Shown: in pieces, positions 1 through 64,000 of the stretch
Layout: the number at the start of each line of letters is the position of its first letter
Position numbering within the stretch: position 1 is the first letter of the stretch
Assembly: GCA_951799425.1 (NCBI GenBank)
Contig: OX637401.1
Span: 17,323,501 to 17,387,500 of the forward strand
Direction: 5' to 3'
From: Ilex aquifolium
Lineage: Eukaryota > Streptophyta > Magnoliopsida > Aquifoliales > Aquifoliaceae
DNA length: 64,000 bases
The notes under the pieces: model-generated
Told to the model about the DNA's origin: nothing
Seen by the model: the letters and a program-made list of their open reading frames with translations, nothing else
Databases searched by the model: none
Translations under genes and position numbers: made by a program

Positions 1-147
1 CCGTGTAGGAAAAAAAAAGATGACTAAAAAAAAATAATTTCAGTACTGCTATAGTGTCGACAAGAAACAGGATCATAGTAACGATTACCTTTTTGAGAAT
101 GAGAGTATCCCAAAAAGACACTTAACCGAGTGAAGTGTAAGTTTATC

Positions 148-1992
148 TCAACCCGAACCAAGAAGATGGACAAATGTACCACAACCAAAGACACGAGGAG
201 TTGGACCAACTGGCGGCTTATATGTATAAAACAACAAGAAAGGAGATTTGCTGTCCAAAATAGGGGCAGGCATGCAATTAATAAAATAAACTAAAGGAAG
301 AATAGCATCAGCACAATATGAATTTGTCACATGCATATTAAACATCAAGGTGCGGACAACATCTAACAAAAGATGATGTTTACATTCGGCAACACCATTT
401 GTTGGAAGGTATGAGAAAATGTGATTTGATGGATAATGTCATATTCAGCACAAAAGATTTTCATAAATAATTGAGTATACTCAAGGGTATTGTCAGACCG
501 AAGAACTTTAATACGTACATCAAACTAAACCAAAATTTTATTATAAAAGATGGTAAAGACAAAAAGCAATTTAAATCGATATTTCATAAGAAATAACCAA
601 GTCATACGAGAGAAATTATTAACAAAGATTATAAAATATTGAAAACCTAAGATACTTTTGACTCTTACAGGACCCCAAATATCTGTATGAACAATATGAA
701 ACGGAATAGACTGACAGTGCGATGAACTCGGAGGAAAAGAACTACGGTAATGCTTGCCTAATTGACAAGCCTCACGTTCTAACACAGAAGAAGAACTCAA
801 ACCAGGAATAACTTGATGAAACTTTTGCAATGAGAGATGACCCATTTTGGAAAAGGCACCGAAGGGGAGACACAGTAGCACTCAAAGCATGAATAGATCC
901 ACCAGAATTTAAATAGTATAGATCATTGCTTTCATGCCTCAAACCAATCATCTTTTTCGTCTTGAGGTCCTGAAAAAACACGAGGGCATGGAGAGAAGGT
1001 TAAGGATTTAGTTACCTAATTCACAGATAACAAGTTAAAGGAAAAATTAGGAAAAAACAAACTAGAGGTTAGTGACATAGACTGAGTAGGACGGGAAAAG
1101 AGCCATCAGCTATCACAATACATGAGTTAGATGAACGAATATTAGAAAATAACGAAGATTTACTAAACATGTGAGCACTAGCTCCTGAATCAATGATCCA
1201 AGATGAAGAAGAAGGTTGAGAAAAACCACACATGCAGAATTATCTTTATTAATAAGACCTGCAATAGGAACCATATTTCAAGATCGTGGTATCGACCATT
1301 GACTTAGAGACTTCTGAGACACATAGGTCGCAACGTCACGCCACAGCGCGGTATTAGGTGATACGATCTAACAGAAAACTTTGAACATAACGAGAGATTT
1401 AGGTCACATCGCGGCGTCGCAGAATCGTATTGGCCGATTTAGTGATAATAATTCGGCAACTCGGGATTGACTCGGATATAACTCGAACGACTCAGCTAAA
1501 TTGTGCAAGACTCAAAGTTTATATGTATCATGTAACAGTATCACCCCGGAAGATGTCAAGTCGAATACGATTCGGCCGATTCGTTTCGGTATCGGCCAAT
1601 ACTTTGAACCATGGTAAGAACAGACAAATGTGAAAAAAGTGAAGGTAATAGTTGGATGAATTGACGAAACTGAGAATAAAGATCATCATGGAAATAAGTA
1701 CTAGATGCAACTGGACCATTGGTAGAGTCTAATGTGCTAGAGAAACCGAGTTATCCTAAAAAACTTAATTGACATATGTTAGTCTCTCATACTTATCCCA
1801 ACAATAATCCTCAATATGTTTTGTGTCACCACCATAAGTACACCTCCACGCACAACGATGACCACTACCAGAGCGACCACCATAACCACTACGTCTTGTG
1901 CATATGCCACCACGACTGGCATTATGGAGCGGATCACGACCGCCACGACCACCACAATTTCCACCATTCAAAGTCATCCTAGAGCAACCCAT
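148..1992 (-). pseudogene. Copia gag-pol polyprotein fragments (gag, GAG-pre-integrase, integrase)
   Basis: The minus-strand reading at 1992-1765 contains a glycine/arginine-rich gag tail followed by a Cys/His knuckle remnant ending in HIEDYCWDKY. Around 1190-1010 the protease-proximal region reads as a secreted-looking serine-rich segment (SAHMFSKSSLFSNIRSS). At 981-772 comes the GAG-pre-integrase start (FFQDLKTKKMIGLRHESNDL) and at 881-525 the HHCC-type region into the integrase core (HTDIWGPVRV, with the first catalytic Asp). At 369-148 lies the integrase C-terminal part (VRTLMFNMHVTNSYCADAIL, then RVFGCGTFVH). These are hallmark copia segments in the correct order. Several frames are needed, so no functional protein is possible. 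Confidence 0.8.
1322..1611. other. GC-richer insert interrupting copia gag
   Basis: Copia-like reading is lost between about 1322 and 1611, and gag resumes at about 1612. The inserted stretch is richer in CG than its surroundings and has repeated ATTCGG/CGGCCGATT-type words. No clean target duplication or terminal inverted repeat was found, so its class is unknown. The boundaries are approximate. Confidence 0.3.
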
Positions 1993-2770
1993 AATCTATT
2001 ATACGAGGTCAAACCAAGAAAAGAACAAACAATCCAATAATACACAACGGGTCAGCAATCACACTAGCTAATGTAAATGAAATAGCCACAAACTACACAC
2101 CACAACTTAGAATACCCAAATCACAATCCTGAAAGCAATTCTGAGGTGAAAACCATGCCTAATCTAACCAAAAAAAAACAATATGTGCATCACACTCTTT
2201 ATGGTCCAAGAGAATAGGGTCTTCGGATTGTTGGTTTGCCCCGAATTTTATAACCCAAAGAAGAGATGGATCTCGTCTTCTCCATAGCCTAAAGACATCT
2301 ACAAACCCTAGCCCCAGTTAGCTCCCCAACTCCGGCAACAACCACTGACTGCAACACCAACAACTACCAAATAGATGATCAACGACGTTAGCAACAACAT
2401 CCACAACCGACAACACCCACGACAAGGGGCAAATCGATCATAAGACACTTTAATCGATTCGTAATGCTACAAATCAAACCCATTAGCAACCAAAAAACTT
2501 TTGCAACACCTTAACTCATTTACCAACACAATATTTAGTCAATCATTTGGCAACCAATACACAGCAATGACATGGGAAGTTTACACAACCAACACCCACG
2601 ACCACTATTCATCCGCAACGGGTTTAACCTAGTTGTCTAGTCATGGGCCCTGTATAGAACAGAGAAGCAAAACAAAAAAGAGGACAAAAAAAAACAAAAA
2701 AGATAGAAGAGATGAGGGGGATCAAATTTCTAAATAATATTCAAAAACTAGAATCAAATTTCAGATCCAC

Positions 2771-2782
2771 GCTCTGATACGA
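2771..2782 (-). other. Copia primer-binding site (initiator tRNA-Met type)
   Basis: The plus strand reads GCTCTGATACGA. Its complement resembles the usual copia PBS matching the 3' end of initiator tRNA-Met (TGGTATCAGAGC), with one mismatch. It lies 9 bp inside the LTR end at 2792, which fixes the minus-strand orientation. Confidence 0.7.
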
Positions 2783-2791
2783 AGTTAAAAT

Positions 2792-2949
2792 TGTAGAAGC
2801 TATATTAGGATTTGTAAGAGAAGGAGAAAAAAGAATAATTTGTTGTGTAGGCTTTGTTGCATTACACCCTCTTATTATACTAAACTGATATTATGAGTAA
2901 TTACATTATTACCCTACACAACTAATCATATAAAATAAGAACACTAACA
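2792..2949 (-). repeat. 5' LTR of the minus-strand copia element (158 bp)
   Basis: On the plus strand the segment starts TGTAGAAGC and ends ACACTAACA, giving TG...CA termini on either strand. Its position next to the PBS identifies it as the LTR. Its length fits short-LTR copia lineages. The partner LTR is outside the window, so the end at 2949 rests on termini only. Confidence 0.65.
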
Positions 2950-4411
2950 TTTAAATATGGGAATCATTCTCTAGGCTTGATTTGAGCATCAAATGCAATA
3001 CTTCTTAATTTGCTACCCGAGCCAAGTATAAATGTTTTACCAAACCCAAAAATGTTTAGACTCCTTTCTCTCCTACTGACTATGAATACTCAATTGGTTG
3101 TCGAGCACACCCTTTTTGACATTCGGACCGGTAGCATGAGATCATAGTCTAGTCTAGATGGAGCATTAGATGTATCACACAGTTTAGTAGAACAAACATC
3201 GTGTGTGTTGATGATTTATGACGTAATTAAGACCTTTTGACTATGTAGGAATGTTATTCTAGTATAAATGTGCTTCCTACTAGTAAAAACCGAGATGTCT
3301 TAATGAGTTCGATGAATAACCATTTTACCACAACTAGTGTATGAGTTGTTGGGTTAAGAATGGCAGGTGGACTCAGAGATCCATCTGCCCTCTCGATGGG
3401 GTCTACCCTCACCGGATGGGGCATGACAATTAACCCCAAGTTTAACGACAAGCAATAAACACCAAATCTAAAATATGCATATGCTAATATATATGATGAT
3501 AATAATTAAAGATCCCCTTTGCATGTTGTGTGTGCATGTGTGCACCCCAGGCAAAGATCTCTAATTAGGGAACCGAAGAGTTGCCTCCCTCAAATTTTCT
3601 TGTTGGCCTGAAAAAGCGTTCCAGTGGTATTTGTTGCTCATTCTGCCTATACAACACATATCTATCTTTGGAAACCTATAGCTTCGGATAACTACCTATT
3701 CTATTGAATCCCCCACACCCGATCTGTTATTCTTGTTCTTTAGCTAGGTTATCAGTGTCACCATAACGAAGTCCCAAGTAATCCGGCCGGCTGGAGCTGC
3801 ATGATGCAAGGGTGAATACTTTAGTAGGGACAACTCTAGAAAAGTTTTAAGAAGCTATGAGAAGAGTGATCCTTGCATCATCATGAAAAGATAGAGATAA
3901 TGTTAAAAGAATGGAAAAAATTTCTTAAGTGTTTCAGCTTTAGGTCTCAATTAAGATGCTGGCTCAGGTATTGTTGAAAAAAGTGAACCTAAGCTTCTCA
4001 CTCCGGTTATGATTTCCAGTATTGCACCATTTTTTTTTTTTTGCTTAAAAAACATTTTAACAAAAAATATTGTCAAACCATCTTTGAAAAAGCTTTTGAC
4101 AAAAAAGCTTTAGAAACAATTAAAGCATTACAGTTTCAGCAGGCATGCTTCATCTCTGCAAATTAAAAAAGCTCAATAAAGCTGCACCAGCAACAAAAGG
4201 GTAAAGATTGTAACTCTAAAAATAAAGTGGGGACATGCAGAGAATCTGGATGAACATGTGTGTATCGGGTTAGTTGGCCTTGAAGAAACCCCTTATATCA
4301 TAAGAAGATAAAACACATAGGTGCCAATAATAAGCAAATGCATCTCAAAAGAAATTGATTGAGTGATGCAGCCCATAAGATGTTCAACGAAATACAAATA
4401 TAAAAATGTGA
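2950..4411. other. Unassigned intergenic or intronic stretch
   Basis: No supported gene. A T-tract lies near 4030. The 65-codon minus-strand frame around 3254-3451 has no recognisable domain. I looked for RAD50 exon 6 here on the minus strand and did not find it. Confidence 0.4.
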
Positions 4412-5690
4412 TAATTGAGTCTAGTTGAGTGGTTTTTTGAGTTACTTTAAGTAGGTTTGCTGATATTTGGCATTAAATGGGTATTTTTTATATTTTTAGA
4501 GTTTAAGGTATTTTCGTAATTTCTAGATATGCCGGAACGGGCCATAGTATGACCCATGGGTCATCTTTTGGGTCAAATTCTACTATTGGATGGTTGTAGA
4601 GTTTAGAGTCCTAGTTCTAGTTTATGTTAGTTTCCTACTCTTTAAGTAATTTAAAGTCTTTGTAGTCCTAGAATCTTTGGAGTCCTAATGAATTCCAGGG
4701 TCCAAGAGGGTTTTTTCAGGAAATGATATAAAGGTGCCTCAAAGCTGATACACAAAACACAGCCCTAAGTTGTGAGATCTGAGAGTGTTTGATAGAGCCT
4801 TTGGCTCCCAGTCTCTCCTCTTACCCTCCCAATCTCCTATCTTCTCTGCCCTTTCCTTATCTATTAGGATACTTTTCTTTATCCCTTTCTTCTCCTTGTG
4901 AATGCAAGGCTCCTAGAGGGTTCTAGGTTTCTCCCATTTCTTTCCTTCTCTCAACTCTCTCCCAATGTTTTCAAGGCCCCTAGTGTATTCTAGGGTTTTT
5001 CCCCACTTCTTCCTTCTTTTGAGAGTTTTTGAACATATCCTGCTTATGCCCTCATCTCTTCTCCTCTATATTCTCCTATTCTATCAGACTAGGGAAACAA
5101 AATGCAGTGCAATGTGCAAATCCCCGAAAATTCATATCCGTAGGTGTTCAGTAAAAGTCCAGAACCAAAAGCAGTTTAGTCTGCCCAAAGTTGACCAAAA
5201 GAAAATCATTCCTATGTGGATTCATTCATGCAGTGGGCTTGTAGATTCCAATTCATGGACAACGTTAAAACTGCTGTGAAGTTTGGCAACGGGTTCAAGA
5301 AAAGAAAGTGGCAATCCATGGAATTTGGAGTTGGTAGAAGTCTTTTGAATCTTGAAATGTATCAAGTAGTTCTAGTGAATTTAGGCTAGACTAATTCTGA
5401 TGACATTTCTTATTTGGATTTCCACATAAAAATCGTGTGTTTCTACCTGTATGATTGACTCATTGAGCCCAAACACACTAGGTCGATATATTGATTATAG
5501 GTGATTGAGCAATCTCATTGTCATTGCATACAATTTATCTGCCTATTACGACATTTGTCTTGATTGATTTGTCGTTTTGTTCCACATATTTACAAATTGG
5601 TTGTTTATTGGGTGATTAATTTTAATTTGTGATAGAGACCTATTCACCCCCTCTAGGTTTGTCATATTGGATTTTGACATCAGACGTATT
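4412..5690 (+). repeat. Possible degenerate LTR (copia-like)
   Basis: The segment has a TATA-like GATATAAAGGTGCC near 4725-4738, a pyrimidine-rich leader (4800-5070), and near its end CCTATTCACCCCCTCTAGG (5639-5657), a sequence common just before the PBS at the 3' end of long copia LTRs. A degenerate PBS-like TTGGATTTTGACATCAGA follows. No target duplication or second LTR was found, so the boundaries and class are tentative. Confidence 0.3.
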
Positions 5691-5971
5691 TTGCAATCAG
5701 GAATCACCCATGAAGTTTACAAACAGATATAATCAAATGGCTAGGATAATGAATGGGAAAACAGTCTTGCAGTCATGAAACCCATGTAGTTTCCTTAACT
5801 ACATCAGAAACCAGCAAGAGGAAACTCAACTGATGGCATCCATAGCATACCAACCTTTGCTCCATTTAAACGCCTATAAAAAATTTCCGTTTAACTAAAA
5901 TAAAGAGAGAGAGCACATTATTTTCTATGCTATAATTATATCATTTAAAAACCAAAGGGAAAAGACAAGAC
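5691..5971. other. RAD50 intron 5, proximal part
   Basis: Starts at the donor of exon 5 (minus-sense AAG|GTCTTG at 5971). No exon 6 is seen to the left, so intron 5 spans at least 5971 bp inside the window, or the gene is broken. Confidence 0.5.
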
Positions 5972-6086
5972 CTTGTATGCAGCATCTTTCAAGGTTTGTA
6001 GATTCTCCAACTTCAACTTGTACATCTTTATCTCTTGAGCCTGATCCTTGTGAAGCTTTTTAATAACCTCCAAAGCCTTTGTATAT
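5972..6086 (-). CDS. RAD50: RAD50 exon 5 (start of coiled coil)
   Basis: This 115-nt exon completes the split Arg codon and then reads [20 protein letters not shown] and 18 more residues ending DAAYK. Heptad-like charged and hydrophobic spacing marks the start of the RAD50 coiled coil. Its acceptor is GTTAG and its donor AAG|GTCTTG. Confidence 0.92.
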
Positions 6087-9000
6087 CTAACCAAATGGAA
6101 ATATCAATAACAAGTTCAAGAAATTTGAAGTAGGTTAGTCATCGTAGAAAAAGGTTGTATATGCCCAAGAAATGTATTGCTCAGGCCCGCAAAGAAATAA
6201 ATGCCCCTTTAGCCATTTCAACTACCTCCAGATCTTGTAGTCGCTGAATAGACTGAACATCAAAAGTCCAAAACTAACTAAAAGGAAATGTGATATTTAT
6301 ATTTATCAATACCTTTCTTGTAGCTGAAACCTTCATGTACAAGTTCAAAACTCAGAAAAACTCAAAATCAGAGACTTATTTGCATAATCCTCGAAATTCA
6401 AATTAACTTATTCGACAAATTATTTTGCATTCTAAGTACCCTTAGAGGGATACTGGTAAAGGAATACCAGCATCATAAAGGAAAAAATATCTGCACTGCC
6501 TAAGAGGAAATGGTGGGAGGGAAAAAACTGTCATTTTCTTGTGCTTGACATTCTCTTAAAACAGAATTCTGCATTAAAAAGATCAATGGCCTCTTTAGAG
6601 GACTTGTAATGACAACAAACCACAATCTCAACATCACTGATACCAGAGAGAAGACTATCAAGCAAGATACGGACATATCAAAGAACAGCTAAGAGCCCAG
6701 ATAGCCAGCATTAATGCCAATAAACTATATCCAAGAGTATCATAGCAAATGGATACAAAAGAGCCTGGAAAGCATACAGAGCAGTAACTATACTCCACAG
6801 GATCTTAGCCCATGGGTGTTGCCCACCCCCCAATAAAACAGAATGGCACCCTTTAATAAATCTTTTACTCATCCATAATGGAAACGATCTCTCACTATTT
6901 TGTAAAAAAATAAAATTATTCAGCTCCAGAAAAAATTTGCAAATTTTCTTCACTTATTCTGCAAAGTTTTCAATTTTGACTCAGCTGAAGAAATCCTTCA
7001 TTTTTTGAAATTAGTACTAAAAAACTCTAATTTCAATGAGGGCTGATTACTTTTTGAAAAGAATATAATGAATACAAAAACCCCAGCTTTGCTGACTTTC
7101 TTGTAAAAATACTTCACACCAATTTCAGGAAATGTTAAACAAGTTGTTAAAGCATACTGGTAAACACCTGGTACATTCTATGTGTGAAACTACACTGTAA
7201 AATGAAATATTATTGCTTTCCCAAAAGCAGTCTTAAAAGGTATTCTATTTCTACCATCTTTCGATTATAAACCAGAAAACACTACTAAATTCATTAAATT
7301 ATGCAAGCTTGTGTAGAACATATCTAATCAATGGGAAAGCACGTATTGGACACTATCGTCTGGGGAAAAAAGAAAAGAAAAGAATAGAAAAGAAAGCTTG
7401 CATGTATCCGCTAAAATTCTGTTAATGGGATCCATAGATAATATGCATTTCCAAACCATAACGAAAGTGATCATAAAAATGTAAATTTTAGAAAGCAATA
7501 ATGAAAAAGGATATTCATGTAGAAAAATATAGGATATCACATTGTTTACATAAAATATATGATGTTACGGTTTCTTTCTTTCTTGCAATTTTTCTTTTTT
7601 TCCAACACACGTATGCACATATAATACTGTTTTAGTCATGTTAAGATGAGCAAAGGTGTTGTGCATTGACTATTCCTCATGGTGCAATAATACTATGATA
7701 TACTTTAGTGGAGAAGACTTTAACTTATCTTTCTCCACAATTGCATTGTTTTTTTGTGGAACAGAATATTTAGTTTGACAAGTATGAGTGATTATTGGGT
7801 CTTTTTCTTCCATTTCCGTTGAGGCTTCAGGGGTTTGGGGAGGATTACAAAGGGGTTACCCTTTGGAATTATGCAATCTTTGCTACATTTTGGGTCATTA
7901 CTCATTTGGAGGGAAAGGAATCCTAGAATATTTGAAGACCACTATGAGACGGTGGATGGCTTATGAGATAGGATTTAGTTGTTAGCATCTTTTCGGGATT
8001 TGTTTTCTAAGGATTCTAAGGGTATTCTGCTTTTCTGGATTTTGGTGGGATGAAAGTGTCATGTGATTCACAGATTATTCTATTATCTTTCTATATTTTT
8101 AAAAATTTAGGTAGGACTGCTAATCCACCTACTCTATTTTGGACATAATACTTTCAAATCAATGGAATCGTTTTGTTTCATATTGTTAAAAAAAAAATGA
8201 GCAAAGTGTGCCATTCCAACTGCAGGTTGATCAGGAAAAATCATACACATGTAGATTGCAAACAGATAGTATGAATAAAATTGGAATGATATAGCAAGCT
8301 CAGTCCAAAAACAAATGTGGCTTTAAACCAATAGTCAATTGTGCATAGTCAGGACTTCGAAGAAATACCTAGTTGCTGAAAAGATATCATCGAACTTTTT
8401 TTTCAATGTAGAAGGATCCTGCAATGGCCAGTTGGCCTCATCTTGGTGTACAAATATTACATTTTCTAGTACAGCCTTTGAAACGCCCATAAGGGCAGGG
8501 ATTTCCCGGTCCATGTCAGCACATCGATAACTGAGGCAAACTTTCTGCATTTGGGAAACAACAAAAAAAATTCTTGTGAAGTAGATGCTAGTGTAACATC
8601 AAGATTCATCAAAAGATTCAAAACCATAAAAGATATTCTTACAAGGTAAATTAAGGGAAATGAATAGGCCCATTCTGGATACAAATCCTAAGACATGTAG
8701 AAAAGCAACAAGTAGAGCAATAGCGACCCAAGAAAATAAAAATAACATAGAAGAGCAAAACCAATAAACACCTCAGTTTGAATCAAATAACCAAATCGAA
8801 CATGGACATGTTCTCCACTTTAAGCTAGAGATAGTCATTCCAGAACTCCATGTGTATAAATATGTGCATACCTTTTGCTGTCCCATGATGTAGTTGACTC
8901 CACGTTGTTGGTTTTACAACACATTGTTGTGTCTACAACATGATGTCTCATTTAATTTTGCAAATTGTTGTTTATTAGACATTTATGAAACTAAGATCTA

Positions 9001-12000
9001 CTATTCTTACCTACCACAAAGTGTGTGTATCTTTATAACTTCAAGCCAACATGATGTTTGTCAGCTCAATCACTAGCATATAGAAAATAGTCATTAGTCA
9101 TACACAACAACATCCAGCCAGAATAAACAAGAATAAAAAAGATAAGTAAATTTTAATTACTATAAAAGCAACAGGGATGTTCTTTTAAAAGGTCTCTTAT
9201 TAAGACAGGTTCCTGAGCCAACATATTCTAAGCGACTCATGAGTAATAATATCTTGGATAGAACACATAGAACTAAAACACACATATGGTAGAAATAACA
9301 GCTTAAATGTCAGAAACTCTTTTAGGACCAATGGAAAAATGGCTAATGTTATTGGTTGTAGAACACCAAAATCGCCAGAAACGTCTCCGTACATACAAGA
9401 ATTTGAGCTACGCACTACGATCTCACAATTTCACCGGCCAAAAATAATAATCTCCAAATATCAACGAATGTTGAAACCATTTCGAACTTATAGCCATAAT
9501 GCTTTCTTAAGCACAAACAAACCTAGAATCAGTCTTACTCCAGAGTCCAGACCAGGTATCATTTTAAGTTCTTCCAACACCCTTAAATCTCAATAGTCAT
9601 AGCCACTATCACAAAAAAAAAAATTCATTTTCTATTACACTAACCAATCAAAATCACAATATTAACATCCAATTTCACGCTCAATCTTATAATACGTTTG
9701 AGGACCCTGATTGAAAATAACCCATTAATCACTTCTTAAATTCAATTTAGCATTCACAAATAACCAAACAAAACAAAGGATAAACAAATACAACAGAATC
9801 ACAAAATGCGTTTTATTTTTTTTTGATATCCTCAAGCCAATCATTAAAACCTTGGAGAAAATCTATTTTAGCCTCCCCTGCAAACCAATCTAAACTAAAA
9901 AAAGGTCCGGTCCATGAAGCTCTTGCCACTACAGAATTTGGAGAGGATCAGATGCATGCAAACTTACCCCTGCAAGCAAAGAGACTGTTTCCGCAACTCG
10001 AACCCTTGACGTCCAAATCAAAATGGAGCAATCATGTCGTTGTACCGAGGCCCACTCTCTTTGACCAATCTAAACTATTAACACCATTAATAGAAATGAT
10101 AAAATGACTTTGATACCTTCAGTATCTCAATCGGTAATTCTGACGCATGTGACATTTGGATTATCAAAGTTTTATTGCCCAAAATTTCAAGTGGCCAATA
10201 GGTAGGCCGTATCATATCGTGTACTACTGATGTAGGATAAGGTGCAGGTTTGGATCCATCTTGTTATTGAACCAATCTTGTAATAAACCCAAATATAATG
10301 GGCCTTAAATAGATATCCAATTTGAGCCCAACCTCTAGAAGTTTCTAGAAAGATATTAATGTGAGTAGTTGAGAAATATAGTTGGAAGATAATAAAAGTA
10401 TTATTGTGAGTAAGTGGAGTTGGTAGACATATTTAAAAAATGTATTAAGGTAGATAGTTGAGAGATAGTAGAGTTATTATAAGTGGTTGGGTGCATTCAA
10501 TATAGGTAGTTGGGAGATGGTAGAAGAGTCCTATACATAGTTATTAAATCGTGTATCGGAAGGCGTATCGTTTTTTAAAAATAGTGTATCGTATCGTATA
10601 TCGTATCGTGTATCGTAAGATACGGTGCATTTTTAAATAAATAATAATAAAATATATATACCTTTGAAAAAAAATCATACACTCGTTAAAAACATAACAT
10701 TTCATTAATACTCCACCAACTATTCAAGTCATCAACATAATTCACTAATATTATAATGCAAAGTTCCCAACCATATTATAATGCCACTATTTCACAAAAT
10801 TAAAATTAATCAAGATTCAGAATTTTTATACAAAATATATATATATATTTGGCTTTGTAAATAAATTAACATAATTTCTCATAATTTCTTACACTGCACA
10901 GAACCACAGGAGTCGATGGAGACTAGGAAGAAGAAGAAGAAGAAGAAGAAGGCAGCTTCGATGGAGTACCTGGAGAAGGAAGAAGAAGGCATCTTCGATG
11001 GAGACTGGGCTTCGATGGAGGCAGCTTCGATGGAAGAACAGAGAACACCCAGAGTCGAGGACCAGCGAACACCCACGAGTCGTCGTTGAAGGCTAAAGAA
11101 CACCCACAGTCGAAGACCAGCGAACACCCAACGAACGTCGTCGAAGGCTGAAGAACACCCAGAGACCCAGAGCCGAAGACCAGCGAACAACGAAGAAGAG
11201 AAAAGAGGGATTTTAATTTTTTTTTGTAAACCCTAGCCCTAAAACGACGTCGTTTTCAGTGGGAGGTAAAAAAAATCAGTCTCTTATTTTAGCCAAAACA
11301 GCGTCGTTCCATCTAAAAAAAAAAAAAAATTTAACTGGTTTGCGCGTATCGTTTGTATCGTACCGATACGTATCGTATCGTAAAAACGTATCGTGTATCG
11401 GACGATACAACGCAAAAACGATACAGACTTACGATCCGTATCGTTTTCCCTCCGTATCGTGACGTATCGTACGATACGTATCGCGTATCGTACGATACTA
11501 ACAACTATGGTCCTATATAAAAGGTCTTTGTGTAACCATTTGAAGCATTCAAGTTTGAAATCTATAATATTTCTTGAGAGTTTTCTCTTATATTCTATGT
11601 GGATTTAGAGTGTTTGTGTTCTTAACACTTGAAAACGGTGATTTCCTTGTCCCTTCATCTACCGCTGCGTCAATTGGTATCAAAACCTTGACCGCTAATC
11701 TATAAGGTGGTGACAATCTTTCTTATGACGGTGATCATGCAGAAGAGGTTCTTGTGAGAGCCAAATTCTTAGATTTCCAACGACAACAACAATAGTAGTT
11801 CTAACAGTTCCAACAATCCTTACAATAGTTGCGGGCTATGATTACCCAGTTGACGTTGAGTCCAAACCAGGATCCCGATAAAGAGAGGGTACAGAACAAC
11901 GATAGAACTCGTGTTCGACCCCTTCAAGATCATATTCCTGTCTATCCAGCAAGACAGAATGTTCATGGTGTACCTGTTTGTGTAGCATCTACAGCAAATT

Positions 12001-15000
12001 CCAGAAATGATGATGATGAGCATTTGTGTGGTAACATGGCCGGCTATAGGAATCCTGACCGTAAGTCTGGAGATTTTCACATGAAATTTGACTTTAATGG
12101 TCATCTTCATATTGAGGATTTTCTTGATTGGTTGACTGAAGTGGATAAATTCTTTGACTATATGGACGTTCCAGATGAGAATAAGGTGAAACTGATAGCT
12201 TACAAGTTGAAAGGAGGGACTTCTACCTGGTGGGAACAGATATAGCTTGCCCGCACCAAGGAGGGCAAGTATCTAATTCGTGACTGGTCACAGATGAAGA
12301 GGTTGCTGAAGTCGAGGTTTTTACCCCTAGATTATGAACAGATCCTATTTCTGCAGTATCAAAATTGCAAACAAGACAATAGATCTGTTCAAGTATACAC
12401 AGAGAAGTTCCAGAAACTTTTTCTATGCAATAATTTCAATGAAACCGAGTCGCTGAAAATTGCTCGGTTTATTCCTACTTTCGTTTTGCTATTCAGGATA
12501 AGGTTTCACTACTGACCTTATATTCTTTGACCAAGATCATTCACCTAGCCACGCGTGTGCAAACCCAAGTTCCTTTGATTTACCACGACCCGTGGTGAAC
12601 CGAGGAAAGCAAATTATGAGTACTCCAAACTGTTCTCCAATCTCAAGTCGAGAATCCAATAACAACCGGGTACCTGCAGGGGCAGTTGCCTTGGGTTCGG
12701 GTTCTATCCTAGTGGCGAATGAAGCGCCGAAGAATCCTTATGCCAGACCTAGAGGAGAAAAGTGCTCCCGATGCGGTCAACCGAGACATCGTTCCAATCA
12801 GTGCCCTAAGAGAGATACAGTAAATCTGGCTAATGTTGAAGAGGCTGTTTGGGAGGAGAACAATAGGTGGAGGATGAAACTTTTAAGGAGTAGGATAAGA
12901 ATGCATGGACGTATGGCGATGAGGGGATTTCCCTCATTTGTCGTCGATTGATGTATACTCCTAAGATCGAACAGGACATTCAAAGGCACCAACTCTTCCA
13001 GACCACATGCACCGTGAACCAGAGAGTTTGTCAACTGATTATTAATGGTGGTAACAACGAGAATATTGTGCCCAGGGAGGTGGTCGACGAGTTGCAATAG
13101 TGAATTGAGAAACACCGTTCTCCCTATACTATTCGATGGATCAAGGATGTCGACAAAAACTAAGGTAACAGAACAATGTCATATCCAATTTTCTATTGGC
13201 AAGTATAAAGATGGTATTGTATGTGATGTTGAGGATATAGATGCATGTCATATTCTATTGGGGAAACCATGGCAATATGATCTAAATGTTGTCCATAAAG
13301 GCAAAGACAACACTTACACTTTACAAAGATGGTGCTAAGACTGTCCTTGTCTCTACAGTAAGATAGAGTTGCCTCGTAGCCCCAGGCTAAGGGCAAATCC
13401 TTTCTTGTTGTTCCTACCATTGATAAGGATGTTAAGGATAATGCAGAGGTATATGCCCGTTTGGTGAAGCGTGAAGAAAAGCATAATGTTGAGTCTCAAA
13501 CAATCCCCAATGTGTTGAGATCGTTGCTAGATGAGTTTGAGGAGATCATGTCGAAGGAGTTACCGAATGGTTTTCCTCCTTTAAGGGACATTTAAAACCA
13601 TATTGACTTGGTGTCCGAGGCTAGTCTTCCAAACCTACGCCATTATCAGATGGGTCCCAAGGAGTTCAAGGTATTGCAAGCTCAAGTTGATGAATTACTA
13701 CGGAAGGGGCAGATTAGGTTGAGTATGAGCCCATGTGTTGTTCATGCTCTACCCATTCTTAAGAAGAATGGGAATTGGAGGATGTGCTTTGATAGTCGGG
13801 CTATTAACAAAATTACGGTGAAATATTAGTTTCCCATACCCAAACTTGATGATATATTAGATATGTCGGAGGGCACCAAGGTATACTCCAAGGTTGACTT
13901 GAAAGGCGGATATTATTAGATCCACAATCGTCCAGGTGATGAATGGAAGATTACCTTTAAAACGAATGGGGGATTGTACGAGTGGTTGGTTATGCCCTTT
14001 AGGTTGTCCAATGCCCCTAGTACCTTCATAAGAGTTATGACCCAAGTGCTCAAACCTTTCATTAGAAAGTTTAGTTTTGTGTATTTTGACGATATTCTAA
14101 TTTATAACCATAATGAGACTAACCATTTGCAACACTTGAAAGCAGTATTTGTGGCTTTAAATGAGAATAACCTGTTCGTGAACTTCAAGAAGTGCAGCTT
14201 CATGACCAATAGTCTAGTGTTCTTGGGCTATGTGGTCAATGATATTGGAATCTCAATGGATGAGGAGAAGATTCGAGCTATTCAGGGATGGCCTGCACCA
14301 CGGACAATCAGTGAGGTTCGTAGTTTTCATGGCCTTACAACCTTCTATCGGAGGTTTGTGAGGCATTTCACCACTATTGCAGCACCATTTACTACATGAA
14401 GCACAAACAGTTGCAGTTGACTGAAGAGGCAGCAAGGAGTCTTTAACTCCTTAAAGAAAAGCTCACTACCGCTCATGTATTGACACTATCAAGCTTTAAG
14501 AAGTTGTATGAAGTGGATTGTTGACGCAACGATAGACAAAGGGACACAAGAAAATCACCATTTTCAGGTGTTAAGAACACAAACACTCTGGATCTACAGA
14601 GAAAATAAGAGAAAACTCTCAAGAAATATTATAGATTTCATACTTGAATGCCTCAAATGATTACACAAAGACCCTTTATATGGGGTTCTTCTACCATCTC
14701 CCAACTACCTATATTGAATGCACCAAACCACTTATAATAACTCTACCATCTCCCAACTGCATATTTTAATATATTTTTCAAATATCTCTACTAACTCCAC
14801 CTACTCACAATAATACCTTTATTATCTTCCAAATACATCTTCCAACTACTCACATTAATATCTCTCAAGAAACTTCTAGAAGTTGAGCTTAAGTTGGATA
14901 TCTATTTAAGGCCCATTATATTTGGGCTTATTATAAGATTAGGTCAATATCAAGATGGATCCAAATTTGCACCCTGTTCTACATCAATTGTGACGCTTAT

Positions 15001-18000
15001 TGTACTGGCATTAGAGCGGGGTATTATCATAAGAGGGAAGATCAGTGGCCTTCTTCAATGAGAAGCTTAGTGAAGCGAGACATAAATGGTCTACCAATAA
15101 GCAGAAGTTCTATGCAGTTATCAGAGCTTTATAATACCGGGCAACATTATTTAAGCCAGAGGGAGTTCATTCTTAATACCAACAATCAAGCATTGAAGTA
15201 CCTCAATAGTTCTACTACCCCAATCATATGCATGCTCGGTGGGTTGCTGAGATTTAGAAATTCACTTTTACCCTCAAGCATAAGTCAGGCCAGCAGAATA
15301 AGGTGGTTGATGCATTGAATTGTCGTAAGATGTTGTTGACTACTAACTTCCAGCAGCTTTGGGCTCAGTGTTCAGATGCGCATGGGGTCTAAGGAGATTT
15401 TCAAATCCATGATGATTTCTTGTTCAAAGCCATTCGGTTTGCATTCGCCCAGGGTCCTTGCATGAGAATATCATTCGGGAGTTGCACAGTAGTGGTTTAG
15501 GAGGACACATGGGCAGAGATAAGAGTGTTGCTTGGTGGAGGAACGTTATTTCTAGCCCCAGTTGAAGAGAGATATGGAGCAGCTTGTCAAGCAATGCTAC
15601 ACATGCCAAACTGCCAAGGAACATGCACAAGATACTAGCCTCTACACTCCCCCATCCCATTCCAGACACACCTTGGGAGGACTTGTCCATGGACTTTGTG
15701 TTGGGTCTTTCGCAGACTCAACGTGCTATGGATTCTATTTATGTTGTGGTTGACAGGTTTTTCAAAATGGTGCACTTCATCCCATATAGGAAAACCTCAT
15801 ATGCTACTCATATTGCTCACGTGTTTTTTCAGGAGATTGTTCGTTTGCATGGTATCCCCAAGACCATTACTTCCGATCGTGAGAGCAAGTTCCTTAGTCA
15901 TTTCAGGTGAACTTTGTGGAAACGATTGGATGCTTCATTGTAGTACAGTAGCTTGAGCCATCTAGAGACAGAGGTGGTAAACCGGATATTAGGGAATATC
16001 TTGTGGAGCCTTTGCAAGAAATATCTAAGACAGTGGGATAATACTTTGTCCCAAGCATAGTTTACATACAACATGCCGAATAGATCCACCAGCAAATCCC
16101 CATTTCATATTGTTTACATTCGAGCATCTCTACACACGCTTGATCTGGTTCCATTACAAAAGTTTCCAAGAATGAACATTGTGGCTAGACACATGATGGA
16201 GTAGCTAAGAGATGTGCGTGTAGTGGTGAAACAACAGTTGAAAGCATCAGCATCTAAGTATAAAGAAGTAGTAGACAAACACAGACGACACAAGCTTTTC
16301 AATGTTGGGGACATGATTATGATTCATCTACGTAAAGAACGGCTACCCATTCAAACCTACAAGAAGCTCAACCAAAAAAAAGATCGACACTTTCTAGATT
16401 TTGAAGAAGATCAACGACAATGCATATGTTGTCGATCTCCCAGTCGATATGGGTATCTCTAGCACCTTCAATGTTCAAGACTTGTTCGAGTTTCATTCAA
16501 CTACCATCAAGCTCCCACATGTTAACTCGAGGACGAGTTCTTTTCAAGAATAAAGGACTAATGTAGAACAAGGCAGGTTTGGATCCATCTTGATATTGAC
16601 ATAATCTTGTAATAAACCCAAATATAATAGGCCTTAAATAGATATCAAACTTGAGCCCAACTTTTAAAAATTTCTTGAAAGATATTAATGTGAGTAATTG
16701 AGAGATGTAGTTGGAAGATAATAGACATATTATTGTGAGTAGGTGGAGTTGATAGTGATATTTGAAAAATGTATTAAAGTAGGTAGTTGGGAGACGTTAG
16801 AGTTATTATAAGTCATTGAGTGCATTAAATATAGGTAGGTGGGAGATGGTACAAGAGCCCAATATAAAGGGTCCATGTGTAACCATTTGAAGCATTCAAG
16901 TTTGAAATCTATAATTTTTCTTGAGAGTTTCTCTTATTTTCTCTATGGTTGCAAAGTATTTGTGTTCTTAACACTTGAAAACGGTGATTGTCTTGTGTCC
17001 ACTCGTCTACCACTGCATCAACTATTCAATCCAATATTTTACATACTCCAACTTTCGGACACTTGTCAGTTGTCACTCCCTTAAAAACCCCAAGCAAAAA
17101 AAAAAAAAAAAGACCCCAGGCATTGACCAAATGTCAAGTTAATAGAGTTTCAATTTAACTTGCCAAACCAAATCACATCCATGTCACCAGCTACTACCGA
17201 CTCCATAAATGTCACCTCCGCCCACTCCCCATCAAACACCTATGTTGCAAGCTCCACTACACTCAAAAAACAAGTCTCCATTGGAGGTTTATTTGAGCTT
17301 TTCCTAATCAATTCTACCCTTTCTTTCACTGAATTAACCCACCACAAATCATATAAGAAGCATAAAGCACTTGATATACATGCTCATTTGCTTAAATTTT
17401 TGAGCTGAAGTTTCAAAAAATTGCAGAGAAAACTTAAAAACTCACATTTTGATTCCAATTGATTGCTAACACAACTAGGTCCAAATTCCCATGATAGATT
17501 CATTATAATATGGGTAACGCAACCTTGGATTGAATTGGCCTTGAATCGATATCTTTTGTTGTGAATTAGACAACGAAAATATTAAGGCATTCATTGGAGT
17601 TACAAATAAGTTGGCATAGCACCAATCAAACTCACTATCAACTTCATCTGAAATCTATGGGCAAAAAATCCAATAAGTTCATTTTAAGTGATGAAATCTG
17701 TTGTAGCTCTAATTAGAAGACAAAGAAAAAAACATTTTGTTAGGTAAGGTGTATATCATGGAAGAAGTTGAAGAAGGAGCATTTTGTCTCTTTCATAAAT
17801 TATAAGCGCATTTTTGTCTTTAGCATTTAAATTTAGACAGGAAAAATGTTTGGTCCATGTCAATTCACAAATTAGGTGTATGTATCACACCTGCCACTGA
17901 TTTGGAAAGAATTTAAAACAATAGCACTTTGGTCCAAAACAACATGGAAGTTATGTGGTGCCAAACCACGATGGAGTTTTGGTGGTGCCACCTGAACATT

Positions 18001-19146
18001 TTGAATTCTCCAGCAATGGCAACTCCTCTACCAAAGTGCACTCATCAGAATGAGGAAATGATGTGGGATAATGCTAAAGAAGGGTCCGCCGATGAGTTAG
18101 AGAATCATCTTTGTCATGCGGATTATACCAGATCCCTTCCAGTTATCTTTCAATCAATCAGAGGATCCTCAGACTGATGCTTCCTTCAGGGCTTTGGGGG
18201 CTTTGGGAGCAGCTTTGTTGCAGGGAAAGCAACCTATATGTTACCATAGTGACTAGGCATTGGATTGGTTTTCCGGAGCAGTCATCAATTCTTCCACGTA
18301 TAATAGGCCTCGTACACCCAATTCATTAAGGGAATAAATTGGTGGAAATGCTACTTAAAAGCTCAGGAGATATGCATACTGATAATTAGCCATTGAAGTC
18401 CTTTTGAACGCTTCAGCATGCCTAACGAAAGGAAAGATAAATGAATTCTTCTAATTGAAAGTCAATTAACAAACAACAACCGCCAATTCCGACTGAAATG
18501 TTACTTTTTGAACAGAGACAAGAAACTTCCAACTTTTTCCGGACTACAAACGAGAGTTACTACATCCTTCTCTTTGTTTGACGATTCCGCTAGAAAGCTG
18601 AACAATCCTGAGAATGATTCAAGTGGACACGCCCGGTCAAACCATGGATCTCCCCAAGCATAGGGAGGCAAATAGAATTTACCCCTAAACCCTGTTCATA
18701 ATTTCCATAGCAATCACCAAAATAGAAAAAAGTAAAAACACCCGACCAAGTTTCATGTACCATATTCAACATAATACAATTGACAAATGACAATTATATA
18801 AAGACATAAAATTATCAGTTAGATTAAGAATTCAGGAAATGAACATGAATATTAACGCGAAACCAAAAAAGTAAACACTCACGCACACCAAGTTACTATA
18901 AAACCAATATTTTTACCTCCCCACTGTGAGGATTAATTGTCTGAAGCACACTCTCAATTGCCTTATACTCCATCTTTGATGCTTTCTGTGTCAGCTGAAA
19001 CGACCTTATGCACACCACGTCCTTCCCTGCCGCCGTCTTAAATCGCAGCTTTATCTGCCCCTTCGTCTCTGTCTCCCCAGCAACCTAATTTTAAAACATA
19101 AAAAACAAATCTAAAAATTATACATATCTGTGTGTGTCTGTGTGTG

Positions 19147-19183
<37 letters not shown>

Positions 19184-19473
19184 CAAAGACCTTGGGATCA
19201 TGGATGAAACTGTGACCAGACCGAGCATTGGGGGGCAATTCACCGGTACAAGAGAGCTTCAAACACTCTATTATGGTCTGAACCAACAAAAGAAAAATGA
19301 ATTTAAATATGTGGGTATATGCATAAAGAGACATAGAAGATGATAGTTACTGTTTTTCCGGCGCCATTGGGACCGACGATGAGGGTTAAGGGCTTGAAGA
19401 AGGTGATGACGTGCTTGTTCTCCGGGTCGAAGCTCCGGATGCCCTTTATCAGCATTTTATCAACCGTGCTCAT
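5972..19473 (-). CDS. RAD50: RAD50 homologue, 5' part of the gene (exons 1-5)
   Basis: RAD50 is the SMC-like ATPase of the MRE11-RAD50-NBS1 complex, which tethers and processes DNA double-strand breaks in the nucleus. Five exons join in frame: 19351-19473, 19191-19277, 18917-19084, 8369-8544 and 5972-6086. They give 223 codons of a protein normally about 1300 residues long. The start is the ATG at 19473, followed by [20 protein letters not shown], as expected for plant RAD50. Walker A (GPNGAGKT, residues 34-41) sits at the end of exon 1 and the Q-loop ([11 protein letters not shown], Gln160) in exon 4; exon 5 begins the coiled coil. All acceptors are AG and all donors GT, with phases that fit, so this part looks intact. 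Introns are 73, 106, 10372 and 2282 nt, then at least 5971 nt. The remaining exons are off the window or lost. Confidence 0.93.
6087..7655. other. RAD50 intron 4, left part
   Basis: AT-rich intronic sequence with no coding signal or element that I can name. It ends at the left copy (7646-7655) of the LINE target duplication. Confidence 0.5.
7656..8196 (+). mobile_element. 5'-truncated LINE (L1-type) in RAD50 intron 4
   Basis: Perfect 10-bp direct repeats ATGAGCAAAG flank the segment (7646-7655 and 8197-8206), and it ends in a poly(A) run at 8188-8196. One plus frame reads [20 protein letters not shown], which resembles the C-terminal zinc-binding end of plant L1 reverse transcriptases (the WxxWxERNxRxF pattern). 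Together these give the structure of target-primed insertion of a truncated L1. It is antisense to RAD50. Confidence 0.75.
8369..8544 (-). CDS. RAD50: RAD50 exon 4 (Q-loop)
   Basis: This 176-nt exon encodes [20 protein letters not shown] through FDDIFSAT plus two bases of an Arg codon. It contains the Q-loop [11 protein letters not shown]. Its acceptor is TGCAG and its donor CTAG|GTATTT. It lies 10.4 kb from exon 3 because intron 3 has received a full retrotransposon. Confidence 0.93.
8545..9897. other. RAD50 intron 3, left part
   Basis: No supported gene. A short region at about 8905-8945 has repeated TTGTTG/CAACA words that could fold back, but no terminal repeats were found. It ends at the SINE target site. 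Confidence 0.4.
9898..10063 (-). mobile_element. Au-like SINE in RAD50 intron 3
   Basis: Perfect 14-bp direct repeats ACCAATCTAAACTA (9884-9897 and 10064-10077) flank a 166-bp unit. On the minus strand it has a pol III box B GGGTTCGAGTT, an upstream box A-like CGGTACAACG..TGCTCC, the words TTGCAGGGGTAAG and CATCTGATCCTC typical of the plant Au SINE family, and a terminal T-run. It is in the same transcriptional sense as RAD50. Confidence 0.8.
10536..11509. mobile_element. hAT-like non-autonomous transposon nested in the 5' LTR (974 bp)
   Basis: Perfect 8-bp target duplication GTCCTATA (10528-10535 and 11510-11517). The ends are imperfect inverted repeats starting CATAGTT(A/G)TTA, continued by arrays of CGTATCG/CGATACG words on both sides (10548-10622 and 11344-11495), a subterminal-repeat layout usual for hAT elements. 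The interior has no transposase. It has AAG-rich sequence, a degenerate tandem repeat and the palindrome AAAACGACGTCGTTTT (11241-11256). Confidence 0.8.
11035..11190. repeat. Degenerate tandem repeat inside the hAT-like element
   Basis: Three copies of a unit of about 50-60 bp built on GAACACCCA..GTCGA.GACCAGCGAACA and ending in GTCGTCG..GAAGGCT. Both strands stay partly open across it, which explains the long minus-strand frame there. I see no evidence that it is translated. Confidence 0.7.
11675..11688 (+). other. Primer-binding site of the intronic gypsy element
   Basis: TGGTATCAAAACCT begins 2 bp after the LTR end at 11672. It resembles the tRNA-Met-type PBS (TGGTATCAGAGC) with substitutions. 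Confidence 0.7.
11829..12951 (+). pseudogene. gypsy gag (retrotransposon gag domain plus CCHC knuckle), broken
   Basis: The gag domain reads [20 protein letters not shown] and later TSTWWEQI (up to about 12243), interrupted by a TAG at 12243-12245. It continues [20 protein letters not shown] to about 12490. A CX2CX4HX4C zinc knuckle ([14 protein letters not shown]) lies near 12765-12806. At least two frame breaks separate these parts, so no capsid protein can be made. Confidence 0.88.
12952..16480 (+). pseudogene. gypsy pol (protease, RT, RNase H, integrase), broken
   Basis: The protease region near 13020-13095 reads [14 protein letters not shown], where the catalytic D(S/T)G is replaced by NGG. 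RT runs 13608-14399 with [13 protein letters not shown], then [17 protein letters not shown] and the active-site [11 protein letters not shown] (about 14073-14105). A TAG near 13827 and others interrupt it. RNase H begins at about 14440 and is split by a solo LTR at 14522. Integrase is seen from about 15562 ([12 protein letters not shown]) through [19 protein letters not shown] and [14 protein letters not shown], ending with a C-terminal [19 protein letters not shown] segment at about 16290-16350. This is a chromovirus-like order of domains, inactivated. Confidence 0.88.
14522..14986 (-). repeat. Solo LTR of the same gypsy family, inverted, nested in RNase H
   Basis: This 465-bp segment is the reverse complement of the element's own LTRs (minus-sense start TGATGTAGAACAGGG, end TTGCGTCA). 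It has a perfect 5-bp target duplication ATTGT (14517-14521 and 14987-14991). A second, younger copy therefore inserted into the first and was reduced to a solo LTR by LTR-LTR recombination. Confidence 0.92.
16559..17020 (+). repeat. 3' LTR of the intronic gypsy element (462 bp)
   Basis: Starts TAATGTAGAACAAGG (the first triplet has drifted from TGA) and ends CTGCATCA. It matches the 5' LTR outside the hAT-like insert. The sequence just upstream, including CTCGAGGACGAGTTC, is a usual pre-PPT region for such elements. Confidence 0.92.
17021..18916. other. RAD50 intron 3, right part
   Basis: Mostly AT-rich intron with an A-tract at about 17096-17111. The only recognisable content is the gypsy RNase H fragment listed separately. 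No exon was found. Confidence 0.5.
18160..18335 (+). pseudogene. Short gypsy-type RNase H fragment
   Basis: One plus frame reads [20 protein letters not shown], then PICYHSD, a stop, and [13 protein letters not shown]. This follows the usual retroelement RNase H order TDAS...GAVLLQ...PI.YHS...FS.A..NYSTYDKE. No LTR or boundary is visible. It is probably a relic of an independent insertion. Confidence 0.55.
18917..19084 (-). CDS. RAD50: RAD50 exon 3
   Basis: This 168-nt exon encodes 56 residues from [15 protein letters not shown] to [10 protein letters not shown], the globular ATPase-head sequence between Walker A and the Q-loop. Its acceptor is TTAG and its donor GAG|GTAAAA, both phase 0. 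Confidence 0.93.
19129..19184. repeat. Compound microsatellite (TG)n(TA)n(GA)n in RAD50 intron 2
   Basis: A run of TG, then TA, then GA dinucleotides occupies about half of the 106-nt intron 2 and comes within about 7 nt of the exon 2 donor. Such runs are length-variable. Confidence 0.9.
19191..19277 (-). CDS. RAD50: RAD50 exon 2
   Basis: This 87-nt exon encodes [20 protein letters not shown] and nine more residues, ending HDPK. Its acceptor is TTCAG. Its donor is AAG|GTCTTT, a weak match to the plant consensus, with a microsatellite directly behind it in the intron. Confidence 0.93.
19351..19473 (-). CDS. RAD50: RAD50 exon 1 (start codon, Walker A)
   Basis: This 123-nt exon encodes residues 1-41 from ATG to the Thr of GPNGAGKT. 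Its donor reads ACA|GTAACT, phase 0, so intron 1 splits the two Thr codons that follow the Walker A lysine. Confidence 0.95.
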
Positions 19474-19670
19474 TTTTGTGTTCCTGTGCTTTGATTTTCT
19501 GATTCTACAGTGGAGTTGCCTCTATCTCTCTCTCATTGTATGCGAAGGAGTTACATGGGAAATGGATTATTGCTAGGGGAGAAGAAAAGGGGGCAGTGCT
19601 GTTTAGAGGGTTTTAGCTTACTCGTGGAGAGTGGGGAGAGCGGGTAGAAAGCCAGTGGGTTTTTTCTATT
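19474..19670 (-). promoter_or_regulatory. RAD50 5' flank (5' UTR and proximal promoter)
   Basis: About 200 bp separate the RAD50 ATG from a foldback MITE. In RAD50 sense it has GA-rich (AGAGAGAGATAG) sequence near 19520-19535. I see no clear TATA box, as is common for plant housekeeping and repair genes. The transcription start cannot be placed. Confidence 0.45.
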
Positions 19671-20003
19671 ATGTAAATCTCATAAATGCACCAAAGGTAT
19701 GGTATTTGTTTTAAATTGCGCCCTTAACTTTCGATTGTTTTAATTTGAACCTTGAACTATATAATTTGTTTACAAACCCCATTCGTTAAAATTAACCGAT
19801 AATTAGGACAAATTCCATTAGTTAAATGAGACAGAATCTCTTGAGATTAATTATTAATTTATGTCATTCAATAATTACTCTTATTGAAAGGAGTCGATTG
19901 AAATAAATTACATAGTTCAAGAAATAAATTGAGATAATTGAAAGTTCAATAAACAATTTAAAACAAAAGTCATAATTAAGGGGGTATATATGAGATTTAC
20001 CCT
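19671..20003. mobile_element. Foldback MITE upstream of RAD50
   Basis: The two ends are long inverted repeats: the left GTAAATCTCATAAATGC...TTGTTTTAAATTG is mirrored by CAATTTAAAACAAAAG...ATATATGAGATTTAC on the right, and similarity extends about 110 bp inwards. No coding capacity. The flanks are T-rich and the target duplication is not resolvable. Confidence 0.75.
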
Positions 20004-20029
20004 TTTTTTTCTTCCTACACTAGCTCATA

Positions 20030-20265
20030 AATTATGATTTCTGTGCCAATTTAATCATGTACTAAAATTTGTGTCAATTAAACCCTCAAACTCAGTAATA
20101 TGCAGAAACGTGGCCCTCTCATGAACATTAGTCTAATTTAGCAATGGAAAGTTGCTAAGTATGCAAATAATGTAACACTATAGGGAGATTTGTTGAAAAT
20201 GATAACTTATGGCCCCTAGTTTCCTTCCAAATAAATTGTGCAATTGGCACAAAAACCAGCTTTCT
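20030..20265. mobile_element. Possible second MITE upstream of RAD50
   Basis: The left end has GATTTCTGTGCCAATTTAAT and the right end, inverted, GGTTTTTGTGCCAATTGCAC. The imperfect inverted similarity and the size of about 235 bp fit a decayed MITE lying directly next to the first. Confidence 0.4.
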
Positions 20266-21837
20266 TTATTAAGAACTAGCATTCGGGCCCGTAAGCTGCA
20301 TGGAATTTACAATTTTTTCCCAACGACACCCGACGCACACCTCTTATAGTCAACCCTACACCCATCTCAACCCTAACATTATGAGACAATTACTCATCAT
20401 CAAGGCACAAAAGTAATTTTAAAAAATTAAATGTGAATTAGAAAGAATGATGATGAAAATTTATATTTGAAGTTGTTTGAAAATATAACGTAACCGAAAA
20501 GATATGAAATAGAGTCCTAGACGTAATAGACTTTTATAGAGTAGTTTGAGTAAATGTGACTCATAATAATTGAAATATGTTAGTTATCAGATAGTTTTTG
20601 AATAGCTTGAAATTAGTGGCGGTGCTTTCAAGTATTCATGTGGGTTTAAGTGTCCAAGTGGTGAGAATTGATTGGATGTTAGTTAATTAAATAATTCAAA
20701 ATTTTATTAATTCAGAAAAGATTGGGGGAAGGCTTATGAAGCCTTATCCCAAAAGAAAATGATTCTTTTATATATACAGATAGATCTAAAGCAACAAATG
20801 ATGTAAAAAAACAATGCACGAGTAACAAAGGATGTAAAAAATGGGGCATGAGTTGATAGGAAGCAAAGAGGGAGAAGAAAAGGGCAAAAACAACAACAAA
20901 ATACGAATGTGTATTGTGAAAATGTTGTTGTACATAAGACATCGTAGACAGATCAAAACTCAATATAGAGGTTCTTGACATGTCCGAATGGCATGGTAGG
21001 TTGTCATTCTACCTCATAAGTCCAATTTTATCTTACATTTTCTTCAACTTTTTGGTAATTTGAAATTGGTATTTTTATGCAAAATTTGGGTGTAGTTTTT
21101 TCATAAGGCAATAATTAGGACTCCTCATAAGATTGAATACTCTGGAAGTCGAACTGGGTAGGGTCAATACAAGAGAGAAGATGTTATGGTTGGTATTGGT
21201 ATTTGTTGTTTTGTTATTTGGCTACTGTTAAGCTCAAATGGAAATGAGGAGCTAACTAAGGGTGGTGATAGTTGTAACATATTGATATTTGATCTTTGTA
21301 TGTTCTTTTGTTTGGATGAACTTTAGCCCAATAATGGCAGTGAAAGAATTGTTGTAGTTTAACCAGGTAAAGACAGTAACTATTTTTGATGAATTGGAGT
21401 TTTCATGGATGACAATGTATTTGATGTGATTGACAAAGTTGCATCACAATTTACACTAGCAAATAACGAAGCTCTTAGTCTAAATACATTTAATCATTTA
21501 ACCAAAATGAGTCCATCACAATCGGTTAAATTGTTTGCTTATACCCAATAGTCAGTTAAGTAAATACAAAAAGATTGATTGCACCAAGAAGTTTGATGAC
21601 ATCCAAACCAAGATTCAAAATGCTAGTTTGCTAATTCAATGTTAATTGGTCATGATTGGTAGGATTACAACAATCCATAATAGTCGATAGTCTTTGAGAA
21701 ACCATTGACCTCCATTGGGCCTTGATGTTTCTCTTAACATGCATACAATCAGATGGGCCTTAACCTAAGCTCAATTAATCAATGGGAATTATCAAACTAA
21801 GATTAAGCTTTTACATTCTAGTAACTTGTTCTTACAG
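20266..21837. other. Unassigned intergenic sequence
   Basis: No supported gene. The 89-codon minus frame at 20712-20981 is low-complexity and hydrophobic, with no recognised domain. GGGCCC near 20286 with CTAG at 20276 was considered as a Helitron end and not accepted. Confidence 0.4.
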
Positions 21838-22738
21838 TGCCTGATAGGACATATTTGGGGATTCATGGGGAGATGACACACATCCTCGGCGTGGCAGTCT
21901 TGAATCCACCATGGAGTGACACATATCCCTTGCCGTAGATGCCTCAGAGTTCTTTAAGGATGACACGTGTCCTCGGCGTACACTACCCCCAAGGCGTTGA
22001 GCGTTCGACACGTGACCTCGGCATCTGGGTTCCCCGAAGCACTCTCTATTTGACACGTATCCTCAACACCAAGGTCCCTCCAGAGCCCTAGCTGCTTGAC
22101 GCTTGTCCTCGGCTCCAATGTCACCCCAAGGGACCCTCCACTTGACACATCCCCTCGGTGTTAAGTCCTCCATGCCGACAAAGGATAGTGTTTTGACGGT
22201 TATCGTGATTTGGAAGCAAAGTTGGCTGCCAATGATGGGTTCCTCTTTCCAAGGCGGTCAGAATGGTAGGAAGGACGGTCCACTAGCCAATAATGAGGGT
22301 GTACGAAAGACAAAGCACAAATGACATGCCTCTTGGAGGGCAATGGACGGAAGTGTCATCACGCATGCACAGTCACAATGAGGGAACATTAAATGACTCC
22401 CTCATAGAGATGAGGCGCATTTATTGCTCGGGGAGATTAAAAAGGCTAGTATTAAATGCCCGGAGACCCGAGAATTAAATGCAGAAGCTTCTATCACGTG
22501 AAAGGAAGACTCACTACTCGAGAACTGAGCACTACCTGTTGCCTTCCAAATGAGCCAATGAGAAGCCTTCTCTCCTAGGGACCCAGTAATCCGCAATGAT
22601 TGACTCCAATGAGGTATAAATAGCTCTCACAAACATAAGTCTAAGGTACACAAAATCTCACTCAAGCAATAAAATAGTGTTTTTCCAACCCGCTCTCACA
22701 TACTGACTTGATCGTCAGAGGGGTCACGACAGAAAACA
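21838..22738 (+). repeat. LTR remnant of a Tat-like gypsy element
   Basis: The 3' part has a TATA box GAGGTATAAATAGC (about 22611-22624), then TACTGACTTGATCGTCAGAGG (22700-22720), a phrase widely found in the R/U5 part of plant Tat-type gypsy LTRs. It ends GAAAACA at 22738, followed by a PBS-like TGGTGCCC. The 5' part holds seven short repeats. The left boundary is uncertain because no partner LTR is in the window. Confidence 0.6.
21866..22165 (+). repeat. Seven degenerate copies of a repeat with core TGACACGTGTCCTCGGCG
   Basis: Cores recur near 21876, 21911, 21961, 22008, 22051, 22097 and 22142, at spacings of about 35-50 bp. Variants keep GACAC..(G/A)T.CCTCGGC. The best copies contain CACGTG, the G-box core. 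The array lies about 450 bp upstream of the LTR TATA box. Confidence 0.8.
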
Positions 22739-23767
22739 TTATGGTGCCCTTCTAACCTCTTTTTTTTTTGAGTGACAAGACTCTATTTGATAACCCAGTT
22801 AGACGACTCATCAGTGAGCATATCATTCGTAAAAGAGTTTCCTTACAATTCGTTACAACTTCTCAATATCCACTCACTGCGGAACCTTCAACTTTCTATG
22901 TAAACTCGAGTTCATCAGGGGAAAGATCTGTCAATTTGTTTATTGTGTCAGATTCATCGCGCACAGTGCCATTAACTAATACTTGTCCCTCTAGTAGTCT
23001 GTCGTGTAGCCTAACTCACAGAGACTTCTGTGTTGTTGTGTACCCAAATTACAATTACGTTATTGTGCTACCCTTTGCATAAGTGGCTCTGTTTGTTGTG
23101 TCCTTCCATTTTTATGTTTTGCTAGCCCACTCACATTACATCTATTTGTTGTGTCCCTCAAGTAGCCTGCTTGTCTTTCACTTGACTATTTTGCCACTCA
23201 CCTTCTCCTATTGTGGTCAATGTCTTTCACATATATTGTAACTCATCTTAACTTTTTGTTTGCCCAAATTTTCTTATTTCCATTCTTCTTTATTTTTCGA
23301 GTCTTCCAAGTTGAGTAATTGTAAATGATAGTATACATAGCTTCCTCCCGTTTTTAATTTATGCCCATTGAAATTCAAAATTTGCACTATTTCAAATTTA
23401 AATTTTTCTCCAGTTTGAATTTGAATTTTGTGTTTGTTCATTATAAGAAGACATGAATAGTGTCTTTTGAGTTGCATGGTGTCTACTGGGTTGCATCAAT
23501 TTTCATGGAGGCTGCTCGGAACAGTCACCATTTTGTCTATATAAAGTCATATTCATTTTGCAAACAAACATACATTAACGAACATAAATTTTGTGATTCA
23601 GATAGTCATTACATTCATAATATTCATCATTAATAGTGTTCGTTTATGAGAGTAAAAAAAAAAATTGGTCCGTTGGGCAATAGATTTGAATGTTATTTCT
23701 GTTTGCGTGAAGATCATTATATTCTGATAGGCAAACATCAAGATTTCCATTAGCACCAGTGTAACCT
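22739..23767 (+). other. Leader or gag-proximal region of the Tat-like element, then unassigned sequence
   Basis: A PBS-like TGGTGCCCTTC follows the LTR. A 104-codon plus frame at 22768-23082 is serine-rich without a recognised domain and might be an N-terminal gag remnant. From about 23100 to 23767 I see only AT-rich sequence. Athila pol begins abruptly at about 23768, so a junction between two elements lies here. Confidence 0.4.
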
Positions 23768-26700
23768 GTGATTAATTACAGGAATGGTCTTATGAAGCTT
23801 GCATTTGGGAACATGACTATGGACCTCAATGTTTTCAACTTGTCTAAACAACCGGGGGATGATGAAGAGACACATGAGATCAACCAGATCGACAAATTGG
23901 TGGAGGATCACTTGGAACTAATGAGCACCTTAAAATTGGGGGAGGAGGAGAATGTGGATATAGAGGAGGTTGATGAGCAAAAGTAGTTGGAGAGCTTGAA
24001 TGGGGTAGAAAAATGGACCCCTACATTTGAGAAGCTTCCACATCAAGTCAAGAAAATCTTTCCATCGGATATGCAAAAACCCATCTTTGAGTTGAAGCCA
24101 TTACCATCCAATCTTAAGTATGCATACCTTGGAGATGACAAGACCTTTCCGGTGGTGATTAGCTCGACTTTAGAGGCAAAGCAAGAAAATGGTCTCTTGA
24201 AAGTGTTGAGGAGGCACAAGAGAACGATTGGTTGGACAATTGCCGACATCAAGGGGATAAGCCCCCTCATTTGCACACACCACATCTACCTTGAGGCAGA
24301 ATCAAAGCCACCTCGACAACCACACAGAAGGTTGAATCCAATCATGAAGAATGTGGTGAGAGACGAGGTACTAAAGCTACTTGACGTGGGCATCATTTTT
24401 TCGATTGTCGATAGTAAGTGGGTCAGCCCCACGCAAGTAGTACCCAAGAAATCGGGATTCACGATTGTTGCAAATGAGGAGAACGAGCTCATTCCAACAA
24501 GGGTAATCATCGGATGGAAAGTGTGTATTGATTACCGAAAGCTCAACTTGTGCACGAGAAAATACCACTTCCCATTGCCATTCCTCGACCAAGTGTTGGA
24601 AAGAGTAGCTGGGCATCTATTTTACTGCTTCTTGGATGGCTACTCCGGGTACAACCAGATTGAGATTGCTTTGGAGGATCAAGAAAAGACCACCTTCATT
24701 TGCCCTTACGGTACTTTTGCTTACCGACGCATGCCTTTCGGGTTGTGTAATGCCCCAGGGACTTTTCAACGTTGCATGATGGGGATTTTCAGTGATATGG
24801 TAAAGAAGATTATGGAAGTGTTTATGGATGACTTTTCAGTGTTTGGGGATTCATTCGATGGGTGTTTGGAGAACTTAGAGAGAGTTCTTGAAAGATGTGA
24901 GGAGAAAAACTTGGTCCTCAACTGGGAGAAGTGTCATTTCATGGTGACACAAGGAATTGTGCTTGGGCACATTGTCTCAGCAAAGGGGATCGAAGTTGAC
25001 AAATCAAAGGTTGAGGCCATTTCCAACCTCCCTACGCCAAAAGTCATCAAAGATATCAGGTCGTTTCTTGGCCATGCCGACTTTTATCATCGTTTTATTA
25101 AGGATTTTAGTGCATTGGTCCGACCTTTGATCAATTTACCCCATTTGTTTGGTTGGATGATTGTGAGGCATCCTTTACAAAATTAAAGAACATGCTCATT
25201 TCATCTCCGATCATGCGACCACCCAAGTTGGACTCACCATTAGAGCTTATGTGCGACGCAAGTGACTACGCGATCGGCGCTGTGCTCAGTCAAAGGGAAG
25301 ACAAGAGACCCTATGTAATATATAATGCTAGTAAAACTTTTAATGAGGCACAAATGAATTACACTACAGCTGTAGTATTTGCATTGGATGAATTTTGGTC
25401 TTACATCATTGGTTCACATATAATAGTCTATACCGATCACTCTGCTTTGAAGTATTTGTTGTCTAAGCAGGATGTCAAACTGAGACTCATTAGGTGGATA
25501 CTCCTCCTACAAAAATTCAACTTGACGATCAAAGATAAAAAAAAGAGTTGAGAACGTGGTGGCGGACAATTTATCTCGACTTGTGGTGCAAGATGCTGAT
25601 GAACACATTCCTATCCCTGACTATTTTTCTGACGAGTATTAACTTTCGATTCATTATGTTTGTCCCTAGTATGCTGACATATGTAATTATCTTGCAACAG
25701 GACAAATATCATCGCATTGGAGCCTGGAGGATAGACGGAGATTCATGGCGGATGTGAAGTATTTTTACTTCGACAACTCGTATCTGTTCAAGTACTGCCC
25801 TGACCAAGTCATGCGAAGATGCGTACCAGAAAATGAACAACAGGAAGTCCTTGCATTTTTCCATTCGGAGGCGTGCGGTGGCCATTTCTCTTCAAAGAAG
25901 ACTTCAACAAAGATTCTACAGTCAGGTTTTTAATGGCCTTCTTTAATAAAAGATTGTATCTCTTTTTGTAAAGAATGTGATAGGTGCCAGAGATTGGGTA
26001 GTGTGACCCGTAAGAACATGATGCCCCTCTCCCCTGTACTTGTTATTGAGATATTTGATTGTTGGGGCATCGACTTCATGGGTCCCTTTCCCGTGTCTTT
26101 TGGCTACCTACATTCTCCTGACAGTGAACTACGTGTTCAAATGGGTGGAGGCTATCCCGACTAAGACCAATGACCATCGGGTCGTAGTCAAGTTTCTCAA
26201 GGAGAACATGTTTTCGAGGTTTGGGATGCCTCGTGCAATGATAAGTGATGGTGGGTCGCATTTCTGTAATAGACCATTTGCATCGTTGATGCATAAATAT
26301 GGCGTCACACACAAGGTGTCCACCGCATATCACCCACAAACCAATTGCCAAGTCGAGTTGGTCAATAGGGAGATCAAAAATATCCTAGAGAAAACGGTGA
26401 ATCCCAATAGGAAAGATTGGTCATTTAGACTGACTGATGCTCTATGGGCTTACTGCACTGCCTATAAAACCATCCTAGGTATGTCTCCCTATCGGCTCGT
26501 CTATGGAAAGGCTTGCCATTTGCCAGTTGAAATGGAACACAAGGCCTATTGGGCCATAAAGACTCTAAACTTCAATTTGAAAATGACCGGAGAGAATATG
26601 AAGCTTGAATTGAATGAATTGGAAAAGATGCGTATGAGAGCTCTAAAATTTCAAAAGAGCGGGCTAAGATCTTTCATGAAAAATCCACTATAAGGAAGTC

Positions 26701-26956
26701 ATTTGAGCCCGACCAGAAAGTGCTCTTATACAACTCTCGTCTCTCAATCTTTTGAGGGAAACTCCGATCCCGTTAGGATGGCCCCTATCTTATCAAGGTG
26801 GCCTACCCCAATGGAGCTGTGGATGTCACAAACCCTGATGATAGCAGGACATTCAAGGTCAATGGCCAAAGACTTAAGCTATTTTTCGAGGGTTTTGAAG
26901 GACAAGGAGTGGAGGAAGATTTGATGGATCCAGTTTACCCGAACTTGTTGGAGTAA
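23768..26956 (+). pseudogene. Element A pol (protease end, RT, RNase H, integrase), frameshifted
   Basis: It opens at the end of protease (NYRNGLMKLAFGNMTMDLNV), has an in-frame TAG at 23984-23986, then 399 open codons with RT motifs FLDGYSGYNQ, MPFGLCNAPGTF and the active-site VFMDDFSVFGD (about 24818-24850). A one-base shift near 25135-25150 moves to RNase H ([12 protein letters not shown]), and another falls in an A-run near 25540. Integrase has [15 protein letters not shown] (zinc-binding His), [24 protein letters not shown] and [11 protein letters not shown], with a further shift near 26110 and a TGA near 26755. It ends at the TAA 26954-26956. The catalytic residues are mostly kept despite the frame breaks. 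Confidence 0.88.
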
Positions 26957-27176
26957 TAACTATTCATAGGATCTTTAGTGTACAGTCATTTTTACTTATT
27001 TATCTGTTTATGTTTACTTACTTTATGTTTGCATATAGTGTTATTTTTCTTAGTTGCAGATATTGGTGTTTTTGTCAAGCTCAAGTGTGAGGTGGTTGCT
27101 TACCCTTCTCATATTTTTACAGTCTTTTATTGCATATCATATCTTTTTTGTTGCATTGAGGATAATTCATGAATCA

Positions 27177-27194
27177 AGTTGGGGGGGAGTGAGA
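27177..27194 (+). other. Internal polypurine tract of element A
   Basis: AAGTTGGGGGGGAGTGAG lies 220 bp after the pol stop. A second tract, AAGTTGGGGGTG, lies directly before the 3' LTR at 31102-31113. Elements B and C have a comparable tract at the same place after pol. Confidence 0.65.
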
Positions 27195-29055
27195 TGCACC
27201 ATTTGTATGATACACCAATGTTTGCAGCAAGTATGATACACCAATGTTTGTGGAAATTTTTGTTGATAATACCAATTTTTGTGGTGAAAAAATTCACCTT
27301 TCACATATTTTACAAATTTTTGTTGCAATAGTTGCAAATTATGTGAAAATTTTGAATTTTTTTGTGAAAAATGTCTGAATGTTGATCTGTATTCCCTTAT
27401 TTAGAGTGCTATGGGTTTTTTGATATGTTGATCTTTGTATTGAACATTGAGCACATTATAGAAGTTCATCCTATGCGTGAGTATCACATATGCGTTTGCT
27501 TTTGAACTCACCAATATGTACACCTTGAATATGTAATTTCGTCAATTTATGGATTTAGTTCACATTTTAGTGCTTGACATGAATAGTGGAGATGAGTAAG
27601 AACCCATGAGAGCTTTAGTGTCAATCCTTATTGGAGGGAACTTACATTTACTCAAGGAAAAATTTTTCAAATTCAAAATGTATTCAATAATCTCATTATG
27701 CTTGTTTTGGTTAGGTGCATTTGGGTAGTTGATTGAATTTGTCTTAGTATGTACAATGCTCTCCCATGCATCTAGAAATGATCTTAGGTCATCCTTGATT
27801 TTCTTTGAGTCTTTGCCCCTTTTTATTGTGAAAATTTTATCCCTAGTGCTGTGATTGAGCCTTACTTGTAAATTCGTTTCCATGCCACACATTTGACCAA
27901 GCTAGTGCCAAATTATAAAAATCTACCTCACCTTGGTTGTTCCTAGTGCTGAGTATGAGTGATCATAAAAGAGAAGGAAGTATGGCAGAAACTCAACAAA
28001 AGGGATGAATGAAGTTGAATTCAAATAGTTGAATGAAAAAAAAAGAAAGAATGAAAACCCAAGAAAAGGAGAAAAAAGGGGTGAAAAAAAGAAAATAATG
28101 ACAAAATAAAAGGAAAATGTTAAGGAAAAGAGAGAAAAATAAATAAATGGTGTGGTGATGGTGTTAGACTGAAAAGCCCATGAAAAGGGAGGTGTTTTTA
28201 AAATAAAAGTCTTTCACTCGGAACAACCCTCTTTTGTTATCCCATATCCTTCATTTCATTTACCTCAATATCACCCTAAGACCCCATTATAACCATTGAA
28301 ATTCCTAAATGATCTAGAGAAGAATGGGAGATGCATACTGTTAAAGAAAAAGGGAAGTTGGTTTTGCTATCTAATGCCTTAGCATTCCGTTCATGAGATT
28401 ATGCCAATGTTGTTTCATTTTCATGCATGAACTTCATTTTTGGATTATATGTGAGCGTTATTCATTTTCTGCACAAGATTCTATCTCACATATACACATG
28501 GAGAGCATGTTAGGATAACTAGAGTGTGATTCATTGTTAAGAGAGACCTTTGGTGAGTTTTGCATCGAAGTTGAATTTGGCTAGCAAATTGAATGTGAAT
28601 GCTGTTGTGTAAATGCTTAAATTACATGTCCAATTCACATACACACGAGTTTAAAAATGAATGTGTAGGTGCATACTCTAGACTAGTATTTAAAGCTATA
28701 ATAATGCTCATTTGTGTTTGGTTCAGACATTTGAATGATAGGCTAAGTAGCCCCATGCTTGCAGGATAGGAGAATATTGCTCAAGCTTTTGACATTTGAA
28801 TGAATTAGGAATGCCCTTGTTATTTGAATATGTGTCTTACATTTTGGTGGTTAAATGTAGAATTCTATACCTTGTATTTTGAAAGCATCAAGATTGTAAA
28901 TCATATTGCAATTTCGGTAATGACTTGGGGCATGATGATTCAAATTTTGGTTTACAAGTGTAGCACATGCTTAGTGGAGTAGAGGTCATAAATGGAGTGC
29001 TAGAATGTGTAAGAGTTGAAATGAAATGGAGAGTACTGGTTTTTGTAAATAAGTG
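27195..29055 (+). other. Element A spacer between pol and the 3' ORF
   Basis: Mostly AT-rich, with no supported ORF. Two short phrases are shared with the other elements: GAATAGTGGAGATGAGTAAGA near 27580 (like GAATAGTGGAGAATAATAAGA in B near 53310) and TCCCTAGTGCTGTGATTGAGCC near 27841-27863 (like a minus-strand phrase in C near 56520-56490). In B and C these lie after the 3' ORF, not before it. Confidence 0.6.
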
Positions 29056-29198
29056 AAAACCTACCGGTAGTTTTGTACATAAAACTATCGGTAGGTTTTG
29101 CACACTGGTCTTGAACCTACCGGAAAACTACCGGTAGTTTTTGCTCACTGGAGTAAAACCTAACGTTAGGTTTGGCGTCGACCTACCGATAGGTTTTG
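29056..29198 (+). promoter_or_regulatory. Palindrome array 1 of element A, upstream of the 3' ORF
   Basis: Five or more boxes related to AACCTACCGGTAGGTT. Box 4 (29157-29172, AACCTAACGTTAGGTT) is a perfect 16-bp palindrome. Others are AAAACCTACCGGTAGTTTT (29056-29074), AAAACTATCGGTAGGTTTT (29081-29099), AAAACTACCGGTAGTTTT (29124-29141) and ACCTACCGATAGGT (29181-29194). The array ends 284 bp before the ATG at 29482. The same boxes in the same order recur in the LTR at 31362-31500. Confidence 0.85.
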
Positions 29199-29481
29199 CC
29201 CAGAATGCCAAAATTATGGGTTTTAATAAGATTTTTTTGGGAGAACTATTCATTTTCTTCCCAAATCATAAACCCTAAGGCATTTCTCTCTCCCTCTAAG
29301 CACCTCTAAGCTTAAAAATTCCTCACCTATTACATTAATCTCTCATTTCTCACTCCTAGGGCTGTTGATTTAGTGGATTTTAGTGAAGATTTAAGGAGTT
29401 CATCTTTTAAACCCTAGGTTTGCTGAAATTTCCCCAAGTCCTAATCTCTCTACTCCTTTCAATAGCTAAAAAATCTTTGAA

Positions 29482-30788
29482 ATGGCTCGCACTGGGAGGA
29501 TCATTCTTGACCATGTGGACCCAATTGAGGGATTTGTTTTGGCTCTTTTGTCACTAGTGATGTGTGGGGCACTGTTGCTGTGCATGGCCCGTACCAAGCG
29601 CACCAGGCCAAGTTCTCCACAGCCTGAGGGTGCGAGTGCCCGCAAGAGAAGAGGGGAAGGGTCGAGTGCAGACTGGAGTGAGCGGAGGAAGAAGGCAAGG
29701 AACGATGCTCGGAACCAAAGCATCGAAGAAAAGAACATAACTTGTGAAAGGTTTGTGGATAGGATATCCCTGGGTCCAAACAACGAGGTTGTGAGGATCA
29801 TTGAGGCCCACGGGATTGGAAAATGGTTTGAGCCCGTGAGTGGGTTCTATTTGGGGTTATGTCGGAAGTTTTACCAAAAACTCAAGGTGGTGGACGAGGA
29901 TGCATGTGTCTTGAGAACCAATGTGAGGGGGGAAACGTTCGATGTGACCCCTGTTGTGATTGCTACATTGATGAGGTACGAGAGACCACCTCCCAGTGTC
30001 CCGTTCTACCCCCACAATATCCCTGGGGTCAAGACCATCCCAGAGTATGTGGCTTCGATGTACGAGGACCCGGCTCAATTTAGGGGAACGGTCCAAGTCG
30101 GGGGCCTCAGGCATGTATACGGGATGATGAATAAAATTTGGAATTAGAGAAGAGCCCAAACGTGGAAAAACTTGCTCTCTTGGATGCGGTAATGACGGGG
30201 AAGGCTTTAGACATATCACTTTTAATTTGGGAGGTGATGAAGGAATTCGCCCTGGCTAGAAAGCCGAGGGCGAACCTCCCATTTGGAAATTTAGTCACCC
30301 GGATGTGCAGCCATTTCAAGGTGAAGGCTTATGCCTTTGACAAGTTGACTCCTCTTGAGACTGGAGCCATAGGGAAGGCTAGTAGTAGCAAGAGGTCTGC
30401 TATGAGTTGGGGTGAGCGTGCTAGGGTTCCGAGACCGGAGCTGTCTATTGCAGGACCTTCCTCTACGGGGCCATCTGCTCCTGGGCCGTCCACTTCTACT
30501 CCTATGCGCACAGTATCTCAACGTCTGGATGCGTTAGAGGAGACGATTCATGGGATCTCAGCGATGATGACCATACTATTCCAGCACACGTTCCCTGGCG
30601 AGCCGATTCTCGGTGGACCACCACCTCCGGCTGCTGGACCCTCCACCTCTGCCCCCTTAGCTTCCACTATTGTTGAGGTGGATGAGGAAGATAATGACGA
30701 AGAGGAGGAGGGGATTGAGGACGACACTGGAGAGGAGGATGTTGGGGAGGATGATAACGGAGACGGGGAGGATGGAGATGATGAGTAG
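29482..30788 (+). pseudogene. Element A 3' ORF ('putative plant transposon protein' family), one frameshift
   Basis: The upstream frame (29482-30147) starts MARTGR, passes a hydrophobic stretch (GFVLALLSLVMCGALLLC), restarts MARTKRTRPSS at 29584 and includes the family core ISLGPNNEVVRIIEAHGIGK and FYLGLCRKFYQKLKV. A frame change near 30125-30150 leads to 30138-30788 (LALLDAVMTGKALDISLLIW). The C-terminus has a short coiled-coil-like ALEETIHGISAMMTILFQ and a very acidic tail (about 30682-30785). The first ATG could be spurious: the second matches the basic start of the element C protein. Function unknown. It occupies the env position, but I see no conventional envelope features. Confidence 0.75.
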
Positions 30789-31101
30789 GATACTATTGTT
30801 TTTGTCTTTTCTTTTTTATTTGGGTTGTACATTGCTAGGAGTGGAGTTATCATCCTAGTGAAGAGTCTTTAGGAATTGTAGGCCGTTTTGTCTCTTTTTG
30901 AATTCTAACTCCATGTACTCAACTTTTGAAAGTAATTAATGAAATACCACAGTTGTTGTTCCATTTTGCTCAAGTTCATTTCATTAATTGCATTGTGATT
31001 CTTATATTTTGAATGCTTGGTGAATTACTTTTGTAAATAAATTGCTGTAGTTTCATACTCGTTGATTTGAAAATAAACTTTGCTAGGGACTAGCAAAGCT
31101 C

Positions 31102-31113
31102 AAGTTGGGGGTG
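31102..31113 (+). other. Polypurine tract before the element A 3' LTR
   Basis: AAGTTGGGGGTG directly precedes the LTR start TGATTAGC. The preceding phrase GCTAGGGACTAGCAAAGCTC is matched in element C by ACTAGGGACTAGTAAAGTCT before its LTR. Confidence 0.8.
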
Positions 31114-32693
31114 TGATTAGCACGAAATATTGCATATCTTATGTACATTTGCACCCCTTTTATGCTTGCTTTTGTGGTGAAAATGTGAGGAAATGCAACG
31201 TTTTGAGCTTTTAATGAGGTTTTGGTGTGTTTGCAGGTAAAAGAGCTTTAAAAGGTGCATGTTGAGTCTCTATCATAGTGCTTAAAGTCAATGGAGATGA
31301 AGGGGAGGCTTGACGACGGCTTGGGAAGTGAAAGAACCAAGATTCAAGCAAAACAAGTTAAAACCTACCGGTAGGTTCGTCATAAAACTACCGGTAGATT
31401 TTTGCTACTGGAGTGGGTTCTACCGGAAAACTACCGGAAGGTTTTGGCTACTGTAGTAAAACCTACTAGTAGGTTTGGCCATCGACCTACGGGTAGGTTT
31501 GATTGAAAAACGCTAGATTCTGCAACTCAAGCTCTGCCACATGGGGGTCTCACCTATGAGTCTCCCACTTGTTCCCTGACACTCCTTACACACAGACATG
31601 CCTCCTCAACCCTAGTATTAGACTTTGGAGGCTAGAGTATTAATGAGGAGGAGAAAGAAGAGAGGAAGCCTAGGAGTTGCTGGGTAGGCTGTCCTAGCCT
31701 GCCCAATGCCATCCAATCAGCATCCTATGGATGGGAGGTTTGTCACACACCTAGGGGGACCTCCATGGACGAATTTGCAAGCTCCATGACCCATTATTCA
31801 GATAGTATTGCATTGTAGAGAGAGAATCTCCTAGGAAGAAGACATAGTTAGAGAGAGAAATCTTAGATTTTTACATTTCTTCCATCCATTTCACTTGTAG
31901 TCTTTTGTAAGGATCTTGTAAGCTTCATTTATTGTCTTTAATGTCATTTATTTCAAGTACATTGCAAGTTTAAATACACCATTTACATTCTACCATTATT
32001 GTATGGATTTTTCCTCTTTTCAAACTTTTAAAATGGGTATTCAATGCATTTCTTCTTAGTTAACTTTTCTTGCATTAATTTAAGTTCCAATCTTCATTGC
32101 TTTACAATGTATTTTTATTTCATTTATGTTCTTGCATTAAGTAAGAGTAGCTAAGCATTAAGTTGGCTAATCCAAGGGAGAACTCCTCTAAGGTATGCTA
32201 AATCAACTCTTTTTTCATTCATCCTCGTAGTGTACATTGATTTGGTTTGACTAGGTTTAGTGTGGACATGGTTGTGAGTTCTTGATACACCATAGACTTG
32301 TCTCAGTGTATGCTTGAATCCTCACGTCTATTTTAGTCCTGGGCTTCCTATGAGTCAATCAAACATCTAGACACCATTGGAGGAAGGTCTTGAGTTGATT
32401 TGGCATTCCCATTGGAATGACCTCTTCGGATTAGCCAACACTTGTTTCCATTACATTTCTATAACCAATCTTCACTCACCAAAACTCAAACTCAAAAGAT
32501 TTTACACTTTTCCTTTTTCAACAAAATCACCTTCAAAACAATTCACCTCCTTCTCTAAGAAGACGACCTTGGAATACAAATTCCAATTAAAACACGACAC
32601 TCGGAAGTCTCTCTGTGCTTGGAGAGCACTTTTGTTCACACACACACACACACATTTCATCCCACTATTTCGTTTACCCCATTTCTTGCATCA
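31114..32693 (+). repeat. 3' LTR of element A (about 1580 bp)
   Basis: Begins TGATTAGCACG after the polypurine tract and probably ends CTTGCATCA at 32693, giving TGAT...ATCA termini like the LTR of element C. It contains palindrome array 2 about 250 bp in, and near its end the phrase GACGACCTTGGAATAC typical of U5 in this group. No 5' partner survives, so the right end is inferred from termini. Confidence 0.7.
31362..31500 (+). promoter_or_regulatory. Palindrome array 2 of element A, inside the LTR
   Basis: Five boxes in the same order as array 1. Box 1 (31362-31377, AACCTACCGGTAGGTT) and box 4 (31460-31475, AACCTACTAGTAGGTT) are perfect 16-bp palindromes. Box 4 differs from its array 1 counterpart at all four central bases (CTAG versus ACGT), yet both stay symmetrical. 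No clear TATA box is visible downstream in this LTR. Confidence 0.85.
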
Positions 32694-33486
32694 TTCGGAG
32701 GGAGAGTGACACTCCCCTACCCGCATAAGACATACACATATTACGGGAAGATGTTCGGAGATTAGGGTGGACGGAATAAGTCAAGTAGTACGCCAACTTC
32801 TATGGCTGCCCTATTTGGGGACAATCTTGCTCAAGTTGAGGTTTGCTCATCTTCTAGTGGTGATGATTTTGACCTCGACAATATCTTGGAGGATACGGAT
32901 CCTTCAAATGTTGCTTATCCTACCGAGGTTGTCCCTCGTCAGCCTAAAACAATCCCCAAGAATATCCAAATGAAGGGGCTAAAAAGACCCCAAAGTAGCA
33001 CACCCAAAAAAGGCCTCATCTTTAGGAGTAGCTCCTAAGATGTGGATCTTACTGTGCGACCGATCTATGCAACAGAATTATGGGGCCCCATGCTAAGTCA
33101 ATAAGGAGAGGTACAGGCTCCAAGAGGGAGTAATTGTTCATGCTTCTTCCAAGGATGAGTGTTGCCAGATCTTTTACTCTGGAAAAGTTTGCTTTTTTGA
33201 GGCCGCATTCCAAATCGGTCTTACGTTCCCTCTATATTCCTTCATTAGATCCGTTCTCTACCACTTCAACCTGTGTCCTACTCTGCTAACTCCCAAGAGG
33301 TGAGGACTGCTTGTTGTACTGAGTGTTTACTAGCTTTAGTGTGGGATTAAGTCCCTTCTTACCATTCCCGAGTTTTTCCACTACTTTCATTTGAAGCTTT
33401 CTGCTTCCACGGGCTTCTTTTATTTTGCTAAGACGGAGTCAAGCTACCCATCCTAGTTGTCAATACCTCTTCTTCTCACAAAAAAT
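32694..33486 (+). other. Coding-like remnant downstream of element A
   Basis: A plus frame at 32802-33038 reads MAALFGDNLAQVEVCSSSSG and then an acidic-to-basic region ending KKGLIFRSSS. I do not recognise it. Later frames carry many stops. It may be a fragment of another element into which A, or the PIF-like copy, inserted. Confidence 0.35.
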
Positions 33487-34306
33487 TGTGGACTGTTTAG
33501 TATTCACTGAAATTTAAGTACTGAATTGAACTAAACTGTTTGATAACTGCACAGAGCTGACGTCTGAAAATAAATTAAATTTCAGTTTTACCCTTCCACT
33601 CTTTAATTTGAAAATATTTATAAAAAATTCATAATGTAAATCATAATCACTATTATTATATTATAGTCTACATTTAACAAATATTTGATCAAAATTAATA
33701 AATAAATAACATCTGAATAACACAATAAGTGAACAATAACAAATTGAATAACATAATAAGTGAACAATAACATCTGATAAAAACAAAGAACAATAAATAA
33801 TAAATAATCAAATAATATTAAAAAAAATACAATAAATTAGATTTCATTAGCAATGTGTGTGTGTGTGTGTGTAAGTATGTGTGTGTGCAATGCATATGTC
33901 TGTATGTAATTGTGTGTGTGCAGTGCATGCATTTGTGTGTGTAATTATAATTATGTATGTATATTTTTGTTACAGAAGACAAGGGAAAGAAAAAAAAAAA
34001 AAGATCGACAAGAATAATATATAGGTTAGGGTTTTGATTCTTTTGAAGAGAAGAATAATTAGAGTTTTAATAGGATTGTAAACTATTTCGGGGTATAATT
34101 GTCATATTGTAAATATTATTAAAGATGTTTTTACTGAGCGCTTTCAGCTTTCGGAATTAAGGGATCTTCTACTTAATATTGTAGCCTATTTTTAAGGAGC
34201 ACTTAACATATTAAGAGAGTTTAAATTTTGGTTATCAAACGAACTTAATTAATAAGTGCTGAATACATTCATTTTAAGTGCTGAATTTGGGTTAACAAAC
34301 ACACCC
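33487..34306. mobile_element. PIF/Harbinger-like non-autonomous element, copy 1 (left end missing)
   Basis: Closely similar to 52156-53029 over its whole length, including the opening TTGTGGACTGTTT, the AT-rich middle, the GT microsatellite and the right end GGGTTAACAAACACACCC followed by TAA. It lacks the roughly 65 bp of left terminus seen in copy 2, so it is truncated. Confidence 0.75.
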
Positions 34307-36229
34307 TAATTAAGTGTCTGAATGGGTTTGGGTGGGATGGGTTAGGATACAAAAAATCCAATCCATTCCTATCCTTGCCGATTATCCAAACACACCCCGA
34401 GAGTCTGTCTAGTATAAAGAAGCTACCCTGGAGAAATACTTTGATGGGTCTAAAGCTTCTAAAGACCAAGCAAAGGAGAAGTAATTCTCTAAGAAGTACC
34501 TTGACCTGGACTTTGACTCTTTCAAGCAACCAGCTTCATCTGATAAGGACGAGGATGAGGTTGCCAATCTTTGTCTATTGTAAAAACTTTGGTATTTTGT
34601 TTTGCACCTACTTGTGTCTTGAATTATTTTTTGAATGAGTTACAACTATTGGGCCTTAAGACTTATCAGTTTTATACTTTGCCCTCAGTCACTTATGGTA
34701 AGTGACTTCTTGAGTTGAATAGCCCCAAGTAGTTTTGTGAACTTAAGCATGATTTTAGTTTCTGACTGAATAGTCTAGAATTTCCACCTGAGCTAGTTTA
34801 CCTTGTAGGCAGAGAATCCTTAGAACGGTATTCATGTCTACGTTGATTAGGCCCGTTACCCATGACTGATTAGTCTTATTTGAGCTATTTTCTTATTTAA
34901 CTGACATAGTTAGCGCCGAGGCTGAAAGCATGAGACGACTGAAAATTTTGAATTATTACACGTAGAATGCCGAACATACAATAACAAAACCTTTGATTGA
35001 CATATAACCTTACTACATAACTAAACGATGAAAAAAATCTTGTTCTGGATCCCAAATAATTGTACAAGTCTTTTTCTTGTTTAAAACCTTCTATTGATAT
35101 ATAGAAGGCAAATAAAAAATCTTAGGGATGTTCCTCTAATGATCAAATGATTTTCTTCATTTCTTTGATTATAATAAACCTTCAAACTCCGCATATTGGC
35201 GATTGACATTTAATTTCAACCAGTGAAAAATGCCTAACTCAACATATTCTTCAAAATGTTTCAATAACTTGTATTTTTCAACAATTTTTTTTCCAAATCA
35301 AAAATGTTTTAGAAAGTATTAGTGGATCAAATAGTAGAGTTTTAGAGACTACTAATGGAGTTGTAGTACATTTCTATTTAATTTCAATTGTCATGATGTA
35401 AAACTGTAGCAAAGACTAGATAGTATTAAACCCATTAATATTAACTGTCATTTGGGCGCTGACAAAAAAATGAAAAAAATTCAAGTGACAGTAGAGGCTA
35501 GTAGTTTGAGAAACTTACTCATCTTTCAATACCATCCCTCCTAAATTTGCAGGTTCTCTTAGAGTTACCTTCAATGTTTCCATTTTGGCCTTAACATCCT
35601 TTTTCCTTTTGTTAGAGCATAAATTGGCTAATTTCATTGAGTCCATTGTAGATTTTAACCTATTTCATGGTTATGATGTTATCAAGTTTAAGTTCTGAAA
35701 ACGTCATCGAAGGGAGGACAACGTAATGACCGTCAAGTGTCAAAGAAACCTCATTCAATATCTGTATGCACCTTCATACTTAGGACAAGTTAATGACCTA
35801 GACACCTAAGATGAACCCTTAGTTATTTTTAACTTAGTTTTATTCAGATCAAACTGGAATTGGAAGCAAGCCGATTATGACTCTTAGGTGATTTTCAAAG
35901 AAAAGATTTTCTAAACCATTTATGAGTTTTGAAAATATAGTTTGAGTCAAAATAGAACCCCTCTTTGAGCAACACCTTTTAGTGCTCAAGAGGATAAGTT
36001 TTTTCATGGTTTTATGATTTAAAAACTTGTAAGGACTGATCTATGCTCACTTACCTTTGCTAGAGCGGTCTCTTTAAGGACACAAAAGGCCTTATCCATA
36101 TCTGTTTAATCGGATTCAGATTGAAATCCGGTTCATTGATAGGCCTACTTGCAGTGTCTTGTTGAAAGTCTTTCTTAACCCTCATGAGGTTAGGAAGCTG
36201 AGTTTGATTTATAGGGACTCTCGTTGTTC
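34307..36229. other. Unassigned region with short coding-like stretches
   Basis: At about 34396-34560 one plus frame reads YKEATLEKYFDGSKASKDQA and then FSKKYLDLDFDSFKQPASSD: acidic, possibly coding once, not recognised. At 36090-36225 another reads PYLFNRIQIEIRFIDRPTCS and VRKLSLIYRDS. It is cut by the TRIM-like element at 36230 and may continue at 38095 (YDSSRPSRASAVSCLLGAPL). No complete gene. Confidence 0.35.
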
Positions 36230-36693
36230 TGATGCTGGGAAGCGGGTAGAATAAGGGTTGATAATGAATTGAAGAGATAATGAAACTATACCATTGATTT
36301 GCGTACAAATACCGATTTAGAATCCTACTCTAGAGTTGTTGATTCATAAAAATACCAGTTCTAAAGGCTTCAATTGATCTATTGATTCACAAAGAATATC
36401 AAAATAATTGGGAATAAAAAAGAAGCTCTCTTAATTGTATTAATTAAAAAACTATTGAACCCTAAGGCTTTCATGAATATAATAGTGCAAAAAACCCTAA
36501 ACCAATTAGGAAACTGGAATCTTAATTAAATTAGGAAACTAAATAAAATAAAATCCTAATTAAACTAGAAAACATAATAAAATAGTTTCCTAATTAAATT
36601 AGGAAATACAATAAAATCTCCTAAATTTTCCTAAATGAATGACATTGACCACGTTCAATAAAATACCAAATTCTCGCCACTCATACTACATCA
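36230..36693 (-). repeat. 3' LTR of the TRIM-like element
   Basis: TGATGCTGGGAAGCGGG ... CTACATCA on the plus strand. Contains repeated CCTAATTAAATTAGGA-type inverted words. The purine-rich GGAGAGAA directly inside it, in minus sense, serves as the polypurine tract. Confidence 0.9.
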
Positions 36694-37406
36694 TTCTCTC
36701 CAAGTTGGAAAGAATTTGCCATCAAATTCATTCCAAAATCTGAGTTTTTTTCTTGACCTTAGGCTTCCAACCGTTCCATTAAATCTGGGTTTGATACATT
36801 GATACTTGCTTGAAGGTGCACTTTCGACCACCCCAATATCCATAATTATTAAATATTTTGAATCCACCAAAAAGAATTGTGACATTAAAAATATCAAAGG
36901 TATTGACCAACTTTTCTGTAGGCTTGCTATGAAATCGCACCCACGTCATAATCTTTTTCTTAGCATATAGTTTTACCGATTTCATCCTCCACGCTAGAGA
37001 ACAACGCCAATTGCCTAGTCATATCTGTGAAGACTACATCCTCCATGCCCCTATTTTTTGTTGTAGAATCTAAAAAATATTAATATTTCGGATGCCATAG
37101 AATCTAAAAATTATTCATATTCCGGATACTCATCATATATTAAAGTGTCACAATTATTTTGGATACTGCTAAGATGATCATCCTTGGGATATTCGCCATA
37201 CATTGGAGATTCACCATCATTTTTATCAGAATTAGAGAATCATCTCTAAAATTTCATCGAATATTGGGGGTATATCCCAATTAATTTTTGACTGTGGAGA
37301 AGATGAATCGCTATAAAAAAAATACATAATTTGAGTGTGTCTCAAAATCTGGGGTCTTCTCTAGGATTTCATCGAAGTCTACCAGACTCACTTCCTCCTC
37401 CTTCAC

Positions 37407-37571
37407 TCATTGCGGATTTTGAGGTTGTCGATGTGATTGTTGTTGCTGCTGCTGTTGTAGTTGTTGTTGAACAATTGTAATTAAGGATGATAAATGCTGA
37501 ATTAATGCCCCAAACTTTTGTTCAATCTTCGTGTCTCTCGCATTGATCTTGGCATAATAGAGTTCCTCCAT
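37407..37571 (-). CDS. Short gag N-terminus ORF in the TRIM-like element (54 aa)
   Basis: The minus-strand ATG at 37571 opens MEELYYAKINARDTKIEQKF, a helical segment, and then a glutamine run (QQQLQQQQQQQ) before the TGA at 37407-37409. It starts about 40 nt after the PBS and resembles the N-terminal helix of gypsy gag proteins that often precedes a poly-Gln tract. It is likely a leftover of the parent element and need not be functional. Confidence 0.5.
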   Translation of the reverse strand: MEELYYAKINARDTKIEQKFGALIQHLSSLITIVQQQLQQQQQQQSHRQPQNPQ

Positions 37572-37608
37572 AGGTCATCTTCTTGGCGACAGTGACAGGA
37601 ACATAATT

Positions 37609-37623
37609 GGACTCTGATACCAA
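37609..37623 (-). other. PBS of the TRIM-like element (initiator tRNA-Met)
   Basis: The plus strand reads ACTCTGATACCAACT next to the LTR start at 37625. The complement TTGGTATCAGAGT is a standard tRNA-iMet PBS. Confidence 0.85.
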
Positions 37624-37624
37624 C

Positions 37625-38089
37625 TGATGCAGGGAAGCGGGTATAATAAGTGTTGATAATGAATGGAAGGGATAATGAAACTATATTGTTGATTGTGCAC
37701 AAATATCGATTTAGAATCCTACTCTAGAATTGTTGATTCACAAGAATACAAGTTCTAAAGGCTTCGGTTTGTCTGTTAAATCACAAAGAATATCAGAATA
37801 ATTCAGAATAAAAGGAAAGCTCTCTCAATTATATTAATCAAAAAACTATTGAGCCCTAAGGCTTACACGCATATAAATAGTGCAAAAAACCCTAAATCAA
37901 TTAGAAAATTGGAATCCTAATTAAATTAGGAAACCAAATAAAATAGAATCCTAATTAAACTAGAAAATAAAATAAAATAGTCTCCTAATTAAATTAGGAG
38001 ATACAATATAATCTTCTAAATTTTCCTAGTTAAACAGCATTGACCACGTTCAATAAAATACTATTATTCTCGTCACTCATATTGCATCA
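37625..38089 (-). repeat. 5' LTR of the TRIM-like element
   Basis: TGATGCAGGGAAGCGGG ... TTGCATCA on the plus strand. Nearly colinear with 36230-36693, with scattered substitutions that indicate an old insertion. Confidence 0.9.
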
Positions 38090-38807
38090 TGCTCCCACTG
38101 ACAAGTCTATAATGCAGGATTAGATTATGATTCGAGTCGGCCTTCGAGAGCGTCTGCGGTTTCCTGTCTTCTGGGGGCTCCACTGGTGGACTTTCCTCAT
38201 GAGTTCGAGCTACTATGGTCACGCTCAACTAAGGGTTCTAGCCCGGTTGTCCCCTCGAACAATTTTTTCTAGTCAAAAAAAGAACTCGATGGACGAGATA
38301 TGTATTTTGTTATTTTTTAAAATCGATAATTCTATGTGCATCAAATTCTTGTACCAAATAATATATGAGTTGTTGGATTTGTAGGATCCGCTGACACTTA
38401 TTATACATCTAATGAATGTGGTGTTGTCGCATTATTTGGTGCAAGGAATTTGTTGCACATTAATTTTGTTGATTTCTTTCCTCTTTTATCTTATTACTCA
38501 ATAAGTTAGATAAAAAGAATAATAATAATAATAATAAATAATTTAATAGGAAAAAAGTGGTTGGATAAATTTGAAAAGTAGTGATTAGTTCGTGGAGATT
38601 TGAGGAGCGGTTATAAAAACACATAATATAATACAACTGACAGAGTGTTAGTTCACTAATTAAAAAATTCAAATCTCTAAGAATTCAAAAAATGTGACAC
38701 AAATGCTTCCCCAGCCTTTTTCTTCACTAATTATATAATTATATATATATATAATTATATATAATATAACTAGATGAGTTTATTTTTTGATATCAACTTT
38801 TCTTTTA
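38090..38807. other. Unassigned flank of the TRIM-like element
   Basis: Apart from the coding-like continuation at 38095-38270, there is AT-rich sequence with an (AAT)n run near 38519-38540 and an AT palindromic tract at 38738-38770. No gene. Confidence 0.4.
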
Positions 38808-39131
38808 GGCGAATCACACTTTGTATTATAAAAAATTCTAAAATTCTTAATTTACACCCTCAATGATTAATTTTCTCATATTACATCCTTCGTGTCATAA
38901 AATAGTTACAGTGCTATCCTTACACTAACTTTCGTTGTAATTTTCGTCAAATATGTTATGTGGTCCCCATGCTAAATGTAGTGAGATTTGACGAAAATGA
39001 CAACAAAATTTAGTGTAAGTGTCACATTGCAACTTTGTTGTGATATTGAGAGTGCAATGTGGGAAAAATAATCTATTAAAGGTGCAAATTAAGAATTTTA
39101 AAATTTTTTATAGTATAAAGTGTGATTCACC
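38808..39131. mobile_element. Foldback MITE (324 bp)
   Basis: The left GGCGAATCACACTTTGTATT continues as an inverted copy of the right end (...AGTATAAAGTGTGATTCACC). The inverted similarity reaches almost to the centre, giving arms of about 155 bp around CCCCATGC. No coding potential. The T-rich flanks prevent a clean target duplication call. Confidence 0.85.
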
Positions 39132-39513
39132 CTTTTTTTAATTAATACAAATTTTGCAATAAATTTTTTTATTATTTTATTTTATTGTACTATTTTTATT
39201 AGGATAGTTACAAATGAATTGACCAAAAATATATGACAAAAAATTATCTTTTAACATGTCTTGAAAAAATTTCAAGGCAACACCAATTTTCATTGTAATA
39301 TCTCTTTTTTGGCTATGACAATGAGACCAAGTTCAACGTCATATCGGAATTAAAGAATGAGTTTACAACACAATTTTGGTGAAATTACGCTTTAATTTCA
39401 GTTCATCGAAAGATTATGTGGCTTTTATAATTTAATTGAGATCAATATTAAATTTTTTTTATACATCTCAAATGAATTGTTTTGGCGCAAACACCATTTA
39501 AAAAGTCAAGTCA
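39132..39513. other. AT-rich flank
   Basis: No feature recognised between the MITE and the long gypsy LTR. Confidence 0.4.
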
Positions 39514-41878
39514 TGTAAAACCCGAATAAATTTGAATTTTTATGAAAAATGGCAACATGGTAATTAACCACTATGGTACGGGTTGAAAACCCAAATTTTT
39601 TTGGAACTCAAATGATGAAACGGAACTCACCGTTGAATTCGTCTTGCGAAATTTTGTTATCTAGTCAATTTTTGTTAAATTCCGAGACAGTCATATTTTT
39701 TGTGTTTTACGAGGCAATCGGGTGTCGCGTGACCTAAAAACGAGATGTGGAATTAAATTTCAAAATTTGAAAAATAATTTAAAACTAGTTAAAAGAAAAA
39801 TATTTTAAACTTGAATCAAAACAAAATTTAATTATTTTGGGACGAAATTGGACCCGGGAATGGAGGACGTGTGGCGCAACGAGGGCCAAACATCTAAGGG
39901 GTATAAATAGGGGAGATTTTCTCCCCATACCCATCAGATTTTCGAAATTAGAGAGGAAGAGAGGGAAAAAGAGAGAATTCTCCAATTTCTCTCTACGATC
40001 TACAACTCTACGTTGGTCAGAATTCTTCGGGCCAAGAACCAAAGTTCATCTACACGATGAGGACTATGCCTACGTACCAAAAATCGAAGGTTTTGACGAA
40101 GAACAAAAAATGGGATTTTGGAGGAAGTAAGGGTTAGAGCTTGTTTCGGGTCTTGGGATTTTTCTACCATTGTTTTACACTTCAAGAGGTAGGGTTCTTT
40201 TTCTAATTAGGTTTATTTTCAACCTAGGGTTCCATATGATATGGGTAGCATGACTTGAGATTAATTCTCTTGTTTGATGTACTCCTAGTGTAACTAGATT
40301 ATGGGAAATAGGTAGATAAATATGCTAAATCAATCTTGCATGATTTTGGTTTGTAGAATACTCCTAGTGTAACTAGATTATGAGAAATGGGTGTAGAAGT
40401 ATGCTAAACCAATATTGCATGAATTGAGTTTGTAGAATTTACTTGTTAGGTAAATTCATGAAAAATGTGATAAATTGGACATGATTGTGTGTTACATGAT
40501 TTGATGCCTTGAAGGTGTTTGATAAAATGTCTACGTTAATGTAGCATGTCGGTTTCATTGAAAATGTTATAACATGCTTGGGTATTGGGAATAGTTAAAA
40601 TCAATTCTAGCATGAATTGAGTTTGTAGAAATTACTTGTTTGTGATTTCTTGAGATATATGATGAAATTGGGCATATTATGTGTTACATGATTTTATTGC
40701 CTTGAAGGTGTTTGGTTAAATACCTATGTGGATTGAATGTGTTATTAGCATTGATTTTGTTATAACATTCTTGGGAGTTGATGTTGGTATATGCACGTGA
40801 TATATTGACATTGACGTTAATGATGGTGGTTATATGCTTGTGATGCAATTTACCATGAAAAGAAAGGTTGTTGGATATTGAATTGTTCATAATGTGCACA
40901 TGACATATTGAACATAGTTAAGAATTGCAATTGTACATTTACATTGCATATGCACGGGTAGCATCACATTCGTGGGCATTTAACATGAGTGTTGGTGTGT
41001 GTGCATGTTTTTGAATCAAAAACCATTCTTGGTGTTCGAGGTGTGGACTCGGGAAGGTTGGACCTAAGTCCGACTAAGTTGCACGGTTGTATGAAAAACT
41101 TGTGTCGGGTATAGCAAGAAGGGTTAGATACTCCCTTGGGTGCAAGACCCGGTTACTAGTTTATACATTTCCGACGGTGCAAGTCAAAAAAATTTTAACA
41201 GTGTACAGAACCGGCAGTGAGATTCCAAAATCTGAATACCCAACAAAGACACATGGTTTATTTTAAAAAGGTCATTGGATGTGTAACATCAATGGCGGGG
41301 GCTTGGAATGCCCAGATTCATACGCATGACATTGCATGTGTTGAGGAAGTCGGTAAAGGCTCGGGTTGAGTTGTATGTGTGAGTCTCATCTCATATCATG
41401 GCATGACATTGAGCATTCCATTGTTGAATTGTATATTCTTGAATGAAGTGCTTGTTGCTTTTGAATTGAATGTGAAAATTTCATATGCATCTAGGTTGGG
41501 GAGTAGCCTCTTTAGAAGTCCCTATTGAGCGTGGTTCCTCCTTTATAGGGATAATACTTCAGGTGCGGGACATGCGCCGGTGGACGGCTCTCATTCGGGT
41601 CCTCATTGATGAAGAAAAGCTGAAATGTGGCTTTTGAACTATGCTTTTGTAAAACTAAGATGTAAATTAGTTTTTGAGCATGTAATGTATGTAAAGGATT
41701 GTAATCGAACTCATATGGACTATGTTTAATATAAAATTGCATGTTGTTATATGAGTATGGAGAAATGAACCCGATTTGGTCAATATTGTATGATTATATA
41801 GGTTGTGTTTTGGGTAGAGTCCCAGTACAAAGGAGACTCTGCTCAAATTTTATGGATCCCGGTAAATAGGGCATAACA
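39514..41878 (+). repeat. Long gypsy 5' LTR (Tekay/Del-like, about 2365 bp)
   Basis: Starts TGTAAAACCCGAATAAATTTG and ends GGGCATAACA, directly followed by a PBS-like TGGTATCGAG. A TATA box GGTATAAATAGGGGAG lies at 39900-39915, followed by a purine-rich leader. A unit of about 81 bp beginning TACTCCTAGTGTAACTAGATTATG is tandemly duplicated (from about 40279 and 40360). Length and termini fit Tekay/Del-type LTRs. Only about 190 bp of internal sequence follows, so the element is truncated. Confidence 0.65.
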
Positions 41879-41880
41879 GT

Positions 41881-42069
41881 GTGGTATCGAGTTACATGGT
41901 ATCCATGGGTATTTCGCAGGTTGATGGGTGATCAACGGGTTGACAAATGACCCCTAGTTTTAGGAGCGTAGCAAGTCAACTATTTGAAAAAACTACAAAA
42001 GTGTAAACAAAGGACATGGGGTAGCGATTTTGATGTGAGCACGTATAACGTGGCCACAACATCCATTTT
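41881..42069 (+). other. PBS and start of the internal region of the long-LTR gypsy element
   Basis: GTGGTATCGAGTTACATGG resembles the tRNA-Met PBS context. The sequence continues without recognisable gag to about 42069, where LTR sequence of element B appears to begin. Confidence 0.5.
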
Positions 42070-42855
42070 TTAGGGTTTATGATCTGATAGTCTCAAAGGA
42101 GACTAAGTTAATGAACAATTTAATTTGGATGAATCAAATTCAATGTATTTATTTGATGTCAAAATAGATTATTTAAGAATGATGCTTAATTTAGTAAATT
42201 AAAGTTATGGAGAACAATGCATAAATTTTGAACCTTTTTCTTATTTTACTGAAGATATTGCTCATGGCTAGTGAACAATCCTCTTCCTATTCTCTAGTTA
42301 GGGTATGATTTTCATGATTGTACTTTGAATATTATTATGAATGCAATTATATTTCCTTGTTCTTGAATGATTTATCTTTATAAATATTTATCGATTGAAT
42401 TAATGACTTTTATTAAAGTAATGTACTCTGCAAACTTATTTGATTAATTATTAACAGGATTGAGTTCTTGATATGATTAATACTTATAATTCTCTGCGAG
42501 TCTACAATACTAGTTCTTAAATCCTTAATTTCTTTTCAATCAAAGTTTGGATTTTAAAGCTATATATTTCCGGTTGATTACACTAATGTTGGAAGTCAAC
42601 TGAAATAACATAATATAATTGCATAAATATACTATTTAATTTACATGAATGATACCTGATCCCGACACTAAAGAATAGTCTTATTTCATAGAAAATTCCT
42701 TTAAATCTGTTCAATTCAATTAAACCCAATTCCTTTTTATTGTTATTTGTTTTTACCTTCCCAACTCCAAAATCAATTCCCTGAGGATCGGCCTCAGACT
42801 ATCGAGTGTATTACTACACTTGACCACCTGCACTTGGGTGCGCCTTTTTGGAGTC
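42070..42855 (+). repeat. 5' LTR of element B, 3' part only
   Basis: Ends in the U5 phrase CTGAGGATCGGCCTCAGACT, TACACTTGACCACCTGCACTTG, GAGTCA, matching the usual Athila U5 end before the PBS. The promoter-bearing U3 part with palindromes is not seen, so the LTR is 5'-truncated at the junction with the long-LTR element. Confidence 0.6.
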
Positions 42856-42866
42856 AAGCAAGGTTT

Positions 42867-42884
42867 TGGTACCGTTGCTGGGGA
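42867..42884 (+). other. PBS of element B (tRNA-Asp type)
   Basis: TGGTACCGTTGCTGGGGA differs at two bases from TGGCGCCGTTGCCGGGGA, the usual PBS of Athila-group elements. Both differences are C to T. Confidence 0.8.
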
Positions 42885-43221
42885 ACTGAAAGGATATGGA
42901 AGCCGAAATGAAGAATCCGCCATCGCAACGAGCTATTTGGAGAACTCAACTTTTTCGGGTAATCTCGCTCCATCTTTTAATTTTTTGTTTGTTTTGTTGA
43001 AATTTTATAGATTTTTCTTAATACTTGCTATTTAACTGTTAGTTTTTTTTAGTCACACTCATCATTTAATTTATAGTTGCCTGTCTAGTGGAGAAAACTC
43101 GGATTCTGATATTGAGTCATCATTTAGACAATATGTAGGGTTTGTAGGTTCATCTTCATCTTTAGAGTTTAATTAGTCGGTTCTTGCCTCCACTTTTGAT
43201 CTAAGTTGAACAGGCAATGAT

Positions 43222-46200
43222 ATGAGAAACAATGCAAATAACCCATACCGCGGTCAAGAGGTTGACCAACAGTTCATAACTCTTAGATTATCTGCACCCC
43301 ATAAGGAGCAGTTTCCCATTGTGTTTCATCTTCCCACAAAATGCACAACGGTTCATGTTGAAACCTGACACAATCCAGCTTTTCCCATAATTTCATGGCC
43401 TCGATTCCAAAAATCCGTATCTACACATGAAGGAATTCAAGGAGGTATGTAGGACCTTCCAAGACAATTATGAGTTAGCCAAGCCGAAGCTTTTCCCCTT
43501 TTCCTTGAATGATCAAGCCAAACAATGGCTTAACATTCAAAAATCACGTTCCATTCCCGACTGGTCTGCATTGCAAAAAGAATTTTTCAAAAAGTTATTT
43601 CCCCTCCAACGCACCAATGCTTTTAAAACGTCATCTAATGAAATTTTTTGTGAATTATGGGGAAACATTCTATCAGTGTTGAGAGAGATTCAAAGATCTC
43701 CTCCACGCATGTCTATGTTGGAACGAAAATCCCAAGAATCATTGATAGCACGTATGTATCGAATACAAAATTTTGTTTCTTTAAAACCCTATAAGGCGGA
43801 ATTACCTTCGAGATCGCTCTGGATTGATCTTGTCTGAGCACAAACGCAGAAACTAAAGACAGACACAAAAAGAAGCTCGCTAAACCTCACAGTCTTCTGT
43901 CGTATATCCCCAAATGCCAAAAAATCGTATGTAGTGCGCGCTGTTAGGACCTCCAAACTTCTGATCTCTCTCTCTCTCTCTCAGCCTCTCTAAAAAATGT
44001 GAGTAATGAATTAATAATGATTTAGAGAGCCTAGACGTCTATATATAGGCTACGACAGAAATCCTAAAAAGAAATAAGGGTTGGGCTTCCAATGGGCCTA
44101 GGATTTTTATGTTCAACCCAGAACAAACATCCTACATCCCATTAATAATAAGTTAGTCCACTAAAAAATTATTATTGATCTCCTGAGCCTTATTTCAAAA
44201 TTATATTCGAGCTTCTTATTAGTATATGTTTAATAATCTCCCTACGATTAAGATTACAGATATCCATCAATTAAATAAATTACTGACAATTATATTTAAT
44301 CGACTTCTTTTATTCCTTGAGACGTTACCACTCAACTTATTTGTCATGTCGAATAATTAAATCCACATGCAGGGTTTGACATGGACAAAACTTATGAGCT
44401 TTCTCAAGAGGACATCGTTAACCCATTTAAATATCCGAACGTGGTTTCCTTTAATGATTAATTTTCATCGTACAAATAACATCGTCTCCTAATTCACCGA
44501 GCTTATTGACTCAATATGAATCTCACTCTTTGATGAATTAAAGTGACAATCATTATATGCAGGTAGCGATTAAATATCTTGAGATTAAGAACATAACCAA
44601 TCATAATAATCATGAGGTATTTATTATCTTATTGAATTAGTAAAAGATAATAACCTCAACATAGGTCTGTTCAATACACAAAGTGTACTAGCGCAATAAT
44701 CTGAGATATCAAACAGTCTTCTATAGTTAGAACAAACTATACCAGAATATTACACTACAATCATACTAATGGTGTGTCCAATTCCATCTAGGATTGTGAA
44801 CAAATATTTATATTATACAAGAATCCGATAAACTGGTCTTCTGTGCATAAGCCAAACTCTGCACACCAGATTATCTACAATGTAAAATATAAGACACGCA
44901 TGTATACTATATATCAAATATAATGCAAATTTTTTGCCCACATAGATTCTCAATAAAATGGAAAAAACAAACTTCTATTAATTAATAAAATGAATGTCAC
45001 TACAAAAAACAAACTTTTAGTATACAACTCTACCAGTCCACACCATAGGTTTTAGAGTTGCACCCTTGTAGGTTTTTTCTATGACTTTCTCCCTACCTCT
45101 ATGCATCAGTTTGTCAGGATGATGTCACAAAGGGAGTTCATGGATAAAAATCCTGATGAGGCTTTTTGATTTTTTTTCACACTTTATTTGAGTGTTCCTA
45201 GATGTAGGACTCGACCTCACCTGTCAGTTCTGAAAATAGAGCAACCACTTCCTATGGAGGAAGTACACATTGAATGAAGAGGATGATTTCAGGGCAAATA
45301 TGACTTCTTTATCTCGAAAGCTTCAGGCTTTAGAGATGAAGAAAGTCAACAAAGTATCTACTATGTAACCCACTGAACGTACATGTGAGATATGTGCTTT
45401 GGTGTGACATTCTATTGAGGAGTGTCCCATGATTCCTGTTTTTCAGGAGGTGCTATTGGAAAATTGCAATGTTGTCTCCACTTATCAGAAGCTACACAAT
45501 AATCCTTACTCTAAAACCTATAACTCGGGGTGGAAGCAACACCTAAATTTTAGTTGAAGGAGCCAAAAGCAGAACCATGCCCAGTCACCACAACAATGGC
45601 AATACCCGCCTTACGAGCCCTCTCATAAGTGTAGTTTGGAGGATACATTTAATCAATTCATGCAGGCTTAGAAGCAATACAATAATCAAAACTCATAGGC
45701 CTACAATGAATTTAAGGATTTTAAAGCCCAGACTACATCGTCTTTAGATGATTTGAAAGGGCACATGCAAAAACTAACCCAGTCTATGGCCAACCAAGAA
45801 AAGAGCAAATTTCTTGCCCAACAAAAGCTACCTCGAGGTTATTTTCACATAGGCAATTCTGCTCCTATAGACTCTTCTCAAGAATAAGTCCAAGTCGTCA
45901 CCACTCTTAGGAGTGTTAAGATCATTGAAAAGGCCACACCACATCCACCCATTGAGCCCACATTTACACCTATGGGCTAGCCTCCCCAAGTCTCCACTGA
46001 TGAGACTAAGTAGAGAGAGGTTGAAGAGCCTTCACATCCTATTCCTACTCCTGTCCCTGAAAGACTCCAGAAACCTCAGAAGCTGAGCAACCATGCAGAA
46101 ATTTATGAGTTTTTTATGCAAGTGAAAATCAATATGTTGTTTTTGGATGCCATCAAATAGGTCCCTTCCTATGGCAAGTTCCTTGAGGACTTCTACATAG

Positions 46201-46230
46201 TCAAAAGGAATCAAAATGTTTAGAAAAGGT
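43222..46230 (+). pseudogene. Element B gag, interrupted by a solo LTR
   Basis: Starts MRNNANNPYRGQEVDQQF and continues HMKEFKEVCRTFQDNYELAK, FSLNDQAKQWL and ERFKDLLHAC (retrotransposon gag domain). It is broken at 43715 by the copia solo LTR and resumes after 45035 (FYDFLPTSMHQFVRMMSQRE). The C-terminal half (NNPYSKTYNSGWKQHLNFSW, then FNQFMQA and DDLKGHMQKLTQSM) is colinear with element C gag. Stops at 45669, 45696 and 46158 align with Gln codons of C. Confidence 0.85.
43716..45035 (-). repeat. Solo copia LTR inside element B gag (1320 bp)
   Basis: Begins TGTTGGAACG and ends AACTCTACCA on the plus strand. The 5-bp flanks GTCTA (43711-43715) and GTCCA (45036-45040) match at four of five bases, and the gag reading resumes across the insertion. 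In minus sense it has a TATA box (CCTATATATAGACG, about 44035-44050) with a pyrimidine/purine leader downstream, so it is oriented minus. No copia internal sequence remains. Confidence 0.85.
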
Positions 46231-46234
46231 CCTT

Positions 46235-49200
46235 TTGACCGAACATGCAAGTGCCATAATACAACATAAGACCCTTCCAAAATTCAAGGACCTAGGGTGT
46301 CCAACTATATCTTGTGTCATAAGGAACTTCAAGATAGAGCAGTCCATGCTTGATCTTAGAGCCAGTGTCAATTTACTCCCCTACATTGTCTACCAACAAT
46401 TAGGGTTAGGCGAACTCAAGCCTACGAGCATTATTCTACAGTTGACAGACAGTTCGATCAAAGTCCCTTGGAAAATAGTTGAGGATGTACTTTTCCAACT
46501 GATAATTTTTATTTCCCTATTGACTTCATCGTATTATACACCCATTTGGTTGCACATGCAGGGAGTCAAATTCCTGACATTCTCAGTTGACCATTACTTG
46601 CTACTTCTAATGCTCTAATCAATTGCATGAATAGGGTTATGAAATTATCATTCAGGAATATGACCATTTAGCTTAATATTTTCAACATAGCTAAGCAACC
46701 TGGTGAGGAAGAAAATGTGAGAGAGGTCTAGTGAACCTCTGGCACAAAATCATCTTGATAATGCATTCCTAGAGGAGTCCGTGGGCACATTTTTGAGTGA
46801 GTCCGTGTTTTTTGATGGTGAGACTAGTTTTTTTAGGAGAACTCCTTATTAGAGGATGATTGTCTAGCTGCTTCTGCTATTGGGCCATGGGTGCCCAAGT
46901 TTGAGGAACTAGTTGCTAGTGGCGTGAAACAACTTTCTTCTTCTGAAAAACCACCAAAACCTAAACTGAAACCCCTCCCATCCACTTTGAAGTATGCATT
47001 CCTTGGGGAGGCTGAGTCATATCCGGTACTCATCTCTTCTATCCTCACAATGGACCAGGAGTCTAAACTGATAGAAGTACTTAGGTAACATTGTAGTGCT
47101 ATAGGGAGGACCATCACTGACCTAAAAGGTATAAGTCCTATTGTCTGTAGTCATACTATATACCTTGAAGAGGATTCAAAGCCCTCTCATCAGATGCAGT
47201 GACAGTTGAACCCTCACATGAAGAAGGTTATACAGGTTGAGGTGTTAAAATTGCTAGATGTGGGAATCATCTTCCCCATCTCAGATAGTAAATGTGTAAG
47301 TCTAACCCAAGTAGTACTGAAAAAATAAGTAGTTAGACTAGTAAAAAACTAGGATAATGAGTTAGTGCCTACCCGAGTTGTCACGGGATGACGCATGTGT
47401 GTTGACTATCAGAAACTCAATCTTTTTACTAGGAAAGACCACTTCCCTCTCTCACTCCTTGATCAAGTCTTAGAGAGGATAATTTGTCATACTTTTTTAT
47501 TGTTTCCTAGACTGGTACTCGGGATAAAATCAGATTGAAATAGCACTTGACAACCAGGAGAAAATGACATTCACTTGTCCTTTTGGCACTTTTGCCTATA
47601 GGAGGATATCGTTTGGTTTGTGTATTGTTCCTGCGACCTTTCAACGAAGTATACTTAGCCTTTTTAGTGACATGGTAGAAAGATGTTTATAAGTTTTTCA
47701 TGAATGACTTCTCTGTCTATGGTGATACTTATCACTTGTTTTTCAAAATTTTGAAAAGTGTTCTTGTCAAATGTGAAGAAACTAACCTTGTACTAAATTG
47801 GGAAAAGTGTCATTTGATGGTAACACAAGGTATAGTTTTAGGTCATATTGTTTCATCTGAAGGCATAAGGTTGACAAAACAAAAGTGATTGAATTGGCAA
47901 TTTACATGCTCCAAAAAGGGTAAAAGATGTGAGATCATTTTTAGGGCATGCAGATTTAATAGAAGATTCATAATGAACTTTAGTGTGGTATCTAGACCTT
48001 TGTGTCATCTCCTAAGTCAGGATGTTTCGTTTGTGTGGGATGATGCGTGCCAAAAAGCTTTCAAGAAGCTTAAAGGCATGCTGATTTCTACCCTTATTAT
48101 GCAGGAACCCGACTGGTCCCTACCTTTTGAATTAATGTGTGATGGCAGTGATTATGCCGTCGAAGTAATGTTAGGACAAATAAAATAGAAAAAACCATAT
48201 GTCATTTGCTACGCAAGTAAAACTCTTAATGATGCTAAAATGAATTACTCAACTATTGAAAAATATTTAGTTGTTGTGGTGTTTGCTTTGGATAAATTTC
48301 GATCTTATTTGGTAGGCTCCTCAGTTGTGGTTTTCACTAATCATGCAGCATTGAAATATTTATTGATCAAAAAGGATGTGAAGCTAAGATTGTTGTGATG
48401 GATACTCTTACTACAAGAATTTGACTTGCTTATCAAAGACAAAAAAAGAGTGAAAAACGTAGTGGCTGATCATCTCTCAAGGTTAACATATGATTTTCCA
48501 AAGGATAGAGTGCCTATCAATGAAAGTTTTCATGATGAACAGTTGTTAGCAGTTTTTGAGGTGCCATGGTATGCTAACATCGCTAATTATTTAGCTAAAG
48601 ATACTTTTTCTTCTTCTTTCAATTTTTTGGATAGAAAAATATTTTTAGTTGAGGTACGCAGTTTCTTCGGGATGACCCTTATCTTTGTAGATACTGTCAA
48701 GACCAGATCATTAGGAGGTGTGTCCCTAACCATGAAATCCACAGTGTTAAAAAATTTGTCATACTGAAGCATGTGGAGACCACTTTTCATAAAAAAAAAA
48801 ATCACCGTAAAGTTTATGTAGTTTGAATTTTATTGGCAAACACTGTTCAAGGATACCCATGTTTTTTGTCTTTCATGTGATCATTGTCAATGGTTGGGGG
48901 CGTATCTCATGAAGGAACATGATGCCCTTAAATATGATTTTAGTTATTAGTATTTTTGACTGTTGGGGCATCGAATTCATAGGACCCTTTCCTCAATCAT
49001 TTGGCTACGAATATATTCTAGTTGTCATTGATTATGTCTCTAAATGGGTCGAAGCTATTCCTTGCCCAACCAATGATCATCGTATAGTGATCAAGTTTTT
49101 TTAAAAAAATATATTATTTCACGGTTTGGGATACCTCGAGCCATTATTAGTGATGGAGGGGCTTATTTTTGTAATAAATTTTTTGAACTTTTGATGCACA

Positions 49201-49872
49201 AATATTATATTACTCATAAAGTGGGTACCTCCTACCATCCACAAACAAGTGGGTAGGCCGAATTATCTAATGAGGAGATAAAATAGAATTTAGAAAAAAA
49301 TGGTGAACCTAGATCACAAATATTGATCTTTAAGATTGACTGATGCTTTGTGGTCTTATCGCGCTACTTTCAAAATAATTCTTGGAATGTCTCATAATAG
49401 GTTAATTTATGGAAAAACCTTACCACTTACCCGTGGAACTTGAACATAGAGCATACTGGACAATTAAGAGTATGAATTTTGACATAGATAAAACAGGGAC
49501 ATCTACGAGGCTTCAAATCAATGAATTGGAAGAACTTAGGAATGATTCTTATAAGAATGATAAGATTTCCAAATCTAGAATGAAAGTTTTCCATGATAGG
49601 AACATTGTGAGAAAAACCTTTGAACCGTCACAGAAGGTTTTGTTTTATAATTCTTGCCTCCACCTTTTTCCTAGTAAGTTGTAATCAAGGTGGTCTGACT
49701 CATTTGTGGTAAAAGAGGTTTTTTTTCTCATGGGGTTGTTGATATAGAAAATTCAAAAAATAGTAATATTTTTAAAGTGAATGAACAAAGGTTGAAGCCA
49801 CTTTTAGAAAGGATAGTGGATGAGGAGGAGTCCATCGGATTGATGGCTCCACAATATGAATCTGATAAATGA
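46235..49872 (+). pseudogene. Element B pol (protease, RT, RNase H, integrase), stop-ridden
   Basis: The protease core reads SMLDLRASVNLLPYIVYQQL, with Arg in place of the Gly of DLG. RT has SDSKCVSLTQVVLKK, the stop-containing segment near 47390, YSGxNQIEIAL and FMNDFSVYGDTY near 47698, so the first catalytic Asp is Asn. RNase H (CDGSDYAVEVML) and integrase ([23 protein letters not shown]-stop-AELSNEEIK) are readable in several frames. Stops at 47200, 48396 and 49254 replace Arg, Arg and Gln of element C. The end is near the TGA 49870. Confidence 0.85.
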
Positions 49873-50082
49873 CTGTGACTGTTCCTGTACTGTATAATAA
49901 TTTTCTTTTATTAGTTTCTTTTAATTGTTTGTTTCACATAATTTGTTGTTATGTCAAGTGTTTAATTGTTCAGATTTGGTAAAAAAAAAATAGCGGATAT
50001 AGTATGCTTTTTTCTTCCCTGCCTGAATTTTCTTTTATGATATATTATTGTGTTTTTATTCATTGATGACAATGCATAATTT

Positions 50083-50100
50083 AGGTTGTTGGTGGGATAA
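50083..50100 (+). other. Degenerate internal polypurine tract of element B
   Basis: AGGTTGTTGGTGGGATAA follows GACAATGCATAATTT, as the tract of element A follows GAGGATAATTCATGAATC. It is the equivalent of the internal tracts of A and C, decayed by substitutions. Confidence 0.5.
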
Positions 50101-50280
50101 TTGTTATGCAATCTTAATTATCTGAGTCTGATTTTTTTAGATAAATTTAAATATCCATTTAGGATAATTTTTGTTATTATTTGGGCTAGTTTAATTTTTA
50201 TTTTTATTATTTTTGGGTCAATACTTCGATGTCTAGTGTTAGGAGATCTAGTGACTTAGGACTATTTGAACAGCCCCCAA

Positions 50281-50627
50281 CCGTTCGAACGCAAGATTTC
50301 AAGATCAAGTCACTGTTCGGACGATGTGCCTGAGTTTGAACGCACCTAGGAAACTCAAAAGTCAAAGATTAGTGGAAAGTAGTGATGTTTCAGGAAAGAA
50401 TAAGATCTTATTTAGGGATCTAATATGGAGATTTAATGATGTGGTTTCAATTCAAATATTGAATTAGTTGTGAGTTCTAATGTTAGATAGAGTCAACAAC
50501 CAATCTAATGATTGTACATCATTAGATCCTTAGATTAGGTCCACAAATTAAGTTCAAATAATATTTCCCTTCAGGAAAAGATGGATTTTAAAAGCTTCGT
50601 TCGAGCGGCCCCCAATCGTTGGAACCG
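50281..50627 (+). promoter_or_regulatory. Palindromic boxes upstream of the element B 3' ORF
   Basis: Boxes of the type CCGTTCGAACG occur at 50281-50291 (perfect CGTTCGAACG), 50312-50322 (CTGTTCGGACG), about 50333-50342 (GTTTGAACG) and, in a second cluster, 50598-50607 (CGTTCGAGCG) with AATCGTTGGAACCG at 50614-50627. The phrase GCCCCCAA follows or precedes boxes in both clusters. The second cluster ends 266 bp before the ORF ATG. Confidence 0.75.
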
Positions 50628-50638
50628 CCTCCTCACCC

Positions 50639-50645
50639 TATAAAA
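50639..50645 (+). promoter_or_regulatory. TATA box of the element B 3' ORF
   Basis: TATAAAA, in CACCCTATAAAATTTGG, lies 12 bp after the last palindromic box, with a pyrimidine-rich leader and CTCTCTCTC downstream and the ORF ATG at 50893. Layout as in element C. Confidence 0.6.
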
Positions 50646-50892
50646 TTTGGTCTTCTTCCCTAAGCCTCATGCACCTCTCTCTCTCTATAAAATCGAAACC
50701 CATCTCACCCCTCTCTCAAAAATCTTCAAAAACGTCATCAAATCTTCACCCAAATCTTCACCCAAATCAAGGTTTGGTCTTCTAAATGTAGGATTTGGCT
50801 TTCTCTTCTCCCTTTAGGGCTATTTTCTACATTTTTTACCCTCTTTTTTCAAGAAATCCATCATCTTCTTCAAGCTTTCGAGAAAGTCTTCA

Positions 50893-51978
50893 ATGGAACA
50901 CAAGAGATCTCGTGAGAGTACTAGTGCACCATAAACACCACCATCGCAACCAGGTGTGCTGATTGATGGTCAGGGTTTTCACCATGTGTTCGATGTGAAT
51001 CATTTTCCTTTTTTCAAGAAGAGTGAGAGATATACTCATTATTTTTATTCTCGTCCTATTGGGTTGGAGCGTAGTCAGCTTTTGGAGGAGTTTTTGGGGC
51101 ATGGAGTTGGCTAGATAACAAAGGATAATAGATGGGATGATATCTTGAAAAGATTGGGAAGGGGAGCTACTCCTTTGATCCGTGAGTTTTACTCCAATGC
51201 AGAACAGGTAGATTCAAAGATCTTTAGGACTGCGGTGAGAGGAGTTAGTTTTGTTGTCGATTCTCGGATGACCAAGCAAGAGGTTTTACCAATGCCACAG
51301 TTTACAATGGCCACGGTATATAGCATGCAGGAGGTGGCTAGAGAGCTTACCGGAGATCCCAACTTTGTTTGGCTTCAGAGAGATAGGAAGCTGAACCAAG
51401 GACATCTGATGGATAAGTACATGATCCTAAATTAGATCTCGGTGACTAGTTTGCTTCCACTAGCCTGGAAGAATCACATCTATCCGGATCGGACTAATTT
51501 ACTATACACTATTGGGGCTGGATGTACTATCTGTCTGTTCGCTATCATTCTCTCTGAGGGGTTGCGAGCTCTGAAGGACACCATCAAGAATGCCACCCTT
51601 CCTTTTGGGTATTTGCTGATCTCCATTTGTATGGATCGGGGCATTGGAGTGATGGATAACATGCTGAAGGAGAAGCGCCCCCGAGTGTTAAACAACACGA
51701 CTTTGGTTAAGAGTCGTGAAGCCACGGGGAGAGGCACAACTCCTCTGTCTGAAACAGACGAGATTGGTGAGGAGGAGGCAGATGAGGCTGCTGATCATAG
51801 TGCATGAGATAGAATGGGTCCATTGATGAGAGACCCTATTGACGAACGACCTGATAGAGATCTCTTGCTCTAGATTTTGGAGGAGTGGAGACAAATGAGG
51901 GGTACTCTGGCAGAGTATGGCGAGATCTTACGCCGCCTACAGCGTGGACCACGCGATGATGCTCATCCTCCTGTTTAG
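50893..51978 (+). pseudogene. Element B 3' ORF ('putative plant transposon protein' family), five nonsense codons
   Basis: One frame of 361 codons runs from ATG 50893 to TAG 51976 without any indel. It is interrupted by TAA 50932, TAG 51112, TAG 51433, TGA 51805 and TAG 51871. The core contains LIREFYSNAEQVDSKIF, TAVRGVSFVVDSRMT, ELTGDPNFVWLQRDR and LLPLAWKNHIYPDRTNLLYT, matching element C (LVREFYSNAVIVEKRHLR, FVRGAIFHVTPDAI). The tail has acidic EEEADEA and a coiled-coil-like MRGTLAEYGEILRRLQ. All five stops can arise from CAA, CAG or CGA by C to T. Confidence 0.85.
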
Positions 51979-52090
51979 ATGATTGATGTTCTATGTGTTT
52001 GCTATTCTTGTTATGTTTGGTTTAGTATCTAGTTTAGAATTTAGTAAAGTCAAATCTCATTCGTATCTAGTTGAGTCAGGGGTTGACTTA

Positions 52091-53029
52091 GGTGGTATTT
52101 GATAAAACTGAAAGTTGAAGTCTGAAAACTGAAAGCTGAATGCTGAATGCTGAATTTGTGGACTGTTTGGTATCCACTGAAATTTAAGTACTAAATTGAA
52201 CTAAACTGTTTGATAACTACACAAAGCTGACGTCTGAAAATAAATTAATTTTCAGTTTTACCCTTCCACTCTTTAATTTGAAAATATTTATAAAATATAT
52301 CATAACATAAATCATAATCACTATTATTATATTTTAGTCTATATTTAACAAATATTTGATCAAAATAAATAAATAAATAAGATTTGAATAACACAATAAG
52401 TGAATAATAACAAATTGAATAACACAATAAGTGAACAATAATACATGATAAAAAATAATAATAACTAATAACTAATCAAATAATATTGAAAAAATACAAT
52501 AAATTAGATTTCATTAACAATATGGGTGTGCGGCGTGAATGTATATGTGTGTGTGTGTGTGTGTGCAGTCCACGTGTGTAACTATGTGTGTGTGCAGTGC
52601 ATATGTCTATGTGCAACTGTGTCTGCGCAGTGTGTGCATTTGTGTGTGTAGTTGTGTGTGTGTAATTATAATTTTGTATGTATATTTTTGTTGTAGAAGA
52701 CAAGGGAAAGAAAAAAAAAAAAAAAAAGAGATCGACAAGGAAAATAGATAGGTTATGAGTTTTGGAGAGAAGACTAATTAGAGTTTTAATAGGATTGTAA
52801 AATATTTCAGGGTATAATTGTTATATTGTAAATATTATTAAAGATGATTTTGCTGATCGTTTTCAGCTTTCAGAATTAAGTAAAGGGTCTCCTACTTAAT
52901 ATTGTAGCCTATTTTTAAGGAACACTTAACGTGTTAAGAGAGTTTAAATTTTGGTTATCAAACGGACTTAATTAATAAGTGCTGAATACATTCATTTTAA
53001 GTGCTGAATTTGGGTTAACAAACACGCCC
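52091..53029. mobile_element. PIF/Harbinger-like non-autonomous element, copy 2 (939 bp)
   Basis: Target duplication TTA on both sides (52088-52090 and 53030-53032). The termini are GGTGGTATTTGATAA on the left and, inverted, GGGCGTGTTTGTTAA on the right. The TTA duplication and GGGNGTGTTTG-type ends fit PIF/Harbinger derivatives. The interior is AT-rich with a GT/TG microsatellite (about 52533-52670) and an A-run, without transposase. It sits in the 3' region of element B. Confidence 0.85.
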
Positions 53030-53032
53030 TTA

Positions 53033-53480
53033 GTTAGTCTACTTTTATTTTTCGTTAGAATCTGTGATGAAAACCTATTTTGACTAATCTATATATTATG
53101 GTTTCATTGTAAAACTTGGTATTTTAATTTGCTGATTGTGCATATGATGAAACTAAGGATTGGGTAAAGGGTATTTTGATGAAAATATGAACCTGTTTAT
53201 GTTTTAGTCTGTTATAGAATTTTTTATTATACTTGAATACTATAAAAGTCATTCCCAATTGATACTTAAAATACCAGAGCATGCATGACCTTGCTTGAAA
53301 CTTGATACGAATAGTGGAGAATAATAAGATGTCCCTTGTGAGTTTAGAGCTATTCATTCTTGGAGTGATATGTACATTTACTCAATGAAAATAATTTCAT
53401 TCAGCTCTAATTTTTGAATAGTTTTACTATTCTTGTTTTGATCAATGTTGATATTATAAATGGTTGCTTGATTCAGAATT
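53033..53480 (+). other. 3' noncoding module of element B
   Basis: Contains GATACGAATAGTGGAGAATAA (near 53306) and ACATTTACTCAATGAAAA (near 53372), which match phrases between pol and the 3' ORF of element A (27578-27660). The homologous module is therefore after the ORF in B and before it in A. Confidence 0.6.
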
Positions 53481-53674
53481 ATTTGTGACGAGTCCAAATT
53501 CAACTGGGCTAAGCCCAATGAAGATAAGTCGAGAAAGGCCCGAATACCAATGGGCCCTGGGATTAATCCAAGTCTCCAAAACCTATCAAGCCGGGTCACC
53601 CATCTAAGGAGAACGGAGAAGAGGCGAAAGAGTTGAGGGACAGTCGAAGCCCTATGGGCGCCGACTATGGGCGC
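53481..53674. other. Fragment between elements B and C
   Basis: About 190 bp, richer in GC, with GGGCTAAGCCCAATG and CGGGTCACCC. It ends at the outer end of the element C LTR. It may be a fragment of another LTR. The 5 bp before the LTR are GCGCT; the other target-site copy would be off-window. Confidence 0.35.
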
Positions 53675-55075
53675 TGATTCGCACTTTTTAGTGTGTCTGA
53701 ATTATATTATTATATTACACCCAAGTATAAGTGGTCAAATTGTAGTTTTCTCGGTTTTTAAGTCCAAGTATCGATCCCACAGAGAGTTTTAGTAATTAAA
53801 GGTTAAAGATAAAATAAAAATAATAAAATAAAAAATAAAAATAAAGCAATAAAGAGGTTGTTTGGGGTAGTTTGATGTTTGATAGCTTGTGGTGTAAGCT
53901 TAGTCTGTTCGAGTAACTTAACTTAATTAAAAGACGGAAGTAAATTGCAACAATAATGAAATGCGTAAGTAAAGCAGATTAATGACAGAAATATAAAAGA
54001 TATCCTTCAGTTCAAGGATCCCATATGCGTTATATTGGTCGTATTATGGAATTGCTACCTCACAACAATTAACTTCCATTTCACTGGAAAGCTAACCGGC
54101 AGGTCTGATGTATACAAATCATAACACAGCTGCTTCTTAAGCTACACTGGTGGTAATATATATATAGCACAGCTGCTTCTTAGGCTACACTGGGCATAGA
54201 TGTTCCAATTGACTAATTCAAGTAAAATCCGCAGGTGGTACGGACTATCTTCCGGTGACTTGTCAGGTCAACCGGTGGTAGTCAATCAATCATAATACAG
54301 CTGCTTCTTAGGCTAATCGTATTTAGATATGTCACCCCAGAAAGTGAAGGCACTTAAACGGCATACTTGAATTATTTAATAGGTAATCTTATAATATATA
54401 TATATTGACAGTAGAATTTCCTCAGCGTTCCAGTGTAGGACTTGCCATACTGATAGGATCACCGGGGTTATTCTAGCAGGCAATATTATTATATATAATA
54501 ATACCAGGCGTCAGTGGAACTTCCTCAGCATTCCGGTGGAGGATTAACCATACCGGTAGGAACGCCGGGGTCATTCTAGCTGGCCCGTCTCATATATATA
54601 ATAAACATAGAAATAAAACATCAGCAATTCCATAAACAGACTGATATTATACATATGTTCTCCTCGAACCGGAGGATATACGGAACTACTCACGCTCCAT
54701 TGCTATAGACAAGCAAGGAGTGCTAGCAGTTGTCATTACAACAGAAAGTAAAGTGCGGAGTTTAAATGTCTTTCGCAGGGAACGATTGAAACACAACCAC
54801 TCTTATGATCAATTAAGATAAAAAAGTGGCAGCAGTTCAACTATCCGAATGGAAAGATACAATAAAAATAGAACAGTACAGGACGTAGGACTGAAATATA
54901 ACACGGACCGGAGCGTGCTTTCTCTTTTCTTTTCTCTCTTTTCTTTCTCTCTTTTTCTTTCTTCTGACTTGCTTGGACAAGCTTCAGAACTCTCAGAATC
55001 CTCTCGTATATCTCTTAGTTCCTCTCCCTGAGTCCTCCCTCTGGTCCGGCCTTCTGAAGCTGAAGTGGAGAAGGG

Positions 55076-55083
55076 TATTTATA
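55076..55083 (-). promoter_or_regulatory. TATA box of the element C LTR
   Basis: Minus sense TATAAATA in GCCTATAAATACCC, 51 bp downstream of the palindrome module. This is the likely core promoter for the genomic transcript. Confidence 0.75.
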
Positions 55084-55134
55084 GGCGTGGGAAGAGACAT
55101 GGGCAAGTGGGCAACTTGACTTCTGACAATGGTG

Positions 55135-55170
55135 ACCGTCCGGACGGCAGTCCCACCGTCTGGACGGTGG
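55135..55170. promoter_or_regulatory. Palindrome module of element C, LTR copy
   Basis: Two adjacent palindromes on the plus strand, ACCGTCCGGACGG and CCACCGTCTGGACGGTGG, separated by CAGTC. The 36-bp module is the exact reverse complement of 58592-58627. It lies about 267 bp inside the LTR. Confidence 0.9.
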
Positions 55171-55437
55171 TGCTTTGCTGGAAAATCCACTTGCATGCAT
55201 GTTGACTCTTCTCGTTGGTTAATTACACTTTGGCCTTTATTCTTTGCATTTCTCTGACATTGCTCCCTTGGTCTTGTTGTTAATTCAGCATTTGTCCTGC
55301 AACTTTTAGATAAAATGTTACAATTAGTATTATTCCCGCACAAACCTTAATTCACTCTAAGTACTAATTTTTAGTGTGTTTATTATACTAATTCGAGTTT
55401 TTTGATTTTTTAATTTACATACTAATTAGGTTAATCA

Positions 55438-55450
55438 CACCCCCTAACTT
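55438..55450 (-). other. Polypurine tract before the element C 3' LTR
   Basis: Minus sense AAGTTAGGGGGTG, preceded by ACTAGGGACTAGTAAAGTCT, the same arrangement as in element A. Confidence 0.8.
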
Positions 55451-57208
55451 AGACTTTACTAGTCCCTAGTAAAATTAAAAGAAAATATAATAAAAATAGA
55501 GGTAAAATCATTTTCGTAGATTTTTTTACGATTGCATTTAGCATATGCAATAAGCCTTTAAACCCCTAGGTGATTCCTAGTGGACGAGTTGTGTCTCGTG
55601 AAGGTTTTCAGTGAAGCTACCTACAAACTTCAGTAATTAGGAATGCATATTTCATATTTTTCACATGTATGATTAGAATGATATTTCTTCTGTCTTGCTA
55701 GAATACTTCCTTTTCTGATCACCTTGAAAACATCATATGTTGGGTGTAGTATTATCTATATATATTTTTATGAAAACCTGTGTGTGTGTGTAGTGATGTT
55801 TTTATTTTCAGAAATCACTTGAAAAATATTACCCTCTTTCATGGTAGTCTTGATGTCAATCCTTCCCTGGAATATACTCAGTAAGAATAGCACACAAGTT
55901 ATAGTGACTGTTCTCATAATTTTACATGTGATTGGAATATTGATAACAAAACAAATTATTGCACATGTAATAAAAAAGGAGCGGTTTATTTTGAATAGAC
56001 TGGAAATTGACATAATCTCATGAAAGAATATTAACACTGTATTAAATATATTATTAACATTTTCCTTTTTAGATTGCTAAAATGAATGCAAATATATGAT
56101 TTCTGGAATCAAAAAGGACTTTATTAAGGTTGTAACGTGGTCAGGGGTCGGGGTGTAAGAACTGACGTCGGTGGGATTCAAATGCTATCGTTTAACATTG
56201 TGGCATACCTCAATTTAGTTTTCTTATGACTTTGCAGGTTATTTTTTTATTTTTCTCATTTTTCACTTTCTTGGCTATTTTCTTTCTTTTTGTTTTCTTT
56301 TCTAGACTTTTCTTTCGAGCCGGGATTTTCTTTTTTCCCTTTTCTTTGCTTTTTTTGCTTTTTCCTGCTTTTCTGTATCCTGCTGCTTAAATCGAGGGTG
56401 CAAGAAAATTAGATAGCAAGGGTAGGTGTATTATATTTTTATGTGGCTCGGGTGTTTCTTAGGGTTTAAGAAAAGACTATTATTTTCTTTCAGGCTCAAT
56501 CACGGCTGACTAGGGATAATTTTGTAAAAGAAATGGGTTAGGCTCAAGATTAATGAAACAGGGCCTAAGATCATTTTCCAGAAATCCTATATTTGTATTC
56601 TTTCTAGATAAATAATTAAGGGCAATGTACATAATATATTTTAATACGTGCTAATCAAAGCAAATAAATGAGATCATTCAAAGAAAAGTTACCGTTGAAT
56701 CGAAGATTCGTAGTTGAGTAGATGTAGCATTTCTCTCCAAGAAAGAATGGCTCTAATTCTGCATTTGGTTTTTACATCTCCACTATATATAGAAAGAGTA
56801 TAATATTTTGCATGGTTTTCAAAAATAAAAACATCTATTTGTGCTTCTAAGGTTAAGTTCGAATAAAAATATTGAGATAACGTACAGCTAAAATATGAAA
56901 GTCTCATGAGATCAGATTGAGAGTATTTTTTCAAGGCATTAGAATATAATTCTAATCTAACTATGAATTGTATGAATATGCTTCCTAATTTAGCAATGTA
57001 TGCTCTCATTTTAACAAAGACAATTTAAACATACTTAAATTTAAAACATACTAGTTCAAACATATATAAGTAAAACTTAACTAAGTTCAAATCACACAAG
57101 CATAAAACGTAAAACATAACTTCAAGTTTTAAGTGCAGAAATTGAAAGTGAATAAATTAAAAAGGGTGAGTGAAAGAAAGCAAAGTTTTAAGTAGAATCC
57201 CCTGGTCT
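55451..57208 (-). other. 3' noncoding region of element C
   Basis: About 1.76 kb between the 3' ORF and the polypurine tract. Minus sense shows CCCTAGTCAGCCGTGATTGA near 56515-56490, matching a phrase in the element A spacer, and a pyrimidine-rich tract. A 106-codon minus frame (56689-57009, MRAYIAKLGSIFIQFIVRLE...) is not recognised and may be chance. Confidence 0.6.
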
Positions 57209-58364
57209 TCAAGAAGTTGAAGGACCTCCTCCAAAATGTTGTCTGAATAGCCTTAATATTTCTGCCTGACTCTGTTCATATTCTGTCATACGCTGGCCAA
57301 GTTGATTGATGTTGGCATCTACTTGAGTGAGGGTAGCTTCCAATCCCAGCAAAATCTGTCTGTCGGTTCGGTCGTCCACAGGGATGTAAGGTTGATCCTC
57401 TGGTGGTTGCTGCTGCTCCTGTGGAATGAACTCCTCAGGTGGGTGAAATGGTTCTTCTTGCTGTTGCTGTTGTGGCTCTGCTGGTTGTACTTCAGGTACA
57501 TCTTCTTGTTGTCCTCCGTGACTTTTCTTCAATGAGGTTTTGTCTAATGCTCCAAAGTGCTCAACTTCCTTCCATACGGGGTCAATGATTACACCATTAT
57601 TCCTGCACAATTGAGATACTAACATGCCATACGGGAGTGAGGGCTTTTTGTTGGCTACCGTTAAGATCATTTGGTCTACGATTAGGTTCGGTAGATCGAT
57701 ACTGTGTCCTATCCCGAGTGCATATAGTAAGTAAGCTTGTTCGGTGTAGACTTGGTTTTTCTGTGCCCTGGGTAGTAAGTTGTTGACTGTGAACAAATTC
57801 AGAATTCTATATGTATCAGCCAAATCTCCTTGCTTGATGTATTTGTTCGGTCTACCCCATCCAAAATCTGGATTATTCGTGACTTGTCTTCCTATGGCAC
57901 TTAAATCAGGGGAATTCATTCTCAGCATATGGGTATTGTGGGTTTGGTTCTCTCCGCATGGATTGGAAGAAATCAGCTATGGCGTCTGGTGTAACATGAA
58001 ATATGGCACCTCTCACAAATGCACGTAAATGCCTTTTTTCTACTATTACAGCATTACTGTAAAACTCACGAACTAAGCAATCATACACAGGCGCAGATAA
58101 TTTAGCATAATCAACCCAACCTCTAGCATGCAAGATTTCTCTAATGCCTATAGCTTCAAAATCCTCAAATATAATAGGCCTCTCCACAATTATTGTTTTA
58201 GTTTTAAAATGTTGATCATACCAGGCTTGTTGTTGGGAATTTTCGAACATCACCTCATTGAAGATGTCGTCCGGTCCCGGTGGTGGTGGAGGTGCTTGTT
58301 GTTGCTCGGGTTGATTTACTTGAGCTCTTCTTGATGATCTCCTTGGTCTTTGCCTCAAATCCAT
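57209..58364 (-). pseudogene. Element C 3' ORF ('putative plant transposon protein' family), one frameshift
   Basis: The chosen start is the ATG at 58364 (MDLRQRPRRSSRRAQ), because its basic N-terminus matches the MARTKRTRPSS of A and the MEHKRSRES of B; an in-frame upstream ATG at 58595 falls at the TATA box and is unlikely. The core LVREFYSNAVIVEKRHLR and FVRGAIFHVTPDAIADFF is followed by a one-base shift in a C-run near 57911-57915. The second part carries AIGRQVTNNPDFGWGRPNK, ILNLFTVNNLLPRAQ and LLYALGIGHSIDLPNLIVD, then a Gln/Pro/Glu-rich linker and a C-terminal coiled-coil-like helix (LEATLTQVDANINQLGQ). No signal peptide or membrane segment. Biochemical role unknown. Confidence 0.85.
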
Positions 58365-58576
58365 GATTTCTTGATTTCTCCACAGATTCTTGGTTTTGAA
58401 TGATTTCAATCGGTAAATAGCTTCTAAATGTTGTGGGTAGGAGAATAATCGGAGCAAATGTGGTGGATTTTGAGTAAATGTAGTGGATTTGGTGGGCTTT
58501 TCTTCAAGATTTCTGGTTTGGCCGAAGTTTTGGAAGTGCAGAAATGGAGAACTGATCGGTTTTGCATGGAGGAGTG

Positions 58577-58584
58577 TATATATA
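58577..58584 (-). promoter_or_regulatory. TATA box of the element C 3' ORF
   Basis: Minus sense TATATATA, in CCCTTATTATATATACACTCC, lies 7 bp downstream of the palindrome module and about 213 bp upstream of the ORF ATG. It supports a separate internal promoter. Confidence 0.65.
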
Positions 58585-58591
58585 ATAAGGG

Positions 58592-58627
58592 CCACCGTCC
58601 AGACGGTGGGACTGCCGTCCGGACGGT
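58592..58627. promoter_or_regulatory. Palindrome module of element C, internal copy
   Basis: The same 36 bp as 55135-55170 in opposite orientation, without a mismatch. On the plus strand it reads CCACCGTCCAGACGGTGG, GACTG, then CCGTCCGGACGGT. It stands immediately upstream of the TATA box for the 3' ORF. The sequences outside the 36 bp are not shared. Confidence 0.9.
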
Positions 58628-58953
58628 ACCAACTCTCGGGTTTGGATGTTTTTCCTTTGCGTTTTGCTTGAATTTTTTCTGCAATGTTACTTCAATTTCC
58701 TGCAATACACAAAATTTTCATAGATATTCATTCTACTAAAAACTTTTGCTCACCACTCTTTTTTTGTGATCAAAAAATGGGTTTTTAATTTTTTATTTGT
58801 TATCGCTTATTTACGTACTTGCCTACTTAAATTATAGTTATTTACATTTATGTATATTTTTAACTACTTATTCTTATGCTTACGTATTATTTAGAAAAAA
58901 CATGTACATGTATACAAATATATACATATATATTTCTTCCAAAATTCTTTTGA

Positions 58954-59364
58954 TTATATTGTGTCGGAGTCAGAACTGTCTGGATCATTATTACCAGTGA
59001 CTCGACCAACTTCATTTCGAACGTACTTGGTTAACATCGGGGTGGAGTAGGATGGCGCCTCAGGGTAGTCCTTACTCTGCCCATACCTAATCCACCGTAG
59101 TCGATCGGACGCTCGTCCTGAAATCGGTTCCGCACATGGATTGTACTGTCTTAAATGTTCTGTTCGACCGCATCTGACACAAGCACCAAGACGATTTGCT
59201 CGTCTGTGTTTGGCATACGGACTTTTTCCGCATAGTGGTCTTGGTTGACTTTCAAATATTTCAAGATTTCTGACTCTTCTGGCTTTTTGCATAATTAGTG
59301 CGTGAATGTCTTTTGGAAGATGACGCAGTATAATCAAACTTAACAAAAATAGTTTTTCATCCAT
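58954..59364 (-). CDS. Small basic cysteine-motif protein resembling the carlavirus nucleic-acid-binding protein (136 aa)
   Basis: An intact ORF between pol and the 3' ORF of element C. Helical hydrophobic N-terminus (residues 1-32), basic patch GKSPYAKHRRANRL (46-59), then C62-x2-C65 (CVRCGR), His70 and Cys77, a WIRYG segment (91-95) and an acidic C-terminus (DPDSSDSD). The order basic YA-x2-RRA patch, CxRC, distant Cys, aromatic-Ile-x-x-Gly is that of the carlavirus cysteine-rich protein (Pfam Carla_C4, by recall), a family that binds nucleic acid and suppresses RNA silencing. The fourth family cysteine appears to be Ser82. The spacing C-x2-C-x4-H-x6-C also loosely recalls a retroviral zinc knuckle. 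An A-rich leader precedes the ATG. No equivalent was found in A or B. Homology is inferred by eye. Confidence 0.6.
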   Translation of the reverse strand: MDEKLFLLSLIILRHLPKDIHALIMQKARRVRNLEIFESQPRPLCGKSPYAKHRRANRLGACVRCGRTEHLRQYNPCAEPISGRASDRLRWIRYGQSKDYPEAPSYSTPMLTKYVRNEVGRVTGNNDPDSSDSDTI

Positions 59365-59502
59365 TTTTTTTTTCTCTTTTTTTTTTTTAAATAAAAGACT
59401 CTCTATCCGGTTCTTTAATGTATGCCAGTCACAAAGACAAGATGACTATCTGTTTAAAGTAAAAGAGTTATTTTAAAAGTAAAAATGAAATTCACATTCA
59501 TA

Positions 59503-59514
59503 CCTCCCCAACTT
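59503..59514 (-). other. Internal polypurine tract of element C
   Basis: Minus sense AAGTTGGGGAGG, about 150 bp after the end of pol and before the small ORF. Equivalent to 27177-27194 in A. Confidence 0.65.
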
Positions 59515-59661
59515 AAACTAATTATTAGTTGTGACGAAAGCACAGTAATCATCAACATTGATGGTAGAACCTTGCTTCACCAATTAGGATTCTGGCTGTT
59601 ACTCAGGCGGTTTTTCCTGTCAAAGAAATTATGATGAATTAGTAGGCTTCAGTGTAAATTT

Positions 59662-62600
59662 TCAAAGTAAATAGACAGGATCAGAAAGGTGCATAGCAGT
59701 GATGTTTTGAGGAAAAGTTTCATAATACGGTTTAAGTCTTTGACCGTTTATTTTAAAAATAGTTCCAGTTACTGGATTTTCGATTTCAACTGCTCCGTAG
59801 TCAAATACTTGTTTGGCGATGTAGGGACCTGTCCATCTTGATCTTAATTTACCTGGAAATAAACGAAGCTTTGCATTGTATAATAAAACTTTTTGAGATG
59901 GTTCGAAAGATTTTCACATGATATTTTTATCATGGAAAATTTTTGTTCTTGATTTAGCAATTTTTGCATTTTCATAAGCTTCGTTTCGTAATTCTTCTAA
60001 TTCATTTATTTGCAATTTTCGAGCTATTCCAGCTTTGTCTAAATCAAAATTCATTGTTTTAATTGCCCAAAATGCTCGATGTTCCAATTCTACAGGGAGA
60101 TGACATGGTTTTCCGTATACTAGTCTATAAGGAGACATTCCTAAAATAGTTTTATATGCAGTACGGTATGCCCAAAGCGCATCAGTTAATCGTAAAGACC
60201 AATCTTTACGATCTGGGTTTACTGTCTTTTCTAGGATGTATTTTATTTCTCTGTTGGCTAATTCAGCTTGGCCACTGGTCTGCGGATGATATGGGGTGGA
60301 TATTTTGTGTGAAATGGAATATTTTTTCATGAGGTTTTCAAAAACTTTATTGCAAAAATGTAATCCACCGTCGCTTATAATGGTGCGAGAAATTCCAAAT
60401 CTAGACAGAATATTTTCTTTTAAAAATTTGATCACTGTTTTATGATCATTATTTCGACAAGGAACTGCCTCGACCCATTTAGAGACATAATCAACTGCAA
60501 CCAGAATATATAGATAGCCAAAAGATGGGGGGAACGGACCCATAAAATCGATGCCCCAGCAGTCGAAAATTTCAATAATTAAAATAGGGTTTAGAGGCAT
60601 CATATTTCTTTTTGAGATATTTCCCATTCTTTGACATCTGTCACAGTTCAAACAAAAGATATGTATATCTTTAAAAAGTGTTGGCCAATAAAATCCACAC
60701 TGCATGATTTTTGCAGCGGTTTTTCTGGAAGCGAAATGGCCTCCACATGCTTCAGAGTGGCAGAACTGAATTACTTGATTTATTTCATGGTTAGGTATAC
60801 AACGCCTTATTATTTGATATTTACAATATTTAAACAAATAAGGGTCATCCCAGAAAAAATTACGTACTTCCCTTAGGAATTTGTTTGTATCAGATTTAGT
60901 GTAATTAGGAGGTATAGCTCCAGTGGCTAGATAGTTAGCTATATCCGCATACCATGGTACTTCTGTTATTGCAAAAAGTTGTTCGTCTGGAAATGTTTCT
61001 TTGATTGGAATTGGTTCTTCCTTTATTTCGTAGTTTAATCTTGACAAGTGATCTGCTACTACGTTTTCTACTCCCTTTTTATCTTTGATTATAAGATCGA
61101 ATTCTTGGAGTAATAGTATCCATCGCAGGAGACGTGGTTTAGTGTCTTTCTTTGTAAGTAGATATTTTAGGGCTGCATGATCTGTAAATACCACAATGGA
61201 CGACCCAACCAAGTATGAACGAAATTTATCTAAGGCAAATACGACTGCAAGTAGTTCTTTTTCTTGTGGTTGAATAATTTATTTGGGTATCATTTAAGGT
61301 TTTGCTTGCATAATAGATCACGTATGGTTTCTTGTCTTTTCTTTGCCCTAATACAGCTCCTACTGCATAGTCACTTGCGTCAAACATTATTTCAAAGGGT
61401 AAGGACCAATCAGGAGATTGCATAATAGGTGCAGAAATAAGCATGTCTTTTAATTTGTTAAATGCGACTTGACATGTCTCACTCCATTCGAATGATGTAT
61501 CTTGACATAATAGATTGCATATAGGCTTAGATATTGAGCTAAAATTTTTTATAAATCTTCTGTAGAATCCTGCATGGCCTAAAAATGAGCGAATATCTTT
61601 TATTGTTTTTGGTGGAGGCAGGTTTGCTATCAGATCGATTTTCGACTTATCTACTTCTATTCCTTTTTTGGAGACTATGTGGCCTAAAACAATACCTTGT
61701 GTTACCATAAAATGACATTTTTCCCAGTTTAGGACAAGGTTTGTTTCCTCACATCGAATGAGAACTTTTTCTAGATTTTCTAGACAGAGTTGGAACGAAT
61801 CTCCATATACTGAAAAATCGTCCATGAAGACTTCTAAATATCTTTCTACCATATCACTGAATATACTCAACATGCAACGTTGGAAGGTAGCTGGTGCATT
61901 ACAAAGTCCAAATGGCATTCGTTTATATGCAAAGGTACCAAAGGGACATGTAAAAGTTGTCTTTTCTTGATCATCTATTGCAATTTCAATTTGGTTGTAG
62001 CCTGAATATCCATCTAAAAAGCAATAGTATGCATGCCCAGCTATTCTTTCTAAGACTTGATCTAAGAATGGTAATGGAAAATGATCTTTCCTAGTAAGAG
62101 AGTTTAATTTTCTGTAATCAATACATACTCGCCAGCCTGTGACTGTACGCATTGGGACTAATTCATTTTCCTTATTTTGTATTACAGTGATTCCGGATTT
62201 CTTTGGAACGACTTGTGTAGGACTAACCCATTTACTGTCAGATATAGGATAGATGATTTTCGCATCTAATAGTTTGAGTACTTCATTACGAACAACTTCT
62301 TTTAGATGTGGGTTTAGTCTTCTTTGCATTTGACGAGATGGTTTAGCATTTTCTTCCAGGTATATACAGTGAGTGCATAAGAGTGGACTTATACCTTTGA
62401 TATCTGCTATTGTCCATCCAAGGACATTTTGATGGTTTTTCAGTACCTCTGTTAATTCTTTTTCTTGTTTTTCAGATAAGTTTGCTGATATGATTACTGG
62501 ATGAATTTTATTTTTTTCTAGAAAAACGTATTTTAGATTGGTTGGGAGTGGTTTTAAGTCTGTCTTAGCAATTTTTATGTTTTGTGCTACGGGTTCAGAT

Positions 62601-64000
62601 ATTGGTAATTTTTCACCTGGTGGATTTTCCACAGATTTATCTTCAGATTCGGTATCAGATTGTAACTCAAATATATCTTCGTCTTTTTTTAGAAAAGTGT
62701 TTTCAAAGAAACTTTGAGTCAGTGTATTAACACAATTTGTTTCAAAGGGTTCTTCTTCGTCACTATCTTTTTCTCTAGGTCGTTTTAAGCTGTTAAACAC
62801 ATTTAATTCTAGGGTCATGTTTCCAAATGATAATTTCATTGTTCCGTTCCTACAGTTTATTATGGCATTTGATGTGGCTAGGAACGGGCGGCCCAAGATT
62901 AGAGGTATGGATCTAGATGTTTCGTAAGTTGGTTCTGTGTCTATGACAATAAAATCTGCTGGAAAATAGAATTGATCCACTTGAATAATAATATCTTCCA
63001 CAATTCCTCGTGGAATTTTTATTGATCTATCTGCTAGTTGTAATGTGACCTTGCAAGGTTTTAGTTCACTTAAGCCTAGCTGGGTATAGACGGAATATGG
63101 CATTAGATTACAACTAGATCCGAGGTCTAATAAGGCTCGATTAATTTGGAAATTTCCAATGATACATGGAATTGTTGGATTACCAGGGTCTTTGTATTTA
63201 AGAAGAGTTTCATGTTGTATGATAGTGTTAACCTGTTCAGTTAGGAATGCCTTTTTGTGTACATTAGTTCTTCTTTTTCTTGTACAAAGATCTTTTAGAA
63301 ATTTAGCATATGCTGGAACTTGTTTAATTGCATCTAGTAATGGAATGTTAAGTTTAACTTGTTTAAATATTTCCAAGATCTCAGCTTGATCTTTTTCGGA
63401 TGTAAGTTTCTTAATTCTTTGGGGAAAAGGTAAAGGGATTGGAAATTGTTGATCTTTTTCCTTTTCTGGTTCTGATTGTTTTGAAGGTTCTGGTTCAAGG
63501 GGTTCATTTACCGGAATCGATTTACGTATGTTCTTTGCAATTTTAGGTTTTATCGTTTTATTTATGATTTTCCCACTTCTCAGCGTTGTAATAGATTGTA
63601 CTTGGCTTGGGGAAGGATCAGAAGTTACAGAATTAATTTGACTTTGATTCTGTGGAGGTTTTGGTTGGGAAGGAAATTTTCCTTTTTCTGGTATATTGAG
63701 GGATTGAGTCAATTTAGCTAAATGACCCTTGATATCCTCAATACTCTGGGAAGTTTGAGTTTTAAATTCGTTAAAAACTTGAGTTGTTTGGTTATTAAAA
63801 CTCATCTGATTTTGAATAAATTGGTTCATTGTGTCTTCCAAAGTTCTTTTATGTGGGGGTTGATATGGTTGGTATTGTTGTTGTTGATTTTGTGCCTGTG
63901 GTGGTCCTTGTGTTTGATTTGTGGGTTGCGTGTTTCTCCAACTAAAATTTGGATGATTCCTCCATCCTGGATTGTAAGTTTCAGAATAGGGATTCATATA
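59662..64000 (-). pseudogene. Element C gag-pol, nearly open (one frameshift, one TGA), partial at the edge
   Basis: The first part (61226-63997, 923 codons, start off-window) holds the gag C-terminus (Gln/Pro-rich), protease (LLDLGSSCNLMPYSVY, Asp at about residue 291), RT (FLDGYSGYNQ; MPFGLCNAPATF; FMDD at about 724-727) and the start of RNase H (FDASDYAVGAVL). A one-base shift in an A-rich run near 61262-61272 leads to 59914-61212: RNase H end, zinc-binding H152/H159/C190/C193, and integrase D222, D281, E317 with the expected 35-residue spacing. A TGA at 59914-59916 interrupts the same frame, which then continues ([20 protein letters not shown]) to the natural stop at 59662. All catalytic residues are kept. 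Confidence 0.93.

What the first reader, a model, noticed from the sequence alone, without database searches (positions are those of the whole stretch)
58954..59364. Carlavirus-type nucleic-acid-binding protein ORF carried by an Athila-type retrotransposon
Seen: an uninterrupted 136-codon ORF between integrase and the 3' ORF, with basic patch GKSPYAKHRRANRL, CVRC, a distal Cys and WIRYG, in the order of the carlavirus cysteine-rich protein. Known: that family binds nucleic acid and counteracts host RNA silencing. Inference: a retrotransposon may have gained, or share ancestry with, a plant RNA-virus silencing suppressor, which would help it escape small-RNA control. It stays open while flanking ORFs of the same element have breaks. 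The fourth Cys of the viral motif seems replaced by Ser.
Basis: partly seen in the sequence, partly recalled or inferred. Interest (0 to 1): 0.88.

Follow-up and report, generated by a model that had tools for sequence, protein, structure and literature searches.

The report
Viral RNA-binding gene inside a retrotransposon
A jumping element in a plant genome carries an intact small gene related to a nucleic-acid-binding protein of plant RNA viruses, a protein class reported to counter plant RNA silencing; if other copies share it, the element has taken over a viral counter-defence gene, but only one copy could be examined.

Summary
Confirmed: window 58954-59364, minus strand, is an open 136-codon ORF between integrase and the 3' ORF (Transposase_32) of an Athila-type Ty3/gypsy element, on the same strand. 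The viral match is real: Pfam Viral_NABP PF05515, E 9.9e-12, 45.7 bits (cut-off 23); Carla_C4 PF01623, E 3.9e-6, 27.2 bits (cut-off 20.9). Five shuffles and the reversed protein list neither family. The best match is the broader family, so 'carlavirus-type' is too narrow. The fourth viral Cys is Ser, but C-X2-C-X4-H-X6-C remains, and CCHC fingers are reported in this viral group. No other plant-virus gene was seen nearby; two other Athila-type elements in the window show no copy. 'Stays open' is weak evidence: at this copy's lesion rate so short an ORF stays open with P 0.81. Best reading: the element captured a flexivirus NABP gene, probably acting as a nucleic-acid-binding accessory protein. 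A one-off viral insertion into this copy is a serious rival. Other copies, dN/dS and expression were not tested; the genome search did not complete (13 calls).

The parts
58954..59364 (-). 136-codon ORF, homologue of the viral nucleic-acid-binding / cysteine-rich protein family
   Evidence: PF05515 E 9.9e-12; PF01623 E 3.9e-6
59119..59181 (-). finger-like motif within the ORF: C62-X2-C65-X4-H70-X6-C77-X4-S82
   Evidence: residues 62-82
59182..59232 (-). basic stretch within the ORF, CGKSPYAKHRRANRLGA, residues 45-61, NLS-like
   Evidence: the NLS reading is inference
61226..63997 (-). pol ORF of the element: protease-like (below cut-off), reverse transcriptase and the start of RNase H; runs to the window edge
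59914..61212 (-). end of RNase H and integrase (Integrase_H2C2, rve); the RNase H profile continues here from the pol ORF, so there is an apparent frame break near 61.2 kb
59665..59913 (-). integrase C-terminal continuation beyond a stop, judged by eye against the frames of the other Athila-type elements
57909..58691 (-). first part of the 3' ORF (Transposase_32 profile 2-70, E 2.2e-7, below the cut-off, in the ORF 57906-58595 given)
57212..57976 (-). second part of the 3' ORF in another frame (Transposase_32 profile 82-176, E 3.9e-17, in the ORF 57209-57928 given)
55432..55450 (-). polypurine-tract-like AAGTTAGGGGG followed by TGTGATTA: putative start of the 3' LTR
   Evidence: the LTR reading is inference, the partner LTR lies outside the window

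Best explanation
The ORF shares ancestry with the nucleic-acid-binding cysteine-rich protein of plant RNA viruses (PF05515/PF01623; that these are flexivirus families is partly recalled). Shown: the homology, and the position in sense between integrase and 3' ORF of an Athila-type element. Inferred: a (sub)genomic RNA of a flexivirus was reverse-transcribed and joined to the element, by template switching in a retrotransposon particle or by retroposition into an older copy, and the gene then travelled with the element as an additional ORF. Inferred for function: the protein, with an arginine-rich stretch and a CCHC or CCC-type finger, binds nucleic acid and works like its viral relatives, damping RNA silencing against the element's RNA and/or entering the nucleus to act at chromatin or promoters.
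For: PF05515 match over residues 4-109 at 22.7 bits above the curated cut-off, second match to PF01623, negative shuffled and reversed controls. Basic stretch before a Cys finger, as in carlavirus CRPs (passages of PMC3689765); CCCC or CCHC fingers plus arginine-rich NLS reported for beny-, allexi-, mandari-, viti- and carlavirus CRPs (passages of PMC11213338). pI 9.73, net charge +10 over residues 40-100. [quoted passage not shown] Viral relatives are reported silencing suppressors, and one is reported as a plant transcription factor (passages of PMC12172455 and PMC3689765). The ATG follows an A-run and has G at +4.
Against: One copy only. Two other Athila-type elements of the window show no copy: 46 sense frames of 25 aa or more from their spacers gave no NABP match (the 53 antisense frames also listed were not given), and tblastn against both spacers had best E 0.63. 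Intactness is not evidence of selection (expected lesions 0.21, P of none 0.81). CpG o/e is 1.08 in the ORF against 0.43-0.77 in the pol, int and 3' ORF pieces, which could mean a recent insertion into this copy. A paper also says that one viral relative, chrysanthemum virus B p12, failed to suppress local silencing in one study, while another paper calls it a weak suppressor (passages). No transcript data were available.
Confidence: 0.5

Rival explanations
1. Endogenous viral element: a flexivirus 3' RNA was retroposed (for example by a LINE machinery) into this one Athila copy after or near its insertion. It is a passenger with no role in the element.
For: Only one copy is seen; AAAAAAAGAG occurs 9 bases before the ATG and again about 190 bases after the stop, a possible target-site duplication with the A-run as part of the repeat; CpG o/e is higher than in the neighbouring ORFs; flexivirus replicase sequence is known as an insertion in cucumber (passages of PMC3136472).
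Against: The repeat is low-complexity and was found post hoc: 100 of 5000 random places in the window share a 10-mer or longer in the same geometry. The CpG sign is weak: the spacer between this ORF and the 3' ORF is higher still (1.30), and the 3' ORF pieces have similar GC (0.40-0.44 against 0.436). Exactly one complete ORF, in sense, in a usual additional-ORF position, with no other plant-virus family among the 15 families listed for 72 frames around and including it, is less expected for a random fragment.
Confidence: 0.33
2. Reverse direction or common source: an old plant mobile-element or plant nucleic-acid-binding gene gave rise to the viral NABP family.
For: Homology has no direction; [quoted passage not shown]
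Against: Both matched Pfam families are named as viral, and the other two Athila-type elements show no copy. No tree could be made.
Confidence: 0.1
3. Unrelated zinc knuckle or chance basic ORF that happens to resemble the viral profile.
For: C-X2-C-X4-H-X6-C is near the spacing of a retroviral zinc knuckle (recalled); the single-sequence model is too poor to confirm a fold.
Against: No zinc-knuckle family is listed for the ORF, whereas the viral profile reaches 9.9e-12; shuffled and reversed controls fail.
Confidence: 0.04

Closest known systems
Viral nucleic-acid-binding / cysteine-rich protein of flexiviruses (Pfam PF05515 Viral_NABP; PF01623 Carla_C4)
   Same: Profile match over 106 residues, basic stretch then Cys finger, small basic protein
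   Different: Lies in a DNA retroelement; matches profile positions 105-213 of 227 only; Ser at the fourth Cys of the C-X2-C-X9-C-X4-C motif of potato virus H, with X11 instead of X9; His70 offers a CCHC alternative
Athila-type Ty3/gypsy elements with 3' additional ORFs (env-like, Transposase_32)
   Same: pol, integrase and Transposase_32 ORF in order on one strand; a sunflower Athila ORF also matches Transposase_32 (passages of PMC11728184)
   Different: Extra viral-type ORF between integrase and the Transposase_32 ORF, not seen in the two other elements of the window
Phalaenopsis Ty3/gypsy elements with an AlkB-type m6A demethylase ORF (PMC9289625)
   Same: A gypsy element that gained an RNA-acting gene whose domain is also reported in flexiviruses (passages)
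   Different: Different protein; found there in 38 and 23 consensus sequences of two species and active in vitro; here one copy and no assay
Endogenous non-retroviral RNA virus sequences in plants (PMC3136472)
   Same: Flexivirus-related sequence in plant DNA (passages)
   Different: That example is replicase; here a complete small gene inside an LTR element

Membership tests
Viral_NABP (PF05515) | Profile score above curated cut-off (23 bits) | tested here: met
   45.7 bits, E 9.9e-12
Viral_NABP (PF05515) | Coverage of the profile (not a Pfam criterion) | tested here: inconclusive
   Positions 105-213 of 227 only; the first 104 are not matched. How many viral members cover them was not checked
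Carla_C4 (PF01623) | Profile score above curated cut-off (20.9 bits) | tested here: met
   27.2 bits, E 3.9e-6, residues 36-68 only
Carlavirus CRP | Basic motif and a four-Cys finger ending CX4C | tested here: not met
   Basic stretch present; fourth Cys is Ser; potato virus H has C-X2-C-X9-C-X4-C (passage). Not filed as a carlavirus CRP
CCHC-type viral CRP | CCHC or CCCC finger plus arginine-rich NLS (passage of PMC11213338) | tested here: inconclusive
   C-X2-C-X4-H-X6-C and basic stretch present; no viral CCHC sequence was at hand to compare spacing
Viral silencing suppressor | Suppresses silencing in a reporter assay | not testable with these tools
   Needs bench work
Athila-type Ty3/gypsy element | RT, RNase H, integrase in gypsy order plus 3' Transposase_32 ORF | tested here: met
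   the assignment to Athila rests on this order and on Transposase_32, no tree was made
Athila-type Ty3/gypsy element | Two LTRs with target-site duplication | not testable with these tools
   The element runs past 64000; only a putative 3' LTR start is seen
Additional ORF of the element family | Present at the same place in most copies | not tested
   The genome search unanswered in 13 tries

The most novel reading that the evidence does not exclude
A lineage of Athila-type retrotransposons has domesticated a flexivirus NABP as a standing counter-silencing and/or nuclear regulatory gene; my ten paper searches listed no earlier case of a plant LTR element with an RNA-virus suppressor gene. In its boldest form, the protein also acts on the element's own DNA, for example through the 33-bp double palindrome found in the putative U3 and again beside the 3' ORF (that link is speculation).
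Probability: 0.3. Interest if true: 0.9.

Novelty: new variant of a known kind. Interest (0 to 1): 0.7.

Why it matters
Plants control both RNA viruses and retrotransposons by small RNAs. A retrotransposon that carries a viral counter-defence gene would be direct evidence of gene traffic from RNA viruses to retroelements and would make the role of one additional ORF testable. A 2020 review says of the antisense additional ORFs that they lack similarity to other TEs or viruses, and describes sense ones as env-like (PMC7264820, parts 1 and 2 of 3 read), so a sense ORF with a clear match to an RNA-virus family stands out.

Tried and rejected
Unrelated zinc knuckle: rejected, no such family was listed for the ORF. 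Staying open as evidence of selection: rejected. Three lesions over 5811 nt of other coding sequence in the window predict 0.21 in 411 nt. A neutral stay of 0.2 substitutions per site would leave no stop with P 0.017, but the age is unknown, so this only says young or maintained. Codon-usage foreignness: Arg CGN:AGR does not differ (9:8 against 26:35 in pol plus int, P 0.58); NCG codons are more frequent (6 of 29 against 14 of 288, P 0.005), post hoc, little weight. Target-site-duplication reading: 100 of 5000 random places do as well, post hoc. Structure: single-sequence model, mean pLDDT 50.4, pTM 0.22, only the first 30 or so residues (two helices) above 70 by blocks; its 27 matches among viral structures had best E 2.4 and mean nothing. 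PDB by sequence: none at E up to 1. NCBIfam: none; PHROGs: one at E 0.1, taken as noise. IMG/VR by protein: 6 stretches matched a pattern, none confirmed; by degenerate motif: 0. Prokaryote genome contigs: 61 stretches, none confirmed. Rfam and tRNA scans of the window: none. Frames around the ORF: 72 given, 15 families listed at E up to 0.5; apart from the two viral families of this ORF and Transposase_32 they are weak (best 0.0084) and include a phage tail-fibre (0.043) and a baculovirus name (0.15), taken as noise. Elsewhere in the window: 47 frames chosen from the 158 list no NABP at E up to 0.01. Bacterial promoter scan: not relevant to a plant. Papers: ten searches, judged by titles and starts of abstracts. 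Searches found nothing; lists were cut (15 of 17; 15 of 18; 20 of 5,949; 12 of 33). None of those listed is about a retrotransposon with this gene; one search found two papers with a Pfam number of these families, both on glyoxalase pathway genes by title, neither opened. The collection is open-access only and supplements could not be opened, so a report elsewhere is not excluded.

Full report
What is there. The ORF is at window 58954-59364 on the minus strand, 136 codons, ATG to stop. On the same strand, upstream to downstream, lie pol (63997-61226, running to the window edge; RVT_1 E 7.8e-28, RNase H), RNase H end and integrase (61212-59914; Integrase_H2C2, rve), this ORF, and a 3' ORF in two frames (Transposase_32 profile 2-70 in 58595-57906, E 2.2e-7 and below its cut-off; profile 82-176 in 57928-57209, E 3.9e-17). 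A polypurine-like AAGTTAGGGGG followed by TGTGATTA at 55450-55432 is a likely start of the 3' LTR (inference); the 5' LTR is outside the window. The ORF therefore appears to lie inside the element, not at its edge.

Is the viral match real. Pfam lists two families at E up to 10: Viral_NABP PF05515 (E 9.9e-12, 45.7 bits, cut-off 23, residues 4-109, profile 105-213 of 227) and Carla_C4 PF01623 (E 3.9e-6, 27.2 bits, cut-off 20.9, residues 36-68). Residues 36-110 alone keep 30.0 and 24.9 bits; residues 1-45 alone list nothing, so the N-terminal part adds about 15 bits only in company. Of six controls, five shuffles and one reversal, none lists either family; two shuffles list an unrelated one at E 0.15 and 0.23. 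The CRP of potato virus H is 15.4-37.6% identical to those of other carlaviruses (table in a passage of PMC3689765), so a match only at profile level is not out of place for a relative of this group. No viral sequence was at hand for a direct alignment or tree. That PF05515 is a flexivirus family is recalled; only says viral nucleic acid binding.

The finger. The ORF has C62, C65, H70, C77 and Ser82: C-X2-C-X11-C-X4-S. Potato virus H has C-X2-C-X9-C-X4-C. [quoted passage not shown] So the finger may be intact in CCHC form, or lost; this is open.

More than chance, but not shown to be under selection. Five of 2000 shuffles of the spacer gave an ORF this long. This copy carries at least three lesions (apparent pol frame break, integrase stop, 3' ORF frame break) over 5811 nt, so 0.21 are expected in 411 nt and none has P 0.81. 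Intactness next to broken ORFs therefore says little. Under neutrality, 5.0% of single substitutions in the ORF give a stop, so it is young in its present state or was kept open.

Part of the family, or a passenger. For capture by the element: sense orientation, one whole gene, a usual place for additional ORFs (PMC7264820), and no other plant-virus family among those listed for 72 frames of 30 aa or more between 55400 and 59960, this ORF's frame included. For a late insertion: the two other Athila-type elements of the window (23.7-30.8 kb and 45.5-52 kb, plus strand; pol and integrase pieces 45-71% identical) show no copy, CpG o/e is higher in the ORF than in the neighbouring ORFs, and an A-rich 10-mer repeats on both sides (100 of 5000 random places do as well). 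Against the CpG sign, the spacer next to the ORF is higher still, 1.30. The other elements are distant, so their lack is weak evidence. I put 0.5 on capture with the element and 0.33 on a passenger.

How it may work. Inference only: viral relatives are reported to bind nucleic acid and to suppress silencing, and one (chrysanthemum virus B p12) is reported as a plant transcription factor (passages of PMC12172455 and PMC3689765; two primary papers asked for are not held). The same passages differ on p12 itself: a weak suppressor in one, no local suppression in an earlier study cited by the other. The arginine-rich stretch would allow nuclear entry. A retrotransposon has to escape both post-transcriptional and nuclear silencing, so either activity would help it.

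What is known. A screen of 121 angiosperm genomes (25,565 consensus elements) reports 15 uncommon domains in LTR retrotransposons; the ones named in its section 12 include PMD, G-patch, AIR1, ArgoL2 and an AlkB-like domain, not a viral NABP (section 12 of PMC9289625 read; its full chart is in a supplement that I could not open). A sunflower Athila has a Transposase_32 ORF and a 70-aa ORF(-) without a known domain (passages of PMC11728184). A 2026 review on gene capture by plant elements has 'virus' once, in another sense, and 'viral' not at all (one passage of PMC13317346). A paper on allexivirus CRPs does not mention retrotransposons or horizontal transfer (three passages of PMC10335701). Ten paper searches listed no earlier report (several lists cut).

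Verdict. Observation confirmed; homology to a viral family confirmed; 'carlavirus-type' should read 'viral NABP-type'; role and family-wide presence untested. Interesting enough for a genome-wide follow-up.

Noticed in passing
55135-55167 (-) and 58595-58627 (+): A 33-bp GC-rich double palindrome, CCGTCCAGACGGTGGGACTGCCGTCCGGACGGT, occurs exactly twice, in inverted orientation: in the putative 3' LTR about 50 bp upstream of a TATA-like box, and just upstream of the 3' ORF (none in 100 shuffles). It may be a cis-element of the retrotransposon.
   Followed up: partly
23768-30785 (+) and 45501-51924 (+): Two other Athila-type elements, with pol matches split over several frames and matches to this element's 3' ORF, and without a recognisable viral-type ORF.
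   Followed up: yes
13776-14390 (+): A further pol-like stretch, 37% identical to this element's pol, in a repeat-rich part (10-17 kb) with several 86-88% repeats.
   Followed up: no
528-881 (-): Weak GAG-pre-integrase match (E 0.0021, below cut-off), possibly an old copia-type remnant.
   Followed up: no
59202-59222: An 8-pair inverted repeat within the viral-type ORF, not examined.
   Followed up: no
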